Assembly (NCBI GenBank): GCA_034520365.1
Contig: JAXHNP010000006.1
Coordinates: 985,001-1,049,000 of the forward strand
Direction: 5' to 3'
DNA: 64,000 nucleotides
Source: Desulfobacterales bacterium
GTDB lineage: Bacteria; Desulfobacterota; Desulfobacteria; Desulfobacterales; Desulfosalsimonadaceae
Positions 1 through 64,000 of the stretch are shown piece after piece. A model generated the notes under the pieces. The model searched no databases. It saw only the letters and a list, made by a program, of their open reading frames with translations, and had not been told where the DNA came from. The position numbers and the translations under genes were made by a program. How positions within the stretch are numbered: position 1 is the first letter of the stretch; the number at the start of each line of letters is the position of its first letter.

Positions 1-1257
1 CGGGGCATATTATTTGCCGGCACCTATCAGGTGGACGCGTTTTCGCAGGTGTTCAAGTGCCTGCTGTACATGGGCTTTTTTCTGGTGGTCTGCCTGTGCG
101 AAAGGCTTGACGGGGTCGAAGCCCGCCGGCACAGCGAATTCTACCTGCTGATTACCCTCTGCACCCTGGCCCTGATGCTCCTGGTCAGCTGTGTGCATCT
201 GCTGCCCCTCTACATCGCCCTGGAGCTATCCAGCTACAGCCTCTATATCCTGGTCTATCTCAGAAAAGGCTATGAAAAGGGGATCGAGTCGGCGATCAAG
301 TATTTTATCATCGGCGCCACGGCCTCTGCGGTCATGCTCTTCGGATTTGCCCTGCTTTACGGGACCGGCCAGTCCGGCTATCTGATTGATTTGATGCAGG
401 AGCTGCCTACCCGAATGAACGAGCCGGTGGTGCTGATCGGGTTTATCCTGTCTTTAAGCGGCTTCTTTTTTAAGCTCGCCCTGTTTCCCTTTCACTTTTG
501 GGCGCCGGATGCCTATGAAGGGGCGCCGCACCAGGTCGCAGCCTATATGGCCACGGTCTCAAAAGCTGCGGCCATCGCGGTTTTGCTTCGGTTGATCTCC
601 TTAAGCGGCGGAAGTGAGCAGCTGGCCTGGTTTCTGATCGTTTTATCGATCGCGTCGATGACCATCGGCAACCTGGCCGCCGTGGTGCAGAAAGACCTGA
701 AACGGCTGCTGGCCTTCTCCAGTGTCGCCCATGCGGGCTACGTGATGATCGGCATCCTGAGCATGAACGCGCTGGGAATATCCAGCGCCGTATTCTACGC
801 GTTGTCGCTTATGATCATGAAATTTGTTTGTTTCATGGTGGTGGTAAAGGCATCAAACAACGGGGGAAATATTTCGATAAGCGATCTGGCGGGTCTTCAT
901 CAGCGGGCGCCCATGCTGGCCCTGGCCCTTATGCTGGCGCTTTTCGGTCTGGCCGGCATTCCGCCGACCATAGGGTTTACGGCAAAACTCCTGGTCTTTA
1001 CCGCGGCCATGAAAACCGGGCTCCTGTGGCTGGTTCTTGTGGCCATGGTCAATGTGGTGATTTCGCTTTACTACTACCTTCTGGTGATCAAAGCCGCGTA
1101 TTTTACCAAAGCTTCGGGCGATGCCGCGCCGATTAATGTTTCAGCGTCTCTTCAAGTCCTGGCTGTGGGACTGATTCTTGTCATGATCCTGGGCGGCATT
1201 TACCCCCATCACCTGATTGAACTGGCCCAGACCGCAGCCAGCAGCATCGGGTATTAA
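1..1257 (+). CDS. nuoN: NADH-quinone oxidoreductase subunit N (5' truncated)
   Basis: Membrane subunit of respiratory complex I, one of the antiporter-like subunits that pump protons during NADH (or ferredoxin) oxidation by quinone. The reading frame is open to base 1, so the start lies outside the window; about 418 codons are visible against roughly 480 for the family. It is hydrophobic throughout with many transmembrane segments. Recognisable family stretches are FHFWAPDAYEGAP near bases 490-530 and the KRLLAFSSVAHAGY region near 700-740, which contains the conserved lysine-bearing helix of the Nuo L/M/N family. As NuoN is usually the last gene of the nuo operon, the rest of complex I should lie upstream. 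The next gene is convergent, so this is probably the operon end. A short TTACTC repeat follows the stop. Confidence 0.93.
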   Translation, partial: RGILFAGTYQVDAFSQVFKCLLYMGFFLVVCLCERLDGVEARRHSEFYLLITLCTLALMLLVSCVHLLPLYIALELSSYSLYILVYLRKGYEKGIESAIKYFIIGATASAVMLFGFALLYGTGQSGYLIDLMQELPTRMNEPVVLIGFILSLSGFFFKLALFPFHFWAPDAYEGAPHQVAAYMATVSKAAAIAVLLRLISLSGGSEQLAWFLIVLSIASMTIGNLAAVVQKDLKRLLAFSSVAHAGYVMIGILSMNALGISSAVFYALSLMIMKFVCFMVVVKASNNGGNISISDLAGLHQRAPMLALALMLALFGLAGIPPTIGFTAKLLVFTAAMKTGLLWLVLVAMVNVVISLYYYLLVIKAAYFTKASGDAAPINVSASLQVLAVGLILVMILGGIYPHHLIELAQTAASSIGY

Positions 1258-1268
1258 ACCGTTTCACC

Positions 1269-1310
1269 CGTCTTACTCTTACTCTTACTCTTACACTTAA
1301 TCTTACCCCG
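1269..1310. repeat. CTTACT hexamer microsatellite
   Basis: Just after nuoN the spacer reads CGTCTTACTC and continues as imperfect 6-bp units (CTTACT, with CTTACA and CTTAAT variants). The same seed and unit recur at 5449-5540 and 10029-10042. No protein-coding sense is apparent. Confidence 0.7.
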
Positions 1311-2484
1311 CCTGCCCCTCAAACAGGCGGCGGATCTTTTCCACCCGCCGGCGGTTCACCCCGAAATCCGAATACCCGGTCCGGGCGGCGGACCGTAAGT
1401 GGATCTGCCGGGCCTGCTCGTCGATTAAAAATTCCAAATCGTCTTTAAACCGCATCATCCGCGTTTCGCTGACTGCGTGGATGTAGTCGGGTTTGGCGGA
1501 AATAACGGTCGCCCGGGAAAGACTGTATAGAATATCCAGGAGCCGGGTGCGGGCCTCTTCTGGCGAACTGCTGTACTGGATCGGCGGGATATAATGGCGG
1601 CTGTTTTCCGCCATGGATGAGACGCAGTTGGGCCGGTCCGGGCAGGGCTGGAGCGAATCGTTTACAGCTCCGACAGACTCGGGCAGATTCTTTACCAGCC
1701 GGTCCGGGTAGGGGCGGATCGTCATGGGATGCGCGGGCCTGGGTTTTTCCTGAAAGGGCAGTTTTTTGCCCAGCCGGAGCTTGGCGGCCTGCCATAAAAT
1801 CCGGGCCATGGTCAAATGCGGGGTAAGCGGGTGCCGAAGCATCGCGGCCAAATGGCTTCCGGCCGTGAGCGGCTTGGGCGTGCCATAGAGTCGCGCTTTG
1901 AACGCAATTTCCCCGTCACGGATCAAGTTAATCCGAATGTTTAATTCCGGCGAAAGCCGTGAAAATAAAAATTCATAGCTGCCGTCCAGAGTATTGAACG
2001 GGGAGACGAAAAAGTTTTTGTCCGCCACAAATCGGCGCTCTCCGCTTTGATTGTCGGGCTTTTCCTCAGCCGGCGAGGGGATGTAGACATGGCGCTCCCC
2101 GAATGTATTGTTGACCTCCGCCACGACGGCGGCCAGTTCATCGGATGCGGAAAAGCAGTAATAGAAGCTGACCGGATTGAAGATATAGTTAAAATACCGG
2201 GCCGAGGTAATCAGCACGATCCGGCGGATCGGCGTGTCCAGCCCTTCCTGTTTAAGATGGGCATAAAGCTTGTCCTTTATTCTGCCGGGCCCGTAATCCA
2301 GATAATCCGCATCATAGATGGATGCCGGCCGGAACCGGTTGCAGCCGAAGAGCGGGAGCTTCCGGTCCAGGGTTTCCAGTTCATCCAGGTCCAGTCCATA
2401 GAAATACAAGGGATACCGCAGCTGGTGATAAACCGGCATGAACCGGGTATGTCCGACAAATCCGGTGTAGATGACGGAGTTCAT
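1303..2484 (-). CDS. DUF1365-DUF1499 fusion protein
   Basis: Two-domain protein of 393 residues. Residues 1 to about 250 match the DUF1365 family (signature RYFNYIFNPVSFYYC at residues 96-110), whose members nearly always sit beside a flavin amine-oxidase-like gene, often with cyclopropane/furan fatty-acid genes. Residues from about 265 form a DUF1499 domain (CPDRPNCVSS at 281-290 and the late LRSAARTGYSDFGVNRRRVE). DUF1499 is normally a separate small protein, so the fusion is the notable point. The start overlaps the stop of the upstream FAD gene by 4 bases (ATGA), indicating translational coupling. The biochemical role of either domain is not established; a lipid-related role is inference from known neighbourhoods. 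Confidence 0.85.
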   Translation of the reverse strand: MNSVIYTGFVGHTRFMPVYHQLRYPLYFYGLDLDELETLDRKLPLFGCNRFRPASIYDADYLDYGPGRIKDKLYAHLKQEGLDTPIRRIVLITSARYFNYIFNPVSFYYCFSASDELAAVVAEVNNTFGERHVYIPSPAEEKPDNQSGERRFVADKNFFVSPFNTLDGSYEFLFSRLSPELNIRINLIRDGEIAFKARLYGTPKPLTAGSHLAAMLRHPLTPHLTMARILWQAAKLRLGKKLPFQEKPRPAHPMTIRPYPDRLVKNLPESVGAVNDSLQPCPDRPNCVSSMAENSRHYIPPIQYSSSPEEARTRLLDILYSLSRATVISAKPDYIHAVSETRMMRFKDDLEFLIDEQARQIHLRSAARTGYSDFGVNRRRVEKIRRLFEGQAG

Positions 2485-3743
2485 AGGGTGATCCCGAACT
2501 TTTTGCCCACGTTGACCGCCGAGATCACGGCGTCCTCGTGAAAGCCGTATCTGAAGTAGCTGCCGCAGAAATAGGTGTTATTCGGGCCGTTTAACCGGTC
2601 CAGTTGGTCCTGGGTATGAATGGCGTCAAAGGTATACATCGGGTGCGTACAGATTTTGTCGTTTATGACTTGATCCGCCGACACCTCGCGGAGCGGATTC
2701 AGGGTCACCAGGTAGTCCTGCCGGGTGTTTAAGTTCTGGAGCTGATTCATGTAATAGGTCATGAAAAGCGGCTTATCCCTTTCAGCCGGGGCCTCCCGGA
2801 TATAATTCCAGGAGGCTCGCGCCCGCTCGATCGGCGGCAGGAAGTCCGGATCCGTATGGAGCAGCACCCGGTTTTCCGAATACTGCCATGCGCCCAGCAG
2901 CTTCTTTTCATCCGGCGTGGGATCTGTCAGCATATTCAGTGCCTCATCCGCATGCGCGGCAATGACCACCGCATCAAATGTTTCCTCGCCCGCCTCATGC
3001 TGAACGCGCACGCCTCCGTTTTCCCGGACAATGGACCGGACCGGGCAGCTGGTATGGATTTGCCCGGGAAACTGCGCTTTGAATGCCTTGACATAGGAAT
3101 GGCTGCCCCCGGTCACGGTATACCACTGGGGGTGCATCTTCACTTTAAGCAGCCCGTGGTTTGAAAAAAACCGGGCAAATGTCTGTGCCGGAAATTCGAG
3201 CATTTTGACATCCGGCGTGGACCATATAGCCGCGCCCATGGGGATGATGTATTTTTCAATAAAAGCTTTACCGAATCCGTATTTGTTCAGGTACTCCCCT
3301 AAGGTGAGCTGGTTTAGCTCCTTTGAATCCAAAAGCTTTTGGGTTTTGCGGTTAAAACGCAGAATCTCGGTAATCAGCCGCCAGAAGCGGGGATTCAGGA
3401 TGTTTTTTCGGTCCGCCAGGATGTTTCGGCTGGAATACTGAAACCCGGTCCGGCGGTCAAAATAGCTGAACGACATGTTGCTTTTTTGCTTTTCAACGCC
3501 GAGCTGTGTTAAAAATTCGATAAAATTGGGATACGTAAGGTCATTGAAGACGATAAACCCCATGTCCACACAGGTACCGGCATCCGGGCCGTCTTCTATC
3601 GTAATCGTCCGGGTGTGGCCGCCCAGATAGGAGTCCGCCTCGAATATGGTCACATCATGTTTGCGCTGCAAGAGATAGGCGGAAACAATGCCGGCCACGC
3701 CGGCACCCACGACAGCAATCGATTGTTTAGCCTCGGTGTTCAT
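2481..3743 (-). CDS. FAD-dependent amine-oxidase-like oxidoreductase (DUF1365 partner)
   Basis: Flavoprotein of about 420 residues with an N-terminal Rossmann motif (VVGAGVAGIVSAYLLQR, residues about 11-27) followed by the FEADSYLGGHTRT segment typical of the NAD(P)/FAD-binding amine-oxidase family. The C-terminal NNTYFCGSYFRYGFHEDAV segment matches the FAD-contacting end of this family. The chosen start is the ATG at 3743, preceded by GAGAGGACAG at good spacing; a longer start at 3767 would overlap the upstream SRPBCC gene by 41 bases rather than 17. It is coupled to the DUF1365-DUF1499 gene. In other bacteria this pair occurs with cyclopropane-fatty-acid-synthase-like genes; none is seen here. 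The substrate is unknown. Confidence 0.85.
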   Translation of the reverse strand: MNTEAKQSIAVVGAGVAGIVSAYLLQRKHDVTIFEADSYLGGHTRTITIEDGPDAGTCVDMGFIVFNDLTYPNFIEFLTQLGVEKQKSNMSFSYFDRRTGFQYSSRNILADRKNILNPRFWRLITEILRFNRKTQKLLDSKELNQLTLGEYLNKYGFGKAFIEKYIIPMGAAIWSTPDVKMLEFPAQTFARFFSNHGLLKVKMHPQWYTVTGGSHSYVKAFKAQFPGQIHTSCPVRSIVRENGGVRVQHEAGEETFDAVVIAAHADEALNMLTDPTPDEKKLLGAWQYSENRVLLHTDPDFLPPIERARASWNYIREAPAERDKPLFMTYYMNQLQNLNTRQDYLVTLNPLREVSADQVINDKICTHPMYTFDAIHTQDQLDRLNGPNNTYFCGSYFRYGFHEDAVISAVNVGKKFGITL

Positions 3744-4200
3744 CTGTCCTCTCTTCGGTAATGGCATGGTAGCGTTTTTCTGAAGCGGTTTTTATCGCGA
3801 AAAGCAGCTGCCGGGTTAGAATGTGCAGCCGCCTGGGCACGCCGATCAGCCGGGCCGGCCAAAGCATGAAGCCGGAAAATGTTTCAACGCTCTCGAGCCT
3901 CACTTGACTTTCGGCCGGTTCAAAATTAAATGTATGCGCTGCGCGAATCCCCCATTTTTGCCCGGTCCATGTCACCGACCGGCCCGGGTCGCAATCGGTC
4001 ACCACCGGCGCGATCCGCATGGGCAGGATCAGGGGGTTTAATTCAAACGATATGCAAGCGCCTTTGGTTATGGCATCTCCTGTTTCAAACCGGCATTCCC
4101 GGCAGACCGGATTCCAGTCCGTCCAGTGCTCGATTTCCGAGAAGACCTCCCAAACGGCCTCAATTGGGGCATCGATCATAACTGTTTCGCGGATGATCAT
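3727..4200 (-). CDS. SRPBCC (START/Bet v1-like) domain protein
   Basis: Small protein of 157 residues matching the polyketide-cyclase/SRPBCC fold: it opens with the typical MIIRETVMIDAPIEAVWEVF stretch, has the WTDWNP motif near residue 32, and carries a long C-terminal helix after residue 120. Such proteins bind hydrophobic ligands; the ligand is unknown. It overlaps the FAD oxidoreductase start by 17 bases and is probably co-transcribed with it and the DUF1365-DUF1499 gene. Confidence 0.78.
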   Translation of the reverse strand: MIIRETVMIDAPIEAVWEVFSEIEHWTDWNPVCRECRFETGDAITKGACISFELNPLILPMRIAPVVTDCDPGRSVTWTGQKWGIRAAHTFNFEPAESQVRLESVETFSGFMLWPARLIGVPRRLHILTRQLLFAIKTASEKRYHAITEERTDEHRG

Positions 4201-4208
4201 TAAATGAA

Positions 4209-4400
4209 CTATTCGCTTTGATCCGGATCCACCACATCAATGTTGCTGGCATAGCGGCCCACCGTGCCGTCATCCACGCAGTTATCAAGCTCTTCCTCAG
4301 TGGCTTCCCGCACATTTTTCAGTGCCTCCAGCGGACAGACGAATTCATTGCCCTTTTCGTCCTTTACCCGCACATACACGTCTTTCTTTGTGTCCGTCAT
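4209..4400 (-). CDS. Small acidic hypothetical protein
   Basis: A 63-residue, strongly acidic protein, 8 bases upstream of the SRPBCC gene and in the same direction. It contains one internal cysteine followed by proline (FVCPLEALK) and ends DVVDPDQSE. On the minus strand an AGGAG-containing ribosome site lies just upstream of the ATG. I do not recognise a family; composition and spacing make it look like a real gene rather than a shadow. Confidence 0.6.
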   Translation of the reverse strand: MTDTKKDVYVRVKDEKGNEFVCPLEALKNVREATEEELDNCVDDGTVGRYASNIDVVDPDQSE

Positions 4401-4415
4401 TTGATACGCTCCTTT

Positions 4416-5402
4416 TTAGGCAGGTTTTGATAAAAAGCACGACTGCTGTGACAACAGCTTGCCCGGTCCTTTCTCCGCTTCAGCCAGGGCATTGCAGATG
4501 GCCTGTTCCATATTGACCAGCTGCAGCGGAATTACTTCCCGAATGCGATTTTCACGGCAGACCGCGGGCGTCCGGAGTCCCTCGGCCAGCGGAAAGACGA
4601 TCCCGGAGGGCACCGGCGTGATCATCGCCACCCAGTAAGTGGATAAAAGGGTCTGGGAAAAAGGCACCCCAACGATGAAGCGCTTCAGACTCCGCACCCG
4701 GGCATACATACGCATCAGATCAACATAGCTTAAAACTTCCGGGCCGCCGATGTCATATGTGGCGCCGGCGGTCTCAGGCGTTTCAAGGGCGCCGGCCAGG
4801 TAATCCAGGACATTTTCGACGGAAATGGGCTGGGATTGGGTGTAAATCCATCTCGGGCAGAGCATGATGGGCAGGCGCTCCACCAGGTATCGGATAATTT
4901 CAAACCCGGCGCCGCCGGCCCCTATAATTACAGCCGCCCTGAAAACCGTGGTTTTTGATTGGCCCGAGCTTAAAATTTTGCCTACCTCCTGACGGCTGGC
5001 AAGATGCGGGGATATGTGGCCCGAAATCTCGCCTAAGCCGCCGAGGTAGATAATCCGGTCAAGCCCGGTTTTATCCGCGGCATTAACAAAATTCTGCGCG
5101 GCCGTGCGGTCGCGCTCCTCAAATTTGGCCATCTTCCGGAAGCTTTTGCCGCCCATGGAATGGACCAGATAATAGGCGATGTCAATGCCGTCCAGGGCCT
5201 TTTCGATCGATTCCGGATCCAGCAGGTCGCCGTAGACCACTTCCGGCTCGTTTTTTAACGGGACCGAAAGATTTAACTCTTCCGGCGGCCGAACCATGCA
5301 CCGGACCCGGTACCCCTTTTCATCCAGCTTATACAGCAGCCGTTTGCCGATAAATCCCGTGGGGCCGGTAACCAATATCCTGGGGGAAGTCTGCTCTGCC
5401 AT
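4416..5402 (-). CDS. NAD(P)-binding epimerase/NmrA-like protein
   Basis: Atypical short-chain dehydrogenase of 328 residues. The N-terminus has the nucleotide-binding motif TGPTGFIGKRL (about residues 12-22), and YYLVHSMGG (about 77-85) is typical of the YbjT-like NAD(P)H-binding group. The family often carries an extra C-terminal DUF2867 (SRPBCC-like) domain giving about 480 residues; it is absent here, and a separate SRPBCC gene lies downstream in the same run. The substrate is unknown. It heads the minus-strand run 5402-1303. Confidence 0.8.
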   Translation of the reverse strand: MAEQTSPRILVTGPTGFIGKRLLYKLDEKGYRVRCMVRPPEELNLSVPLKNEPEVVYGDLLDPESIEKALDGIDIAYYLVHSMGGKSFRKMAKFEERDRTAAQNFVNAADKTGLDRIIYLGGLGEISGHISPHLASRQEVGKILSSGQSKTTVFRAAVIIGAGGAGFEIIRYLVERLPIMLCPRWIYTQSQPISVENVLDYLAGALETPETAGATYDIGGPEVLSYVDLMRMYARVRSLKRFIVGVPFSQTLLSTYWVAMITPVPSGIVFPLAEGLRTPAVCRENRIREVIPLQLVNMEQAICNALAEAEKGPGKLLSQQSCFLSKPA

Positions 5403-5448
5403 TCTGATTACAGCGCCTTTCTCGATTAAATGTTCATATGAATGTTAT

Positions 5449-5540
5449 TCGTCTTAATCTTACTCTTACTCTTAATCTTACTCTTAATCTTAATCTTAAT
5501 CTCAATCCTAATCTTTCTCTTGCGCTTAATCCTACTATTA
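5449..5540. repeat. CTTACT/CTTAAT hexamer microsatellite
   Basis: About 15 imperfect six-base units (CTTACT, CTTAAT and decayed CTCAAT, CCTAAT, CTTTCT) fill the spacer between the divergent genes at 5402 and 5644. Read as protein this gives a spurious Leu/Asn/Thr run. It starts with the same CGTCTTA seed as the arrays at 1269 and 10029. The rest of the spacer (5541-5640) is AT-rich and should hold the promoter of the plus-strand gene; no confident -35/-10 pair stands out. Confidence 0.75.
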
Positions 5541-5643
5541 ATAATAATCTCCATTATTGCATATGCACAAATTTTCGCCATCTTAAATTTAGGCATTATC
5601 ATATGTTAAGTATATTCATTATTTGACGAACAGGGTAGGCATT

Positions 5644-6093
5644 ATGCGGGACAACAGTCAGGTGTGGCAGCGGCTCACCGACCTATTTGCCGGACAGAAA
5701 CTGGCCGTCGTATCGACGAATCAGCCCGACGGCCATCCCTATGCCAGTCTGGTTGCATTCGTGGCATCCGAGGATCTAAAGTGCATGTATTTTGCCACCT
5801 CAAGGGCCACCCGAAAATACGCCAATCTTCAAAAAGATGGCCGAACGGCCATGCTTGTTAATAACAGCCGCAATCAATCGTCAGATTTTTATCAGGCCAT
5901 GGCGGCTACCGGCATCGGCCATTCAGTGGAACTCTCAGACGATGCGGCACAAGCGGCGCGGCAGCGATATATTGAACGGCATCCCTATCTCGAAGATTTT
6001 GTCAAATCCCCGTCCTGCGCATTTTTTCAGGTGACCCTGAAGACTTACTATTTGGTTGAAAACTTTCAGAATGTGACGGAGGTCCATCTTTAA
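5644..6093 (+). CDS. Pyridoxamine-phosphate-oxidase-like FMN split-barrel protein
   Basis: A 149-residue protein of the FMN-binding split-barrel family. The N-terminal LAVVSTNQPDGHPYASLVAF and the mid-segment YFATSRATRKYANLQKDGRTAMLV (in part) are typical of this fold; HPYLEDFVKSPS near residue 120 is shared with the paralogue at 8297. The ATG at 5644 follows AGGGTAGG and is preferred over an upstream TTG at 5623. It ends one base before the PEP-synthase-like gene, so the two form an operon. Members bind FMN, F420 or heme; which applies here is not determinable. Confidence 0.85.
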   Translation: MRDNSQVWQRLTDLFAGQKLAVVSTNQPDGHPYASLVAFVASEDLKCMYFATSRATRKYANLQKDGRTAMLVNNSRNQSSDFYQAMAATGIGHSVELSDDAAQAARQRYIERHPYLEDFVKSPSCAFFQVTLKTYYLVENFQNVTEVHL

Positions 6094-6094
6094 A

Positions 6095-8287
6095 ATGAAA
6101 TGGGTCATTCCGGCAGCCGAGCTTACGCCGGCGGACCGCAGCCGCGTGGGCGGCAAGGCCTATATGCTCTCCCTGCTGGATAAAGGCGGATTCGCGATTC
6201 CCAAAACTCTTTGCATTCCCATAGAGGCGTATTCGGCATATATCGATCAAACCGGCTTGCGGGAGCGGATTCAGGCGGAGCTTTTTCGAAAAGATTTTTC
6301 GGAAATGCGCTGGGAAGAGATGTGGGACTGCGCGCTGCGCATCCGGCACATGGTTTCCAAAAAGCCGCTGCCCGAGGAAATGGCCGAGGAGATATCATCC
6401 GCGGTGACAGCGGCTTTTGGCGACCGCCCGGTCGCCCTGCGGTCGTCGGCAGCGGATGAAGATACGGCGGCCCATTCATTTGCGGGCATTCATGAGTCCT
6501 ACATCAATATCAAGGGGGCTGATGAAATCTTGACCCATCTTCGCAAGGTGTGGGCCTCCCTATGGTCAGATGCGGCATTGCTCTACCGCCGGGAAATCGG
6601 CCTGGATGTTCAGACCAGTGCCATGGCCGTGGTCATCCAGGAAGTGATCAACGGGGAGTGTTCCGGCATCGTTTTTACCCGAAATCCGGCAGATAAACGG
6701 CAGGCGGTGGTCGAAGCGGTACACGGGTTGAACCAGGCCCTTGTGGACGGCGCTGTTGAGCCGGACCGGTGGATCTTTGACCGGAAAACCAAAAAAATGG
6801 TGACCCATACAGCGGCTAAACGGGAGCAGTGGATGCGGCCGGCCGGCACAGGGGTTTTGCTGGAGGACCTGCCTTCGGCCAAAACCGGCATGCCGCCGCT
6901 GGATATGGAAGATGCGGCCGGCGTTTTTCTAAATTCCCTGTCCATTGAAAGCTTTTTTCAAGCCCCCCAGGATATAGAGTGGACCAGGGATCATCACAGC
7001 TTGGTTTTCCTGCAGGCGCGCCCGATTACGGCCGCTTCTGAAAAAGGGGCCGGAGATGACCGCGCCTGGTATCTCAGTCTTCGCCGAACCTATGATAATC
7101 TCAGGGCGCTTTGGACGAAAATTGAAACCGAACTGGTGCCGGGGATGATCGACGCCGCGGAGAAGCTTGCTGAGACAGATCTTGCCGCTTTTTCAACAGA
7201 CGCCCTGGCAGAAGAGATTAAACGGCGAAAGGCCGTTTATGATAAATGGCATGCCGTCTACTGGGCGGATTTCATTCCGTTTGCCCATGGAATGCGGCTT
7301 TTTGGAGAAATTTATAATGATATTATCCAGCCGGAAGATCCCTATGAGTTTGTCAATATTTTGTCAGCCGGCGAATTGATGAGCCTGGACCGGAACCGGC
7401 ATCTGGAAACCCTCTCAAATATGGTTCGAAGCAACCCGTCTTTGGCAGATGCCCTTAAAATTGGGGATGAGTCCTCTTTTCCCCGGGAGTTCGCAGAGGT
7501 CCTGGCTGATTTCAACCACCGCTTCGGCGATGTTTCCTGCGGGATGACCGACGCCTCGGGCTGTCAGCCGGATCCCGGCATGATGTACCGGCTGCTTTTA
7601 AATATGGCCGAAAAGCCGTCCGCGGAGCGACCTTCCGGGCCGTCCGCGTCGACCCCGGCGGAGCGGGCCTCCCAATTTGTGGCCCTGTTTCCGGGGGCCG
7701 GGTCGGTAAGCGCGCAGGATCTTCTGGATCTGGCCCGTGCCAGCTACCGGATGCGCGATGATGATAATATTTATCTGGGCCGGATCGAAGCCCGGCTATA
7801 TGCGGCGGTCAATGAAGGAAAAGACCGGCTGGCGGGAGCCAGCGGCCCGACTGATAACCCCGGCACGCAGGCGCTGAAAGATGCCCTCAAAGAAGTGGCG
7901 ACCCATGAAAAACCGGCTCAGGAGGTGTCCGCCGGGGCGGTCGAAGGGCATATTCGTCCCCGGCAGCTTCGGGGCCAGCCCGCCGGGCCGGGCTTTGCCC
8001 GCGGAACCGCCCGCGTGGTGCTGACCGTTGCGGATCTGGAAAACTTCAAGCCGGGGGATATAATGGTTTGCGATGCGGTTGAGCCGAACATGACATTTAT
8101 TGTGCCGCTTGTCGGCGCAATTGTTGAACGGCGCGGGGGTATGCTGATTCATGGCGCGATTATCGCCCGGGAATACGGGCTGCCCTGTGTTACCGGCATT
8201 TCCGGGGCCACCCGGGTGATTCGGACCGGCGACCGCATAACCGTTGACGGGTATTTAGGGATTGTCACCATCATGTCCGGCGATTAA
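6095..8287 (+). CDS. PEP/pyruvate-binding (PEP-synthase-like) phosphotransferase lacking the PEP barrel
   Basis: A 730-residue protein with an ATP-grasp PPDK N-terminal domain (residues 1 to about 310: VGGKAYMLSLLDKGGF at the start, VALRSSAADEDTAAHSFAG near 115-133, and LQARPITA near 305) and a C-terminal phosphohistidine swivelling domain (GGMLIHGAIIAREYGLPCVTG near 690-710, with the His expected to be phosphorylated). The C-terminal TIM barrel that binds PEP in true PEP synthase is missing. This ATP-grasp, middle, His-domain order resembles rifampin phosphotransferase-type enzymes, so phosphoryl transfer to an unknown small molecule is possible. It follows the FMN-barrel gene by one base. 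Calling it ppsA would be wrong. Confidence 0.82.
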   Translation: MKWVIPAAELTPADRSRVGGKAYMLSLLDKGGFAIPKTLCIPIEAYSAYIDQTGLRERIQAELFRKDFSEMRWEEMWDCALRIRHMVSKKPLPEEMAEEISSAVTAAFGDRPVALRSSAADEDTAAHSFAGIHESYINIKGADEILTHLRKVWASLWSDAALLYRREIGLDVQTSAMAVVIQEVINGECSGIVFTRNPADKRQAVVEAVHGLNQALVDGAVEPDRWIFDRKTKKMVTHTAAKREQWMRPAGTGVLLEDLPSAKTGMPPLDMEDAAGVFLNSLSIESFFQAPQDIEWTRDHHSLVFLQARPITAASEKGAGDDRAWYLSLRRTYDNLRALWTKIETELVPGMIDAAEKLAETDLAAFSTDALAEEIKRRKAVYDKWHAVYWADFIPFAHGMRLFGEIYNDIIQPEDPYEFVNILSAGELMSLDRNRHLETLSNMVRSNPSLADALKIGDESSFPREFAEVLADFNHRFGDVSCGMTDASGCQPDPGMMYRLLLNMAEKPSAERPSGPSASTPAERASQFVALFPGAGSVSAQDLLDLARASYRMRDDDNIYLGRIEARLYAAVNEGKDRLAGASGPTDNPGTQALKDALKEVATHEKPAQEVSAGAVEGHIRPRQLRGQPAGPGFARGTARVVLTVADLENFKPGDIMVCDAVEPNMTFIVPLVGAIVERRGGMLIHGAIIAREYGLPCVTGISGATRVIRTGDRITVDGYLGIVTIMSGD

Positions 8288-8296
8288 AAAAACCGA

Positions 8297-8716
8297 TCAG
8301 GCCACTGTTTCGCGATAGGCGCCGGTTAACCCGTTTAAAAAAACCAATGATTTGGCATGAATGCAGATGTAGGCCGCATCCGGCTGACTCACGAAATCAT
8401 TGAGGTAGGGGTGGGCATTTAACAAAAGTTCCCGGATTTGTTCTTTTTCGGTATCTGACTGGATTTGCGCACATTCGCCTTCAATGGTCAGGGCCTGGGC
8501 CGCCTCGGAATCCCGGGAGTCGATCAGCAGGCTTACCATGGGGTTTTCGGTTAGATTGCTGAACTTGCGGGTATTCCGATGGGTTGCCATGTAAATGCGG
8601 GTGCAGTCTCGATCTGCCGCATAGGCCATCAGCGAGCAGTAAGGCTGGTTGCCTGTGGCCGTGGCCAGCACGCAGTGGCGTCTTTTTCGAATCAGTTCCT
8701 TTATATCGTCTCGCAT
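8297..8716 (-). CDS. Pyridoxamine-phosphate-oxidase-like FMN split-barrel protein (second copy)
   Basis: A 139-residue paralogue of the protein at 5644, convergent with the PEP-synthase-like gene and only 9 bases from its stop. Shared features are the N-terminal CVLATATGNQPYCSLMAY strand pair, the IYMATHRNTRKFSNLTENP segment, and HPYLNDFVSQPDAAY near residue 105. Two copies bracketing one phosphotransferase-like gene suggest duplication or a linked function. Cofactor and substrate are unknown. Confidence 0.85.
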   Translation of the reverse strand: MRDDIKELIRKRRHCVLATATGNQPYCSLMAYAADRDCTRIYMATHRNTRKFSNLTENPMVSLLIDSRDSEAAQALTIEGECAQIQSDTEKEQIRELLLNAHPYLNDFVSQPDAAYICIHAKSLVFLNGLTGAYRETVA

Positions 8717-8732
8717 GCGGGTCCCTTCTTCA

Positions 8733-8952
8733 CGGGTTTTAGGTTTTGGGTATTAGGTGTTAGGTGTAAAACTTAAGGTTTCAGTGTTCAGTGTTCAGGT
8801 ATGCCAAAAATTTTACTAAAATTTTGGTTCGTTCACATACTGTTTCCTGAAACCTGAAACCTGAAACCTGAAACCTATTATTACTTTTTCCCCTCAGTGC
8901 CTCAGTGCCTTTTAAGTTACTTTCACGCTCGGCCCCCGGCGGCGGCCCGGGG
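8733..8952 (+). repeat. Composite intergenic repeat element, copy 1
   Basis: The gene-free stretch 8717-9053 holds three pieces: a 32-bp G/T-rich telomere-like tract (8733-8764, units like TTAGGTTTTGGG), four exact CCTGAAA heptamers (8846-8873) opposed by related GTTTCAG/GTTCAG units at 8777-8800, and a GC-rich hairpin-prone tract (8926-8952, CCCCCGG...CCGGGGGG). The first and last pieces recur in inverted order at 15810-15841 and 15575-15606. No gene is seen inside. Confidence 0.72.
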
Positions 8953-9053
8953 GGATTCCTTTCTAAGGAATGGATTTATTTTGCTTTTTGTACCAGATCT
9001 ATTTATAGTTATAATGTTTGGTCATGAATATCAACCGGGAAAGGACAAAGATT

Positions 9054-10004
9054 ATGGAAAATCGGGTTAAACTGGGCATCAGTTCCTGTCTGCTGGGGGA
9101 AAATGTCCGCTGGAACGGCGGCCACAAGCTGGATCATTTTCTCCGCGACACCCTCGGTCAATACGTGGAATACGTGCCGGTATGCCCGGAGGTTGAGGCC
9201 GGATTCGGTATTCCGCGGGAAACTCTCCGTTTAGTGGGCGATATTGAAAACCCCCGGCTGGTGAAAACCAAGTCGCAGACCGACCATACCGAGCAGATGC
9301 TTGAATATGCGAAAAAGCGGGTCAAAGAGCTGGAGAAGGAGAATTTGTGCGGATTTATTTTTAAAAAGGATTCGCCCAGCAGCGGATTGGAGAGGGTCAA
9401 GGTATACAATGAAAAGGGCATGCCCGAGAAAAAGGGCGTCGGGTTGTTTGCCCGGGCATTCACCGATCATTTTCCCCTGATCCCTGTTGAAGAAGAGGGC
9501 CGGCTTCACGACCCGCTCCTTCGGGAGAATTTTATCGAGCAGATTTTTACCTTTAAGCGGTGGCGGGACAGGGTGGCGGAAAAGCCGAGCATCGGGAAGG
9601 TGGTGGATTTTCATTCCCGGAACAAACTCCTGATCATGGCCCACAGTCCGGAATACGGTAGATCCATGGGAAAACTCGTGGCCGGCGCCAAGCAGATGGG
9701 CCTGGATGCCTTCTACCGAGAGTACGAGGAACAGTTGATAGCCGCGCTGCGCCTAAAACCGACGGTGAAAAAGCATATCAATGTGCTCCAGCATATTATG
9801 GGCTATTTTAAGAAGCAGCTCACCAGCGATGAAAAGCAGGAACTTCTGGAGGTATTCGAGCAGTTTACAAAAGGCTATGTGCCGCTGGTGGTGCCCATGA
9901 CCCTGATCAATCATTATGTCCGCAAATACGAGCAGCCCTACCTTGCCATACAGACTTACCTGAATCCGCATCCGGTGGAACTGAAACTGCGGACGCATAC
10001 GTGA
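9054..10004 (+). CDS. DUF523-DUF1722 fusion protein (YbgA-like)
   Basis: A 316-residue two-domain protein. Residues 1 to about 150 match DUF523 (LGISSCLLGENVRWNGGHK at the N-terminus, VCPEVEAGFGIPRE, and the FKKDSPSSG segment); residues from about 190 match DUF1722 (LIMAHSPEYGRSMGKLVAGA, with C-terminal NHYVRKYEQPYLAIQTYL). The fused form is common in proteobacteria and is sometimes linked to photolyase genes; the function is not established. The ATG at 9054 is preceded by GGGAAAGGACA and replaces a longer GTG start at 9018. Cys and His residues in the DUF523 half could bind metal (inference). Confidence 0.88.
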   Translation: MENRVKLGISSCLLGENVRWNGGHKLDHFLRDTLGQYVEYVPVCPEVEAGFGIPRETLRLVGDIENPRLVKTKSQTDHTEQMLEYAKKRVKELEKENLCGFIFKKDSPSSGLERVKVYNEKGMPEKKGVGLFARAFTDHFPLIPVEEEGRLHDPLLRENFIEQIFTFKRWRDRVAEKPSIGKVVDFHSRNKLLIMAHSPEYGRSMGKLVAGAKQMGLDAFYREYEEQLIAALRLKPTVKKHINVLQHIMGYFKKQLTSDEKQELLEVFEQFTKGYVPLVVPMTLINHYVRKYEQPYLAIQTYLNPHPVELKLRTHT

Positions 10005-10028
10005 TGGTCCGGGAAAGTCTGCCTGTAC

Positions 10029-10042
10029 CGTCTTACTCTTAA
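10029..10042. repeat. Short CTTACT tract
   Basis: CCGTCTTACTCTTAAC immediately before the inverted repeat at 10043. Same seed sequence as the longer arrays at 1269 and 5449, here only two units. Confidence 0.5.
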
Positions 10043-10112
10043 CTGTCATTTATCGAGCGGCAGCGAGAAATCTTTTAAAGATTCCTCGTCACTGTCGTTC
10101 CTCGAATGACAG
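10043..10112. repeat. REP-like imperfect palindrome (CTGTCATT...AATGACAG)
   Basis: A 70-bp element bounded by perfect inverted CTGTCATT and AATGACAG; inside, CGAGCGGCAGCGAGAAATCTTT is opposed by AAAGATTCCTCG. Elements of this general sequence are scattered in intergenic regions of many bacteria. A decayed relative (CTGTCATTTAGAGAAACG) lies at about 11807-11826, downstream of the porin. Confidence 0.7.
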
Positions 10113-10185
10113 GGGCGGAAGGCATTGGAATAACGAAATATATTTTTGCATATAACAGTCGTTTTAAAATAAAGGAGTTTGCGTC

Positions 10186-10593
10186 ATGCGCATTCAGGAG
10201 CAGATCAAACAGGATCTGAAACAGGCGATGAAGGATAAGGACGAGGAGAAGAAGAACACCCTGCGGATTATCATCGGTGAGTTCGGCCGGGCCGAAGCCA
10301 AGGAGTTATCCGATGACGAGGTGATAAAAATTGTCCGCAAACTGATCAAGTCCGAGCAGGAATCCCTGGCGCAGTCCGGCAAATCCGCATCGGATTCCCG
10401 ATACATTCAAATCCTTGAATCCTATCTGCCGCAGATGGCCTCGGATGAAGAAATCCGCCGGTGGATTGCTGAAAATCTCGATTTCTCCAATTACAAAAAC
10501 AAGATGCAGGCCATGCGCGACATCATGGCGCACTTCGGCGCCAGTGCAGACGGCAATCAGGTGAAGCAGATTCTTCAGAGTATCGGGTATTAG
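10186..10593 (+). CDS. GatB/YqeY-domain protein
   Basis: A 135-residue protein matching the YqeY family from end to end: N-terminal helical MRIQEQIKQDLKQAMKDKD, the central KIVRKLIKSEQESLAQSGKS region, and YLPQMASDEEI before the small C-terminal helical domain. The family is homologous to the tRNA-contacting tail of GatB; a free-standing role is not defined, though it often lies near primase/sigma genes. The start is supported by AAAGGAGTTTGC upstream. Typical length is about 148, so this copy is slightly short (normal N-terminus, compact tail). Confidence 0.9.
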   Translation: MRIQEQIKQDLKQAMKDKDEEKKNTLRIIIGEFGRAEAKELSDDEVIKIVRKLIKSEQESLAQSGKSASDSRYIQILESYLPQMASDEEIRRWIAENLDFSNYKNKMQAMRDIMAHFGASADGNQVKQILQSIGY

Positions 10594-10605
10594 ACATTCG
10601 TTCAA

Positions 10606-10660
10606 AGTAGGTTGGGTTGAGCCTTCCAGTGTTGGGTTTCGTTCCTCAACCCAACCTACT
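10606..10660. repeat. Perfect 16-bp inverted repeat of the GTAGGTTGGGTTGAG type
   Basis: Arms AGTAGGTTGGGTTGAG (10606-10621) and its exact complement (10645-10660) enclose a loop containing GTTGGGTTTCG, which is itself complementary to CGAAACCCAAC at about 10686-10696. This nested palindrome resembles a repeat family found between genes in many bacteria. It lies just after the yqeY-like stop and may also end transcription. Confidence 0.75.
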
Positions 10661-10835
10661 ATATCGTCTTGCCAGAGGTTTAAAGGCGAAACCCAACGAA
10701 GCCATGCTTGTTTTTTACAAAAATGTATTATAAATACAATAATAAAACAAAAATGTAATAAATTAGATTTGCTGATTTTTTGACAGTTATTTATAACTTA
10801 CCGATATAATATATAATATATAAAAAATGCATAGT

Positions 10836-10850
10836 TGGCACGTTTCCTGC
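10836..10850 (+). promoter_or_regulatory. Sigma54-type promoter upstream of the porin
   Basis: TGGCAC-N5-CTGC with exact GG-N10-GC spacing (GG 10837-10838, GC 10849-10850). Transcription would start near 10862, giving a leader of about 100 bases before the ATG at 10961. The region upstream (10700-10835) is very AT-rich. The leader contains CCGGACTCTCAGGCCCGG, a possible small hairpin; I do not recognise a riboswitch in it. Confidence 0.6.
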
Positions 10851-10960
10851 CCATAGGAAAGACATTTAGGCAGACAATCAATTAACGGGTGTGTAAACCG
10901 GACTCTCAGGCCCGGAGCTCATCCCAAATTTAAATGTCATTTTCTATAGGAGGAAAAAGA

Positions 10961-11680
10961 ATGAAAAAAGCATGGGTTGTGGTATTGTCCGTATTATTTC
11001 TGGCCTTAGGGGCCGCCGGAACCGCCTTTGGTGCAGAGGCAACAGCCGGGGCTGATGTCGCCTCGGCTTACGTATGGCGGGGAATTACCTTTAATGACGG
11101 GTTTGTTGTGCAGCCCTATGTGGATGTGGCCGCCGGAAACGGATTCGCCATTAATGTCTGGGGCAACTATGATATTGACGATTATGACAATACCCTGGAT
11201 GACAATGAATTCTCAGAGATCGATCTCACCCTGTCCTACGGATTTTCCCTTGAGCCGGTGGATATTACCGTGGGCCATATCGAATACTTGTTTCCAAACG
11301 GGGGTGCGGGAACCAGCGAGGTCTTTTTAAGCGCCTATATTTCGCCCCTCGACGGAATCTCCGCAGGCATTGATGCCTATTATGACTATGATGAGGTGGA
11401 GGATTATTATGTTTCCGCAAGCCTGGCCTATGATGTCACCCTGGATTCCGGTCTGGGTCTGGGGGCCGGGGCGTCTGCCGGCTATGCGGGTGAGGATTTC
11501 ACCATCGGCCCGGATGACGGGTTTCATGAATATACGTTTTCCGCCAATGCATCCTATCCAGTCACCGATGCCATCGGGTTTTCCGCGTTTATCGCCTATA
11601 CAGACACGTTTGATGAAGATGTGCTGCCCGAGCAGGATGTGGATCTTTTCGGCGGCGGCGGCTTTTCCTGGAGCTTCTGA
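10961..11680 (+). CDS. Putative outer-membrane porin, TorF/TIGR02001-like
   Basis: A 239-residue secreted beta-barrel protein. The N-terminus MKKAWVVVLSVLFLALGAAG is a classical signal peptide ending near TAFGAEA. The mature part is acidic and made of alternating aromatic beta-strands (DVASAYVWRGITFNDGFVVQ at its start is typical of the TIGR02001/TorF putative porin family) and ends in an aromatic strand, GGFSWSF, with a terminal Phe as in outer-membrane barrels. The ATG at 10961 follows TAGGAGGAAAAAGA and is preferred over 10934. It is probably monocistronic, between a sigma54-type promoter and a hairpin. The transported solute is unknown. Confidence 0.82.
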   Translation: MKKAWVVVLSVLFLALGAAGTAFGAEATAGADVASAYVWRGITFNDGFVVQPYVDVAAGNGFAINVWGNYDIDDYDNTLDDNEFSEIDLTLSYGFSLEPVDITVGHIEYLFPNGGAGTSEVFLSAYISPLDGISAGIDAYYDYDEVEDYYVSASLAYDVTLDSGLGLGAGASAGYAGEDFTIGPDDGFHEYTFSANASYPVTDAIGFSAFIAYTDTFDEDVLPEQDVDLFGGGGFSWSF

Positions 11681-11713
11681 TGCGGCGGTTATCTTTATAA
11701 ATTGATTGGCAGG

Positions 11714-11744
11714 AGGGGGCATGCGCCATAGCGGTATGCCCCCT
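11714..11744 (+). terminator. Hairpin after the porin gene
   Basis: Perfect 9-bp stem AGGGGGCAT / ATGCCCCCT (11714-11722 and 11736-11744) with a 13-base loop, 33 bases after the stop. No T-run follows directly, so it may be a processing or rho-linked hairpin rather than a strict intrinsic terminator. Confidence 0.55.
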
Positions 11745-11837
11745 GTTAATAGCTTAAATGTAGGGTATTCAATACGATATTATGTTATTCCGGACGCTTC
11801 CGCCGCTGTCATTTAGAGAAACGAAAGTGACGCGGGT

Positions 11838-12476
11838 TTACGGCGCCCAGCCCTCGGGCACCTCCATGTCCGCCTTTTTCTTTTTGGAAACCCGGCTGCC
11901 GGGTTTATCCACGATTTGGACCGTGCTGGCCTGGGGCCCTTTTTCCCCTTCGGTCTGAACCAGCCGAACACCCGTGCCGATCTCCAGTCTGTCAAAATCC
12001 TCGTGAATCACACTGTTCTGGTGAAAATAAACTTCTCTGCCCTCCAGTGTCTTGATAAATCCGTAACCCTCCTCGGGAAACAGCCGAACCACCAGCCCGG
12101 TCAGTTCCGCCTCGTTATTATCATTATTCGGCTTGTTATTCTTAACATGATCTTCCTGTTTGCCCTTGATCTTTTTAAGCTGACGTTCCATGGCATGAAA
12201 CGCATCGGTAATCACCTTGCGAAGCCCTTCGTGCATTTCCCCTTTTCCGGATTCGCGGCGGGTCACCAATTCCTTGCCGGGCGGCAGCCGGAGGTCAATG
12301 CGCACCCGGAACTGATTGCCGCTTTTTTGATATTCCTGGGGTTGTTCCACCGATACCCGGCAGCTGATGATGCTGTCATGCAGCCGGTCAAGCTTGGCGG
12401 CTTTTTCATGAATCAGGGTTTCAATGGCATCGCTTTTGGTGACATTTCGGTAGGTAATTTCCAGAGGCTGCTTCAT
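11838..12476 (-). CDS. Ribosome hibernation factor-like (HPF/RaiA) protein fused to a cold-shock domain
   Basis: A 212-residue fusion. Residues 1 to about 105 match the HPF/YfiA ribosome-binding domain (PLEITYRNVTKSDAIETLI at the start, then IDLRLPPGKELVTRRE). A low-complexity linker rich in Asn and Lys follows (NNKPNNDNNE, about 119-128). Residues about 130-195 form a cold-shock-like OB fold (GLVVRLFPEEGYGFIKT then VYFHQNSVI, the usual RNP-like motifs), with a basic tail. The ATG at 12476 is preceded by AAAGGTGA. In this architecture HPF is expected to dimerise or silence ribosomes while the CSD binds RNA; the activity here is inferred. A promoter and 5' hairpin lie directly upstream. Confidence 0.85.
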   Translation of the reverse strand: MKQPLEITYRNVTKSDAIETLIHEKAAKLDRLHDSIISCRVSVEQPQEYQKSGNQFRVRIDLRLPPGKELVTRRESGKGEMHEGLRKVITDAFHAMERQLKKIKGKQEDHVKNNKPNNDNNEAELTGLVVRLFPEEGYGFIKTLEGREVYFHQNSVIHEDFDRLEIGTGVRLVQTEGEKGPQASTVQIVDKPGSRVSKKKKADMEVPEGWAP

Positions 12477-12530
12477 GATTTCACCTTTCAGGTTTTGTGA
12501 TTCCAAAATGTTTTTAAGGCAATTTATTCC

Positions 12531-12550
12531 TAAAGGATTTACATCCTTTA
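12531..12550 (-). promoter_or_regulatory. 5' leader hairpin of the HPF-CSD gene
   Basis: Perfect 8-bp stem TAAAGGAT / ATCCTTTA with a 4-base loop. With the promoter at 12556-12584 it would form at the very 5' end of the minus-strand mRNA, about 55 bases before the start codon. A stabilising or temperature-sensitive role is conjecture. Confidence 0.4.
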
Positions 12551-12555
12551 AGAAA

Positions 12556-12584
12556 AACATAACGATGCGAAACGGCCGGGTCAA
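12556..12584 (-). promoter_or_regulatory. Sigma70-type promoter for the HPF-CSD gene
   Basis: On the minus strand TTGACC, 17 bases, TATGTT. Transcription would start near 12549, giving a leader of about 73 bases. It is one of two divergent candidate promoters in the 12477-12972 spacer. Confidence 0.5.
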
Positions 12585-12644
12585 TCCGTGTTTCGTCAAA
12601 GAAGAAAGAAAAGAGTGGGTTGTTTTTAAAAGAACAGAATATGC

Positions 12645-12674
12645 TTGACAAAAGGGTTGTGATTAAAGTACATG
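12645..12674 (+). promoter_or_regulatory. Possible sigma70-type promoter toward prfC
   Basis: TTGACA followed after 18 bases by TACATG, pointing to prfC about 300 bases downstream. The -10 box is poor. The rest of 12690-12960 contains no recognisable gene; a 75-codon minus-strand frame there has no family resemblance. Confidence 0.3.
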
Positions 12675-12972
12675 AGTCCGTCTATGGAATATTTATACTC
12701 ATTTTCGCCTGTTTTTTTTTCAATGATGCGTATCCAAAGCTTGCCGGCCAAGCATGACCGGCCCTTCGGCAGCATCCTTTCCGTCGTGCCGACGCCGCCC
12801 TGAAGACGCGTTTTAGATCCCCCCATCGCGCCAACGACCGCAAAACCCAACAATTTTTTCGCTGTTTTCAGTTTTTACCCTCCCGAAGCATGCAAGAGAT
12901 TGAGATCCGGCTGTTTTGGGGGCTCGGGAAAGGCGCTGAATTATTTATTAGAAACCGATAGATCAACAACCA

Positions 12973-14577
<1,605 letters not shown>

Positions 14578-14580
14578 TCT

Positions 14581-14937
14581 TTATGATCGCGACTCCGCAT
14601 TCTGGGCGCATGTAATGCAATTCAGGATGCTGGGATCTGAGCTCAGCCGTCCTTCGGCGATTTCTTCGTCGCAGATCATGCAGTAGCCGTAATCGCCTTC
14701 GCGCATTCGATCAAGGGCGGTCAGAATGCGTCTTCGCTCAAACTCCGTGAGCCGGTCAGTGGCCTGGGACATGGCCTGCTGCTGCAGGGCATCCATGCGC
14801 GTGAGGCGCCCGGTTCGCCCCTGATCCAGTTCAACCGGGCCGGATTGGCTTTTACGCGTGTCCTGCTGTGCTGTTATTTCAACAAGCCGTTTTTCAAGGC
14901 GATTTTTATAATATTCCAGGTCAATGTCTTTGCGCAT
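14581..14937 (-). CDS. DksA/TraR-type zinc-finger protein
   Basis: A 118-residue protein with a long N-terminal coiled-coil region (residues about 1-80) and a C-terminal C4 zinc finger: CMIC, then 17 residues, then CITC (about residues 90-113). This is the DksA/TraR architecture, which inserts into the RNA polymerase secondary channel to tune stringent-response transcription. It lacks the longer N-terminal part of E. coli DksA (151 residues), so it belongs to the shorter TraR/YocK-like group. Convergent with prfC, 3 bases apart. Confidence 0.85.
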   Translation of the reverse strand: MRKDIDLEYYKNRLEKRLVEITAQQDTRKSQSGPVELDQGRTGRLTRMDALQQQAMSQATDRLTEFERRRILTALDRMREGDYGYCMICDEEIAEGRLSSDPSILNCITCAQNAESRS

Positions 14938-14994
14938 TGCTGAATTGCTCCATGAAAAATGATCGATGCCTTCGGAAAGGCGGTGGTGTATGCC

Positions 14995-15519
14995 TCAGCC
15001 CATTAATTCTTCGTAGGCTTCGTAATCCGATTGGCTATAGAGAACCAGCCGGATTTTTTTAACGTATTCAAGCTGCGGGGCCTGATCCCGGATGACCTGC
15101 AGGGCTATCCGGGCGGCTTCTTTTAATGGGAAACCAAACGCCCCTGTCGAAATCGCCGGGAATGCAATGGCATCAATTTTGTGTTCATCAGCCAGTTTCA
15201 GCGCATTGCAATAACAATCGGCCAGCAGCTTATCCGCCGGCTCATCCCTGCCGTATATCGGCCCCAGACAGTGAATGACATATTTGTTGGGCAAATTATG
15301 GCCGCCGGATATAACGGCTTCGCCCGGCTTGATGGGCGCCATTGGCCGGCACTCTTCAGCCAGTCCGGGACCGGCGGCCATGTGAAGCGCACCGGCCACG
15401 CCGCCTCCCATTTCAAGCCGCGCATTGGCGGCATTGACAACGGCGGTCATGTCGTTTTGGCGGGCAATATCCCCCTTTGCCAATTCCACTTCAACCCCGT
15501 TAAATGCTTTTTTCAACAT
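14995..15519 (-). CDS. Macrodomain protein (ADP-ribose/O-acetyl-ADP-ribose hydrolase-like)
   Basis: A 174-residue macrodomain. Diagnostic motifs: TAVVNAANARLEMGGGVAGAL (in part; about residues 21-41, the NAAN and GGGVAGA loops that bind ADP-ribose), VIHCLGPIYG (about 88-97), and AIAFPAISTGAFGFPLKEAA (about 124-143). Enzymes of this kind remove ADP-ribose from proteins or deacetylate O-acetyl-ADP-ribose. The ATG at 15519 is preceded by AAAGGAGGTGGCT and is clearly better than 15543. It lies 57 bases upstream of the DksA-like gene in the same direction, so co-transcription is possible. Confidence 0.9.
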   Translation of the reverse strand: MLKKAFNGVEVELAKGDIARQNDMTAVVNAANARLEMGGGVAGALHMAAGPGLAEECRPMAPIKPGEAVISGGHNLPNKYVIHCLGPIYGRDEPADKLLADCYCNALKLADEHKIDAIAFPAISTGAFGFPLKEAARIALQVIRDQAPQLEYVKKIRLVLYSQSDYEAYEELMG

Positions 15520-15574
15520 AGCCACCTCCTTTGAAAAGGGCATTCATGCTTTATCGGCATAAATACAAAATATT

Positions 15575-15841
15575 CCCCCCGGGCCGCGGGCGGCCGGGAG
15601 TGAGCTAAAAATAACTTAATGATATAAATTTATGAAAATTCAATCTCTGCTGATTCGTACTCGTACTCGTGCTCGTACTCGTAATCGGCTTTTGATTTTT
15701 TCGAGTACGATTACGAGGCGGGCACGGTGGCCCGCCCTACGAATGGGGAAAAACCCGATTCATCGTAGGGTCGGCCACCGTGCCGACCATAAATTCTTGA
15801 TTTCATTAACCTAATACCTAATACCCAAAACCTAAAACCCG
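15575..15841 (-). repeat. Composite intergenic repeat element, copy 2, with palindromes
   Basis: The gene-free stretch 15520-15850 holds a GC-rich tract (15575-15606) similar to 8926-8952 in reverse complement, TCGTAC-type hexamers (15652-15682), a long palindrome (15717-15743 against 15763-15788, GGCGGGCACGGTGG... with its complement) and a 32-bp tract at 15810-15841 that is the reverse complement of 8733-8764 with one mismatch. It looks like an inverted relative of the 8.7-9.0 kb element. No gene is seen. Confidence 0.72.
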
Positions 15842-15850
15842 ATAAGTTAT

Positions 15851-16513
15851 TTAGAAGTCTTTGGAACTGCTGTCCCCGCCATTCTGGAACAGGCAGAATT
15901 TTTTTCCGTCCCTGAATACGATCCTTAAGGCAAAATGCGCCGCGATCCAGTCAAATGTGTCTGAATTGTAAAAACAAACATGCGTGGGGTCGCGGTGATA
16001 CCACCACCCGGCGAATTTTTCCGGGCCGGGATGAAACATCGTGCGAACCGCCAGATATCCCCCCGCATTTAAATGATCTTTCAGCGTACTCAATTCCCAG
16101 TAGGGATCGCTGAGATGCTCAAAAACTTCCGTGGCGGTGATTAAGTCATAGCTTTTCATTTTATAGGTTGCTTCAGGATAAAAATAGGGATCATACACAT
16201 CCGCTGTCAAGCCTCTCTTCGCCAGCAAATCAGCAAGTACCGGCGTGGGCCCGCAGCCGAAGTCGAGCGCAGTAAAAATGTTTTGTAAGTATGGTGTCAC
16301 CAGATGATTGAGAAATTCAGTCAGCATCTTCACATACCCGTCATTTTCATGGGTGTTATGATGCTCCAGGTAACGTTTGCGCTCAGCCTCAGGCCCGGGC
16401 AGGCCGGTCTCATCAATAAAGATCAGACTGCAGTGGGCGCAGTGGTAATAGGTTTTGGCGGCTGCCGTTATTTTCGATATTTCTGATCTTCCGCAGAGTT
16501 TGCAGTCTGTCAT
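15851..16513 (-). CDS. Class I SAM-dependent methyltransferase with N-terminal zinc ribbon
   Basis: A 220-residue protein. The N-terminus has two CxxC pairs (CKLC at 4-7, CAHC at about 25-28), a small zinc ribbon typical of Methyltransf_23-type proteins. A SAM-binding glycine loop follows (LDFGCGPTPVLADLL, about 83-97), then ITATEVFEHLSDP (about 127-139), the usual motif after the Asp-containing strand. The acceptor is unknown; related proteins modify sugars or small molecules. The ATG at 16513 is preferred for its AGGGATAAAATC leader. It diverges from the sensor kinase gene. Confidence 0.82.
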   Translation of the reverse strand: MTDCKLCGRSEISKITAAAKTYYHCAHCSLIFIDETGLPGPEAERKRYLEHHNTHENDGYVKMLTEFLNHLVTPYLQNIFTALDFGCGPTPVLADLLAKRGLTADVYDPYFYPEATYKMKSYDLITATEVFEHLSDPYWELSTLKDHLNAGGYLAVRTMFHPGPEKFAGWWYHRDPTHVCFYNSDTFDWIAAHFALRIVFRDGKKFCLFQNGGDSSSKDF

Positions 16514-16584
16514 GATTTTATCCCTATGATATCCCATCTACTCCCAAAAATCCGAGGCATTGTCAATTATGGTTCCCTGTCTTA

Positions 16585-16613
16585 TTGACCCCCATGCACG
16601 GATTGTGTACGAT
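16585..16613 (+). promoter_or_regulatory. Sigma70-type promoter upstream of the sensor kinase
   Basis: TTGACC, 17 bases, TACGAT; transcription would start near 16620, about 95 bases before the kinase start. Best promoter match in the divergent spacer 16514-16716. Confidence 0.45.
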
Positions 16614-16716
16614 AGGATACGCTGTTTCCGCGTGCCCGAATGGCCGCAAATAGCTGCCGCCCCCGGCTATCAGTCAATAAACACGGCATGTCAGAGACCT
16701 TGTGCATGGGCAGTTA

Positions 16717-19700
16717 ATGATCTCCATTCCGGATTATGAAATCATCGAAAAAATCCGATCCGGCCCGGGTTTCACCCGGCTGACCGGGCGGCATATCAAC
16801 AGCCCCCAACCGGTTGTATGCCATTTTTTTCCCTTGCCCCATGCAATTATGGCCGGCGGCGAAGCCGTTTCAAAAGCCTATGATGCCCTGCCGCATATCC
16901 GCTCACATCACGTAATGGCCGTACATGCGGTTCAAAAAATCGCCGAGGGACCGGAAACCGGCATTCTGCTGATCATGGCGCCCGCACCGGCGGAATCGCT
17001 CTCTGCATTTATCACGCAGACGGATCTTTCCCTTGTTGACCGGCTGGCAATCGCCATGCAGCTGGCTGCCGCCGTAAATGATATGCACCAGGCGGGCTTT
17101 ATCCATAAGGGCCTGACGCTTGAGGGGATTGCCGTTGATCCGGACGAACAAACCATTAAAGTTTTCGATTTTGCGCCGCCGGCACTAATGGGATCGCCGT
17201 CCCGGCTTTTCCATAATCCGAATATGCTGGAGGCGAACCTGCCCGAACATCACCTGGCCTATATATCCCCTGAGCAGACCGGCCGGATGAACCGGCAGGT
17301 CGATTTTCGAACCGATTTTTATTCCCTGGGCATTATCCTCTATACCCTCTTTACAGGGAGCCTGCCGTTTGCCCCCGCCGGCCCGGAGAAGCTTATCCAT
17401 GATCATGTCGCCAAGCAGCCTTTGCCGCCGAATCAGCTTCAACCGGAGATTCCCGGCCCGATTTCGGAAATCATCATGAAGCTTCTGGCCAAAGATCCGG
17501 AGGACCGCTACCAGAGTGCATACGGACTTCAGGCGGATCTGGCCTGCTGTTATGACCGGCTTGCGGAGGTCGGCCGGATGGAATCCGCATTTACGCCCGG
17601 AAACAATGACGCCCCGGAGGTTTTAATCCTTCCGGATCGGCTGTTCGGCAGGGACGGGCTCATGCAGCGGCTTAAGGTTGAATATCAGCGCGTACAGCGG
17701 GCGGATGCGGCCATGGTGTTGATTGCCGGTGCCGCCGGGATGGGCAAGACCCGCCTGATGAAAGATTTTGCCGCTTTCGTCACCGGCATGGAGGGCTACT
17801 TTCTTAAAGGCAGATGTGAACCGCTTGAGCAAAAGATTCCCTATAGCCCAATCATCCAGGCCTTCTCGGATATGATCCGCCAGATTCTGACCCAGACGCC
17901 GGATGCGGTGGCAACCTGGCGCCGCCGGATAGAGCAGGCGCTGGGAAACAATGCGCGCCTTATCGTTGATATGATTCCCGAACTGGCCTATATCATCGGT
18001 CAGCCGGAGGCAGTCAGTGACCTCTCACCGGCCGATGCCCTGAACCGGTTTAACATCACGTTTGAGAATTTTTTCCGCGCATTTGCGGCTGAGGCCCACC
18101 CGCTGGTGGTTTTTATTGATGATATGCAATGGGCGGATGCGGCCACCCTTCATCAGATGGAGGCATTTTTCACAGAAGGGGCGTCCCGCTACATTCTGTT
18201 TGTCGGTGCCTATCGGCACACCGAAATCCGTTATACCCATCCGCTGCCACAAACCATTGACGCCATCCGGCGGAAAAATGTTCGCCTGACCGAGATGACG
18301 CTCGATCCGCTCACCGAAGCTGATATTGCCCAAATGATCACCGCTTCCCTGAAAAAAACCATGGCCGATGCCGCGTCACTGGCCGGGCCGGTGCATCGGC
18401 AGACAGGCGGCAATCCGGATTCTGCCCGGCAGTTGTTGGCTCGCCTCTATGCCGAAGGGCTTCTTGTTTTTGATTTTGAAAAGGGCGTCTGGCAGTGGGA
18501 TCTGGAATACATCCGGTCCCGGTCCATGGCCTATAGGCCCGGCGATTCGCTGGATCAGGACATTAAGAATCTGCCGGAGCATACCCTGGCGGTGTTAAAG
18601 CTGGCCGCATGCATCGGGGAGCGGTTCGATCTGGCCGTGCTGGCCCAGATAGCTGAAAAAAATGCCATTGACGCGGCCTTTGACCTGTGGCCGGCCGTGG
18701 AAGCCGGTTTTATCACCGGCGCCCGGGATTCGGATCAGCCGCTGAGGAATCTCTTAATCCGGTATCTGCCGCCCCAGCTGACCGAGGCAGAAGAAGCCGG
18801 AGTTGCGGCGGAAAATATCCGATTGATGTTCCGGCATAACAATGTGCGGCAAATCGTTTATGCCATGCTGCCGGCGGATCAAAGAGAGGCGCTGCATTTA
18901 AAAATCGGCAGGCACCTTTTGGCAGCTTTGGCAGATGATGAGCTGCCGCATCATATTTATCAAGTGATCAATCATTTTAACCGGGGGGCGGTTCAGATTA
19001 AAGAGGAAGAGAAGCTGCGCCTGGCCCGGCTCAATCTAATGGCCGGTCAAAAGGCGGTGGGGTCGCATGCCTATACCCAGGCGCTGGAATATTTCAGCAC
19101 CGGCGCAGCGGCTTTATCTGAATCCGCCTGGCAGAGCCATTATTCCCTGATGTTTGCCCTGGTTAAGGGGCGGATGACATGCGAGTATTTTACTCAGGAT
19201 TTCGACGCGGCGGAAGAACGGTTCCAGGTGCTGATGGCTCGGGCGGTCAGCGATACGGATCGGGCCGAGATATATATGCAGAAAATGATTATGCTCGCGA
19301 GCCTGGCCCGGCATGAGGAGGCCCTGAAAATCGGGTTGGCCGGTCTGCGGTTATTGGATGTGCGCCTGCCGGCGGCCGCAGGCCGGATATCGGTCTTAAA
19401 GAACATGCTCACCACCCAATCCAAAGTCAAGCGATACCGCACGGAGGAGCTGCTGAATCTGCCGCAGATCAATGACCGGCGGCTGCTCCTGGTGATGAAT
19501 CTGCTGGCTAATCTTTGTTTTTCCGCATTTTTATGCAGCCCCTATGCGGCGATCGTGGCCTCCCTGAAGGCGATCGAGCTTACGCTTAAGCACGGCAATT
19601 CAACCGCCTCCCCGTTCGGCTTCATGATTTACGGCGCCTCTTTATGCGCCATTTTTAAAAACTATGCGATCGGCAGAAAATTCGGCGACCTGGCCCTGAC

Positions 19701-21942
19701 CGCCAATGAAAGGTTTGGGACCCCGGCGCTGGTGCCGAAGCTGCTGCTTTTATACGGCGGGGGCATCAGCATCTGGACCGAACACCTGCATAAAGGGCTT
19801 GATATTCATCGACGGGGCGTTAAAACCGCACTGGAAACCGGTGATCCCAATTACGCGGTGTATCATATTCAGTCCGTGCTCATCGTCCTGATTGCCAGCG
19901 GCGCCCCATTAGACACCGTATCAGCGGAGTGCGAAAGGTATTTCCATTTCGTTAAAAACTCCGGTGATGCCGGGGCGCTTAATTACCTCTGGTCGGTTAG
20001 GTATTATCTGCATGGGCTCCGGGGCGGGGCGGCTGATGCCCCTGAGGCGGCCGCTTTCGAATTCGATGAGGCCCGGCATGTGGCGAAAATGGAGGCAGAC
20101 GGGATTCAGATTATCCTCCTTCGTCATTTACTCTTAAAGCTGCGGCTTTTCTATACCATGGGCAATATCAAAGGCGCGCTCATCGCGGCCAAAGCCGGCG
20201 AAAAATTGCTGCACTACCATCTGGGCACCCTGATTGTCCCTGAATTCCATTTCTTTCATGCCCTGGCCCTGGCCGCCGCCTGTCCGGCGGGGAAACCTCC
20301 CAGACGCCATTTGTCTCGCCGGAAGATAAAGGGCTTTTTAGGCCGCCTTTATGCGCTATCCCGCCAATGTCCGGAAAATTTTGAGCATAAGTACCTGCTG
20401 GCAGCTGCGGAATATGAGCGGATCAACGGACGCGACAGGACGGCCATGGCATTTTACCATCAGGCCGGGCGATCGGCCCGGGAAAACGGATTCATCCAGT
20501 TTCATGCCCTGGCCAATGAACTGGCCGCTAAGTTTTACAAGGGCCTCCAGCTTGACGACATCGCCCGGAACTGTCTGACGCTTGCCCGGGACGGGTATCG
20601 CAAATGGGGGGCGCATGAAAAGGTGAGGGCGCTGGAAAATGCGTTTCCCGAAATTCCGGCCGGTAAACTGCCGGACAAAACCCTGCCGGCATTTGACACG
20701 CTCGATTTCTCAGCGGTCATTTGTTCTTTGCAGACCATTTCAACGGATATCGTGTTTGAGGATCTGCTGAAGAGCCTTCTGCCGATTATGCTCGAGAATG
20801 CCGGGGCCACAAAAACTCAGTTTCTAACCATCCGTTCGGATCAGATGTACCTGGAAGCCGAACATACGGTAAACAGCCGGGAGACCCGTGTTTTTGCTTC
20901 TGTTTTGGCGGACAGTCGTGCTGAGTTTTTTCTTCCTGTACTCAATTACGTCCGGCAGACCGGGCAATTGATGGTGCTTGAGGATGCATCCCGGCAAGCC
21001 GATTACAGCGGGCACCCCTATATGGATAAACACCGGCCCCGGTCCGTGTTATGCCTGCCGGTGCGCCGGCAGACCCGGCTCGTGGCCCTGCTTTATCTGG
21101 AAAACCGGCTGGCCCCCGCGGTCTTTACGCCTGCGCGCACTGATATTTTGGAGCTTTTAGCGTCCCAGGCCGCCATATCATTAGAAAACGCAAGGCTCTA
21201 TGAGAACGTACGTCAGAAGGAGAGGGCGCTGCGTCAATTAAGTCAGCAGCGCGAGGATGAGTCGCTTCAATATCAGTCGCAGCTTCGCTCCTTATCATCC
21301 CAGCTGTCTTTAACCGAGGAGCGGGAGCGGCGGCGGATTGCCACGCAACTGCATGATCGGATCGGTCATGCCCTGACCAATGCGTCCATGCGGCTTTCCC
21401 GTCTGCGCAACCCGCCCGTTTCAGAAGATGATGCGAAGCGCCTCACGGATGAGGTTCACGGGCTGATTGAGCAGTCGATTCAGGACACGCAGACCTTGAC
21501 TTTTGAGTTAAGCCCGCCCATACTCTATGATCTGGGGTTGGAGGCCGCCATTGACTGGCTGGCCGAACAGACCCAGTCGCAGCATGGGATTACAGTCAAC
21601 TGCGTTGATGATATGGCGCCCAAGCCGATTGACGAGAGCCTTCGGGTACTGCTATTTCAAGCCGCCCGGGAGCTGCTTTTTAACGTGGTGAAACATGCCC
21701 GGGCCTCACAGGCCACCATTTCCATATCCCGAGAAGGGGAGTATGTATCGGTTACGATTGAAGATGACGGCGTCGGTTTTAATCCTGGCAGAGCCAGGCA
21801 GCGACAGGGCAGGAAGGGCGGATTTGGTTTGTTTTCTATACAGGAGCGGCTGGCCCACCAGGGCGGTCGGCTTGAAGTTCACTCTGAGCCGGGCAAAGGG
21901 GCCCGCTTTAATCTGATTTCACCCATGAAGGCGATGGAGTGA
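16717..21942 (+). CDS. Pseudokinase - AAA ATPase - GAF - histidine kinase signalling giant
   Basis: A protein of about 1741 residues with the layout of the trifunctional PknK/sensor-kinase family: a protein-kinase-like domain (1 to about 280), an AAA/STAND ATPase with Walker A GAAGMGKT (about 338-345) and VVFIDDMQWADA (Walker B region), a long helical TPR-like middle (about 690-1330), a GAF domain (about 1360-1500), a HisKA_3 dimerisation domain with the phospho-acceptor in ATQLHDRIGHAL (His near 1545), and an HATPase (DDGVGFNPG, GGFGLFSIQER). The kinase part has lost its catalytic residues: HKGLTLEGI instead of HKDxxxxN, FDFAPP instead of DFG, and no clear ATP lysine. The ATG at 16717 fits the family N-terminus better than the GTG at 16702. 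It phosphorylates, by inference, the regulator 10 bases downstream. Confidence 0.9.
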   Translation: MISIPDYEIIEKIRSGPGFTRLTGRHINSPQPVVCHFFPLPHAIMAGGEAVSKAYDALPHIRSHHVMAVHAVQKIAEGPETGILLIMAPAPAESLSAFITQTDLSLVDRLAIAMQLAAAVNDMHQAGFIHKGLTLEGIAVDPDEQTIKVFDFAPPALMGSPSRLFHNPNMLEANLPEHHLAYISPEQTGRMNRQVDFRTDFYSLGIILYTLFTGSLPFAPAGPEKLIHDHVAKQPLPPNQLQPEIPGPISEIIMKLLAKDPEDRYQSAYGLQADLACCYDRLAEVGRMESAFTPGNNDAPEVLILPDRLFGRDGLMQRLKVEYQRVQRADAAMVLIAGAAGMGKTRLMKDFAAFVTGMEGYFLKGRCEPLEQKIPYSPIIQAFSDMIRQILTQTPDAVATWRRRIEQALGNNARLIVDMIPELAYIIGQPEAVSDLSPADALNRFNITFENFFRAFAAEAHPLVVFIDDMQWADAATLHQMEAFFTEGASRYILFVGAYRHTEIRYTHPLPQTIDAIRRKNVRLTEMTLDPLTEADIAQMITASLKKTMADAASLAGPVHRQTGGNPDSARQLLARLYAEGLLVFDFEKGVWQWDLEYIRSRSMAYRPGDSLDQDIKNLPEHTLAVLKLAACIGERFDLAVLAQIAEKNAIDAAFDLWPAVEAGFITGARDSDQPLRNLLIRYLPPQLTEAEEAGVAAENIRLMFRHNNVRQIVYAMLPADQREALHLKIGRHLLAALADDELPHHIYQVINHFNRGAVQIKEEEKLRLARLNLMAGQKAVGSHAYTQALEYFSTGAAALSESAWQSHYSLMFALVKGRMTCEYFTQDFDAAEERFQVLMARAVSDTDRAEIYMQKMIMLASLARHEEALKIGLAGLRLLDVRLPAAAGRISVLKNMLTTQSKVKRYRTEELLNLPQINDRRLLLVMNLLANLCFSAFLCSPYAAIVASLKAIELTLKHGNSTASPFGFMIYGASLCAIFKNYAIGRKFGDLALTANERFGTPALVPKLLLLYGGGISIWTEHLHKGLDIHRRGVKTALETGDPNYAVYHIQSVLIVLIASGAPLDTVSAECERYFHFVKNSGDAGALNYLWSVRYYLHGLRGGAADAPEAAAFEFDEARHVAKMEADGIQIILLRHLLLKLRLFYTMGNIKGALIAAKAGEKLLHYHLGTLIVPEFHFFHALALAAACPAGKPPRRHLSRRKIKGFLGRLYALSRQCPENFEHKYLLAAAEYERINGRDRTAMAFYHQAGRSARENGFIQFHALANELAAKFYKGLQLDDIARNCLTLARDGYRKWGAHEKVRALENAFPEIPAGKLPDKTLPAFDTLDFSAVICSLQTISTDIVFEDLLKSLLPIMLENAGATKTQFLTIRSDQMYLEAEHTVNSRETRVFASVLADSRAEFFLPVLNYVRQTGQLMVLEDASRQADYSGHPYMDKHRPRSVLCLPVRRQTRLVALLYLENRLAPAVFTPARTDILELLASQAAISLENARLYENVRQKERALRQLSQQREDESLQYQSQLRSLSSQLSLTEERERRRIATQLHDRIGHALTNASMRLSRLRNPPVSEDDAKRLTDEVHGLIEQSIQDTQTLTFELSPPILYDLGLEAAIDWLAEQTQSQHGITVNCVDDMAPKPIDESLRVLLFQAARELLFNVVKHARASQATISISREGEYVSVTIEDDGVGFNPGRARQRQGRKGGFGLFSIQERLAHQGGRLEVHSEPGKGARFNLISPMKAME

Positions 21943-21951
21943 GGTGTCGTC

Positions 21952-22605
21952 ATGGCCTTAATTAAAATTCTTCTGGCGGATGACCATAAGATTACCCGGG
22001 ATGGCCTCCGGGCGCTTTTGGAGCAGCAATCCAATATGAACGTGGTGGGAGAGGCGGAAAACGGCCGTGAAGCCGTTCGCCTGGCCATGGATCTGGCGCC
22101 GGATGTGGTGGTCATGGACATCAGTATGCCGGAGTTAAACGGCATTGAGGCCACCCGGCAGATCCGGGGGGATCTGCCGGAGACCAAAGTTGTTGCCCTT
22201 TCCATGTATGCGGACCGCCGCTATGTTGTGGGTATGCTGAAAGCCGGGGTATCCGGTTATCTGCTGAAAAACTGTGCATTTGACGAACTGGTCAGCGCCA
22301 TTGAGGCGGTGACCCATAACGAGAGTTTTTTAAGCCCGCGCATTGCGGATACGGTGATGAAGGATTACACCCATATTCTGGAACAGGATGAGACCGCCGG
22401 CGTCTCCGCGCTTTCCGCCCGGGAACGGGAGGTTTTGCAGCTGATCGCCGAAGGCCTGTCCACCCGCCAGATCGCCGAGCGGATTCACGTGAGTGTCAAA
22501 ACCGTAGAGACCCACCGTCAGCGGATCATGAAAAAGCTTAATGCCAAAAGTGTGGCCGAGCTGACCAAAATCGCCCTTCGGGAGGGGTTGACCGCCCTCG
22601 ACTAG
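21952..22605 (+). CDS. NarL/LuxR-family response regulator
   Basis: A 217-residue two-domain regulator. The receiver domain has the acidic pair in LLADDHKITRDGLRALL, the phosphoacceptor Asp in VVVMDISMPELNG (about residue 54-56), and the later Thr/Ser and Lys positions (ALSMYAD, YLLKNCAF). The C-terminal LuxR helix-turn-helix covers about residues 148-205 (LSAREREVLQLIAEGLSTRQ; VSVKTVETHRQRIMKKL). It lies directly after the histidine kinase, so it is the cognate regulator. Target genes are not evident; the lipase gene is the nearest downstream candidate. Confidence 0.93.
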   Translation: MALIKILLADDHKITRDGLRALLEQQSNMNVVGEAENGREAVRLAMDLAPDVVVMDISMPELNGIEATRQIRGDLPETKVVALSMYADRRYVVGMLKAGVSGYLLKNCAFDELVSAIEAVTHNESFLSPRIADTVMKDYTHILEQDETAGVSALSAREREVLQLIAEGLSTRQIAERIHVSVKTVETHRQRIMKKLNAKSVAELTKIALREGLTALD

Positions 22606-22618
22606 CTTGTTCATAATA

Positions 22619-22659
22619 AATCAGGGTTTTTCCCGTTAGATTTCAGGGATTCCCTGATT
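22619..22659 (+). terminator. Hairpin after the two-component genes
   Basis: AATCAGGG (22619-22626) pairs perfectly with CCCTGATT (22652-22659), followed by GTCATTTT. The T-run is weak, so it is only a plausible terminator. Confidence 0.45.
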
Positions 22660-22819
22660 GTCATTTTAAATCGCTTTTTGTAAAAAAATAATAAGTAACT
22701 TTTTTTTATTGTGTGAACAGTGATTACAAAAATTAGGGGTGATTGAACAAGGAATTTTAATTCGCATAAGAGATCATGGGTTTAAAACCATTCAACCGAA
22801 ACATGCAGGGGAGGAAAAA

Positions 22820-23719
22820 ATGAAGAAATTATACACCACCACTATCATCGCCGTATTATTAAGCGTGTTCATACTGCCGGCTGCCGGTTTTGCAGGGGGC
22901 AGCTCAGACACTTGCGACACGGAGTATCCCATCGTTTTGGCCCATGGTATGGGCGCATCCGCGGAAATTTTAGGGATTGTGGACTACTGGTGGGGCATTG
23001 AGGATGCCCTGGAAGATGAAGGCGCTGAGGTCTATATCACCTCAGTCAACGGCATGGACAGCACTGAGAATAAGGCCTGGGATTTCTGGGGGCAATATAA
23101 ACAGATATTGGCTGAGACCGGGGCGGAGAAAGCCAATATCATCGGCCACTCCCATGGGACTCTTTATACGCGATACGCCATTTCCAATTTAGGGTTGGGT
23201 GATGAAGTGGCTTCCTATACCAGCCTGGCCGGTCCGCATCGGGGCAGTGCCATTGCGGACATGCTCATGTATGGGTTAAGCGATGATATCAAATCCGCGC
23301 TGGGCGGGTCCCTGGACTTTGTTTATGCATTTGTCTTTGGCGATGATGATCCCAACAGTTTGGAAAATGGTTATGACCTTTGCACTGATTATATGACGGA
23401 TACATTTAACCCCAACACTCAGAATGTTAGCGGCGTTTACTACCAGAGCTGGGCGGCCAAGGCCAAGACCTCCTGCCCCAGCGTTGTCCTGCAGCCCACC
23501 TGGCTGACCATGCTGGTTAAAGAAGGCGCCAATGACGGACTGGTTAGTGTGGACAGCGCCAAATGGGGGAATTTCAGAGGGGTAAAGGATGCGGCCTGGT
23601 ACAGCCCGGGCTGCGATCATCTGAACATGGTGGGCCATCTGTTCGGTGCCACGCCAGGGTTTAATGCTCCGGACTTTTTTGTTGATATCGTGAATGGTCT
23701 GAAAAGCAGGGGGTATTAA
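22820..23719 (+). CDS. Secreted triacylglycerol lipase, family I-like
   Basis: A 299-residue alpha/beta hydrolase with a signal peptide (MKKLYTTTIIAVLLSVFILP, cleaved near GFAGG). The oxyanion region YPIVLAHGMG (about residues 36-45), nucleophile elbow GHSHG (about 109-113, Ser nucleophile), catalytic Asp region ANDGLVSVDSAKWG (about 239-252) and a late His in CDHLNMVGH (about 268-276) match Pseudomonas/Burkholderia-type true lipases. Family I.1/I.2 lipases need a membrane foldase (Lif); none is encoded nearby, although this shorter form may not need it. The ATG at 22820 follows GGGGAGGAAAAA and replaces an implausibly long upstream start. Only three cysteines are visible, so disulfide use is unclear. 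Confidence 0.87.
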   Translation: MKKLYTTTIIAVLLSVFILPAAGFAGGSSDTCDTEYPIVLAHGMGASAEILGIVDYWWGIEDALEDEGAEVYITSVNGMDSTENKAWDFWGQYKQILAETGAEKANIIGHSHGTLYTRYAISNLGLGDEVASYTSLAGPHRGSAIADMLMYGLSDDIKSALGGSLDFVYAFVFGDDDPNSLENGYDLCTDYMTDTFNPNTQNVSGVYYQSWAAKAKTSCPSVVLQPTWLTMLVKEGANDGLVSVDSAKWGNFRGVKDAAWYSPGCDHLNMVGHLFGATPGFNAPDFFVDIVNGLKSRGY

Positions 23720-23773
23720 TCCTTTCCGCGCCACCATTTAGCTTAGAAATAGCGAAATTCAAAAGCCTGAATA

Positions 23774-23804
23774 AAAAAAAGGCGGCCAAAGGGCCGCCTT
23801 TTTT
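23774..23804. terminator. Strong intrinsic (probably bidirectional) terminator
   Basis: A-run, then GGCGGCC-AAA-GGGCCGCC stem-loop (23781-23798), then TTTTTT. It separates the GC-rich region from the AT-rich catabolic island. The rest of 23805-23930 holds no recognisable gene. Confidence 0.9.
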
Positions 23805-23930
23805 ATTGGCACTAAAAGGCCGGGCGTTGCCAATTTTAAAAATCTTTGCATATCCACACAGGCGACCCAAAGGACGCCCCTTCTGCATTGGGTGCGCTTA
23901 TATCGTGGGCATGCAAAGAATTTATGCTAA

Positions 23931-23945
23931 TGGCACGGAAAATGC
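23931..23945 (+). promoter_or_regulatory. Sigma54-type promoter of island unit A
   Basis: TGGCAC-GGAAA-ATGC with exact GG-N10-GC spacing (23932-23933 and 23944-23945). The start would be near 23957, about 100 bases before the first hydratase gene. It is the best -24 match of the three island promoters. Confidence 0.62.
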
Positions 23946-24058
23946 CTTTCGAATTATCCAATTTTTTTTTCTGGAAACTGGAGTGGCCATATCTTTATTG
24001 CAATATATACCTGCTTTTGAAATAATATAATTTTTGATTCTTGTTTTGGAGAATTGCT

Positions 24059-24904
24059 GTGATCATTCGTGAGATACACTTGGACCAAATAAAGAGTACT
24101 ATTAAAAAACTTTGTATAGAAGCAAACACCAGCCTATCAGAAAATGTGCTAAACGCTTTTAGAGAAGCTTTATCCCAGGAAGACTCATTAATCGGAAAGG
24201 AAATATTTCAGCAACTGTTAGCTAATGCGACCGTAGCTCAAAATGAGGGCCTTGCTGTCTGTCAGGATACTGGAATGGTAGTGGTTTTTATGAGTATTGG
24301 ACAGGATGTTCATTTAGTCGGTGGCAGTTTAGAGGAGGCAGTTAATACTGGCGTATCCTCAGGTTATGCTGAAGGTTATTTCCGAGCATCTACGCTTGAT
24401 CCGATAACAAGAAAAACCTTTAATCACAATAGCCCAGCAGTTTTACATACAGAAATTGTTCCAGGTGATAAAATTAAGATTACTTTATTACCCAAAGGTT
24501 TTGGTGGTGAGATGATGAGTCAAGCAATTGTTTTCTCGCCAGCAAAAGGTATTGAAGGGGTTAAAGCTTTTATTATTAATTGCGTGAAAGAAGCTGGAGG
24601 CAAACCATGCCCCCCCGGAATTATTGGGGTAGGTATAGGTGGTACAATTGAAAAGGCAGCAATTTTGTCCAAAAAAGCTTTGATCAGACCCATAGGGGAT
24701 CGAAATTCTGCCCCTAATGTTGCCGAGCTCGAAGATGAACTACTTGAAGATATCAATCGGCTCGGAATTGGCCCGCAAGGCTTGGGGGGACGGATAACCG
24801 CTTTAGATGTTCATATTGAAACTTATCCGACTCATATCGCAAGCATTCCGGTTTCAGTCAACATTCAATGTCACAGCATCCGGCATAAAGAAGCGATAAT
24901 ATGA
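24059..24904 (+). CDS. Class I fumarase/tartrate-dehydratase-type hydratase, alpha subunit (set 1)
   Basis: A 281-residue oxygen-sensitive [4Fe-4S] hydratase alpha subunit (FumA-N/TtdA family), which adds water to fumarate-type double bonds (fumarate, mesaconate, tartrate). The three expected cluster cysteines are visible: AVCQDTGM (Cys68), KPCPPGIIGVGIGGT (Cys184) and NIQCHS near the end. The start is taken as GTG 24059, preceded by GGAGA at 7 bases; the TTG at 24041 is inside the ribosome-site region. It is followed 17 bases later by the beta subunit and then a transporter, so it likely acts on the imported acid. Substrate not determinable between fumarate, mesaconate and others. Confidence 0.88.
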   Translation: MIIREIHLDQIKSTIKKLCIEANTSLSENVLNAFREALSQEDSLIGKEIFQQLLANATVAQNEGLAVCQDTGMVVVFMSIGQDVHLVGGSLEEAVNTGVSSGYAEGYFRASTLDPITRKTFNHNSPAVLHTEIVPGDKIKITLLPKGFGGEMMSQAIVFSPAKGIEGVKAFIINCVKEAGGKPCPPGIIGVGIGGTIEKAAILSKKALIRPIGDRNSAPNVAELEDELLEDINRLGIGPQGLGGRITALDVHIETYPTHIASIPVSVNIQCHSIRHKEAII

Positions 24905-24921
24905 TTTTTTTGTGATTAATT

Positions 24922-25476
24922 ATGTTAGAGGAAATTCATTTAAAAACACCATTGACAGATGATGTCATTGAAAGGCTTTATGCGGGTACAAAAGTACTTA
25001 TTTCCGGAGAGTTATACACGGCTCGGGATGCTGCCCACAAGCGACTTTCTAAGATGATTACGAGCAAAAAAGAACTGCCCTTTGATATTAAAGGAGCCAT
25101 AATATATTATGTCGGCCCTACACCGGCAAAGCCAGGTCATGTCATAGGTTCAGCGGGACCGACGAGCAGTTATCGCATGGATATATTTACCCCTGCTCTA
25201 ATTGAACTGGGCCTAAAGGGAATGATTGGCAAAGGTCCTCGTGAAGAGCCAGTTAAAAAAGCGATAAAAAAATTTAAAGCGATCTATTTTGCAGCTATAG
25301 GCGGGGCGGGTGCGTTACTTTCAGAAAAAATTATAAATTCAGAGGTTATAGCTTTTAAAGATTTGGGCACAGAGGCGATAAGAAGGCTTGAAGTAAAGGA
25401 TTTTCCGGCCATCATTGTAAATGATATTTTCGGAAACGATCTTTTTGAACAGGGGAATAATCAATTTAAGAGATGA
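24922..25476 (+). CDS. Class I fumarase-type hydratase, beta subunit (set 1)
   Basis: A 184-residue TtdB/FumA-C-type subunit that completes the active site with the alpha subunit. Canonical motifs are intact: YTARDAAHKRL (about residues 33-43), YYVGPTPAKPG (about 64-74), GPTSSYRMD and GKGPREEPVKKA (about 111-122, where G-K-G is typical). Compare the divergent second copy at 51927. Translation probably depends on the upstream gene; a 77-base spacer then leads to the transporter. Confidence 0.88.
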   Translation: MLEEIHLKTPLTDDVIERLYAGTKVLISGELYTARDAAHKRLSKMITSKKELPFDIKGAIIYYVGPTPAKPGHVIGSAGPTSSYRMDIFTPALIELGLKGMIGKGPREEPVKKAIKKFKAIYFAAIGGAGALLSEKIINSEVIAFKDLGTEAIRRLEVKDFPAIIVNDIFGNDLFEQGNNQFKR

Positions 25477-25553
25477 TGGTATAAAGGAAATTTTGTGAAT
25501 AATTTTTTAAATTTATATAATGATCTGCTTAAAGTGAATTACAAAATCAGCTC

Positions 25554-26945
25554 ATGATCAAAAGTTTAAGGCATATCATCATAGGATTTATTGTCTTTTC
25601 GGCGTTGACATCCTATCTTTTTTCTTTGTTTTCTTCCGGGGCGAATGAACCGACGCGTGCCGCCGCTGTAGTTATTTTTGCATTAGGTTTCTGGGCTACA
25701 ACGGCATTGCCTGAATACTTAACAGCAATCATGTTTTTCCTGTTTGCCCTTGTATTAAAAATTGCCCCCCCGAACGTTGTCTTTTCAGGTTTTCACTCCA
25801 AAGCGTTGTGGCTTGTCTTCGGTGGATTGATTATAGGTGTTGCTGTAAATAATACTGGTTTAGGGCCACGTTTCGCCAGACGTATTTTGAGCTACATGTC
25901 TACTTCTTATCTTTTAAATATCAGTATTATTGTTTTTACAGCTATTCTTTTTTCCTTTTTCATGCCCTCTACGACAGGACGGGTGGTTTTACTGGTTCCA
26001 GTAGTAGCGGCTATATCCGATCGGCTTGGATTTAATGAGGGAAGCAAAGGGCGGAGCGGGATGGTCATGGCTGCCACATTAGCGTGCTTTGCTCCATCCT
26101 GCGCCATTTTGCCGGCAAATGTAGCCAATATGATATTGGCTGGAGCAGCTGAAAAGGTGTATAATATAGATTTTCGTTTTGTTGAGTATTTTAAATGGCA
26201 ATTTCCGATATTAGTAATGAAAGCAATTGCGATCATATTGCTCGCCAGGTTTTTATTCCCTGCTCGCATTGAGTTGGCAAGGAATTCTTGTAAAACCTTA
26301 AACATATCACCCATATCATTCAGTGGCAGCGAAAAACGTTTGGCTTTCATTTTGGCAGCGACCCTATTTTTATGGGCCACAGATACTTTACATGGCATAT
26401 CACCCGCATGGGTGGCCATGGCTGCCGGGGTCGCATGTTTTATACCGTTTTTTCAAATCTTGCCTGCTGAATCTTTCCGAAAAGAAATAAACTTTAGCCT
26501 GCTTTTTTATGTTGCCGGCGTTCTCGGTGTTGGCGCATTGGTAGATAGCAGCGGGCTGGGGCAAGCCATGGGAAATAAGCTTTTAACCTTCATTAAGTTT
26601 TATCCCGCATTAGATTTTTATAATTTTATATGTATCGTTATTGTTGAGATCGCGCTTAGTCTTGTGACAACAGTGCCGGGGCTGCCTGCTGTAATGACCC
26701 CCCTTGCCCAGGAAATTTCCAACGCAACAGGATTTCATCTGCAGACAGTTATTATGACACAAGTCATTGGATTTTCAACACTTATTTTTCCTTATCAGGT
26801 ACCTCCAATACTTGTCGGAATGAATTTGGGGGCTGTTCGGGGAGTTGATGGCGTAAAAATCACGGCATCTCTTGCGCTAGTAACTTTGATTTTTATTGTA
26901 CCAACATTATATTTATGGTGGCTATATTTGGGATTTTTTAGATGA
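25554..26945 (+). CDS. SLC13/DASS-type dicarboxylate transporter
   Basis: Inner-membrane carrier of 463 residues with about 11-12 transmembrane segments, resembling the divalent anion:Na+ symporter family (SLC13, CitT-like). Features: early helix pair with FALGFWATTALPEYLTAIMFF (in part), the hairpin region PSTTGRVVLLVPVV near 140, and CAILPANVANMIL, comparable with the SNT-type clamshell motifs. It probably imports a di- or tricarboxylate, the substrate of the adjacent hydratase (inference). It is the last gene of unit A before the regulator, 67 bases downstream. Confidence 0.82.
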   Translation: MIKSLRHIIIGFIVFSALTSYLFSLFSSGANEPTRAAAVVIFALGFWATTALPEYLTAIMFFLFALVLKIAPPNVVFSGFHSKALWLVFGGLIIGVAVNNTGLGPRFARRILSYMSTSYLLNISIIVFTAILFSFFMPSTTGRVVLLVPVVAAISDRLGFNEGSKGRSGMVMAATLACFAPSCAILPANVANMILAGAAEKVYNIDFRFVEYFKWQFPILVMKAIAIILLARFLFPARIELARNSCKTLNISPISFSGSEKRLAFILAATLFLWATDTLHGISPAWVAMAAGVACFIPFFQILPAESFRKEINFSLLFYVAGVLGVGALVDSSGLGQAMGNKLLTFIKFYPALDFYNFICIVIVEIALSLVTTVPGLPAVMTPLAQEISNATGFHLQTVIMTQVIGFSTLIFPYQVPPILVGMNLGAVRGVDGVKITASLALVTLIFIVPTLYLWWLYLGFFR

Positions 26946-27012
26946 ATTGCAATTGTATTTGTCAATGGTCTAAAAATTTTCCATTTGGTTAGATTTAAAA
27001 AGAGGGATTGAG

Positions 27013-29112
27013 ATGACGACAAATAATTATTTAACCTTTAATAATTCTGATAAAAATGATGACGCGCCGGGTATAGACAAGGATCGCACTATATTTGGAA
27101 ATGGAAATAGTAGCCTTTTTAAAGAGAATTTGAATTTTGAGCCTTACGATTTTCAGCCGGAAGTGTGCGAAGCATGGCATTCGTTTATTTATTCCGGAAG
27201 AATCGATCATGAAGCAATGCCCAAATATATTGTCGATTCGTGGCAGAGAAGCAAATGGCACAATGTTGATCCCTTTGATTTTAAGCCGGAACTATATCTG
27301 GATACAAAAAATTATAACAATATTTTAAAAAAAAATAAGGAGATTATAGATCTTGCCCAACCAATAATGGAGAACATTTATGGTTCATTAGAAAAAAGCC
27401 GGTATCTAGTTGTCCTTTACTGTGCAAATGGATATCATTTGCTCCGGTTAGGGCATAGGGCTGATCTGGATCGGTCAAGTGAATATTCTATTATAGAAGG
27501 TCTCTGTTTTGAAGAACATTGTGTCGGCACATGCGGTTTTTCTCTGGTTAAGCATCATTTAAAACCCATATTTATCTGCGGTTGTCAGCATTATTCCAGA
27601 TTGTTGCATTATGTTACAGGTTCATATGCGCCGATTCTCCACCCTCGAACGAAAAACTTATTAGGCGTGTTAGGCGTTTCAGGTGCCAAAACAATGCCAA
27701 ACCCGCATACGCTTTCTATAGTGATTGCAGCCACAACAGCCATAGAAAATATGTTGAATCTTCAAAATACGAAAAATAAGCTTTTTGTATACAACAAATC
27801 TCTTCAGGTAGCTATAAATGCGGTTCAAGACGGATTTTTAATCATTGATAGTCAGGGACATGTATTTGACTATAATAAGGCGTTAAAAAGTATTTGCTGT
27901 ATCAGTAAAGATATTCACGGTTTGCATATATCTACTTTACCCCAGTTTAGTGCTATTTGCGACGAGGCGCTTGAGTGCTTAACGGAAAAAAAAGACAAGG
28001 AGGTAAAAGCTGACTGTTCGATTGAAAATAATATGTATATGGTTCATTTAACCCCCTTAAAGCAAAAGGAGCACATGCAAGGGGTGATGCTGCAATTCAA
28101 AAATATCCGGGAAATAGCCCGGACGTATCAGAAAATTGCCGGATACCACACCAAGTTTACGATTTCTTCTATTTGTGGTTCAAGCGAGCATATGAAACAG
28201 GTCAAAAAAGATATTTGTATTGCCGCCAAATCAGAGGCTTGTGTGGTCATCGAAGGAGAAAGTGGTACCGGGAAAGAAGTTGTTGCCCAGGCAATTCATA
28301 ATGAAAGTCAAAGGCGGAATGGACCTTTTGTGGCTGTTAATTGTGCAGCTGTCCCCCATGAATTACTTGAATCGACACTTTTCGGTCATGAAAAGGGAGC
28401 GTTTACAGGTGCACACTCTTCGCATATAGGCAAATTTGAACTTGCTGACTCCGGCACGCTTTTTTTGGATGAAATTGGTGAAATGAGTCCCGCTATGCAA
28501 GCAAAGCTTTTGAGAGCCATAGAGGAAAAACAAATCGAAAGGGTCGGCGGGAAAAAACAAATACCAATAGATATCAGAATATTATCTGCAACCAATCGTG
28601 ACTTATATGTTTTAAGTGAACAGAATTTATTCCGGAAAGATTTGTATTATCGAATGAATGTTTTTTGCATTGCATTGCCACCATTACGAGAAAGAAGAAA
28701 AGACATTAATGAGTTAATCCAATATTTTGTTTGCCAACTCGCTGAATCTATAGCCATATCCCAGCCTGGTATTTCAGATGAGTTTGTTAATTTGCTTTTA
28801 ACTCGAGACTTTCCAGGCAACATTCGTGAATTAAAAAATGTCATTCACAGCGCCATGATAAAACTCGAGGGTGGAAATATCCTGTTACCTGAACATCTGG
28901 GTGAAAATAAACGGCGCATCATTAAAAATGATGCCCATTTAACTACAGTTAATCAAGATCAAGGTCTCATGCCTGAAAATACGATTGAAGAGATCCAAGT
29001 CCGAACCATTCTCGATACTTTGAGCAGGTGTTCAGGCAACAAATCAAAAGCTGCTAAGCTTTTGGGGATAAGCCGGGCGACACTCTATCGAAAGTTGGAC
29101 AAAGTAAAATAA
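27013..29112 (+). CDS. Sigma54-dependent transcriptional activator, AcoR-like
   Basis: A 699-residue enhancer-binding protein. The N-terminal 270 residues resemble the AcoR-type GAF sensor ([18 protein letters not shown] near 72-90). A PAS domain follows ([19 protein letters not shown], about 274-292). The AAA+ domain has Walker A GESGTGKE (about 415-422), the sigma54-contacting loop in EKGAFTGAH (about 458-466), and Walker [11 protein letters not shown]. The C-terminal Fis-type HTH is [20 protein letters not shown]. It can open sigma54 promoters and is the natural activator of the three GG-N10-GC promoters in the island (inference). The ligand is presumably the substrate or an intermediate. 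Confidence 0.93.
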
Positions 29113-29474
29113 ATTTTTCTTCAGCCCACTTATTTCTTCTTTTTAGCCTCCTTTTTATTAAATATCTTTTGCAGTTATGTATACTGCAAAATTTTTTCAA
29201 TTTCTCTACAAGTTTTTGCAACGCACAGTTTGTATCAAGTTGAGACAAAGCAATGGCTGTCTGTCTTTTTTTGATACACCTTGAGGTCGGTAAGCTAAAC
29301 AATTTCCAATTTTGGGGTTTGAACCTATCAAATAAATCGTCATCTCATCATTACTCCGACATCCTGCCCTTTCTTAAGTTATGTATTATATCAACAAATT
29401 GTAGGCATAGTGTTTAAGGCTATAGCAAATTGAATCTCAGAGGGGTTTAGCGTTTTTAACTTTTGAGATTGAAT

Positions 29475-29490
29475 TGGTATAATATATGCA
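29475..29490 (+). promoter_or_regulatory. Sigma54-type promoter of island unit B
   Basis: TTGGTATAATATATGCA with GG at 29476-29477 and GC at 29488-29489 (N10). The start would be near 29501, 62 bases before the ATG at 29563. The rest of the 450-base spacer 29113-29562 is AT-rich and shows no gene; it presumably holds activator sites. Confidence 0.55.
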
Positions 29491-29562
29491 AGGATTTTTA
29501 TTACTGTTACCTTTTATCTCTATCCTCGGGCCCGAAACCCTTCAAACAAATAGGTGATAAGT

Positions 29563-31554
29563 ATGAGTTTGTTTCACCACCTCTTCGCTCCCATAAAAAT
29601 TGGCAATGCCTATATCGAAAATCGTGTTGCCATGGCACCGATGGCGACTTTGGGGTACGGCAATGAAAATGGCGGTCTAAGCCAGAGAGCAATTGAATAT
29701 TATCTTGAAAGAGCGCGTGGTGGGGTTGGTTTGATCATTAGCGGCACTTTCAAAGTAGAAAATGCAATTGACCCCCTCACTGAAAATGTCCCCCTTATAT
29801 CCCCATCTTTAATACCCGCATTAACCGAGTTGGCCGAAGCAGTTCATGCATTCGGAACCAAGCTTTTTATCCAATTAAGCGCTGGTTTTGGCCGGGTGGC
29901 TAGCCCTTTAATGCTGCTTGGCCAACCCGTATCAGCTTCTACAATTCCTAATTTTTGGGATCCTAATATAAAATGCAATGAGTTAAGCGTCGATGATATC
30001 CAAGCCATAGTTGAAAGTTTTGGTAATGCGGCTGAAATCGTCGCTCTTTGCGGTGTCGATGGCATAGAACTTCACGGCCATGAAGGCTATCTCTTTGATC
30101 AATTTATGACAAATTTATGGAATAAAAGGAGCGATCAATACGGGGGAAGTCTTGAAAATAGGTTGAGATTTCCGCTTCAAGTGCTTCAAAAAATAAAAAA
30201 ACGACTAAGCCCTGATTTTCCGGTACAATACCGGTATGGCCTCAAGCACTATGTCAAAGCAATTCATCACGGGGCAGTTTCCGGCGAACAATTTGAGGAA
30301 GCAGGCAGGGATACGAATGAGGGCATAGAAATAGGGAAAAAATTAGAGAAGGCTGGCTTCGATGCCCTGCACGTAGATGCTGGTTGTTATGATAGTTGGT
30401 ATTGGGCGCACCCACCCAACTTCATGGGGCATGGGTGTCTAGCTGATCTTATCGCTAAAGTAAAAAGAGAAGTTAATATACCTGTAATCGGTGTTGGCAG
30501 GCTAGATGACCCGTTTACTGCGAACAGGGTGGTTGGTGAAGGCAAGATGGACTTGGCCGCCATTGGTAGAGGTTTATTGGCAGATCCTCACTGGGTAAAA
30601 AAAATTAGAAAAGACCAAGCGGAAAGCATTAGACCGTGTATTGCCTGCCATGAGGGTTGCTTAAATCGAATCTTTGAGGGAAAGCCGCTTTCCTGTTCAT
30701 TGAACCCGACAGTCGGACGCGAAAGGAGATATGCGGCTGAACCGGTCATAAATGCTCTAAATACTGTTGTTGTTGGGGGTGGTATCGGCGGGTTAGAGGC
30801 GGCTAGGGTTTTGGGGCTGCGGGGACATCATGTAAAGCTTTTTGAAAAACGGAATGATTTGGGCGGTCATGTTATTGCCGGCTCGGTGCCGGAATTCAAA
30901 AGAGATTTAAGAAGACTGCTCCAATGGTATGAACGGCAACTTAAAGAGGAGGGGGTCGAGGTTGTTGTGGGTAAAGCGGTGAATGAAGATTTACTAAACC
31001 GACAGAATGCAGATTTAGTAATATTTGCTACCGGATCTTATCCTGTCGCTCCTAAAATTCAGGGTTTATCAAATGAAAACTCGATGTTTGTTTCTGACCT
31101 TTTGATGAAAAGCGACACATTGGAGGGGGACGTTGTCACGATAATCGGCGGTGGGCACTCGGGCTGCGAGGCCGCACTGCATATGGCCCCAAAAAAGCGA
31201 AAAGTTAGAATAGTAGAAATGCTTCCTGAGCTCATGATGGCTGGCATGACAGTCCCTTATGTAAATAAAAAAATGCTTTTGGACCTACTTGATTATTATG
31301 AAGTGGAGGTGTTGACGAGTTCATGTGTAGTAGAAATCTCAAATGCCGCCCTCACAATAACTGATAAAGACAATAAAGATAGGCGTTTTAACAGTGATAT
31401 TGTGGCCTATGCGACGGGAATGGCGCCAGATCGCAGGCTTTACGATAAATTTAAGGATAACATTCCAGGAAGTTATCTGGTTGGCGATGCACGAGAGCCA
31501 CGAAACATACAAGCCGCGATATGGGAAGCTTATGAAGTGGGGCGCACCGTCTAA
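29563..31554 (+). CDS. Old Yellow Enzyme-type Fe-S flavoenzyme 1 (enoate/2,4-dienoyl-CoA reductase-like)
   Basis: A 663-residue three-cofactor ene-reductase: FMN TIM barrel (residues 1 to about 360), [4Fe-4S] motif CIACHEGC...C (C-x2-C-x3-C-x11-C, about residues 364-382), and a C-terminal FAD/NAD(P)-binding half (VVGGGIGGLEAARVLG near 404; second Rossmann VTIIGGGHSGCEAALHM). It reduces activated C=C bonds. The active-site stretch is IELHGHEGYLFDQFMTNLWN, as in enoate reductase/BaiCD-like members. An insertion after PVQYRYG (about residues 222-250) carries the SGEQFEEAGRDTNEG segment. The ATG at 29563 has AGGTGA upstream. It heads unit B; ring or side-chain alkene reduction is its likely role. 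Confidence 0.88.
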   Translation: MSLFHHLFAPIKIGNAYIENRVAMAPMATLGYGNENGGLSQRAIEYYLERARGGVGLIISGTFKVENAIDPLTENVPLISPSLIPALTELAEAVHAFGTKLFIQLSAGFGRVASPLMLLGQPVSASTIPNFWDPNIKCNELSVDDIQAIVESFGNAAEIVALCGVDGIELHGHEGYLFDQFMTNLWNKRSDQYGGSLENRLRFPLQVLQKIKKRLSPDFPVQYRYGLKHYVKAIHHGAVSGEQFEEAGRDTNEGIEIGKKLEKAGFDALHVDAGCYDSWYWAHPPNFMGHGCLADLIAKVKREVNIPVIGVGRLDDPFTANRVVGEGKMDLAAIGRGLLADPHWVKKIRKDQAESIRPCIACHEGCLNRIFEGKPLSCSLNPTVGRERRYAAEPVINALNTVVVGGGIGGLEAARVLGLRGHHVKLFEKRNDLGGHVIAGSVPEFKRDLRRLLQWYERQLKEEGVEVVVGKAVNEDLLNRQNADLVIFATGSYPVAPKIQGLSNENSMFVSDLLMKSDTLEGDVVTIIGGGHSGCEAALHMAPKKRKVRIVEMLPELMMAGMTVPYVNKKMLLDLLDYYEVEVLTSSCVVEISNAALTITDKDNKDRRFNSDIVAYATGMAPDRRLYDKFKDNIPGSYLVGDAREPRNIQAAIWEAYEVGRTV

Positions 31555-31591
31555 ATCGAATGCCGAAAAAGGGCAGAGGATCAGTTGATTA

Positions 31592-33547
31592 ATGATACTT
31601 TTTCAACCTTTTAACATCGGTGGTATGGAATTAAAAAACAGATATGTTATGGCACCGATGTCTCTAAACTTATGTAAGAACGGTTATGTAACTGATGAAA
31701 TGATTCGTTTTTTCGAAGAACGGGCAAAAGGTGGCGTCGGTCTTATCGTGATAGGGGATGGCATCGTCGACGTTCCAATAGGTAATAATGTCAAGGAGAG
31801 TTTGGCGATTGATGAGGACAAATATATTGATGGACTCAAAAAATTGACGGATGCAGTACACGCGCATGGATGTAAGATTGCCATGCAATTGTCTCATGGG
31901 GGGCGCCGAGCCGGCAGGGTCTCCCGGCAAGGGTACTTAGATGTAACAAGGGGACAAATTCCAGTTGCCCCTTCACCGCTGGCCCATCCGGTTACCGGTC
32001 AGGTTGTTCCAAGAGAACTGACGAAAGCTGAAATACATGAGATTGTGGAAGCATTTGCCCAGGCATCTATGCGTTCAGTTGAAGCCGGATTTGATTCAAT
32101 CGGCCTGCATTGCGCGCATATGTATCTTTGTGGTGAATTCCTTTCTCCATGGGCGAATATCCGAAATGATGAATATGGGAAGGATTTCGAGGGAAGGCTT
32201 AAGTTTGTACTTGAAATCATAAGCGGCATTAAAAATTACCTGGGATCGAAAATCCCTTTAATGGTCAGGATTAACGGCGAGGAGCCCGAGGGGGGGAATT
32301 CGTTAGATGACATCCGGGGCATTGCCTCTCGCATGGAAGCCGAAGGGGTTGATGCGCTGCATGTTTCTGTGGGCTTTGGCGCACCAACAAAAACCGAAGG
32401 CCTTATCCCGTCGGTTACGCCAATGAGATCAGAGTCCGGCGTTATCCTGCATTTGGCAGAAAATGTCAAAAAAGCTGTATCAATTCCGGTTATAGCCGTA
32501 AATAAGCTGGGTGATATTAATGTAGCTGAAAGGGCTCTTAAAGAAAAACGGGCTGATATGATTGCTTTAGGCCGGCCGTTGATAGCTGATCCCTATTTAC
32601 CGCAAAAAGCCAAAAATGGAAATTATGATGATATAAGGCCATGTATCTATTGCAGCCAGGGGTGTATCGGAAATGTCCTGGAAAAAGATGCAGCAGTGGT
32701 ATGCAGTATTAACCCGTGGGCCGGCAGAGAAAACGAAAATTTAGAGAAGGTATCCAGGTCCAAAAAAATTTTGGTTTTAGGGGGTGGACCTTCAGGGCTA
32801 AAAGCCGCATTAACGGCTTCAGAAAGAGGCCATGCGGTATTTATAGTTGACAAGGCAGCAGAACTCGGCGGACAGCTTAAGATTGCCGGAATACCACCTG
32901 GAAAAAGTGATATTAAACCTTATTGGAAATATTTGGTCCAATCTGTCAGAAAGTCCGGAATACATGTTGTGCTTAACCAGGAGTTAACAGAGGGATGGTT
33001 AGAGAAACACAAACCGGATGTTGCAATTATAGCCACAGGGAGTAGCCAGAAAACTTTAAATCTGCCGGGTGCGGATTTGAACCATGTCATGCGAGCAACA
33101 GATATTTTAAAAGAAAAAGAGGTCGCCGGCAATAGAATTGTTGTTTTAGGAGGGGGGCAGATTGGCTGTGAAGTGGCAGAATATTTGTCCCATATGGGCA
33201 AAAGAGTAACGATTGTTGAAGTTCAAAACGATGTAGCGCTTGGACTCAACAAAATAAATCGCCTGTCTCTGCTCATGTCATTAGAGCGCCTCGGCGTAAA
33301 GATTATGGCAAAAACTCAGGCGGAATCGATCACAGAAAATGGATTATGGGTAGATTATTTTGGCGATAAATTTTTGATTGAGGCTGATACGCTTGTGGTT
33401 GCGATCGGATCAGAACCCAATGTCGAAAAGATTGAAAACCTGATTGGTAAATATGTGCCGGAAGTCTATCATATTGGAGACTGTAAGAGCCCCGGGGGGA
33501 TACTGGAGGCTGTGCGTGATGGTTTTCAGGTAGGGGCTTGCGTTTAA
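31592..33547 (+). CDS. Old Yellow Enzyme-type Fe-S flavoenzyme 2
   Basis: A 651-residue paralogue with the same FMN barrel - [4Fe-4S] (CIYCSQGC...C, C-x2-C-x3-C-x11-C, about residues 352-370) - FAD/NAD layout (LVLGGGPSGLKAALTASERG near 393; VVLGGGQIGCEVAEYLSHMG near 518). The active-site segment is different from copy 1: IGLHCAHMYLCGEFLSPWAN in place of HGHEGYL, and QLSHGGRRAG is retained in the barrel. The two enzymes therefore probably act on different double bonds or in opposite steps rather than being redundant. It lies 37 bases after copy 1 in the same operon. Confidence 0.88.
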   Translation: MILFQPFNIGGMELKNRYVMAPMSLNLCKNGYVTDEMIRFFEERAKGGVGLIVIGDGIVDVPIGNNVKESLAIDEDKYIDGLKKLTDAVHAHGCKIAMQLSHGGRRAGRVSRQGYLDVTRGQIPVAPSPLAHPVTGQVVPRELTKAEIHEIVEAFAQASMRSVEAGFDSIGLHCAHMYLCGEFLSPWANIRNDEYGKDFEGRLKFVLEIISGIKNYLGSKIPLMVRINGEEPEGGNSLDDIRGIASRMEAEGVDALHVSVGFGAPTKTEGLIPSVTPMRSESGVILHLAENVKKAVSIPVIAVNKLGDINVAERALKEKRADMIALGRPLIADPYLPQKAKNGNYDDIRPCIYCSQGCIGNVLEKDAAVVCSINPWAGRENENLEKVSRSKKILVLGGGPSGLKAALTASERGHAVFIVDKAAELGGQLKIAGIPPGKSDIKPYWKYLVQSVRKSGIHVVLNQELTEGWLEKHKPDVAIIATGSSQKTLNLPGADLNHVMRATDILKEKEVAGNRIVVLGGGQIGCEVAEYLSHMGKRVTIVEVQNDVALGLNKINRLSLLMSLERLGVKIMAKTQAESITENGLWVDYFGDKFLIEADTLVVAIGSEPNVEKIENLIGKYVPEVYHIGDCKSPGGILEAVRDGFQVGACV

Positions 33548-33578
33548 TTAATTATAATCAAGGTCGGGCGGAAACACT

Positions 33579-34453
33579 ATGCCAAAGATTGAACAGCGCA
33601 GAGCTTGTTTGAGAAATTTATTGGATTCTGGCGAAGTTATAGTGGCACCAGGTGCCTATGATGCTTTGACTGCCAAGCTGATTGAGCAGATCGGGTTTCA
33701 AGCTGCTTACGTTACCGGTGCTGGTGTAGCAGTAACGAAATTAGGGGTGCCGGATATAGGCTTGGTTGCTATGACGGAGCAGTTGGAAACCGCTAAAAAT
33801 ATTGTTAACTCCACTCAAATACCAATTATATGTGATATCGATACAGGGTACGGGAATGCTTTGAATTTAATGCGAACTGTTCGGGAGTTCGAACGTATCG
33901 GAGTTTCAGCTGTTCAAGTCGAAGACCAGCTGACGCCTAAGCGTTGCGGTCACATTGATGGAAAACAGGTAGTGAGTCAGGATGAAATGTTAAGAAAAAT
34001 CGAAGCCTTTAAAAAAGCCAGAACCTCGAAAGACCTTTTTTAATTGCCCGCACAGATGCACTTGCCGTGTATAGTTTCAATGATGCGATCAGGCGGGCCG
34101 AAGCCTATGCGGAGGCAGGTGCAGATGCAATTTTTATTGAAGCTCCGAGCAGCATTGAAGAAATAGAAAAAATACCCAAACTGCTTCCTGGTATTCACCT
34201 CGTTATTAATATGGTTGAAGGGAGCGAGAAAACTCCACTTTTAGACTTAAATGATATAAAATCAATGGGTTATAGTTTGATTCTTTATCCGATAAGTATG
34301 CTTTTAGCCTCTATCAAATGGATGAAGTTCGTGCTTAAAACCCTTAAACAGGATGGTAGTACGAAGCTGGCGGAAGAATATATGAGCTCTTTTTCTGAAA
34401 TGTTTCAGACCGTGGATTTGCAGTATTATCGGAATCTGGAAAAAAACTTTTGA
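33579..34453 (+). pseudogene. Isocitrate-lyase/PEP-mutase family lyase, interrupted by a one-base frameshift
   Basis: Two adjacent frames together give one protein of about 291 residues. The first frame (33579-34043) holds the start, APGAYDALTAKLIEQIGF, metal-site DIDTGYGN, VEDQ, and the catalytic loop KRCGH, ending KDLF-stop. The second frame (to 34453) resumes with LIARTDALAVYSFNDAI, the usual next strand. The break falls on six T bases at 34036-34041; a seventh T would restore one frame. KRCGH indicates a C-C lyase (2-methylisocitrate, 2,3-dimethylmalate or related lyase) rather than PEP mutase. It may be a sequencing error, a true mutation, or slippage on T6. A functional gene is likely if the error is technical. 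Confidence 0.85.
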
Positions 34454-34562
34454 TCAAATCTTCAAAAAATATGGCTAAAGGTGTTGATAAGCTAAGGTTC
34501 TTAATACTTACCATAAAGAAACTTTTTGAAAATCACCTAAACGAAAAGAATGGAGGGTAACT

Positions 34563-34586
34563 ATGAGAAAAAGCAGAAGCAGGTGA
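34563..34586 (+). other. Seven-codon leader ORF with strong ribosome site
   Basis: ATG at 34563 encodes MRKSRSR-stop and is preceded by GGAGGGTAACT at ideal spacing. It may be a gene relic: the sequence after it has short reading frames but no protein I recognise. It lies upstream of, not within, the transcript predicted from the promoter at 34824. The rest of 34454-34820 shows no confident gene; a 63-codon frame at 34613 has a CPNC pair but no other support. Confidence 0.3.
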
Positions 34587-34823
34587 AGGCATAGAATTAA
34601 AGGGGAAAATAATTGTGCGTTGATCTCTGCCCAAATTGTAAATTTAAAATTTATAATGTGTTTATTTTTGAAACAATTGTCATTCTTTTGCAACAGGTTG
34701 TTTCAAAATTAAACAAATCAAGTTTTGGTCGAATCATTATTAAGAAATTTCACTTAAACCGTTTAAGCATTACCCGATGCATTAGAAAGAGTTATAGGAT
34801 TTAATTGTCGGTTTTGTTTATTT

Positions 34824-34839
34824 TGGAATAATCATTGCA
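34824..34839 (+). promoter_or_regulatory. Sigma54-type promoter of island unit C
   Basis: TTGGAATAATCATTGCA: GG at 34825-34826, GC at 34837-34838, with a perfect TTGCA -12 box. The start would be near 34850, about 100 bases before the amidohydrolase. A perfect inverted repeat CTTAAA-CCG-TTTAAG at 34753-34767, roughly 60-70 bases upstream of the -24 box, is a candidate activator site. Confidence 0.6.
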
Positions 34840-34950
34840 ATGAAATAAACAGCGTTTTTTAGTGAGTTCAGTATTCTTAACTATGATTTAATTTTTTATC
34901 CATTAATAGCGTAATCCCAATTCAAGCAACTTATTTAAAGGAGGAGTGAC

Positions 34951-36318
34951 ATGTACGACAAAATAATTCGTAACGGACATATCGTTACCCATTCCGATGT
35001 TTTTGAGGCCGACCTAGCTATTGAAGATGGAAAGATAGCGGCAATAGGACAGAATTTGGGGGAAGCAAAAGAAACGATTGATGCCGAAGGAAAATTTGTG
35101 ATGCCTGGTTGTATCGACCCTCATGTGCATATGGGAATCTTTCTTGACTATGAGGGGGATGTCAAATCGGAGACGGCGGCAGCCGCAGCCGGCGGAACGA
35201 CTACAATTATCCAGTATTTAATCGGTAAAGAGTCCCAGGAGGAAGTATATAACACCATGAAAGCGCCAATCAGTAAATTGGCTTCTTGTGATGTGGCATT
35301 TCATGGTGTTTTGCTTTTTGATTCACATCTTGATGAAATTGAAAAAATGGCCGGCTTGGGGGTTCATTCAAATAAGTTCCTAATGGCTTATAAGGGAAAG
35401 GCCGGAGAGCAGATCGGTCTTCAAGGTGTGAATATCGACAGCGGTTTCCTCTATAAAGCATTTGAAAAAATGAAGGCTATTGGCGGGATACCAATGATCC
35501 ATGCCGAACATATTGAACTTGTCTTTGCCGTTGAAGAAAAGTTCAAGGACCAGAATACATTAAAAACGTGGGCAGATGCACGGCCAAACGCAGCCGAGGA
35601 AATAGATCTGTACATCGGCTGCCGGTTGGCGGAGGAGGTTGGGTGCCCCATATATCAGGTTCACAGCAGCATAGGCAACGCAGCAGATATTGCTAGTGAA
35701 TTTAGGCAAAGGGGGAACAAAGTTTATGTGGAAACCTGCCCTCACTACTTAGTTACAAATTATTACGGTGAAAATCTTGAATCTCCTTTGCTTGGAAAAA
35801 TCAATCCTCCCATACGCAGTCCACAGGACCAGGAAAATATCTGGAAAGGTGTTATTAATGGAAGATTAGATACAATAGGAACAGATAGCGCAAATAATAT
35901 GTATAAGGATAAATGGGCGGATGGCAATATTTGGAACATGCAACTTGATTATTCCAGTGTAGAATATTTGTTGCCACTGTTGCTTTCCGAGGGGGTAAAT
36001 AAAGGAAGACTGTCTTTAACTGATGTAGTTAGGATGACATCTTACAATACCAGTAAAATATTCGGCCTCTATCCAAGAAAAGGAATAATGGCTATAGGCG
36101 CAGATGCGGATTTAGTAATTGTCGACCTTGAAAAAAAGAAGACCGTCAAAGCGTCGGAACGCCATTCAATTTCCGATTACAGCCTTTATGAAGGATGGGA
36201 AATTAAAGGTTTGCCGGTTAGAACAATTATACGAGGTCAAAATGTGGTAGAAAATGAAAAGCTGGTCGCAGAACCGGGATTAGGCCAGTTTGTTCCAACA
36301 GAACCTGCACATAAATAA
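34951..36318 (+). CDS. Hydantoinase/dihydropyrimidinase-family cyclic amidohydrolase
   Basis: A 455-residue binuclear metal amidohydrolase that opens cyclic amides (dihydropyrimidines, hydantoins, imides). Metal ligands are all in place: DPHVHMG (His58, His60), the carboxylated lysine in FLMAYKGK (Lys148), HAEH (His184), QVHSS (His238) and TIGTDSANN (Asp312). The last motif is unusual, since GTDHAP is common and the His is replaced by Ser. Length fits the family (about 460). The ATG has AAAGGAGGAGTGAC upstream. As first gene of unit C, followed by an amidase, it likely opens the imported ring. Imide versus ureide substrate cannot be decided. Confidence 0.9.
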   Translation: MYDKIIRNGHIVTHSDVFEADLAIEDGKIAAIGQNLGEAKETIDAEGKFVMPGCIDPHVHMGIFLDYEGDVKSETAAAAAGGTTTIIQYLIGKESQEEVYNTMKAPISKLASCDVAFHGVLLFDSHLDEIEKMAGLGVHSNKFLMAYKGKAGEQIGLQGVNIDSGFLYKAFEKMKAIGGIPMIHAEHIELVFAVEEKFKDQNTLKTWADARPNAAEEIDLYIGCRLAEEVGCPIYQVHSSIGNAADIASEFRQRGNKVYVETCPHYLVTNYYGENLESPLLGKINPPIRSPQDQENIWKGVINGRLDTIGTDSANNMYKDKWADGNIWNMQLDYSSVEYLLPLLLSEGVNKGRLSLTDVVRMTSYNTSKIFGLYPRKGIMAIGADADLVIVDLEKKKTVKASERHSISDYSLYEGWEIKGLPVRTIIRGQNVVENEKLVAEPGLGQFVPTEPAHK

Positions 36319-36346
36319 TTTAGTATCCAAAAAAGGGGGTGTGCAT

Positions 36347-37000
36347 ATGACTAATGGAAGGGAAGAAATATACCAAAAATCTAAACTCGGGGGAGGTATC
36401 GGATTCGGTAAACGCCCGGCTATTATTGTTATAGATCTACAAAAAGGCTTTACTCTTCCTGAAGCTACAGCCGGCGCGGACATGACCACAACCGTGGAAA
36501 ATGTAAAAAAGCTGACTGATGCGTCCAGAGAAAAAAATGTTAAGGTTTACTATACCAGAGTGGGATATGAGAAAGATGGTGTGGATTTAGGCCCATTTGG
36601 ACATAAAGCAATGGTGTTGAGGGATTTCACAAGAGATCATTGGTTTTATGAAATGGATGAAAGGCTGGATATACGGGAGTCGGATATCGTACTTGAAAAG
36701 CATTGGCCGTCGGCTTTTTTTGGCACCCATCTTCTGCAGATGTTTATTGCTACGCATATCGACACTGTGATTATAACAGGCTGTACAACAGCCGGTTGCG
36801 TTTACGCAAGCGCCTTAGACTCCTGCTCTTATGGTTTCAGAACTATTGTTGCAGAAGAGTGTGTGGCTGACAGAGCCGAAGACACCCATAACATGTTTCT
36901 CTGGAATATGGGGCAAAAATATGCAGACGTGATGAGTGTTAAGGAGGTGATAGCGGAGATAGGGAAGGTTGAGAAAATGGAGTATGATTTGCTCTGGTAA
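36347..37000 (+). CDS. Isochorismatase-family amidohydrolase (N-carbamoyl or maleamate type)
   Basis: A 217-residue cysteine hydrolase. The Asp-Lys-Cys triad is visible: Asp30 in VIDLQKGF, Lys118 in VLEKHWPSAF, and Cys151 in TGCTTAGCVYASALD. This TxGCV motif is typical of N-carbamoylsarcosine amidase and maleamate amidase, rather than isochorismatase itself. It would hydrolyse the linear amide or carbamoyl product of the preceding amidohydrolase, releasing ammonia (and CO2 if carbamoyl). The ATG at 36347 is supported by AAGGGGGTG. It lies 28 bases after the amidohydrolase. Confidence 0.87.
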   Translation: MTNGREEIYQKSKLGGGIGFGKRPAIIVIDLQKGFTLPEATAGADMTTTVENVKKLTDASREKNVKVYYTRVGYEKDGVDLGPFGHKAMVLRDFTRDHWFYEMDERLDIRESDIVLEKHWPSAFFGTHLLQMFIATHIDTVIITGCTTAGCVYASALDSCSYGFRTIVAEECVADRAEDTHNMFLWNMGQKYADVMSVKEVIAEIGKVEKMEYDLLW

Positions 37001-37080
37001 GGTGCCAATTTCTTTTTCTATATGTCTCTTTAATACAACTATTATAAATTTTAGAACTTATTACCCAGAGGAGGAGTGTG

Positions 37081-38610
37081 ATGGGGGGGAAAATGTATTT
37101 TAAACCGAAGCAATTGGCATGGGTGTTGAGCATGGCCGCAATTCTGGTCTTCTTTTCAAGCCATGTTGTTCACAGTTCCAATGATTTTACGGAAAACATG
37201 CGGGCATCCGGGCATTTGACCCAGCGCGTTTCAATGAACATGGAGAACCCGCCTGAAACCGATGGTGACGACCGATACAATTTGTCTATGTTTCGCTCTA
37301 CTGCTTATTTGGAACTGAATGGGTATTATGATCTTTTTGATTTCGGCGTCGTTGGAAGAATAGATAGAGAATACAAGACGGAATACCTTCGTGAGCTTGA
37401 TCGTATGTCCAATGCGGATCTGGAAAGTTTTTACGATGATGCAGAGTTTCGCGAGTATTACGTGGATATTGAGCCATGGGACAATGTGCAAATGCGGCTT
37501 GGCAAGCAGCAGGTGGTGTGGGGGCGCACTGACTTTTTCCAGGCCATGGATGTTATTCATGGATACGATTTTTCCTGGCGGACTTTTTTGGAGGCGGAAA
37601 ATCAATATCTCCGAAAACCCCTCACAATGGCCAATGCTCAGGTTCGAATGCCGGGCGGCCAATTGCAGTTGATTTGGATACCCGGTGATGACATCAACAG
37701 CGAAGACCAATATGGAAACACTTATGATTTAAGGGGTGGACGCTGGGCCCTTCAGCCGAACAAAGGATTTGATTTTTTAACCGGGGGTGTTCCTTACAAC
37801 TATCATCATTCCGAAGGGGATTCCGATGATGATCATTATGGAGTCCGCTGGACTGGAATGACCGGCCCCGTCGAATATTCCCTGGCTTATTTTTATGGCA
37901 ACAGGCAGGACCCGGTGTTGAATTCAGCCGCTGATCCTTATGAAGGTGAGGCCCCACAAAATGAATTTGCCGAGTTTATTTTCCCAAAAGAGCACATGAT
38001 TGGCGGGACCATGAATTATTATTTCAGACCGCTAGACATGGTCCTTCGAACAGAACTCGCTTATATCTTTGACCGCACCTACAACGTCGGTCAGGATGCC
38101 TCGGAAGTTTTCGCAGGAATTCCCGGATTCGACGGTATCGAGGAATACGATACCGTAAGAAGCATGATTGGATTTGACAAACCCATGAGCTGGGTAAAAC
38201 CCCTGCTAGGTGCCCGCAAAGACGGCTTTTTTAGTATGCAGTTATTTACCACGACCCTTCTCGATTATGATCGGGGCAAAGACGAGGATAATATTGTCCG
38301 GTTGGCTGGTTATGGAGCAGGCCACTACGAATATGACAGCATTCTGACAGGTATACTGGGGTGGAATTATGCAGGGGATACTGTTAATCCCCAACTGGCC
38401 GGCGGCGTTCAGGTAAATAACGGGGATTTCTTTGTGATTCCGAGCTGTCAGTTTGTTTTGAGTGACAGATTGCGGCTTTACACCGAATACGCCATGTTTT
38501 TTCCCGGAAGCAATTACAAAGAACCCGGTGAGGTGGAAACAGACACTCAACTTATCGGATGGTTTGAGAACAATGACCAACTTTATGTGAGGCTGAAATA
38601 TGTTTTCTAA
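37081..38610 (+). CDS. DUF1302-like outer-membrane beta-barrel protein
   Basis: A 509-residue secreted barrel with an N-terminal signal segment (LAWVLSMAAILVFFSSHVVH, near residues 10-29). It is rich in alternating aromatic strands and contains GKQQVVWGRTDFFQAMDV, a typical DUF1302 stretch, and ends LYVRLKYVF with terminal Phe. DUF1302 proteins are coupled to DUF1329 proteins in gene clusters for hydrophobic compounds (established pattern, precise function unclear). An AGGAGG leader supports ATG 37081. It opens the envelope module 37081-43511, so an outer-membrane entry for the substrate or export of a lipid is inferred. Confidence 0.83.
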   Translation: MGGKMYFKPKQLAWVLSMAAILVFFSSHVVHSSNDFTENMRASGHLTQRVSMNMENPPETDGDDRYNLSMFRSTAYLELNGYYDLFDFGVVGRIDREYKTEYLRELDRMSNADLESFYDDAEFREYYVDIEPWDNVQMRLGKQQVVWGRTDFFQAMDVIHGYDFSWRTFLEAENQYLRKPLTMANAQVRMPGGQLQLIWIPGDDINSEDQYGNTYDLRGGRWALQPNKGFDFLTGGVPYNYHHSEGDSDDDHYGVRWTGMTGPVEYSLAYFYGNRQDPVLNSAADPYEGEAPQNEFAEFIFPKEHMIGGTMNYYFRPLDMVLRTELAYIFDRTYNVGQDASEVFAGIPGFDGIEEYDTVRSMIGFDKPMSWVKPLLGARKDGFFSMQLFTTTLLDYDRGKDEDNIVRLAGYGAGHYEYDSILTGILGWNYAGDTVNPQLAGGVQVNNGDFFVIPSCQFVLSDRLRLYTEYAMFFPGSNYKEPGEVETDTQLIGWFENNDQLYVRLKYVF

Positions 38611-38638
38611 AATTTATAAAAGCTTGGAGGCACTAACT

Positions 38639-39931
38639 ATGAAAGGCAAAATAATTCGCAAGGTTATTATGGCCGCATTTCTGACGTTTACTTGTTTGAT
38701 ATTTGGAGTCACATCGGTTGTTTCCGCGGAAGTCGAGGCAGGGGATGTTATTAATTCGAAAAATATTGATGAAATGAAGGATCAAGAATTTGAAGGCCAT
38801 AAAATCGGGGATCTGCTCACGGACATGGTTGAAATGATGATCCGGGAAAAAGGCCTTGAGATTGAGCTTAAACACAGCGAACCGTTTCCGGTTGATGAGC
38901 GATGGGTAGAAGCTACAGAAAAATATGCCGACCAGGTAAAGCTAAATCCGGAAACACAGAATATCGAAGGATATGTTGCGGGGACCCCTTTTCCGGATGT
39001 TGATTTGGATGATCCGAACGCGGCTTTAAAGCTTGCCTGGAACTCACAGATGGTTGGCGGCTTTCCGCGAGGAGATATTCAGTGGGTTCCGGAATTTCGG
39101 TTCCTGTTTATTGACGGGGACAAGGGTATAACCCGGGAGCAGACCTGGACTTATCTCACTGCTTTTTATCAGGGACTACTGGGCGAAGGGCGGCCCCATG
39201 TGGTAGACGAAAACATTTATAAAAGAAATATCACCGTGGGCTTGTCTCCCAGCGATATTGCCGGACTAGGCACTTATTCCATTCGCTACATGGACGGTAA
39301 AACCGATGATATGTGGGCATATCTGAAAAGCGTTCGGCGGGTTCGCAGACTTTCCGGGGGCAGCTGGATGGACCCCATCGGTGGCACGGATATGTTAAAT
39401 GATGAGATGGAAGTGCTTAATATCCACCCCAGCTGGTATAAAGGTTTTGAGGTTGTAGGAAAAAGGCATGTCCTTGCTATTTGCCATAGTGAGCGGCCAT
39501 CCTTTGACAAAGGCAGTAAAAGCGATCTTTATCCGGGTATTGATCACAAAACCCCCCCGCACTGGAATCCCACCGACGCATGGGAGCCCCGGGAGGTATA
39601 CGAACTCAAGGCCAAGTTGCCGGAGGAGCATCCCTATGCGGAAAAACGGATGTATATGGACACACAGATTCCCTTGCTTTTGTATGCCGAGGCCTATGAC
39701 CATGCCGGAGAAATGTGGAAGATGATCTTTTTCGGCATGACACCCATCAAAACCGAGGATGGGGGATATGGTATATTGTCGAACACCGGTCATATGATTG
39801 ATTTTAAGCGGAATCACGCCACCATTTTTGTGCACCCCATGAGTTCCACTTGGAACCCCGCGGGTGTTGACCTGGATGAAATTGACGTGCATCTGCTTAA
39901 AAAAGCGGCTCAGGGCAAAATGGATTTTTAA
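38639..39931 (+). CDS. DUF1329 periplasmic/outer-membrane lipid-binding-like protein
   Basis: A 430-residue exported protein (signal MKGKIIRKVIMAAFLTFTCL, cleaved near VVSAEVE). The DUF1329 hallmark is the RRVRRLSGGSWMDPIGGTDML stretch (in part; about residues 228-248) with the flanking WAYLKSV and WNPTDAWEPREVYELKA. The fold is related to LolA/LppX lipid carriers. It starts 28 bases after the DUF1302 gene with GGAGG leader; the pair is a conserved unit. Role in this island is inferred as handling a hydrophobic molecule across the periplasm. Confidence 0.85.
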   Translation: MKGKIIRKVIMAAFLTFTCLIFGVTSVVSAEVEAGDVINSKNIDEMKDQEFEGHKIGDLLTDMVEMMIREKGLEIELKHSEPFPVDERWVEATEKYADQVKLNPETQNIEGYVAGTPFPDVDLDDPNAALKLAWNSQMVGGFPRGDIQWVPEFRFLFIDGDKGITREQTWTYLTAFYQGLLGEGRPHVVDENIYKRNITVGLSPSDIAGLGTYSIRYMDGKTDDMWAYLKSVRRVRRLSGGSWMDPIGGTDMLNDEMEVLNIHPSWYKGFEVVGKRHVLAICHSERPSFDKGSKSDLYPGIDHKTPPHWNPTDAWEPREVYELKAKLPEEHPYAEKRMYMDTQIPLLLYAEAYDHAGEMWKMIFFGMTPIKTEDGGYGILSNTGHMIDFKRNHATIFVHPMSSTWNPAGVDLDEIDVHLLKKAAQGKMDF

Positions 39932-39955
39932 CCCCCCAAATCTTATCCGTTTATT

Positions 39956-39987
39956 CGGCAGGGTCGTATTAAGGTGCGATCCTGCCG
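39956..39987 (+). promoter_or_regulatory. Intercistronic hairpin between DUF1329 and YCF48 genes
   Basis: An 11-bp stem CGGCAGGGTCG / CGATCCTGCCG (one G.U pair) with a 10-base loop, 24 bases after the stop. The poly-T is 18 bases further on, so it may be a partial terminator or mRNA-processing site setting expression of the downstream genes. Confidence 0.45.
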
Positions 39988-40041
39988 AGCCCTGAAATGA
40001 GAATTTTTTAAGAAAAACTATTAATTCATCTAAAAAAGGTT

Positions 40042-41118
40042 ATGATTGTGTCCGAAAAAAATCCTACAAGCAAAATGACCCGTTTGGAGATATGCTGGGA
40101 AGTTTTTTTGTTCGCGGTATTGTTTTTGTCTCTTGCTTTTATAGGCCTTAAAACTGAAGCGATCTCTGAAACTATTTTCAGCAATGATGACGTCTCCCTG
40201 GCTACTGAACCCATACGAGCGAGGGATCGTATCTATGGAGTTGCGCTCGTTCCGCTCCCAGTCGGGGACACATTTTTTATGGCAGGCTCCAGAGGTAAAA
40301 TTTGGAAAACTGCGAATTTAGGCCAAAGTTTTGAAGTTTTGGAGACGCCCACTAGTAAACATTTGCAGGATATTGCGTTTTGGGACGAAAAAAGAGCGGT
40401 TGCTGTGGGAGATGAAGGGGTTGCCCTTATCACGGATGACGGCGGGACTTCTTGGAATATAGTAAAAGATATTCCGAAATCAGATGTGGATAATAAATTA
40501 ATTAAAGTAACTGCTCTTGACGAAGGCAGGGCGTTTGCCGTCGGGGTGATGGGCGCCATCCTATACACTGAGGATTATGGTAAAACATGGGTCAAGAAGA
40601 AAGAGGAGGAGGATATAAGCTATAACGATGTTCTGTTTCTAGATGAGAATGAAGGCTGGGTCGTTGGAGAATTCGCCACAATTCTGAAAACAGAAGATGG
40701 GGGGGACACCTGGATCAAACAGGATGTGGAAGAAGGTGAAGACCGGGGAAAGCAGTTGGTAGAAACTGACATCAACATTTTTGCTATCGCGGCCAAAAAT
40801 GACAATTTCCTCCTGGCCGCGGGAACTGAGGGAACGATTTTGACGACCAAAAACGGTGGAAAATTTTGGCAGCGAAAGACAATCGACACTAGTCAGCACT
40901 TGCTGGCTCTTTTGCATGATGACAGTAAGTATGTCGGGGTGGGGAACAACGGTATTGTTTTTACTAAGAAAGGCGATGCTGACTGCTCCGCTAATCGCTT
41001 GGCGGAAAATGAGTTGGCCTGGCATACCGATCTAATAAAACTTGATGAAAATCAATATATCATCGTAGGCCAAACATCAGGAATTTGGAATGGACGAGAC
41101 TGGAAACATTTTAACTGA
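40042..41118 (+). CDS. YCF48/BNR-repeat protein
   Basis: A 358-residue protein with one N-terminal membrane segment or signal anchor (VFLFAVLFLSLAFIGLKTE, about residues 21-39) and a beta-propeller made of YCF48/BNR repeats: GSRGKIWKTANLGQSFE, GDEGVALITDDGGTSWN, GVMGAILYTEDYGKTWV, GEFATILKTEDGGDTWI and GTEGTILTTKNGGKFW. Such proteins are frequent partners of MMPL/RND exporters and DUF1302/DUF1329 genes. It is probably periplasmic. Function is unknown; it may be an assembly factor for the envelope module. Confidence 0.83.
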   Translation: MIVSEKNPTSKMTRLEICWEVFLFAVLFLSLAFIGLKTEAISETIFSNDDVSLATEPIRARDRIYGVALVPLPVGDTFFMAGSRGKIWKTANLGQSFEVLETPTSKHLQDIAFWDEKRAVAVGDEGVALITDDGGTSWNIVKDIPKSDVDNKLIKVTALDEGRAFAVGVMGAILYTEDYGKTWVKKKEEEDISYNDVLFLDENEGWVVGEFATILKTEDGGDTWIKQDVEEGEDRGKQLVETDINIFAIAAKNDNFLLAAGTEGTILTTKNGGKFWQRKTIDTSQHLLALLHDDSKYVGVGNNGIVFTKKGDADCSANRLAENELAWHTDLIKLDENQYIIVGQTSGIWNGRDWKHFN

Positions 41119-41138
41119 AAAGAAAATAGAGGACATTC

Positions 41139-43511
41139 ATGCCGGATTTTAAACAAAAATTAGTCGAATTTTGCATATACAAAAGAACGCGAGTGCTCAT
41201 TTTTCTTTCCGTGCTCACAGCTTTCTTCCTTTATAATGCGGTGCAGATCGATATCAAGACCATTTTTGCGGATCTGGTGCCGAGTAACCACCCCTACGTT
41301 GAGACAAACGAGCAGTACGCTGAGCAGTTCGGCGGTCCGAATAAGGTTTCTATTCGGGTTCATGTCGAAGAGGGTGATATTTTTCAGTTCGATGTTCTGG
41401 AGGTCATTCAGAATCTGCAGCGCGAATTGCGCACTGTTACGGCAGTCAATGAATACCAGATTATCTCCCTTGCCTCGAAAAAGCTGAAGCATACAGAAGG
41501 GACCTCGTACGGAATTGAGAGCAAGCCTTTGATGTGGCCTGATATACCGGAAACCCAGGAAGGGCTGGATAATTTGCGCCAGGGGGTTATTGAAAATCCG
41601 CTTATTTATGGATCCTATGTCTCACGGGACTTGAAATCCGCCCTGGTCACGGTGGATTTTATCGATCGGCTGGTGAATTATAAGGCTATATATAAAGATA
41701 TCAATAAGCTTATTGATGGGGTGGACAACGAGAAAGTCTCTATTTCCGCAGTCGGTGAGCCTATTTTAAGGGGCCTTATCAATGGATATCTTCCGCAGAC
41801 CATAATTATTTTTTTCGGAAGCCTCCTTCTCATGTGCATAATTTTGACCGTGTTTTTTTTAAGAACCCTGCGCGGGGCTGTTATCCCGCTTATCAACGCG
41901 GCTGTCAGCGCTATTTGGGCCCTTGGCATAGGCTATCTATGCGGTCTGTCGCTAGATCCCCTGGGAATTGTCATCACGTTTCTTATCACCGCCCGGGTCA
42001 TTTCACACTCGGTGCAATCCATCACCCGGTTTGAAGAAGTGGCTGAAGCGCGCATTCTGGCAGGCGATACAAAGGATATCAGCAAAGTGGCCGCAGAAGT
42101 CGCTCTGGGCACCTTGTTTCGTCCCGGCGTGTTAAGCGTTTTGACAGACGCCGGGGGTATCATGGTCGTGGCGCTTGCGCCCATTCCCTTGCTTCAAAAA
42201 ACAGCGATCCTCGGAGCCGTTTGGGTAACCTGCGTGGTGGTTACCGGTGTTATTATGACCCCTCTGCTGTTGACGCTTGTACGGGATCCCGGTCGTTATT
42301 TAATAAAATACAATTTCAACAAAATATATTTAGCCCTGCTTCGGAAACTGGGCCAGCAGGTAATCGGACTAGGCAGGTGGCCTATTTTGATCATAGTTAT
42401 TTTGATATGCACCGGCGGCCTATACTATGCGAGTAAGATCACCATAGGCGATGCTGATCCAGGCTCGTCGTTATTATGGCCGTATTCGGAGTACAACCAG
42501 TCGGTCGAGAAAATAAACGAAGAATTTCTCGGGACCGACACCATGTTTGTGGTTGTAAAAGGGGAGGGGGAAAACGCCGTCATTGAGCCGGATGTTCTTG
42601 CAAATATTTCCGAGTTCCAGGACCATGTGGAACTGCAGTCCAGCATCGGGGGCACCATTGCCATTACAGACCTGTTGCCGGCTGTAAAAAGACTTCTGCA
42701 CATGGATAATCCGCGCTTTCAGTCAATGGGAGACAGTACGGTTATAAACGGCGAATTGATTTATAATTACCTTGCTGGCGGAGATCGGAGCGATCTCAAT
42801 CGGTACTTAGATTTTGATTATGAGACAGCCGCCGTTACGATATATTTTCAGGATCATACCGGCGAAACCATTCGCACAGCGATTTCACGCATCAAAAATT
42901 TCATAAGTCAAAAAGCCATAAAAGATGTTGAATATCTTCTGGCTGGCGGAAAGATCGGGCTACTGGCCGCTGTTAATGAAGTCATTTTTGCCGGACAAGT
43001 TGAAAGCATTGCTTTTGCACTTCTGGTTGTGCTTTTAACCTGCACTTTTACCTATCGTTCCAGTACCGCGGGGTTTTTCTTTATGATTCCGGTGCTGATT
43101 ACCAATATTTTAACTTTCAATTACATGTCGCTAAATAATATCGGATTGAATGTAAACACCCTGCCAGTGGCTGCCATAGGCATAGGGCTAGGGGTAAATT
43201 ACGCGATTTATGTGGTAGACGCCATTATAGAATATTTCGAGTACAAGGGCGATAAGATAGAGGCGGTATACTATGGCCTGCGTTCCGCCGGCAGCGGGGT
43301 CTTAAATTCCTCCGTGCCCCTCGTGCTTTGCACGGCTCTTTGGTTCTTTTTCTCCTCTCTAAAATTTCAGGCAGAAATGGCCGTGTTAATTGCTGTGTGG
43401 ATGGGGCTGTCAGCTATTTGTGCACTGGTTGTAATGCCGGCCCTGATCATATTGTTTCGCCCAAAATTTGTTTTTAACAGGCAGGTTGAGTCAGAAAAAG
43501 CTTCTTTATAG
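41139..43511 (+). CDS. MMPL/RND-superfamily transporter
   Basis: A 790-residue inner-membrane protein with two halves, each having a large periplasmic loop followed by a block of transmembrane helices (about 220-400 and 620-770). The N-terminus has one TM and then DIKTIFADLVPSNHPYVETN, typical of the MMPL/HpnN-like RND family. Acidic/polar residues in the TM4-like segments (e.g. NAAVSAIWALGIGYLCGLSL, IGIGLGVNYAIYVVDAIIEY) fit a proton-driven exporter or lipid mover. It is 20 bases after the YCF48 gene. Together with DUF1302/DUF1329 it forms a probable trans-envelope system for a hydrophobic compound (inference). Confidence 0.86.
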   Translation: MPDFKQKLVEFCIYKRTRVLIFLSVLTAFFLYNAVQIDIKTIFADLVPSNHPYVETNEQYAEQFGGPNKVSIRVHVEEGDIFQFDVLEVIQNLQRELRTVTAVNEYQIISLASKKLKHTEGTSYGIESKPLMWPDIPETQEGLDNLRQGVIENPLIYGSYVSRDLKSALVTVDFIDRLVNYKAIYKDINKLIDGVDNEKVSISAVGEPILRGLINGYLPQTIIIFFGSLLLMCIILTVFFLRTLRGAVIPLINAAVSAIWALGIGYLCGLSLDPLGIVITFLITARVISHSVQSITRFEEVAEARILAGDTKDISKVAAEVALGTLFRPGVLSVLTDAGGIMVVALAPIPLLQKTAILGAVWVTCVVVTGVIMTPLLLTLVRDPGRYLIKYNFNKIYLALLRKLGQQVIGLGRWPILIIVILICTGGLYYASKITIGDADPGSSLLWPYSEYNQSVEKINEEFLGTDTMFVVVKGEGENAVIEPDVLANISEFQDHVELQSSIGGTIAITDLLPAVKRLLHMDNPRFQSMGDSTVINGELIYNYLAGGDRSDLNRYLDFDYETAAVTIYFQDHTGETIRTAISRIKNFISQKAIKDVEYLLAGGKIGLLAAVNEVIFAGQVESIAFALLVVLLTCTFTYRSSTAGFFFMIPVLITNILTFNYMSLNNIGLNVNTLPVAAIGIGLGVNYAIYVVDAIIEYFEYKGDKIEAVYYGLRSAGSGVLNSSVPLVLCTALWFFFSSLKFQAEMAVLIAVWMGLSAICALVVMPALIILFRPKFVFNRQVESEKASL

Positions 43512-43521
43512 GGAGGACTTC

Positions 43522-44772
43522 ATGAGCTTGAAAGATAGAAAAGAGGTTGGATCGCTTTTTCAGTATCCTCTTCTTGATGCGATTGCCAGGCGCCGAACCC
43601 GCCGCTTTCCGGTAGGTTGCAGTCTTGACGTTGGAACAACGCAGCACAAGTCCAAAAATCCGCCTACTTCCCTCAATGAAATTGAGACTGCTGTGCTATG
43701 CTGGGCCGGTGCGGGGGTGACCGGTGTTATTGCCAGCGATCTCCAGACCCCAGGTATGGGGAATACATTCTGCTCCTGGGTGGGGCGAGCAACGGCCCTG
43801 CCCTGCAGTTATCCCACGGCAAAACTCTTTTTCACCAATGATGACGGCGTCTATCTTTATGATCCCAAAGAAGCAAGAAAGGTCGTGGAGATAGATACCG
43901 AAGACGACTGGGATAAGATAGTAGACGATTATAAATCTAACTCGTTTAAGGTTCAGGAAGGTCGTTTGGGAGCGGAAGAAGGATTGCTCACTCATATGCG
44001 GTGGAATTCGAACAAGCCGGGGACAACTATTTTTATGCCGATAGTGGATCTTACGGCTGAGTATATCAATCTCCTGTTCGGCTGCTTTCAGGGGGAAGGA
44101 TATCAAATGATCGATGATTTGACGGGAGAACCCGCCGGCGTCGGCAAATGGATCGACAAAGGGGTGTTAAATGGGCCCCAGGTGCCTGTAAGCAGTATAG
44201 AGTACCTGACTTATAATGCCAGCATTGGCCCGTCTTTTCTCCAGATTCAAAATATTCAGTTGGTTGCAGAGGCCATTGGGCTGGGCTCCATTCCCATGGC
44301 CGGCTATCAAGGTACCATAATGCTGGGGGGCACTGATCTGACCAAGGGACTAAATTTCCACTTCGGCAAGGACAGAAAGGGAAATGCATACTGCGTGGGT
44401 CTCAAGGATTATTATGAAACCTATTGTCCCCCATTTATGAGCATCAGCGAAGCGGTCGAAACCTTTCACACTGAAAAATTCGGGTCTTGCGGGCTATACG
44501 CTTATAACTTTGAGGGGCCGCAACCTTTTAAAGACAAGGAGCAGATCCTTCCCGGCTATGAAACCGTATCTGAACAGACCATCGAGATTACAAAGGATTA
44601 CTGTAATTATATTTATGAAACCTATGGCAGGTTTCCCCTTAATTATGACCCCATTGCCATGCCTATCTGGATTCAGATCCATCATATAGAGACTGAATGG
44701 TATGATAAATACCAAGTGGACGGACTTATTTCCGACCATCATAGAACTCACATGGAAAGATGGCACAAATAA
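43522..44772 (+). CDS. Nitroreductase-fold-like hypothetical protein
   Basis: A 416-residue protein of uncertain family. The N-terminal LLDAIARRRTRRFPVGCSLD resembles the FMN-phosphate-binding start of nitroreductases, and IQLVAEAIGLGSIPMAGYQG (near residues 257-276) resembles the fold's later conserved segment; the long tail is not familiar. It may bind FMN and reduce or dehalogenate-type substrates, but no catalytic residue can be assigned. A GGGAGGACTTC leader sets the ATG at 43522, 10 bases after the MMPL gene. The next gene is HdrB-like, which suggests an electron-transfer pair. Confidence 0.6.
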   Translation: MSLKDRKEVGSLFQYPLLDAIARRRTRRFPVGCSLDVGTTQHKSKNPPTSLNEIETAVLCWAGAGVTGVIASDLQTPGMGNTFCSWVGRATALPCSYPTAKLFFTNDDGVYLYDPKEARKVVEIDTEDDWDKIVDDYKSNSFKVQEGRLGAEEGLLTHMRWNSNKPGTTIFMPIVDLTAEYINLLFGCFQGEGYQMIDDLTGEPAGVGKWIDKGVLNGPQVPVSSIEYLTYNASIGPSFLQIQNIQLVAEAIGLGSIPMAGYQGTIMLGGTDLTKGLNFHFGKDRKGNAYCVGLKDYYETYCPPFMSISEAVETFHTEKFGSCGLYAYNFEGPQPFKDKEQILPGYETVSEQTIEITKDYCNYIYETYGRFPLNYDPIAMPIWIQIHHIETEWYDKYQVDGLISDHHRTHMERWHK

Positions 44773-44814
44773 GCAGATTAAATTGGGATATCCCGGAACC
44801 GGAGATTGCCAGAT

Positions 44815-45885
44815 ATGTCATTTAACTTAGCAAAATGTGATTGTTGCGGAGAGTGCCTGGAATTCTGTCTTTATACCCAATATGACAGGACGGCTGGAGC
44901 CGAACAGATCAGAAAGCTGATCTCCGGCCAACATACTGAGATACTAACTCAATGCGTAACTTGCGCTGCATGTAATACCTATTGCGCCAAAGGCGCAAAC
45001 CCCTTTGACCTGATATTGATGCGACAGGAACAAAGCGGGCTGTATAAGACAACAGATTCTTACAGAACGCTTGTTGATACAATTGATGCGCAGCCTAGTG
45101 AGGTTGTATCGGGCGAACCCGGATTCCCGGCCATAAATATCTGCGTGTTAGACGTTATCCCCGGCGTTTTTGAGGGCCGGTTGTTTGAAAATTGCACCTT
45201 TTTAAAAGGCGGCGATTATGAAAGCGCGTTGGGGGCTATTCACGTGGGTACAGAGCAGCCGATGCGCGAAAAACTCGGCAACAAAATAGAGGCTCTTGCA
45301 GCAACCGGCTTTGACGAGATCGTCATGTTTCACGATGACTGCTATGCGGCCTATACCACCAAGGCCCTTGAATATGGAATTTCCGTACCGTTTAGGGTGA
45401 AACACTATGTTGAGTATTTAAAAGACTACCTGATCGCCCACAAGGAAGAAATCGTGCCTCTTAACAGGCATGTGGCATATCAGCAGCCATGCTCAAGCCG
45501 CTATGCGCCCTGGATGGATGCCCATCTGGATGAACTCTTCGATTTGTGCGGGGTAAACCGGGTGCCGAGAAAATATGACCGCACAAATGCGATTTGCTGC
45601 GGATCTCCCATTGGACCGCATTTAGGCACCGAAGCCTGTGCGGAAGTCAAAGCAAAAAACATTGCTGACGCTAAAAGCTACGATGCTGATGCCTTGGTTT
45701 TTATGTGTCCTTTCTGTGCGCTTCAGATGCGGGAAGAAGTTGCTGAGGCCGATTTAGAGCCAATTTTTTTAACCGATCTAGTGAGAATGGCATTGGGGGA
45801 ATCCTTGTCTAGTGATCCGGCAGGCCTTGGGGATGATCGCGACAATATTAAGACCGCCGTTCAAATTATAAAAGGCGAGATTTAA
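44815..45885 (+). CDS. HdrB/GlpC-like iron-sulfur protein with CCG domains
   Basis: A 356-residue protein. The N-terminus carries two [4Fe-4S] motifs: CDCCGECLEFC (C8-x2-C11-x2-C14-x3-C18) and CVTCAACNTYC (about residues 46-56). Two CCG-type halves follow: FHDDCYAAY near 177, then QQPCSSRYAPW, AICCGSPIG and MCPFCALQM in the C-terminal part. Such proteins move electrons to or from disulfides, quinones or flavoproteins. The ATG at 44815 is better placed than TTG 44806. It follows the nitroreductase-like gene by 42 bases and may be its electron donor. It is not identical in layout to TfrB at 54450. Confidence 0.82.
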   Translation: MSFNLAKCDCCGECLEFCLYTQYDRTAGAEQIRKLISGQHTEILTQCVTCAACNTYCAKGANPFDLILMRQEQSGLYKTTDSYRTLVDTIDAQPSEVVSGEPGFPAINICVLDVIPGVFEGRLFENCTFLKGGDYESALGAIHVGTEQPMREKLGNKIEALAATGFDEIVMFHDDCYAAYTTKALEYGISVPFRVKHYVEYLKDYLIAHKEEIVPLNRHVAYQQPCSSRYAPWMDAHLDELFDLCGVNRVPRKYDRTNAICCGSPIGPHLGTEACAEVKAKNIADAKSYDADALVFMCPFCALQMREEVAEADLEPIFLTDLVRMALGESLSSDPAGLGDDRDNIKTAVQIIKGEI

Positions 45886-45913
45886 ATATTCTAATTTCAA
45901 GAGGAGGCAGGAG

Positions 45914-46663
45914 ATGAAAAAAATAAAAATTATTGTACCTTTTCCGTTTGATGAAGAAGGCGTTGCCAATCGCAGGGCGCAATTGCCTGATGAATTCATC
46001 CGTCCGGAATTTTCCGTTGATTTTGTGCCGGTTAAAAACAGCTGTGCTTATGGGGACAGTTATTATGACGCACAACTAATGGATATGTTTATCTTTGAGG
46101 CGGGTTTAAAAGCCGAAGAAGAAGGCTTCGATGCAGTTTGTATTGATACGGTCAGCGATTCCGGAATGTACGGCCTGCGCTCCCGGTTAAATATCCCGGT
46201 TTTGGGGCCGGGGCAGGCTACTTTTCATATTGCAGGTATTTTAGGGCATAAATTTTCCATCATCACTATGTGGGATGAGTGGTTTCATTTTTACAGAAAG
46301 GCCCTGAATGAATACGGCCTCTGGAATAAGCTTGCCTCCATGCGTTCCATTAAAACCCGTCCGGATGTCAAGGAGCTTTTGGAAGGAAAAGAAGAAGTCA
46401 TATTCAATAAACTTTTGGATGAGTCCACCAAGGCAATAGAAGAAGACGGCGCTGATGTCATCATTTTAGGATCCACTACCATGCATCAGTCCTATAGTTT
46501 TTTAAAGGAAAACCTTCCGGTGACCGTGCTTAATCCCGGTCTGATCATGTATAAGCTCTGTGAAGTTTTCCTGGAACTCGGCATTACTCACAGCAAAAAA
46601 TCTTTTCCTGGCCCTGAGGTCATCAAGGATGACGAGGTCTTCAGCCGGTTGGAAAAGGCATAA
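45914..46663 (+). CDS. Asp/Glu/hydantoin racemase-fold protein lacking both catalytic cysteines
   Basis: A 249-residue member of the Asp/Glu racemase superfamily, which also includes hydantoin racemase and maleate cis-trans isomerase. The two equivalent active-site segments read IDTVSDSGMYGLRS (about residues 77-90; usually ACFxDPG, here Thr79) and IILGSTTMH (about 183-191; usually LGCAGM, here Ser187). With both cysteines replaced, two-base racemisation is not expected; a related, altered reaction or a binding role is more likely. The fold call is good, the function is open. Start supported by GAGGAGGCAGGAG. Confidence 0.78.
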   Translation: MKKIKIIVPFPFDEEGVANRRAQLPDEFIRPEFSVDFVPVKNSCAYGDSYYDAQLMDMFIFEAGLKAEEEGFDAVCIDTVSDSGMYGLRSRLNIPVLGPGQATFHIAGILGHKFSIITMWDEWFHFYRKALNEYGLWNKLASMRSIKTRPDVKELLEGKEEVIFNKLLDESTKAIEEDGADVIILGSTTMHQSYSFLKENLPVTVLNPGLIMYKLCEVFLELGITHSKKSFPGPEVIKDDEVFSRLEKA

Positions 46664-46680
46664 AAGGATTTTAGCATAAA

Positions 46681-46728
46681 CCACCTGGATGCCGGGCGTA
46701 AATATCGTCAGTGGCACTTGCCACCTGG
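46681..46728. repeat. CCACCTGG direct repeats with a GTGGCA-CT-TGCCAC palindrome
   Basis: In the 110-base spacer before the DUF1847 gene, CCACCTGG occurs at 46681-46688 and 46721-46728, and a perfect palindrome GTGGCACTTGCCAC spans 46711-46724. It could be an operator or a short hairpin inside the long transcript. Confidence 0.4.
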
Positions 46729-46773
46729 TTGTCGATTAGGCTAACAATTTTTTAATATACTAAGGATATATCG

Positions 46774-47517
46774 ATGAGCGATCTAAAGCCTCTATCGGAG
46801 AAACATAATTGCGCTTACTGCCCTATTATCCGCAAAATTTGCCGGGTGCCGGATGGAAAAGGACCTTCGACTTGTCCGACCATCAAGCAAAAAGAAATTC
46901 TGAAAAGGGCAATAGAGCATTATGAGAATGACGAGGAAATAATGGAATTTGCCCGTCAGGCATCTGTCCAGGAAGGCGAATGCTATGCAGACCGGAAACC
47001 AGGGCCTTATACAATGCGGCCCCAGAAAACCCGGGTCGAAGAAATAATAGAATTTGCCAATAAAATGAAATATCGCAGGATAGGGATTGCATTTTGCGGC
47101 GGGGTTACCTATGAAGCCTCGATTTTATCCGAAATTCTGGAAAAGCATGGGTTGGATGTTGTTGCAGTCTCCTGCAAAGTGGGCAGTGTGCCAAAGGAAA
47201 AAATAGGAATACTAGAAGACCAGAAAATTCGTATAGGCGAGTATGAGCCAATGTGCAATCCCATAGGGCAGGCTGAATTGTTAAACAGCGCCAACCTTGA
47301 CTTAACGGTAATGCTTGGATTGTGCGTCGGGCATGACAGTCTTTTTCTTAAGTATATTAAAGGGTTTACCACAGTAATGGCGGTTAAGGACCGGGTTACC
47401 GGGCATAATCCAATGGCGGCCTTATATACAGCCCATTCATATTATCAACGGTTAAAGAAACTTGAGATGGGCAGTGATGCGGAAATGAAATCCAGGATGG
47501 TATCTAGGAATAAATAA
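46774..47517 (+). CDS. DUF1847 cysteine-rich protein
   Basis: A 247-residue protein of the DUF1847 family. It has N-terminal metal-binding-type cysteines (NCAYCPIIRKICRVPDGKG, in part, with a further Cys in STCPT), GIAFCGGVTYEAS and a late LGLCVGHDSLFLKYIKG. The family is metal-binding by composition and occurs in anaerobes; no reaction is established. It lies between the racemase-fold gene and the CoA ligase, so a role in the pathway (e.g. metal or cofactor handling, or a reductase step) is inference only. Confidence 0.8.
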   Translation: MSDLKPLSEKHNCAYCPIIRKICRVPDGKGPSTCPTIKQKEILKRAIEHYENDEEIMEFARQASVQEGECYADRKPGPYTMRPQKTRVEEIIEFANKMKYRRIGIAFCGGVTYEASILSEILEKHGLDVVAVSCKVGSVPKEKIGILEDQKIRIGEYEPMCNPIGQAELLNSANLDLTVMLGLCVGHDSLFLKYIKGFTTVMAVKDRVTGHNPMAALYTAHSYYQRLKKLEMGSDAEMKSRMVSRNK

Positions 47518-47531
47518 AAGCGGAGGAAATA

Positions 47532-48791
47532 ATGTCTAGAGTTTACGAATATCAGGGGAAAGAGGCTCTGGAGAAATCCGGTGTCGCAATACCTGCTCAT
47601 GGGGTTGGCTCAACGCCTGAGGAGGTTGAAAAAATAGCAAAAAAAATTGGTCGCCCAGTGGTGGTTAAGGCTCAGGTATTTGTAACCGGAAGAGCCGAAG
47701 CCGGAGGCATTGAGTTTGCAGACACACCGGAGGCGGCAAAGCAAGGTGCGGAAAAGATTTTTGCTAGTAAAATTAAGGGGTTGAGCGTTAAAAAGGTTCT
47801 CGTGGAAGAAAAGTTAAACATTGAAAAGGAGTTTTATGCGGCAGTAGTTGTGGATAACTCCCAAAAGATAAAAGGCCCGGTGTTGATCTTCAGCACCCAG
47901 GGAGGCACAGGCATTGAGGAGGTAGCCGCCAAAAACCCGGAAAGGGTCGTGCGTGTGCCGATTGATATATTAAACGGCCTCTCGCTTTCTCAGGTTTCTT
48001 CAACGCTTGATAAAATGGGGGTGGATGATCCCCACCAGAAACTCAGTAATGCCGTATGCTCCCTGTATAAGGCGTTTCGTGATTATGACTGCCGCAATAT
48101 CGAAATGAATCCGTTTGTGCTGACCCGGGAAGGCGACGTATACGCCGCAGACTGCCATATGAATTTGGATGATAACTCTGTGTTCAGACATCCCGAATTT
48201 GGAATAATAGTGCCCCGCGATCTCGACAGAGAGCCAACTGAACTTGAACGGCTTGCATGGGACTATATCGAGGAAGGAGACTACCGGGGTACAGGTTATA
48301 TAACCCAGTTAATAACCGATTTTAAAAAAGACGAAATTTATGTTGGTTTCCACGGTATAGGCGGCGGCGGTTCAATGCTGGGGGCGGCCGCTCTTCTCAG
48401 GCGGGGTATGAAAATCGCCAATTTTGCCGATACCAGCGGTGATCCACCTGCAAGTAAAATATATAAAGTAATCAAGGCGATATTCGCGCAGCCAATCTCA
48501 GCATATGTTATGACCGGCGCAGTCCTGGCCAATCAGGAGCAATGGTATCACGCATTTGCGATTGTTAAGGCTTTACGGGAAGAGTTGGCAAACAAGCCCG
48601 GTTTTCCAGTGGTCATACTTTTGGCGGGAAACAAAGAGGTCGAATCGCACAAGATCATCAGCGACGGGCTGAAGGATATGGATATCCGCTTTGAATTATA
48701 CGGGCGGGATTATATTTACAAGTCAAATTATATCGGCGAAAGGGCGGAGATTTTGATCAAAGAGTATCTCCAGTCAAAAACCAGGCACTAA
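47532..48791 (+). CDS. ATP-grasp acyl-CoA synthetase beta subunit (SucC/malate-CoA ligase-like)
   Basis: A 419-residue ATP-grasp subunit of a succinyl-CoA-synthetase-like enzyme, which couples ATP hydrolysis with CoA thioester formation on a dicarboxylate. Family segments: RVYEYQGKEALEKSGV at the N-terminus, VVVKAQVFVTGRAEAGGIEF (about 45-64), EMNPFVLTREGDVYAADCH (about 197-215), and the CoA-ligase domain with ANFADTSGDPPASKIYKVI (about 296-314). It differs from typical SucC in the glycine-rich FHGIGGGGSML stretch. Together with the alpha subunit at 49152, separated by a small gene, it likely activates the hydration product (malate, citramalate or similar). Confidence 0.85.
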   Translation: MSRVYEYQGKEALEKSGVAIPAHGVGSTPEEVEKIAKKIGRPVVVKAQVFVTGRAEAGGIEFADTPEAAKQGAEKIFASKIKGLSVKKVLVEEKLNIEKEFYAAVVVDNSQKIKGPVLIFSTQGGTGIEEVAAKNPERVVRVPIDILNGLSLSQVSSTLDKMGVDDPHQKLSNAVCSLYKAFRDYDCRNIEMNPFVLTREGDVYAADCHMNLDDNSVFRHPEFGIIVPRDLDREPTELERLAWDYIEEGDYRGTGYITQLITDFKKDEIYVGFHGIGGGGSMLGAAALLRRGMKIANFADTSGDPPASKIYKVIKAIFAQPISAYVMTGAVLANQEQWYHAFAIVKALREELANKPGFPVVILLAGNKEVESHKIISDGLKDMDIRFELYGRDYIYKSNYIGERAEILIKEYLQSKTRH

Positions 48792-48805
48792 ATAAGGATG
48801 AAGTT

Positions 48806-49129
48806 ATGTCAGATGAAAAACTTGTATTCGAAACGCTAACTACGACGGTAACTATTGATTACACTAAATGCGAGCCCGCTTTGAAAAATACTTCGAACCC
48901 CGATTGCGGGTTTGCCTGCGTCAAGGCAGACCGGCTATATGATCGAAATATACTCAAGATTGAGGACAACCGGCCGGTGCTTGCTGTCTCTCCGGAAGAA
49001 GCAAAAAAACGATCCAATGAATCGCTTTCGTGGGAGTATGCCGATCACATTACAGGAAACCGGGCCATTGAAATAAAAGTGCATTTTCCGGGGTTAGGGA
49101 AGTATCGGGAAAAAATGGATCTTAATTAA
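48806..49129 (+). CDS. Small cysteine-containing protein between the CoA-ligase subunits
   Basis: A 107-residue protein with three clustered cysteines (YTKCEPALK, then DCGFACVKADRLY) and no membrane segment or signal peptide. The layout is reminiscent of a ferredoxin-like half-site but with too few cysteines for an ordinary [4Fe-4S]. It sits 14 bases after the beta subunit gene and 22 bases before the alpha subunit gene, which normally adjoin. I do not recognise a family. It may be an extra subunit of the ligase. Confidence 0.65.
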   Translation: MSDEKLVFETLTTTVTIDYTKCEPALKNTSNPDCGFACVKADRLYDRNILKIEDNRPVLAVSPEEAKKRSNESLSWEYADHITGNRAIEIKVHFPGLGKYREKMDLN

Positions 49130-49151
49130 TTATTTTTAGGAGGATAAGAAG

Positions 49152-50054
49152 TTGCCTATCATCATAGAGAAAAATACAAAAGTGATGATCCAGGGGATTA
49201 CCGGACGGTTCGGGCAGTTTATAGCGCGAAATATGCTTGATACCGGTACAAACCTGGTTGCTGGTGTAACTCCCGGACGCGGCGGGAGCAAAGTTTGGGA
49301 TATTCCCGTATATAACTCGGTCCAAGAGGCATGGGATGCCCATGGTCCCATATCCTCAACTGTTATTCTGGTTCCGGGACCGGGTGCCAAGCAAGCCGTG
49401 GTTGAAGCAGTTGAGTTTAAATTTGAGACCATTTTGATGGAAGTCGAGAGGGTGCCTTTGCACGATGCGCTTGAATGTGTGGCTATGTGCAGCAAAGCGG
49501 GGATAAGGCTGCTGGGGCCGGGTTCAGCGGGGCTGGTTTCTCCCGGCCATGGCTCTTTAGGCGTTTTCGGTTCGCCGGAAGAGCTGGCGCGGGTGGCTTT
49601 TGTTCCGGGGCGCGTGGGTGTGATCTCCCGAAGCGGCGGCCAGACCAGTACTCTTGCCTTCAATGTCTGTAGTGCCGGTTTTGGGATCAGCACTGCGCTT
49701 CATATCGGAACCGAGCAGGTCATGGGCACAACCCTGCCTGAAGTGCTGCCGCTGTTTGAAGCTGACGAGGGCACCGATGCACTTGTTTATTATGGTGAAA
49801 TCGGCGGCGTAATGGAGGAAGAGGCTGCCGAGGTGATAAAAGAGAAAAAGTTCACCAAGCCTTTTATCGGCTATATAGCGGGTAGAGGGCTTCCCGCAGG
49901 CATGCGATTTTCGCATGCAAGCGCTATAATCGAAGGCGGCAAAGGCACTGCGGAGGGCAAGGTCAAAGCCCTCCAGGAATGCGGCGCATATGTGGTTGAG
50001 GCCCCTGAAGACATTGGGGCGACCTTACAGAAAATACTAAATCCACAGGAGTAA
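49152..50054 (+). CDS. Acyl-CoA synthetase alpha subunit (SucD-like)
   Basis: A 300-residue CoA-binding alpha subunit. Seen: N-terminal Rossmann segment with VMIQGITGRFGQF (about residues 11-23), GVISRSGGQTSTLAF (about 157-171), and the phosphohistidine loop MRFSHASAIIEGGKGTAEGK (His near residue 255), so the catalytic His is preserved. The start is TTG at 49152 with an AGGAGG leader (49139-49144). It pairs with the beta subunit at 47532. The 4-base gap to the CitE-like gene and the hydratase after it outline a hydration-activation-cleavage module. Confidence 0.88.
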   Translation: MPIIIEKNTKVMIQGITGRFGQFIARNMLDTGTNLVAGVTPGRGGSKVWDIPVYNSVQEAWDAHGPISSTVILVPGPGAKQAVVEAVEFKFETILMEVERVPLHDALECVAMCSKAGIRLLGPGSAGLVSPGHGSLGVFGSPEELARVAFVPGRVGVISRSGGQTSTLAFNVCSAGFGISTALHIGTEQVMGTTLPEVLPLFEADEGTDALVYYGEIGGVMEEEAAEVIKEKKFTKPFIGYIAGRGLPAGMRFSHASAIIEGGKGTAEGKVKALQECGAYVVEAPEDIGATLQKILNPQE

Positions 50055-50058
50055 AAAA

Positions 50059-50994
50059 ATGTCAAACGAAAGAATATGGAGGAGTTTGCTCTTTATTCCT
50101 GCCAATAGTTGGAGAATGCTTAATAAGGCCGCCGTTGAACAGGAAGATGGAGTGGTTATAGATCTTGAAGACGCATGTCCGGTAGGAGAGCGTGAAACAG
50201 GGAGGATTTTTGCCCGGGATATCGTTCCGACGCTTAAAAAATACGGCGTGGATGTCCTGGTACGGGTCAATTCACTGGAAACCGGGGTCACCGAAGAAGA
50301 CTTGGCCATTGTTGTGACCGAGGGGCTGGACGGAATAATGCTCCCAAAATCCGAGTCCGCTGAAGATATTCGAAAACTGGATGATTATTTGACCAAGGTA
50401 GAAAAGGAAAAAGGAATATCCCGTGAGGTCGCGATTCTTCCCCTTATTGAATCCCCGAAAGGTATTTTAAATGCCCATGAAATTGGCAGCGCCAGTAAAC
50501 GGGTGGCAGGGCTGGCGTTCGGAGCTGGGGATTACATGTCGTCTTTGGGCGAAGGCTTTACAATCGCCAAGCTGACCCCGGATGAGTATTTTCCGATATT
50601 GTCTTATCCAAGATCAGTAATTTCAATTGTCGCCACAACCCTTGGCGTTTTGCCGATCGACACCCCTTATTTCGGTCTGCTTATTGATGTTGAAGGTTTG
50701 GAGCAGGAAACAAGTCGAGCAAAATTGATGGGATTTAAGGGAAAGCTTTTGACGCACCCCAGGCATGTCGGGCCGGTAAATAAGGTTTTTTCGCCATCTG
50801 AAGAAGACGTTGAATACGGCAGGAAAGTCGTGGAAGCATATGAGGAAGCTGCTGCAGGAGGCAGGGGAACTGCCGTATTGGATGGGAAAATGATCGATTA
50901 TGCCATGCATAAGATGGGAAAAGATCTTCTTGCCAAAGCCGATGCCATCAGGAAAAAGGCGGAATTAAAGGCAAAAGTTATGCCATATGTTTAA
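50059..50994 (+). CDS. HpcH/HpaI-CitE-type CoA-ester lyase (malyl/citramalyl-CoA lyase-like)
   Basis: A 311-residue class of aldolase-like lyase that splits beta-hydroxyacyl-CoA esters such as malyl-CoA and citramalyl-CoA. Visible sites: SLLFIPANSWRML, VIDLEDACP (about 33-41), VRVNSLET (about 69-76), PLIESPKGI (Glu of the Mg site, about 131-139), AFGAGDYM (about 153-160) and GFKGKLLTHPRHV. With the CoA ligase it would give acetyl- or propionyl-CoA plus a keto acid or glyoxylate. Direct position after the ligase genes supports this. The exact substrate is unknown. Confidence 0.86.
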   Translation: MSNERIWRSLLFIPANSWRMLNKAAVEQEDGVVIDLEDACPVGERETGRIFARDIVPTLKKYGVDVLVRVNSLETGVTEEDLAIVVTEGLDGIMLPKSESAEDIRKLDDYLTKVEKEKGISREVAILPLIESPKGILNAHEIGSASKRVAGLAFGAGDYMSSLGEGFTIAKLTPDEYFPILSYPRSVISIVATTLGVLPIDTPYFGLLIDVEGLEQETSRAKLMGFKGKLLTHPRHVGPVNKVFSPSEEDVEYGRKVVEAYEEAAAGGRGTAVLDGKMIDYAMHKMGKDLLAKADAIRKKAELKAKVMPYV

Positions 50995-51003
50995 AGGGGA
51001 AGG

Positions 51004-51924
51004 GTGATGATATCGCAGAAAACGTTAGAGAATAGCATTTATGACACAATAAGAAGAGGGTCCTGCTCTATTTCGCCGGATGTAGAGGGGGCTTTTGAGG
51101 ATGCGATAAAAATTGAGACATCTGAAATTTCAAAAAAGGGATTTGATGCAACCTTAGACAGCCTGAAAAAGTGCCGTGCGCGAGACAGTTTGGCATGCCC
51201 TGATACCGGATGGCCCCTGTTTTTTATTAAAATGGGAAATGATGCCCAAATTGAGGGAGGGCTTCCTGCTATGGAGGAAACGGCGCGTCAAATGGTGATA
51301 AAAGCCACTCAGGACGGGTATTTGAGAAAAACTATGAAGCACCCCCTTACCGGTGAGGATCCGGGGGGGAACGTGGGCATGAATATGCCCAATTTTTCTT
51401 ATAAATTTATTCCAGGAGACTCGTTTCAGATTACCTATGTGGCAAAAGGCGGCGGATCCGAATGTTTCGGCGGAAGCCGTCTACGGATTGTCGCTTTTGC
51501 CGATGGCTTGGTCGGCATTAAAAAAGCCGTGGTTGACTGGTACATTGCCGCCGCCAGAGCCGGCGCAATTTGTCCGCCTTCTGTGTTGGGGGTGGGTATA
51601 GGCGGGACCGGAGATGTGTGCATGCATCTGGCCAAAAAAGCCGCAACCCTTCGATTGATTGGCTCAAGGCATCCTGAGCCCATGATTGCGGATCTGGAAA
51701 ACGAATTGTACGAAGGCATAAACTCTCTTGGTATTGGCGCAATGGGCTCCGGCGGGAATAAGTCCGTATTCGCTGTAAATGTAGAGTATTCCTTAACTCA
51801 CATAGCCGGTATTGCAGTGGGCATTAGTGCGAATTGCTGGATTGCCAGGAGGGCTACCACCAGGATAAATTCCGATGGAAGCATTGAAAAATTGGATGAT
51901 CCGAATTGGTTTAATGGGAGATAA
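51004..51924 (+). CDS. Class I fumarase/tartrate-dehydratase-type hydratase, alpha subunit (set 2)
   Basis: A 306-residue second alpha subunit, distinct from set 1 at 24059. The three cluster cysteines are seen in SLACPDTGWPL (about residue 64), GAICPPSVLGVGIGGT (about 195-210) and ISANCWIARR near the end. It has a specific insert around VKAT-GYLRKTMKHPLTGED (in part). It follows the CitE-like gene by 9 bases and precedes its own beta subunit by 2. The hydration product would feed the ligase and lyase upstream, so a mesaconase/alkylfumarate hydratase role is attractive (inference). Confidence 0.86.
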   Translation: MMISQKTLENSIYDTIRRGSCSISPDVEGAFEDAIKIETSEISKKGFDATLDSLKKCRARDSLACPDTGWPLFFIKMGNDAQIEGGLPAMEETARQMVIKATQDGYLRKTMKHPLTGEDPGGNVGMNMPNFSYKFIPGDSFQITYVAKGGGSECFGGSRLRIVAFADGLVGIKKAVVDWYIAAARAGAICPPSVLGVGIGGTGDVCMHLAKKAATLRLIGSRHPEPMIADLENELYEGINSLGIGAMGSGGNKSVFAVNVEYSLTHIAGIAVGISANCWIARRATTRINSDGSIEKLDDPNWFNGR

Positions 51925-51926
51925 AT

Positions 51927-52550
51927 ATGACTGAATACCATCTGCAAGTCCCTTTGAAGGACGAAGACATAAAATCTTTAAGACTTGGGGACATCATTTA
52001 TTTTTCCGGCACAGCCTGGACCTGTCGCTCCAAACTTCAGCGATATATCTTCGATGAAGGCCATGAACTGCCATTTTCCACCGAAGATAAAAATTTGCTG
52101 ATTCATGTTGGTCCCGTAGTCATTGATGAAAACGGTAAGTGGAAGCTGGTTTCGTTTATGCCGACCTCAAGCATCCGGTTTGAAAAGTGGGGGGAGAAAT
52201 CCATCCGCAAATTCGGACTAAAAGCTATTGTCGGCAAGACCACCATGGGGGAAAATACCGCCAGAGCAATGAAAGAACTGGGTTGTATTCATGCCACGCC
52301 TATAGGTGTGCCCGTGCAGGCTTTTCTGGATCGAATAACGGTAAAGGATGTTTATTTGTTTGATGAACTCGGTAGTATTGAAGCTGCATGGATTTTGGAA
52401 TTAAAGGACCTGGGCCCTTTTTTGGTGGATATCGATACGACCGGCCGCAATCATTTTGACAGGCTGGATAGTGTTATCGATGAAAATCGCAAAAAAGTCT
52501 ATGAAAAATTAGGCATTCCTGAAGATTTTGAGTATACGAAGCTTTACTAG
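51927..52550 (+). CDS. Fumarase-type hydratase beta subunit, divergent (set 2)
   Basis: A 207-residue TtdB/FumA-C-type subunit, longer than set 1 (184). Several canonical motifs are altered: the TARDAAHKR stretch reads TCRSKLQRY, GPTxSxRM reads MPTSSIRFEKW, and GKG reads GKTTMG. The overall strand order and position beside the alpha gene are still clear. The changes lie in segments that line the substrate site in class I fumarase, so a substrate other than fumarate, probably larger, is likely (inference). It ends 59 bases before the reductase gene. Confidence 0.8.
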   Translation: MTEYHLQVPLKDEDIKSLRLGDIIYFSGTAWTCRSKLQRYIFDEGHELPFSTEDKNLLIHVGPVVIDENGKWKLVSFMPTSSIRFEKWGEKSIRKFGLKAIVGKTTMGENTARAMKELGCIHATPIGVPVQAFLDRITVKDVYLFDELGSIEAAWILELKDLGPFLVDIDTTGRNHFDRLDSVIDENRKKVYEKLGIPEDFEYTKLY

Positions 52551-52609
52551 AAATACAACCAAAAGCCTATGATGAAAAATACAATTTATAGATTATGGAG
52601 AGGAAAAAA

Positions 52610-54376
52610 ATGCAAGATCTTAATGTACCGATAAAGCAAACCGATGTTCTTGTGATGGGAGCAGGCGGTGCTGGAATGCGAGCGGCGATCGCTGCTGCTG
52701 AAAAAGGCGCCCGGGTTGTTATCGCAGCCAAGGATTTGTTTGGCCACAGTGGCTGTACTCCTGTGGCAAAAGGCGGATATGCCGGCATGCAAGGGCCGGG
52801 AGATGATTGGAAACTCCATTTTGAAGATACGGTTCGAGGTGGAGGCGGAATCAACAATCAAAAGCTTGTTGAAATTATGGCCAAACAGGCCAGAGAACGG
52901 CTACTTGAATTAGAGGAATGGGGGGCCGCGTTTGACAGGGATAAGGACGGTAGTATTTATTTGCGTAAATTTGGCGGGCATTCCGCCCCCCGCAGTTGTA
53001 TCAGCGGCGATGTTACCGGCCGTGAAATGATCTGGGCTTTAAAGCGCAAATGCTGGGAACACGAATTGATTGAGGTGGCAGATGAAACTTACATTAATCA
53101 GCTCTTGGTAAATGATGGAGAAATTTCAGGGGCTGTTGGAGTTCAGCTGCAAACCGGAAAAATTGTCGCATATGAGTGCCCGGTGGTGATTCTGGCAAAC
53201 GGGGGTTCCGGCCGGTTGTGGCCGATAACCTTTGCCACAAAGGGAAAATGCGGCGACGGTTTGCGTCTGGCCTATGAGGCAGGCGCGGAACTGGTGGATA
53301 TGGAATTTTTTCAGATTCATCCCACTGGATGGAAATGGCCGCCGGCTGTCATTGGACGGGTTATCAGCGAGGGGGTTAGAGCAGATGGGGGCCAGTTGTT
53401 AAATAAGAACATGGAAAGATTCATGTGGAAGTATGACCCCGAGAGGTTGGAACTGGCTTGTCGGGACTATGTTTCGCGGTGCATATATAAGGAGGTCAAT
53501 GAAGGGCGAGGCACTGAGCATGGAGGCGTTTGGCTGTCGATCACCCATTTGCCGCCTGAACATATCGAAAGAAAACTGGCGGCATTCATGGCAACTGGCC
53601 AAGTTGCCGAGATAGACGTCAGAAAGCAGGCTATAGAAATATTCCCCGAGCATCATTATCAAAATGGCGGCGTAAAAATTGATGAAAACGCCAGAACCAC
53701 CGTAACCGGCCTTTACGCGGCCGGCGAGGCAGCCGGGGGTGTGCACGGCGGAAACAGGCTGGGCACCAATTCTTTGGCGGATTTAATGGTGTTTGGCAAA
53801 ATATCAGGGGAACATGGGGCTGAATATGCCAAAAATGTTAAACGGCCAGAGATCGTTAAAACTCAGCTGGAAGAAGAAGTAGCAGCTATTCGTAACCCTC
53901 TGGGAAGAGATTCGGATGTAAGTCCCTACGAACTTTCAAAAAAACTGCATGATGTCATGTGGGAAGAAATGCATATTGAACGGAGCGGAAAAGGCTTGAG
54001 CAGATGTCTGGAAGTTACCGCTGAGGTTGCAGAGCAGTTTAAGAATGTGTCTATTCCCGGCAAATCTTTATATTTAAATGACGCATGGACAACAGCTATG
54101 GAAGTTCGCTCCAGAATGGTGGTGGGCGAGATCATGACCAGAGCCTCCATGTACCGCACGGAAAGCCGCGCGGCGTTGTTTAGGAACGATTACCCGCATG
54201 TAGATCGAAAACAATGGGATAAAAATGTGATCGTCAAGATGGAAAACGGCGAAATGAAGCTGGAAACCTCTCCCGTTGTGGTAACGATTTGGCCCACTGA
54301 AAAGATTGACTTGGTCAAATTTCCAGTACCAGGCGAAGAACATGAACCCGGCGCGAGGGTTTTTTGTGAAGTCTGA
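52610..54376 (+). CDS. Fumarate reductase/succinate dehydrogenase flavoprotein, TfrA-like
   Basis: A 588-residue flavoprotein subunit. The FAD motif is VLVMGAGGAGMRAAIAAAEK (about 13-32). The site that carries covalent FAD in SdhA (SHTVAAQGG) reads SGCTPVAKGG, so the linking His appears to be replaced by Cys and FAD is probably non-covalent. QIHPTGW (about 230), GGVHGGNRLGTNSLADLMVFG (in part; about 380-400) and a C-terminal helical domain are as in the family. No transmembrane anchor gene follows, suggesting a soluble enzyme. ATG 52610 follows GGAGAGGA. It would reduce or oxidise a succinate/fumarate-type pair, possibly alkylated. Confidence 0.87.
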   Translation: MQDLNVPIKQTDVLVMGAGGAGMRAAIAAAEKGARVVIAAKDLFGHSGCTPVAKGGYAGMQGPGDDWKLHFEDTVRGGGGINNQKLVEIMAKQARERLLELEEWGAAFDRDKDGSIYLRKFGGHSAPRSCISGDVTGREMIWALKRKCWEHELIEVADETYINQLLVNDGEISGAVGVQLQTGKIVAYECPVVILANGGSGRLWPITFATKGKCGDGLRLAYEAGAELVDMEFFQIHPTGWKWPPAVIGRVISEGVRADGGQLLNKNMERFMWKYDPERLELACRDYVSRCIYKEVNEGRGTEHGGVWLSITHLPPEHIERKLAAFMATGQVAEIDVRKQAIEIFPEHHYQNGGVKIDENARTTVTGLYAAGEAAGGVHGGNRLGTNSLADLMVFGKISGEHGAEYAKNVKRPEIVKTQLEEEVAAIRNPLGRDSDVSPYELSKKLHDVMWEEMHIERSGKGLSRCLEVTAEVAEQFKNVSIPGKSLYLNDAWTTAMEVRSRMVVGEIMTRASMYRTESRAALFRNDYPHVDRKQWDKNVIVKMENGEMKLETSPVVVTIWPTEKIDLVKFPVPGEEHEPGARVFCEV

Positions 54377-54449
54377 AGATCATTGTAAACCTTTATATTA
54401 AAAACGATTCTGTGGTTCGAGCCTAGTTCACGTAGAAAAGGAGTCAACG

Positions 54450-55981
54450 ATGTCAGAAAATATAAATATCAAAATATACCGGTATGATCCGGAGAAAGAT
54501 GCGGAAGGCGGGCTTGAGCAATACTCGCTGTCCAAGCTGCCGGGGATGAGAATACTCGGGGCCTTGAAAGCCCTCAACGATCACGGCCATAACATTTCAT
54601 ACCGGTATAATTGCGAGGAATGGGAATGCGGGTCGTGCGCTGTTTACATCAACGGCAAAAAATCGGTTCTGGCCTGTAAGACCGAAGTTCAAGATGGAAT
54701 GGTTATAGAACCTGTACCGGATTTAAAGGTATTGAAAGATTTAATTGTTGATAGAGAAAAGGAGAATAAGAAGCAGGCCGAGTTATATAAAGTCCCCGGA
54801 ACCAAAATTGGATCGGAATTGAGCTACGAGGTTCAAAACAAAATGTGGAAAGCCATCACCTGCATGGAGTGCGGCGTCTGCCTATCTTCATGTCCGGTTT
54901 TACACCCTACAGGCGGTTCATACACATATAGCGGTCCTGAGTTTATGGTTCAGCTGTTTAGAACGGAGCTTGATACGCGGGTAGATAAAAACTCTCTTGA
55001 GACAAGCAAAAAAGAGGGTATCTGGGAGTGTACCGCCTGCCGGCATTGCGTTGAAAATTGTCCGCAGGACATTCCCATTCTTGATCAGATTCTATATCTG
55101 CGTAACAAAATCATCGATGAGAAAGGAAAACTTGTACCGCCCAGATCCGGGACCTGAATGAGCGGCTTTTTAAAACCAAAAATCCATACGGCAAACCCAA
55201 AAAGAGAAGATCAGATTGGGCCGAGGGGCTCAATGTCCCCGATATTCAGGCCGGTCAGCAGGACATTTTGTTCTTTGTGGGAAGCGAGCAATGCTATAAC
55301 CCGCGCGATCAGGAAACCGCAAGAGCCCTGGTCGATATTTTTCGGAATATAAAGATTGATTTCGGCACACTTGGCAACGTTGAGGCTGATGCAGGTGAGT
55401 ACGCCTTGTCCACTGGCGAGGAGGCGCTTTTTGAGGAACTTGCGGAATTAAATATAAAATCGATTCAAAAAGCCAAATTCAAGGCTGTCGTAACGGTCTC
55501 CCCGCATGATTACCACGTTATGAAAAACGAATATCCCAAACTTGGGGGTGATTTTAATGTGCTTCACTTTACTGAGTTTCTTAATGAGATGATTCAGGAC
55601 AACAAGCTGAAGTTGGGGCAAAATTTCAACAAAAAAGTCGTATATCATGATCCCTGCTTTTTGGGCAGATATAATAAGATGTTTGATGCGCCTAGAAATG
55701 TTCTTAAGGCTATACCCGGCCTGAATTTGGTTGAAATGAGTAAAATTCGTGAAGATTCAGAGTGTTGCGGCGGCGGCGGTGGCGGGGCCTTTATCGATAT
55801 TCCCGCAGGCGAGCGGATATCGGAGCGCAGGGTGGCACAAGCACTTGAAACAGGCGCCGAGATTCTGGCAGTTGCCTGCCCGTTTTGTATGGCCATGTTT
55901 GAAGACGCGGTTAAGGCGCTGAGATGCGAAGACAAGATTGAAGTAAAAAATATTGCTGAAATTGTTCGCGATGCGCTTTAG
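54450..55981 (+). pseudogene. TfrB-like Fe-S subunit (SdhB-HdrB fusion) interrupted by a frameshift
   Basis: First frame (54450-55157) has an SdhB-type part: [2Fe-2S] ligands in NCEEWECGSCAVYINGKK and [4Fe-4S] motifs CMECGVCLSSCPV and CTACRHCVENCPQ. It ends early at 55155 with LVPPRSGT-stop. Another frame (from about 55145, IRDLNERLFKTKNPYGKPKK) continues without stop to 55981 with HdrB-type CCG motifs (HDPCFLGRYN, SECCGGGGGGAF, ACPFCMAMF). One extra base near 55143-55150 rejoins them into about 510 residues. This SdhB-HdrB order is that of thiol:fumarate reductase B. The cause may be sequencing error or a true mutation; a functional protein is likely in the former case. Confidence 0.84.
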
Positions 55982-56012
55982 CTGCCATTTATAACCTATA
56001 TTTTAGAAAGAC

Positions 56013-56093
56013 CCGGCAATGGGATGACGACCGGAAAATGAATTGGCAAACAGATTTGTTTTCTGGCCGTCATCTTTTTGCAAGTATTGCCGG
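56013..56093. repeat. Long imperfect inverted repeat after the Tfr-like genes
   Basis: CCGGCAAT, GATGACG and CCGGAAAA on the left (56013-56038) pair with TTTTCTGG, CGTCATC and ATTGCCGG on the right (56059-56093). It lies 32 bases after the stop in a 162-base spacer and may end unit C transcription or be a repeat element. Confidence 0.65.
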
Positions 56094-56143
56094 TTCACTT
56101 TTCTGGCTTCGGCTGCCCTCTGATTTAAATGAGCTGATTTCAA

Positions 56144-57334
56144 ATGGATAAAAGCAATAAAATACTGCTTCTCACCACAGCATGCCATGGTGTTAATCAC
56201 ATGTTCTGGGAGGCTATCGGCCCCCTGATGCCATTTTTGATTGCGGCATACAGCCTCACTCATACCCAGGCGGGAGAACTGGGCCTGGTCTATATACTGA
56301 TTTACGGTCTTATGAATTACCCTTCAGGATATTTGTCAGATAAGTGGGGGAAGCGAATTTTTATACTGCTTTTTCTGCTTATCTCTTCGCTTTCTTTTCT
56401 CATGATCGTGTTTTTAGACATTTATTGGCAGCTACTGCTGATATTCGCATTGGCTGGTTTTGGCGGCGGACTATATCATCCTTCCGGGACGGCGATACTT
56501 TCCAATACCTTTACAGCCAAATTAAGAGGCAGATCTTTGGGCCTGCACGCCTCCGGCGGAGCAATGGGGATCCTTTTTGCTTATCTGATTGTCAGCGTGT
56601 TTAGCAAGGCATTGGGTTGGAAATTTGCGGTAATTTGTATGGCTGGCATCGGGTTTTTATTGCTTCTTTATTTTGTTTTATTCGCATGGCGGGATTTGGA
56701 GGGAAAAGATGAGCAATTTCAGGACGCTTATTCCGAAGCAACCCAGGAAGCTGCCCCTTTCGGTTTTTTTAAAGTAATTAGGAGCATTCCTCACCTTCTA
56801 CTCATTTATGCCATGGTCATGTTTTTATTTAAAGGGGCGTATGTATGGGTGCCGACTTATCTAAAAGAAGCATACAACTTGGAAGTTGCAACAGCAGTGT
56901 CATTAACGATTATTCTGCCCGTGATGGGGTTGTTTAGCAATTATTTGATGGGAATGTTGTCGGATTCAGTCGGCAGGAGAAAGAGCCTGATTTTTGTTTT
57001 TTCAATGCTGGTTGTCTGCCTTGTGAGTATGTATATCGGATTTAAACCGATATTGATTCCGTTGCTTGTGGTATTCGGTTTTTTTATCAACTCCTTTTCC
57101 GGCATTATCAACGCGTTTGCAAGAGATTTACTGCCTCCTGATGTCATGGGGATGGCTTTTGGCATTATATTTACATTTTCCATCTGCATCAGTTCGCTGG
57201 CGCCATATATTATGGGGATTATATCGGATAAGTTTTCTTTGTCCGAGAGTATGTTATTTTTGGCGTTTATCGCTGTTGCAGGAGTGGTGATTACCCTGCT
57301 TATTCCGGCCAAACCCGTGGAGGCAATTTCTTGA
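56144..57334 (+). CDS. MFS transporter (fosmidomycin-resistance/FsrA-like group)
   Basis: A 396-residue, 12-TM major facilitator. The start MDKSNKILLLTTACHGVNHM and first loop LVYILIYGLMNYPSGYLSDKWGKR (in part, with the G-x-L-x-D-x-x-G-x-R/K MFS loop motif) identify the family; the halves are joined by a hydrophilic linker around residue 190-205 (DEQFQDAYSEATQE). It probably moves a small organic acid in or out. It begins the last gene group of the island, downstream of the inverted repeat, and is followed 56 bases later by the PrpD pair. Confidence 0.85.
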   Translation: MDKSNKILLLTTACHGVNHMFWEAIGPLMPFLIAAYSLTHTQAGELGLVYILIYGLMNYPSGYLSDKWGKRIFILLFLLISSLSFLMIVFLDIYWQLLLIFALAGFGGGLYHPSGTAILSNTFTAKLRGRSLGLHASGGAMGILFAYLIVSVFSKALGWKFAVICMAGIGFLLLLYFVLFAWRDLEGKDEQFQDAYSEATQEAAPFGFFKVIRSIPHLLLIYAMVMFLFKGAYVWVPTYLKEAYNLEVATAVSLTIILPVMGLFSNYLMGMLSDSVGRRKSLIFVFSMLVVCLVSMYIGFKPILIPLLVVFGFFINSFSGIINAFARDLLPPDVMGMAFGIIFTFSICISSLAPYIMGIISDKFSLSESMLFLAFIAVAGVVITLLIPAKPVEAIS

Positions 57335-57390
57335 TTATGCAAAAACAGGGTTATCTGTAAACAATGAAAAGCTTATAAGGGGGGGAAGAT

Positions 57391-58767
57391 ATGGACCCAA
57401 TTTTTAAATTCTCTGATAATATAGTGAAGACAAGGTATGATGATATTCCACAAGAGGCGGTTTTAGCAACCAAACGACAGCTTATGGACGCCATTGCCGC
57501 TGGAATTGCGGGAAGTTCGGCAGAATCGGTTAAAGAACTCTTCGATATTTTCACTGATTGGGGGGGGAAGCAGGAAAGCACTTTATGGGTCTTCGGCAAC
57601 AGGCTGCCGAGTGTTGCCGCCGCTCAAATCAATGCCACAATGGTACATTCAAGGGATTTTGACGACACACATGACAGAGCTGTTCTTCATCCCGGTGCCG
57701 TCACCGTCCCACCAGCGTTTGCATTGGGTGAAAGTCTTGGAAATGTCAGCGGTAAGGAGATTATAACCGCGGTGGCATTAGGCGTGGATCTCACCTCCAG
57801 GCTTTGCCTGGCCTGCACGAGCGATTATTTTGCAGGCGGATGGCATTACACGCCATTGCATGGAAGCCTGGGTGCAACGGCTGTGGCCGGCAAACTTCTT
57901 AATCTGGATCACGATAAACTTGTGCATGCATTTGGTATTGCCTACCACCAGGCAGCTGGAAATTTGCAGTGTGTTGATGACGGGGCATTGACAAAGCGAT
58001 GCGGACCGGGTTTTTCAGTCCGCAACGGAATTCTTTCAGCATTAATGGCAAAAAAGGGGATAACGGGCGCCCGCAATGTGCTAACCGGCAAAAGAGGGCT
58101 GTACCATCAATATCACCGTGGTTTTTTTAATGCCGAAAATCTTACGGACGCACTGGGAAAGAGATTTGAAGGTGTCAATGTCAGCATCAAGCCTTATCCC
58201 TGCTGCCGATATAATCACCCTGCTATCGATGCCGCTCTGCATTTGATGGATACCCATCAATTTTTACCATCTGCTATAGATTCCATTACTATTCATATCG
58301 GCCAGAGTGCTACCGGGCTTCTGGCTGAACCGCCGGAGATCAAGAAAAATCCACGGAATGCTGTTGATACCCAGTTCAGTATACCCTGGGCGGTTGCTGT
58401 GGTATTTGCTTACGGCAAGCTGAGCATCGGCAATTTTTCGGATGAAGCCACAAAAGATAAAAAAGTCCTGTCATTGAGTAATAAAGTCAATACTGTTACG
58501 GACAAGGATTTATCAGTGGCCGGAATTGAACCCTGCATTGTGACGGTGAAAACGCAGGGAGGTGAAACTTATACTAAAAGAGTGGATACCCCTTATGGAT
58601 CGCCGGATAACCCAATGTCGATTGATAACATATCTGAAAAATTAAGAAATGCCGTACCTTTTGGCGTAAAACAATTAGATGAGGCCCAAGTCGAAAAGCT
58701 TATCAAAATGGTCGCAGAATTCGATTCGGTTAAACGCATGGATATAATTGGCGAGATGTTGGGATAA
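57391..58767 (+). CDS. MmgE/PrpD family protein, copy 1
   Basis: A 458-residue protein of the MmgE/PrpD fold, whose known members include 2-methylcitrate dehydratase, cis-aconitate decarboxylase and iminodisuccinate epimerase. Family segments: AVLATKRQLMDAIAAGIAG, VHSRDFDDTHDRAVLHPGAV (in part; the D-F-D-D-T-H active-site segment, about 85-105), GWHYTPLHGSLGATAVAGKL (about 151-170) and KPYPCCRYNHPAIDAAL (about 268-284). All these are intact. It has AAGGGGGGGAAG before its ATG. It probably dehydrates, isomerises or epimerises a branched hydroxy acid; exact reaction unknown. Confidence 0.86.
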   Translation: MDPIFKFSDNIVKTRYDDIPQEAVLATKRQLMDAIAAGIAGSSAESVKELFDIFTDWGGKQESTLWVFGNRLPSVAAAQINATMVHSRDFDDTHDRAVLHPGAVTVPPAFALGESLGNVSGKEIITAVALGVDLTSRLCLACTSDYFAGGWHYTPLHGSLGATAVAGKLLNLDHDKLVHAFGIAYHQAAGNLQCVDDGALTKRCGPGFSVRNGILSALMAKKGITGARNVLTGKRGLYHQYHRGFFNAENLTDALGKRFEGVNVSIKPYPCCRYNHPAIDAALHLMDTHQFLPSAIDSITIHIGQSATGLLAEPPEIKKNPRNAVDTQFSIPWAVAVVFAYGKLSIGNFSDEATKDKKVLSLSNKVNTVTDKDLSVAGIEPCIVTVKTQGGETYTKRVDTPYGSPDNPMSIDNISEKLRNAVPFGVKQLDEAQVEKLIKMVAEFDSVKRMDIIGEMLG

Positions 58768-58829
58768 ACCTGCCACGGAGCGGTATCGGCTCAATTAATG
58801 TAAATCTCGGACCCAAAGGGTTTTAGCAA

Positions 58830-60224
58830 ATGGATGCGATTCAAACTATTTCAGAAAGATTTCAAGAAATTAACTATAGTGATTTGCCAGCTGAAGTGGT
58901 GGATGCCACCAAAAAGCTGATACTGGATACTATCTCAGTGGGTATTGGTGGCAGCAGCGCCGAGGGCATAAGTCAGCTCAAGCAGTTTTTTGTGGATCAG
59001 GGGGGTAAACAAGAAAGTTCTGTCTGGGTTTTCGGAGCCGGTTTGTCCTGTGCGGCTGCAGCTCAGCTGAATGCTACCATGGTTCATGCACTGGACTTTG
59101 ACGATACGCATGACCGGGCGGTGATTCATGTGGGGGTGACTTCCGTTCCGACGGCACTGGCCGTTGCAGAACAAACCGGAAATGTTGACGGGAAAAAATT
59201 TATAACCGCCGTGGCCCTTGGGGTTGAGATTGCCTCCAGGTTATGTCTGGCCAATACCGTTTCAATGTTTGAACGCGGATGGCACTATACCACATTGCAC
59301 GGAAATTTTAACGCAACAGCTGTTGCAGGTAAGTTGCTGGCCCTGGATGCAGAGGAAATGATAAACGCCTACGGGTTGGCATACCATCAGGCAAGCGGCA
59401 ATCTGCAGGGATTGATTGATGGTACATTGGCCAAGCGGCTGGGCCCGGGTTTTTCCGTTAGAAACGGCATCACAGCCGTCCAAATGGCGGCAAAGGGATT
59501 GACGGGTCCGCGCAACAGCCTGTCAGGCAAGCATGGGTTTTTTAATGTTTATCATCGCGGCGATTACGAGCCTCAAAAACTTGTTGACGGGCTTGGGGAA
59601 ACATACGAGGTGGCAAATTTGAGCTACAAGCCTTATCCCTGCTGCCGCGAAAATCATTTGTCCATTGACGCGGCCCTGCAGTTGCGGTCTGAGTTTGATA
59701 TTAAACCGGAAGACATTAAAGAGATCAATGTGAATATGAGCCGGGAAGGAATGGTTGCGGTATTTACGCCTTTGAGCGAGAAGCAGAATCCGAAAAATGT
59801 TGTTGATGCTCAGTTCAGTACCCCCTGGACCGTGGCCTGGGCTCTGGTCTATGGTTCGGTCGGCATCGAAGCTTTCAAGCCAGAGGCTATTTACGATGAA
59901 AAGGTCCTGGATTTATCCCGCAGGATAAATGCCGTGCCAGACGATTCCCTTTCGCAATTGGGGGTTAGCCCCACTATAGTTAACATAGCCACCAAAAACG
60001 GGCAAAATTATACCAAAAAAATAGAAATTGCTTACGGCTCTCCTGAAAATCCCATGACTATGCAGGATATGGCAAACAAGCTGAAAGCTTGCGCTGGAAA
60101 TGCGGCTGGGGTTTTCAGCGGTACGGAGATCGATGAGCTTTCCTCAATGTGCATGAACCTTGAAGATTTGAATGATGTGCGTGCTGTCACCCGCATCTTA
60201 TCCGCTCCGCAAACCCGGAGTTGA
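58830..60224 (+). CDS. MmgE/PrpD family protein, copy 2
   Basis: A 464-residue tandem paralogue of the preceding gene, clearly alike along its whole length (VHALDFDDTHDRAVIHVG, GWHYTTLHGNFNATAVAGKL, KPYPCCRENHLSIDAALQL). Differences near the active site include HVGVTSVPTA against HPGAVTVPPA and RENHLS against RYNHPA. The pair could form a heteromer or act on two stereoisomers. It starts 62 bases after copy 1 and is followed by a stress-protein gene. Confidence 0.86.
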   Translation: MDAIQTISERFQEINYSDLPAEVVDATKKLILDTISVGIGGSSAEGISQLKQFFVDQGGKQESSVWVFGAGLSCAAAAQLNATMVHALDFDDTHDRAVIHVGVTSVPTALAVAEQTGNVDGKKFITAVALGVEIASRLCLANTVSMFERGWHYTTLHGNFNATAVAGKLLALDAEEMINAYGLAYHQASGNLQGLIDGTLAKRLGPGFSVRNGITAVQMAAKGLTGPRNSLSGKHGFFNVYHRGDYEPQKLVDGLGETYEVANLSYKPYPCCRENHLSIDAALQLRSEFDIKPEDIKEINVNMSREGMVAVFTPLSEKQNPKNVVDAQFSTPWTVAWALVYGSVGIEAFKPEAIYDEKVLDLSRRINAVPDDSLSQLGVSPTIVNIATKNGQNYTKKIEIAYGSPENPMTMQDMANKLKACAGNAAGVFSGTEIDELSSMCMNLEDLNDVRAVTRILSAPQTRS

Positions 60225-60256
60225 TTTCAAGAAAAATTTAGCGGAAAGGAAGGAAA

Positions 60257-60784
60257 ATGAAAAAAATAAAAAAGATAATGGCGGCCATTGATCTTTCGGA
60301 TTATACGTGCTCGGTTCTGGAAACAGCTGAATTGCTGGCAGCAGGATTGCAAGCTGAGCTGCTTGTTACCAATATTATAAATCCAGAAAACATTGAAACT
60401 ATTAAGTTGGCCGAGCAGTTGGAACATGATTACAAGAATTTTTTTCAAGCTGTAACTGCTGATAATTATTTGGAAAAAATAAAGGAGGAAAGATCCAGGC
60501 AATTGGACGCAATGGTTGAACAACTGGGGATGGGTCATATTTCCGCAAGAAAGATCTACAGGGTTGGCGTCCCCTTTGAGCAGCTTATCTGGATTGTAAA
60601 AGACGAGGATGTGGATATTGTGGTTATAGGCCCCAAGGGCAAAACAAATCTTTCAACAGTTTTGTTCGGAACAACAGCTGAGAAGGTGTTCCGCCATTGT
60701 CCGGTCTCCGTGTTAAGTGTTCGCGAGAAAAAATCCGATGATCTTCGTGCGTGCATGTTTCTGGAGTCAAAAAAGGGCCAGTAA
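60257..60784 (+). CDS. Universal stress protein (UspA family)
   Basis: A 175-residue Usp-fold protein: it starts KKIMAAIDLSDYTCSVLETA, and near the C-terminus has the ATP-binding-type signature IVVIGPKGKTNLSTVLFGTTAEKVFRHCPVSVL (in part; G-x2-G-x9-G-S/T type, here GPKG...GTTAEK). A long insert (about residues 50-90) is more than in minimal Usp. The AAGGAAGGAAA leader supports the ATG. It is often placed in catabolic or transport operons; a regulatory role on the next transporter is conjecture. Confidence 0.85.
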   Translation: MKKIKKIMAAIDLSDYTCSVLETAELLAAGLQAELLVTNIINPENIETIKLAEQLEHDYKNFFQAVTADNYLEKIKEERSRQLDAMVEQLGMGHISARKIYRVGVPFEQLIWIVKDEDVDIVVIGPKGKTNLSTVLFGTTAEKVFRHCPVSVLSVREKKSDDLRACMFLESKKGQ

Positions 60785-60793
60785 CCCCGAAAA

Positions 60794-62008
60794 TTGAACG
60801 AGCCAAAATCAAAAAGTCACCTTAACTATACATGGGTTGTGCTGGCGCTGATCACTGGCATGCATGCCATGAACATCTTTTCCGGACGAAGTATCGTTCC
60901 GTTATCGCCTTTAATACAAAGCGAGTTAGAGCTTTCCCATACCCAGATTGGAATGTTTACTTCCGTGTATTTTGCCGGGGCTTTTTGCTTTTCTTTTCCC
61001 ATGGGATGGCTGGTCGATAAAATAGGCGTGTATTGGACAATGCCCCTTGGCCAGCTTATTGTTGGCACTTTTATTTTTTCAATAAGTTTTGCCGATTCCT
61101 TTATCCAGATCTGCATAATGCTTTTTTTAGCGGGTATCGGCCATGCGGCGATTAACCCGGCTACTGCAAAAGTTGTAATGGCGTGGTTCCCCCTTAAGCG
61201 AAGAGCCATTGCCATGGGTTTCAAGCAAACCGGGGTACCTATTGGCGGGGCTTCTGCAGCCTTTCTCTTGCCGGCGCTTTCGGTCAATCTGGGATGGCGG
61301 AATGCATTGGTCATAAGCGGCTTGGTGTCGATTGTCTCCGTTGTTCTAAGTTTTTTGTTTTATCGAAAACCCGTGTATGAAAAGCAAAACTATTTTCCGG
61401 CCTCACTAGCTGTCTCCCGCCTTCCTGCAATTATGAAGAACAGGGATATTATGCTTCTTAGTGTTCTCATGATTGGCTTTTTAATGCTTCAATCCGCACT
61501 TGAAACCTACCTCGTATTATACTGCATCGATGTATTGAATTTAACACTTATTACCTCCGGTTTGATGCTAGCGGCCACCCAAATAGGGGCAGTTATAGGC
61601 CGGGTGGGGTGGGGACCGGTAAGCGATATTTTGCTGCGCGCCCGACGCAAAATCGTGCTAATTATCATCGGCGCCATATCATCGGTAATGTGTTTTAGCT
61701 TTGCCCTGCTGGGTTCGCATATGCCCCTGTGGATCATTGGAGTCTTGGTTCTTATTTTCGGGGCCTGCGCAATTGGCTGGAACGCTGTTTACATTGTGCT
61801 TGTTGTCGAGTTGGCGGGTCGGGGCAGAGAGGGGCGGGCGCTGGGAATAAGTCTGACGATTGCTTTTATCGGACATTTGATCGGGCCTCCGATTTTCGGA
61901 TATTGTGTGGATTACTTTGGCTCATATACAGCATCCTGGCTTGTTTTTTGCATAATGATGATTGTCGTTACCTCATTAATAAACCTTATCCATGAGCCTG
62001 CAAAATAG
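60794..62008 (+). CDS. MFS transporter, oxalate/formate or glycerate-type
   Basis: A 404-residue, 12-TM major facilitator. Identified by the first-loop motif FPMGWLVDKIGVYWTMPLGQ (about residues 69-88) and the second-half GRVGWGPVSDILLRARRKIV. It belongs broadly with monocarboxylate/organic-anion carriers (ACS, OFA-like). The proposed start is TTG at 60794, 9 bases after the stress-protein stop; the ribosome site is weak and a later start is not excluded. It gives the island a third carrier besides 25554 and 56144. Confidence 0.8.
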   Translation: MNEPKSKSHLNYTWVVLALITGMHAMNIFSGRSIVPLSPLIQSELELSHTQIGMFTSVYFAGAFCFSFPMGWLVDKIGVYWTMPLGQLIVGTFIFSISFADSFIQICIMLFLAGIGHAAINPATAKVVMAWFPLKRRAIAMGFKQTGVPIGGASAAFLLPALSVNLGWRNALVISGLVSIVSVVLSFLFYRKPVYEKQNYFPASLAVSRLPAIMKNRDIMLLSVLMIGFLMLQSALETYLVLYCIDVLNLTLITSGLMLAATQIGAVIGRVGWGPVSDILLRARRKIVLIIIGAISSVMCFSFALLGSHMPLWIIGVLVLIFGACAIGWNAVYIVLVVELAGRGREGRALGISLTIAFIGHLIGPPIFGYCVDYFGSYTASWLVFCIMMIVVTSLINLIHEPAK

Positions 62009-62017
62009 CTTTACAGG

Positions 62018-63409
62018 TTGAGTGCAAAAAAAAATATGATTACTCAAAAATGCAAGCAAATCCTTAACACCTCCTATGACGGGATTTATGTTACTGACAG
62101 CTCCGGCAGAGCGCTTTATGTAAATGAGGCATATTTCCAGATCACCGGCCTGAAGCAAGATGACGTGTTTGACAAAACCCTGGATGAATTAATCAGTGGT
62201 GGGTACATCAAAAGTTCAGTAGCCAAAAGGGTGCTGCAATCCAAAGAGGTGACAACCATTGTCCAGGAAATAGGCAGCAAACAGGTAATAATTACCGGGA
62301 CCCCCTTGCTGGATGAAGATGGAGAGGTTGTTCTGATTGTAATTAATATTCGCGATATTTCTGAACTAAATTTTCTTCGGGAAAAGTATGAAGCCGCCCA
62401 CCGCCTGTCAGAGCAATATTATTCAGAGCTTGCAGAACTCAGGCTGCAGCAGTTAAACATGCGGCAAATTGTCGCCAAAAGTAAAAAAATGCATGATCTT
62501 ATTCAATTGGCAATGAGGGTATCCAGAGTTGATTCCACTGTGCTTATTAAAGGCGAGTCAGGGGTTGGCAAGGGGGTTTTTGCCGAGATGATCCACAATG
62601 CGGGCTTGAGATCGGCCAAGCCCTTTATACATATCAATTGCGCCTCTATCCCGGAAAATTTAATGGAGGCCGAGTTTTTCGGCTATGAAAAAGGCGCTTT
62701 TACGGGCGCAAAGGACCAGGGGAAAACCGGATTGTTTGAAATCGCCCATGAGGGCACCATCTTTCTTGATGAAATAGGCGACCTTCCTTTAATTCTGCAG
62801 CCCAAATTGCTGCAGGTATTGGAGACAGGCGAGCTTCGCCCGATCGGAGGGGTCAACAGTAAATTTGTTGACGTGCGCGTGATTTCAGCGAGCAACAAGA
62901 ATCTCGAAGAGATGGTAAATCAAAAGGAATTTAGGGAGGATTTGTATTATCGTTTGAAGGTGATTGAAATAGAAATTCCTCCCCTGCGGGAACGCAAAGA
63001 GGATATTCCCGCCCTGATTAACAATTACCTGCAAAGATTCAATGCGAGATATGGCTCAGATAAACAGCTTTCCATAGAAGCAATTCACCGGCTTGCAGCC
63101 CACCCCTGGCGGGGCAATATCAGGGAGTTGGAGAATTTAATTGAAAATTTATACGTTATGTCCGACAGTAAGTTCATTACGCTGCCTGATCTTCCAGACT
63201 ATATCGTCAGTCCCCAGCAGGGCCAGACGCCGGCAGACGAACATTTTTCGCCATTGGATATGAAAGAGGCGGTGGTTAAAATAGAAAAGCAAATGATCAA
63301 TGACGCTTTTAAGAAATGCAAAAATACTCGGGAAGCCGCCAGGCTGCTCGGTGTTAGTCAGCCTACACTAGTGCGGAAGATGAAAAGATATGGATTGCAG
63401 GGCTTGTAA
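62018..63409 (+). CDS. PAS domain sigma54-dependent activator
   Basis: A 463-residue enhancer-binding protein. The N-terminal PAS domain covers about residues 10-115 (ILNTSYDGIYVTDSSGRALYVN), followed by a short coiled linker (about 117-150). The AAA+ domain has Walker A GESGVGKG (about 177-184), the sigma54 loop in [10 protein letters not shown] (about 222-231) and Walker B IFLDEIGDLP; the Fis-type HTH is NTREAARLLGVSQPTLVRKM. The start is TTG 62018; ATG 62036 after a run of nine A is an alternative. It shares its family with the activator at 27013 but has a different sensor, so two signals may control the island. Confidence 0.9.
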   Translation: MSAKKNMITQKCKQILNTSYDGIYVTDSSGRALYVNEAYFQITGLKQDDVFDKTLDELISGGYIKSSVAKRVLQSKEVTTIVQEIGSKQVIITGTPLLDEDGEVVLIVINIRDISELNFLREKYEAAHRLSEQYYSELAELRLQQLNMRQIVAKSKKMHDLIQLAMRVSRVDSTVLIKGESGVGKGVFAEMIHNAGLRSAKPFIHINCASIPENLMEAEFFGYEKGAFTGAKDQGKTGLFEIAHEGTIFLDEIGDLPLILQPKLLQVLETGELRPIGGVNSKFVDVRVISASNKNLEEMVNQKEFREDLYYRLKVIEIEIPPLRERKEDIPALINNYLQRFNARYGSDKQLSIEAIHRLAAHPWRGNIRELENLIENLYVMSDSKFITLPDLPDYIVSPQQGQTPADEHFSPLDMKEAVVKIEKQMINDAFKKCKNTREAARLLGVSQPTLVRKMKRYGLQGL

Positions 63410-63419
63410 AAGAAAAATG

Positions 63420-63450
63420 CAGCCCCCGCTGTTGGGGGCCGCAAAAATTA
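63420..63450. terminator. Hairpin between convergent genes
   Basis: GCAGCCCCCGCTGTTGGGGGCCGC followed by AAAAATT: a GCCCCC/GGGGGC stem placed between the activator stop (63409) and the convergent hydrolase stop (63478). Shared terminator is likely; poly-T is weak on the plus strand. Confidence 0.65.
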
Positions 63451-63477
63451 ACCCGGGAGCTTCAGTCGGGCTGAAAC

Positions 63478-64000
63478 CTAAGCCAGAATATCCGCATATG
63501 CTTGCGGCTTTCTTTCATTTTTAAAGTTGATCACCTGAGTGACTTTTTCAATTTCCTTCAGATCTATTTCTTCAGCTATATGACCCCATTGCTCGTTTTC
63601 AATCTGCTTGATAATCTTACCGGATGGATGGATGATCGCGCTTTTCCCAAAGTGATCTCTAGCCTCGCGTTCCCCTTCATTTTGTTCGTCTCCGGCCTTA
63701 TTTACTTCCACAATATAAAACTGGTTTTCCATTGCTCTTACTTCCAGTTCCTTCAAGAAGGTCTCACTGCGGAAACCCCAGGTTGCCACGAGCACAAAAA
63801 CAATCTGAGCGCCTTTGACCAATAATGATCGATAGGCTTCCGGAAATGAGCGGTCAAAACAGATGAGAATTCCAATCTTGGTTCCGTTATCCAGCTCAAA
63901 AACAGGAAATTCCTTGCCGGCTCCGCCGAATTTTTCAAAGTAGTATTTTTCATCAGTGCCAAATGTCTCGGTATGGATTTTGGGCAGATGTACTTTTCGA
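63478..64000 (-). CDS. Carbon-nitrogen hydrolase (nitrilase superfamily), 5' part outside window
   Basis: The minus-strand frame is open from the window edge to its stop at 63478, giving about 173 C-terminal residues. The catalytic lysine region RKVHLP and the cysteine segment ILICFDRSFPEAY are those of Nit/beta-ureidopropionase/N-carbamoylputrescine amidase-like enzymes; the first catalytic Glu should lie in the missing part. The end is KNERKPQAYADILA. It is convergent with the sigma54 activator and probably belongs to the island: an N-carbamoyl or amide hydrolase would complement the amidohydrolase at 34951. Exact substrate unknown. Confidence 0.82.
   Translation of the reverse strand, partial: RKVHLPKIHTETFGTDEKYYFEKFGGAGKEFPVFELDNGTKIGILICFDRSFPEAYRSLLVKGAQIVFVLVATWGFRSETFLKELEVRAMENQFYIVEVNKAGDEQNEGEREARDHFGKSAIIHPSGKIIKQIENEQWGHIAEEIDLKEIEKVTQVINFKNERKPQAYADILA

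Follow-up and report, generated by a model that had tools for sequence, protein, structure and literature searches.

A set of six adjacent genes in a Desulfobacterales bacterium (assembly GCA_034520365.1, contig JAXHNP010000006.1) raises the question of which acid its products convert. In the window, i.e. the whole stretch of 64,000 nucleotides that was analysed, ORF calling places six co-directional forward-strand genes at 47532–52550, encoding SucC-like, small Cys, SucD-like, CitE-like and fumarase-like alpha and beta proteins, with intergenic spacings of 14, 22, 4, 9 and 2 bases. The six adjacent genes with gaps of 2–22 bases described in the initial annotation are borne out by the ORF coordinates and by Pfam families, and the interpretation given there is partly supported. 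We lean towards the reading that the module degrades an alkyl-substituted C4 dicarboxylate, with alkylsuccinate being converted via alkylfumarate, alkylmalate and alkylmalyl-CoA to an acyl-CoA and a 2-oxo acid. It counts against this reading that the sequence does not pin down a substrate.

Gene content of the module and its surroundings

The SucC-like subunit of a nucleotide-dependent acid-CoA ligase (47532–48791, 419 aa; Pfam ATP-grasp_2, 179 bits) is followed by a small Cys protein without a Pfam family (48806–49129, 107 aa), the SucD-like CoA-binding subunit (49152–50054, 300 aa; Pfam CoA_binding and Ligase_CoA) and a CitE-like CoA-thioester C–C lyase (50059–50994, 311 aa; Pfam HpcH_HpaI, 133 bits). 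The set ends with the alpha (51004–51924, 306 aa) and beta (51927–52550, 207 aa) subunits of a divergent class I fumarase-like hydratase. The gene directly upstream, also on the forward strand, encodes a DUF1847 protein (46774–47517), which adjoins the cassette in another locus (L031) as well; scanning with NCBIfam gave no name for this ORF or for those at 43468–44772 and 45914–46663. Since the genome carries a separate canonical SucCD and an SDH elsewhere, and the window a canonical fumarase at 24041, the six-gene set is probably dedicated.

The Tfr-like pair that had been noted right after the module is present on the same strand as the ORFs at 52595 and 54450, and a third ORF at 55268 is the second half of TfrB. 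The first of these encodes a TfrA/SdhA-like flavoprotein (52595–54376), a candidate alkylsuccinate dehydrogenase or alkylfumarate reductase. The N-terminal half of a TfrB-like iron–sulfur protein (54450–55157, TfrB model positions 2–219) and its CCG-domain C-terminal half (55268–55981, positions 266–486) lie in separate ORFs in different reading frames, and this split is counted against the degradation of an alkylsuccinate. Further along the forward strand, genes encoding an MFS transporter identified with Pfam (56144–57334) and two MmgE/PrpD family proteins are found, namely PrpD1 (57391–58767), a candidate alkylsuccinate epimerase with IDS-epimerase as its best PDB match (131.6 bits), and PrpD2 (58830–60224), assigned by family match.

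Forward-strand genes at 29554–36997, recognized by family or model matches, encode two OYE-type reductases, a hydantoinase-type amidohydrolase, an isochorismatase-type hydrolase and a PEP-mutase/ICL-type protein, the latter split by a frame change. Their strand, together with an amidohydrolase gene next to the L044 cassette, makes them possible entry genes of the module. Bilirubin reductase, the best NCBIfam model of the first OYE-type reductase, stays below its cut-off (432 versus 750 bits) and was not taken to indicate a tetrapyrrole substrate.

Conservation of the cassette in two genomic contexts

The sucC–cys–sucD–citE cassette is present in several bacterial phyla as well as in Archaea. 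At all 33 loci with the Cys gene or domain, sucC and sucD homologues are adjacent on the same strand, and 31 of the 33 include a citE homologue. The DUF1847–sucC–cys–sucD–citE–fumA order of the window recurs in L031 (record titled Dehalococcoidia) at 54–80 % identity, its first and last genes being truncated where the contig stops. This shared order and the constant presence of sucC and sucD beside the Cys gene show that the arrangement is not due to chance.

The loci fall into class A (22 loci) and class B (the window and nine others), the latter corresponding to one lyase clade in the tree (100/98). A PrpD, TfrA/FAD or FumA homologue is encoded nearby at six of the nine class B loci (window excluded) versus none of the 22 class A loci, whereas homologues of glycolate-oxidase-type proteins are found at 19 of the 22 class A loci and at none of the nine class B loci (the TfrB-like protein of L088 being set aside); the respective Fisher p values, 1e-4 and 1e-5, refer to loci that are not independent. 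The cassette has a second, glycolate-oxidase-type context in class A, distinct from the class B context of the window. The fetched flanks of three of the nine class B loci (L035, L087 and L089) contain no PrpD, Tfr or FumA gene, which counts against the alkylsuccinate reading. The GlcD, GlcE and GlcF labels at class A loci denote homology to three proteins of L052. On the models, the GlcD-like protein reaches 531 versus 568 bits for GlcD, the GlcE-like protein matches both GlcD and GlcE below the cut-offs, and the GlcF-like protein has a better match to TfrB than to GlcF; therefore, ‘glycolate oxidase’ is a likely, albeit unproven, name for these neighbours.

Lyase counts for class A refer to 21 proteins, as the 8 kb contig of L048 encodes no lyase. 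Left out of the class counts were L036–L043 (eight of the 13 loci of one search, with SucC 30–39 % identical), five loci with lyases and no SucC or SucD homologue in the fetched DNA (L067, L068, L069, L093 and L097), L065 and L092 (SucC with a fused Cys part and no CitE homologue in the fetched DNA), L090, L091, and L109, which has SucC, SucD, CitE-like and SDH-like ORFs and no space for a Cys gene between sucC and sucD. L065 adjoins a citrate-synthase-type citryl-CoA lyase (293 bits, above the cut-off of 212), and the L109 ligase exceeds the citrate-binding cut-off (30.3 bits) and adjoins a CitE-like lyase 40 % identical to that of the window.

Predicted properties of the encoded enzymes

The closest PDB relative of the SucC-like protein is Thermus SucC (197 bits), with citryl-CoA synthetase scoring 123 bits; together with the Pfam families, this supports the earlier proposal of a ligase forming a CoA ester, probably of the ADP/GDP-forming type. 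Both subunits remain below the NCBIfam cut-offs of their namesakes (219.6 versus 370 bits for SucC and 281 versus 336 bits for SucD), as does the SucC-like protein on the beta model of the serine-cycle malate-CoA ligase (150 versus 604 bits), and its C-terminus matches the citrate-binding domain of ATP citrate lyase weakly (23.8 bits, cut-off 26.8). In the SucD-like protein, SHASAIIEGGKGTA presumably represents the phosphorylated-His motif. Where citryl-CoA synthetase has an Arg pair, the SucC-like protein has Leu-Leu (phmmer alignment), and the C-terminal-domain Arg of canonical SucC, L065, L092 and L109 is replaced by Leu or Ile in the window ligase and in five other ligases compared from class A, class B and L090. 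We take these Arg residues to have a role in binding the acid, and their replacement is as expected if the ligase acts on another acid.

The small Cys protein appears to be a ferredoxin-like third part of this ligase. In an alignment of 34 sequences, SucC and the Cys part form a single fused protein in L033, L034, L035, L065, L088 and L089; the window protein keeps three Cys and has lost the second cluster motif, and so departs from the ferredoxin pattern of Cys motifs for two 4Fe-4S clusters, while its relatives keep more. Fer4 matches are weak in the relatives and absent from the window protein. Its fold was predicted with a pLDDT of 86; in VIA-align, ferredoxin-type domains rank at the top (Z up to 7.1, which is below the range where Z would be convincing by itself), and Foldseek gave no significant match (best E 0.26). 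Among the matches listed in literature searches, none describes an iron–sulfur-type part in an acid-CoA ligase. Searches for relatives of the small Cys protein on plasmids and of the lyase on viral contigs found none.

The initial annotation had also called for a lyase that splits the CoA ester, and the predicted product is in keeping with a CitE-type C–C lyase that retains its catalytic residues. Its closest PDB relatives are malyl-CoA lyases and its best NCBIfam model is CitE (184 bits versus the 443 needed). Residues E37, D38, R69, E131, D158 and D280 correspond to E44, D45, R76, E141, D168 and D299 of the Rhodobacter lyase, in agreement with the CitE/malyl-CoA lyase superfamily; the Glu-Asp pair, Arg, Glu and Asp metal site are conserved in all 37 aligned lyases, and the C-terminal Asp in all 36 long enough to reach that position. 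By the glyoxylate pocket, the Pro typical of malyl-CoA lyases proper is retained (Pro203) and the Trp is replaced by Leu230. This Trp, which crowds the pyruvate methyl group, is replaced in class A and class B lyases alike, and its position therefore cannot separate pyruvate from glyoxylate. The beta-substituent site before the metal Asp is occupied by Gly157, smaller than the Ala of malyl-CoA lyases proper. Gly (three) or Ala (seven) is found there in all ten class B lyases, versus Val in all 21 of class A. The Ala of malyl-CoA lyases lets propionyl-CoA bind, according to PMC3832036.

The hydratase appears to be of the fumarase type, as had been claimed, and differs clearly from the canonical one encoded at 24041: the alpha subunit scores 224 versus 358 bits on Fumerase, and the beta subunit 78 bits on Fumerase_C versus 190 for 24922–25476. 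Three Cys of the alpha subunit (ACPDTG, AICPPS and NCWIARR) lie at the expected positions and are presumably ligands of a 4Fe-4S cluster of the class I fumarase type. Both subunits pass the Pfam cut-offs; at the NCBIfam subfamily level the alpha subunit exceeds the cut-off (TIGR00722, 237 versus 101 bits) and the beta subunit falls short (TIGR00723, 108 versus 145), and neither reaches the fumarase equivalog cut-offs (231 versus 276 and 123 versus 269 bits). The best NCBIfam model of the beta subunit is L(+)-tartrate dehydratase, below its cut-off (144 versus 264 bits), so that the substrate may be a hydroxylated acid, which is counted against the alkylsuccinate reading. Iron-dependent (class I) fumarases can hydrate mesaconate (PMC12290011 and PMC4682846).

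The TfrA-like flavoprotein retains active-site motifs and scores below the cut-off for the CoM/CoB fumarate reductase (565 versus 718 bits). The FAD-linking His is absent from it and present in two SDH-type flavoproteins of the same genome. Homologues need covalent FAD to oxidize succinate, so that the enzyme may work as a reductase instead. The flavoproteins adjoining the cassette in L032 and L034 are without parts of the SDH active site, which also weighs against the oxidative route. The six cited residues of the IDS-epimerase/dicarboxylate site (H, acid, H, H, K and K) are found in PrpD1 as H86, D89, H100, H152, K202 and K267, with Tyr146 one place off the catalytic Tyr position. PrpD2 has the same six residues and no Tyr; the catalytic Tyr is present in three class B archaeal PrpDs (L033, L034 and L088) and absent from those of L044, and its absence from PrpD2 and the L044 proteins counts against epimerization of an alkylsuccinate. 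With the L033 PrpD as query, 725 plasmid records were obtained, all below 60 % identity. The MmgE/PrpD family includes a proven methylsuccinate isomerase (PMC12290011). The earlier suggestion of alkylsuccinate as the entry point gains from the two prpD genes and the small beta-site residue of the lyase, but not from the TfrA-like protein lacking the FAD-linking His.

Proposed pathway and alternative functions

The analysis establishes the genes, their families, the retained catalytic residues and the conserved cassette with its two contexts; from these we infer each reaction of the proposed pathway, as well as the order and direction. The PrpD-type enzymes would set the stereochemistry of an alkylsuccinate, which the Tfr-like enzyme would oxidize to an alkylfumarate and the hydratase convert to an alkylmalate such as citramalate or 2,3-dimethylmalate. 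The SucC/ferredoxin-like/SucD ligase could then form the CoA ester with ATP or GTP, and the lyase would split it into acetyl- or propionyl-CoA and a 2-oxo acid, more likely pyruvate than glyoxylate. This reading is supported by the conservation of the cassette, the PrpD, TfrA and FumA contexts of class B, the retained catalytic residues and the Gly/Ala site of the lyase, the PrpD1 residues and the Arg replacement. Propionyl-CoA could be served by a methylmalonyl-CoA mutase family protein of the genome (787 bits). A wider proposal is possible but tentative, namely that the three-part (SucC, ferredoxin-like, SucD) substituted-malate ligase with its own CitE-type lyase completes, in bacteria and Archaea, an anaerobic alkylsuccinate pathway in which the free acid is epimerized, oxidized and hydrated before a single nucleotide-dependent activation, the window being fed by cyclic imides, for example alkylmaleimides, via the upstream OYE, hydantoinase-type and amidase-type genes.

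It is unlikely that the module instead activates unsubstituted malate to malyl-CoA and cleaves it to acetyl-CoA and glyoxylate, or runs in reverse, as in the serine cycle or anaerobic glycolate/glyoxylate metabolism. The PDB relatives of the lyase, the glycolate-oxidase-type neighbours in class A and the motif replacing the C-terminal-domain Arg, common to class A and B ligases, would all suit this function, and glyoxylate fermentation via malyl-CoA is reported for Syntrophobotulus in PMC8092247. However, the lyase of the window falls into the other clade, with Gly rather than Val at the beta-substituent site, the window carries prpD genes, and none of its genes that were scanned matched a FAD oxidase family of the GlcD type. 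In a further alternative, the genes operate in reverse or as an electron sink: acyl-CoA would be condensed with a 2-oxo acid, ATP would be gained at the ligase step, and the alkylfumarate left after dehydration of the acid would be reduced by the Tfr-like enzyme. This seems distinctly improbable. SucCD-type ligases are reversible, and the missing FAD-linking His would fit a reductase, but the PrpD epimerases, transporters and hydrolase-rich surroundings are easier to reconcile with uptake and breakdown. Malyl-CoA lyases also catalyse a reversible aldol reaction, although known lyases need a high pyruvate excess to form citramalyl-CoA (both from PMC3832036).

Cleavage of citrate by a citryl-CoA synthetase and citryl-CoA lyase pair is very improbable: the Arg pair is Leu-Leu, the Arg retained by L065, L092, L109 and canonical SucC is lost, the hydratase would be left without a role, and the lyase site admits a beta-alkyl group, as against the sub-threshold citrate-binding and CitE matches and the neighbours of L065 and L109. 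The methylaspartate pathway of glutamate fermentation, in which the hydratase would serve as mesaconase and the ligase and lyase would stand in for citramalate lyase, is hardly to be expected; mesaconases of class I take part in it (PMC4682846), but the 99 % complete genome has no glutamate mutase E family match, and in the control only one of 14 genomes matched, below the cut-off.

The alkylsuccinate reading can be set beside several known systems. The itaconate/methylsuccinate cluster of Pseudomonas and Cupriavidus (Ict, Ich, Ccl, Mcd and Msi) shares an MmgE/PrpD protein and a CitE-type lyase with the window; its lyase is an (S)-citramalyl-CoA lyase, class I fumarase can feed in mesaconate, and the products are acetyl-CoA and pyruvate (PMC12290011). 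According to the same source, activation is by CoA-transferase, and acyl-CoA dehydrogenase and itaconyl-CoA hydratase act on CoA esters, whereas the window has a SucCD-type ligase, a Tfr-like flavoprotein and a hydratase of the free-acid type. The serine cycle likewise combines a SucCD-type malate-CoA ligase with a CitE-superfamily malyl-CoA lyase, from which the window differs in its low beta-model score, the extra ferredoxin-like part and the absence of the malyl-CoA lyase Trp. Citryl-CoA synthetase and ATP citrate lyase belong to the same ligase superfamily, the former being among the PDB matches of both the window protein and the L088 model, but here the cleavage partner is CitE-like and the Arg pair absent. 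Homologues of TfrA and TfrB of the CoM/CoB fumarate reductase stand in tandem in the window, although both score under their cut-offs and TfrB is split.

If the alkylsuccinate reading is right, the module would supply genes with which branched C4 dicarboxylates are used anaerobically, and the activation, oxidation and hydration steps would set this route apart from the one via CoA esters in Pseudomonas. It would also point to an iron–sulfur-type part within an acid-CoA ligase and, in class A genomes, suggest which genes may carry out the malyl-CoA step when glycolate is used anaerobically.

Module layout and housekeeping counterparts

The initial annotation had placed six adjacent genes at 47532-52550, and their coordinates are right: all lie on the + strand, with intergenic gaps of 14, 22, 4, 9 and 2 bases. 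In Pfam and NCBIfam searches, the six ORFs correspond to a SucC-like protein, a Cys protein without family, SucD-like and CitE-like proteins, and both subunits of a hydratase of the class I fumarase type. The Tfr-like pair claimed to come right after them is present: a TfrA homologue on the + strand lies 44 bases downstream and a TfrB homologue comes next, the latter broken into two ORFs in different frames (55157-55268), through either a natural split or an assembly error. An MFS transporter gene follows, and then two MmgE/PrpD genes (PrpD1 and PrpD2). All picked ORFs in 24041-63409 are on the + strand, with a single 82-aa exception (29054-29302) on the opposite strand; sigma-54 type activators are encoded at 27013 and 62018.

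The source genome (8 contigs, 99.39% complete) encodes a second SucC (270 bits), followed by a SucD above cut-off (456 vs 336 bits) and an SDH-type flavoprotein, and an SdhA above cut-off (833 vs 727 bits) on another contig. A canonical fumarase is encoded in the window at 24041-25476 (358 and 190 bits, compared with 224 and 78 bits for the divergent module pair). Since separate SucCD, SDH/SdhA and canonical fumarase are present, the module is probably a dedicated set rather than a housekeeping one. Of the two HpcH_HpaI matches in this genome, one is the CitE-like gene and the other is weak (30 bits), which leaves the former as the sole clear member.

Distribution and contexts of the cassette

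Of 395 genomes searched in the window's phylum, 22 match the small Cys protein (the window's own counted), at 24 places, and a single scan of genome contigs, with the SucC-like protein as query, returned 13 loci. Cassette searches at E 1e-60 yielded 3 genomes among 350 of the phylum of L031, a Dehalococcoidia record, and 6 among 250 of the phylum of L033, a Sulfolobales record, previously known ones counted in both. Each of the 33 loci with a Cys gene or domain has homologues of sucC and sucD next to that gene or domain on the same strand, and 31 also have a citE homologue (exceptions L048 and L065). SucC and the Cys domain form one fused protein in five loci counted as archaeal by record title or searched phylum (L033, L034, L035, L088 and L089), in L065 of the window's phylum and, as judged by eye, in L092. 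L031 retains the window's gene order (DUF1847-sucC-cys-sucD-citE-fumA2), with respective identities of 72, 72, 66, 80, 70 and 54%, the first and last genes being cut by the contig.

Loci were sorted by lyase and context into class B (the window, L031, L032, L033, L034, L035, L044, L087, L088 and L089) and class A (22 loci: L045-L064, L066 and L094). The ten class B lyases form one clade in the lyase tree (support 100/98), and L091, on a contig without a lyase, groups among class B in the SucC tree. GlcD/GlcE/GlcF-type homologues occur in 19 of the 22 class A loci (absent from L049, L053 and L094) and in none of nine class B loci, a hit in L088 being left aside as its TfrB-like protein (Fisher 1e-5), whereas a PrpD, TfrA/FAD or FumA homologue occurs in six of nine class B loci (L031, L032, L033, L034, L044 and L088) and in none of the 22 class A loci (Fisher 1e-4), both values being computed over related loci with unequal flank lengths and with query proteins taken from the window and these same loci. 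The GlcD-like protein of L052 comes close to the GlcD model cut-off (531 vs 568), its GlcF-like protein matches the TfrB model better than GlcF, and the nearest model of the L059 2-hydroxyacid dehydrogenase is glyoxylate reductase (357 vs cut-off 455). On these contexts, class A looks like a malyl-CoA route for glycolate, and class B like something else; the class A cassette provides candidate genes for a malyl-CoA route of anaerobic glycolate use. A formyltransferase-like gene is also present in many class A loci, as are, by clustering, GntR-like and TRAP-like genes.

Ligase and small Cys protein

The solved structure nearest to the SucC-like protein is Thermus SucC (197 bits), ahead of other SucC chains and citryl-CoA synthetase, and structure matches of a model of its fused L088 relative agree with this. 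The SucC-like protein remains under the NCBIfam cut-offs, by which it does not count as SucCD or malate-CoA ligase. Nor does it count as a citryl-CoA synthetase by the Arg pair, at whose position, where Arg is presumably an acid-binding residue, the window protein has Leu-Leu. Leu or Ile is found there in the window, L031, L044, L088, L059 and L090; Arg is found in the canonical SucC of the source genome, L065, L092 and L109. Because L065 adjoins a citryl-CoA lyase above its NCBIfam cut-off, citryl-CoA synthetases are probably among the members of the wider ligase family. The row of L065 (G204:C8), namely TfrA-like, TfrB-like, fumarase halves, fused SucC-Cys, SucD and this lyase, resembles part of the reverse TCA cycle. 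L109, from the window's order, has CitE-like, SucC-like, SucD-like and SDH-like ORFs on a 7.8 kb contig, the SucC-like one with a citrate-binding match above cut-off. In L067, where no SucC was detected, a CitE-like gene lies amid HemB-like and radical-SAM-like genes (by eye).

Across 34 aligned small proteins or domains, class A shows C..C..C..C followed by CxxCxxxC, and Archaea have similar Cys; Fer4 matches are weak (best 23.2 bits vs cut-off 27). Foldseek found no significant match for the predicted structure of the window's small protein (pLDDT 86), and ferredoxin-type domains head the VIA-align list (Z up to 7.1). Taken together, Cys pattern and modelled fold point to a likely ferredoxin ancestry. 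The second motif is gone in the window, L031 and L032, and the window protein, down to three Cys, probably no longer carries two clusters.

Possible substrates of the module and neighbouring genes

In the hydratase, the alpha part has three Cys at the expected places, in surroundings that differ from those of the window's canonical fumarase, and the best model for the beta part is tartrate dehydratase, under cut-off; by the NCBIfam cut-offs the pair does not count as a fumarase. According to PMC4682846, class I fumarases gave rise to mesaconases on several occasions. In the TfrA-like protein the SDH/FRD active-site motifs are intact, with Cys at the FAD-linking His position of two SDH-type flavoproteins of the source genome. 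PrpD1 keeps all six of the cited site residues, its Tyr shifted one place; the catalytic Tyr is absent from PrpD2 and the three L044 PrpDs and present in L033, L034 and L088. PMC12290011 demonstrates (S)-(R)-methylsuccinate isomerase activity for an MmgE/PrpD protein, in clusters with citramalyl-CoA lyase, which is the strongest outside support for alkylsuccinate. The module would parallel the itaconate/methylsuccinate route at its citramalate branch, except that a ligase replaces the CoA transferase.

The window CitE-like protein is a member of the CitE lyase superfamily. Catalytic residues, as named in PMC3832036, are kept in 37 of 37 aligned lyases, the partial L053 stopping before the C-terminal sites. 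Following that paper's argument, class B lyases, with Gly (3) or Ala (7) at the beta-substituent site, can accept a beta-alkyl group and class A, with Val in 21 of 21, is tighter; the contrast is one of degree, because Val is described there as just small enough for propionyl-CoA. At the position that we infer, by matching Pro and Trp sites through the 26-residue spacing in a Rhodobacter sequence, to be that of the Trp contacting the pyruvate methyl in haloarchaeal malate synthase, the window lyase has Leu, and both classes have Met or Leu. As Trp is replaced in both, the sequence would allow, but not prove, pyruvate as the 2-oxo acid.

Upstream, the region 29554-36997 (+ strand) encodes OYE-type reductases, an isochorismatase-type hydrolase and an amidohydrolase of hydantoinase type, whose best PDB match is D-hydantoinase (252 bits), and the L044 cassette is likewise flanked by an amidohydrolase, three PrpD genes and an FAD protein. 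That the ultimate substrate is a cyclic imide is a guess. At 33579-34453, the reading frame of a PEP-mutase/isocitrate-lyase type gene changes near 34041, which splits the gene, through either real loss or an assembly error; this family also has a CoA-independent dimethylmalate lyase. Consecutive DUF1302, DUF1329, YCF48-like and MMPL/RND genes lie at 37078-43511, an outer-membrane set that is a frequent companion of hydrophobic substrates. The 434-aa protein encoded at 43468-44772, which had no match in Pfam and NCBIfam searches, gives the impression of a nitroreductase-type flavoprotein.
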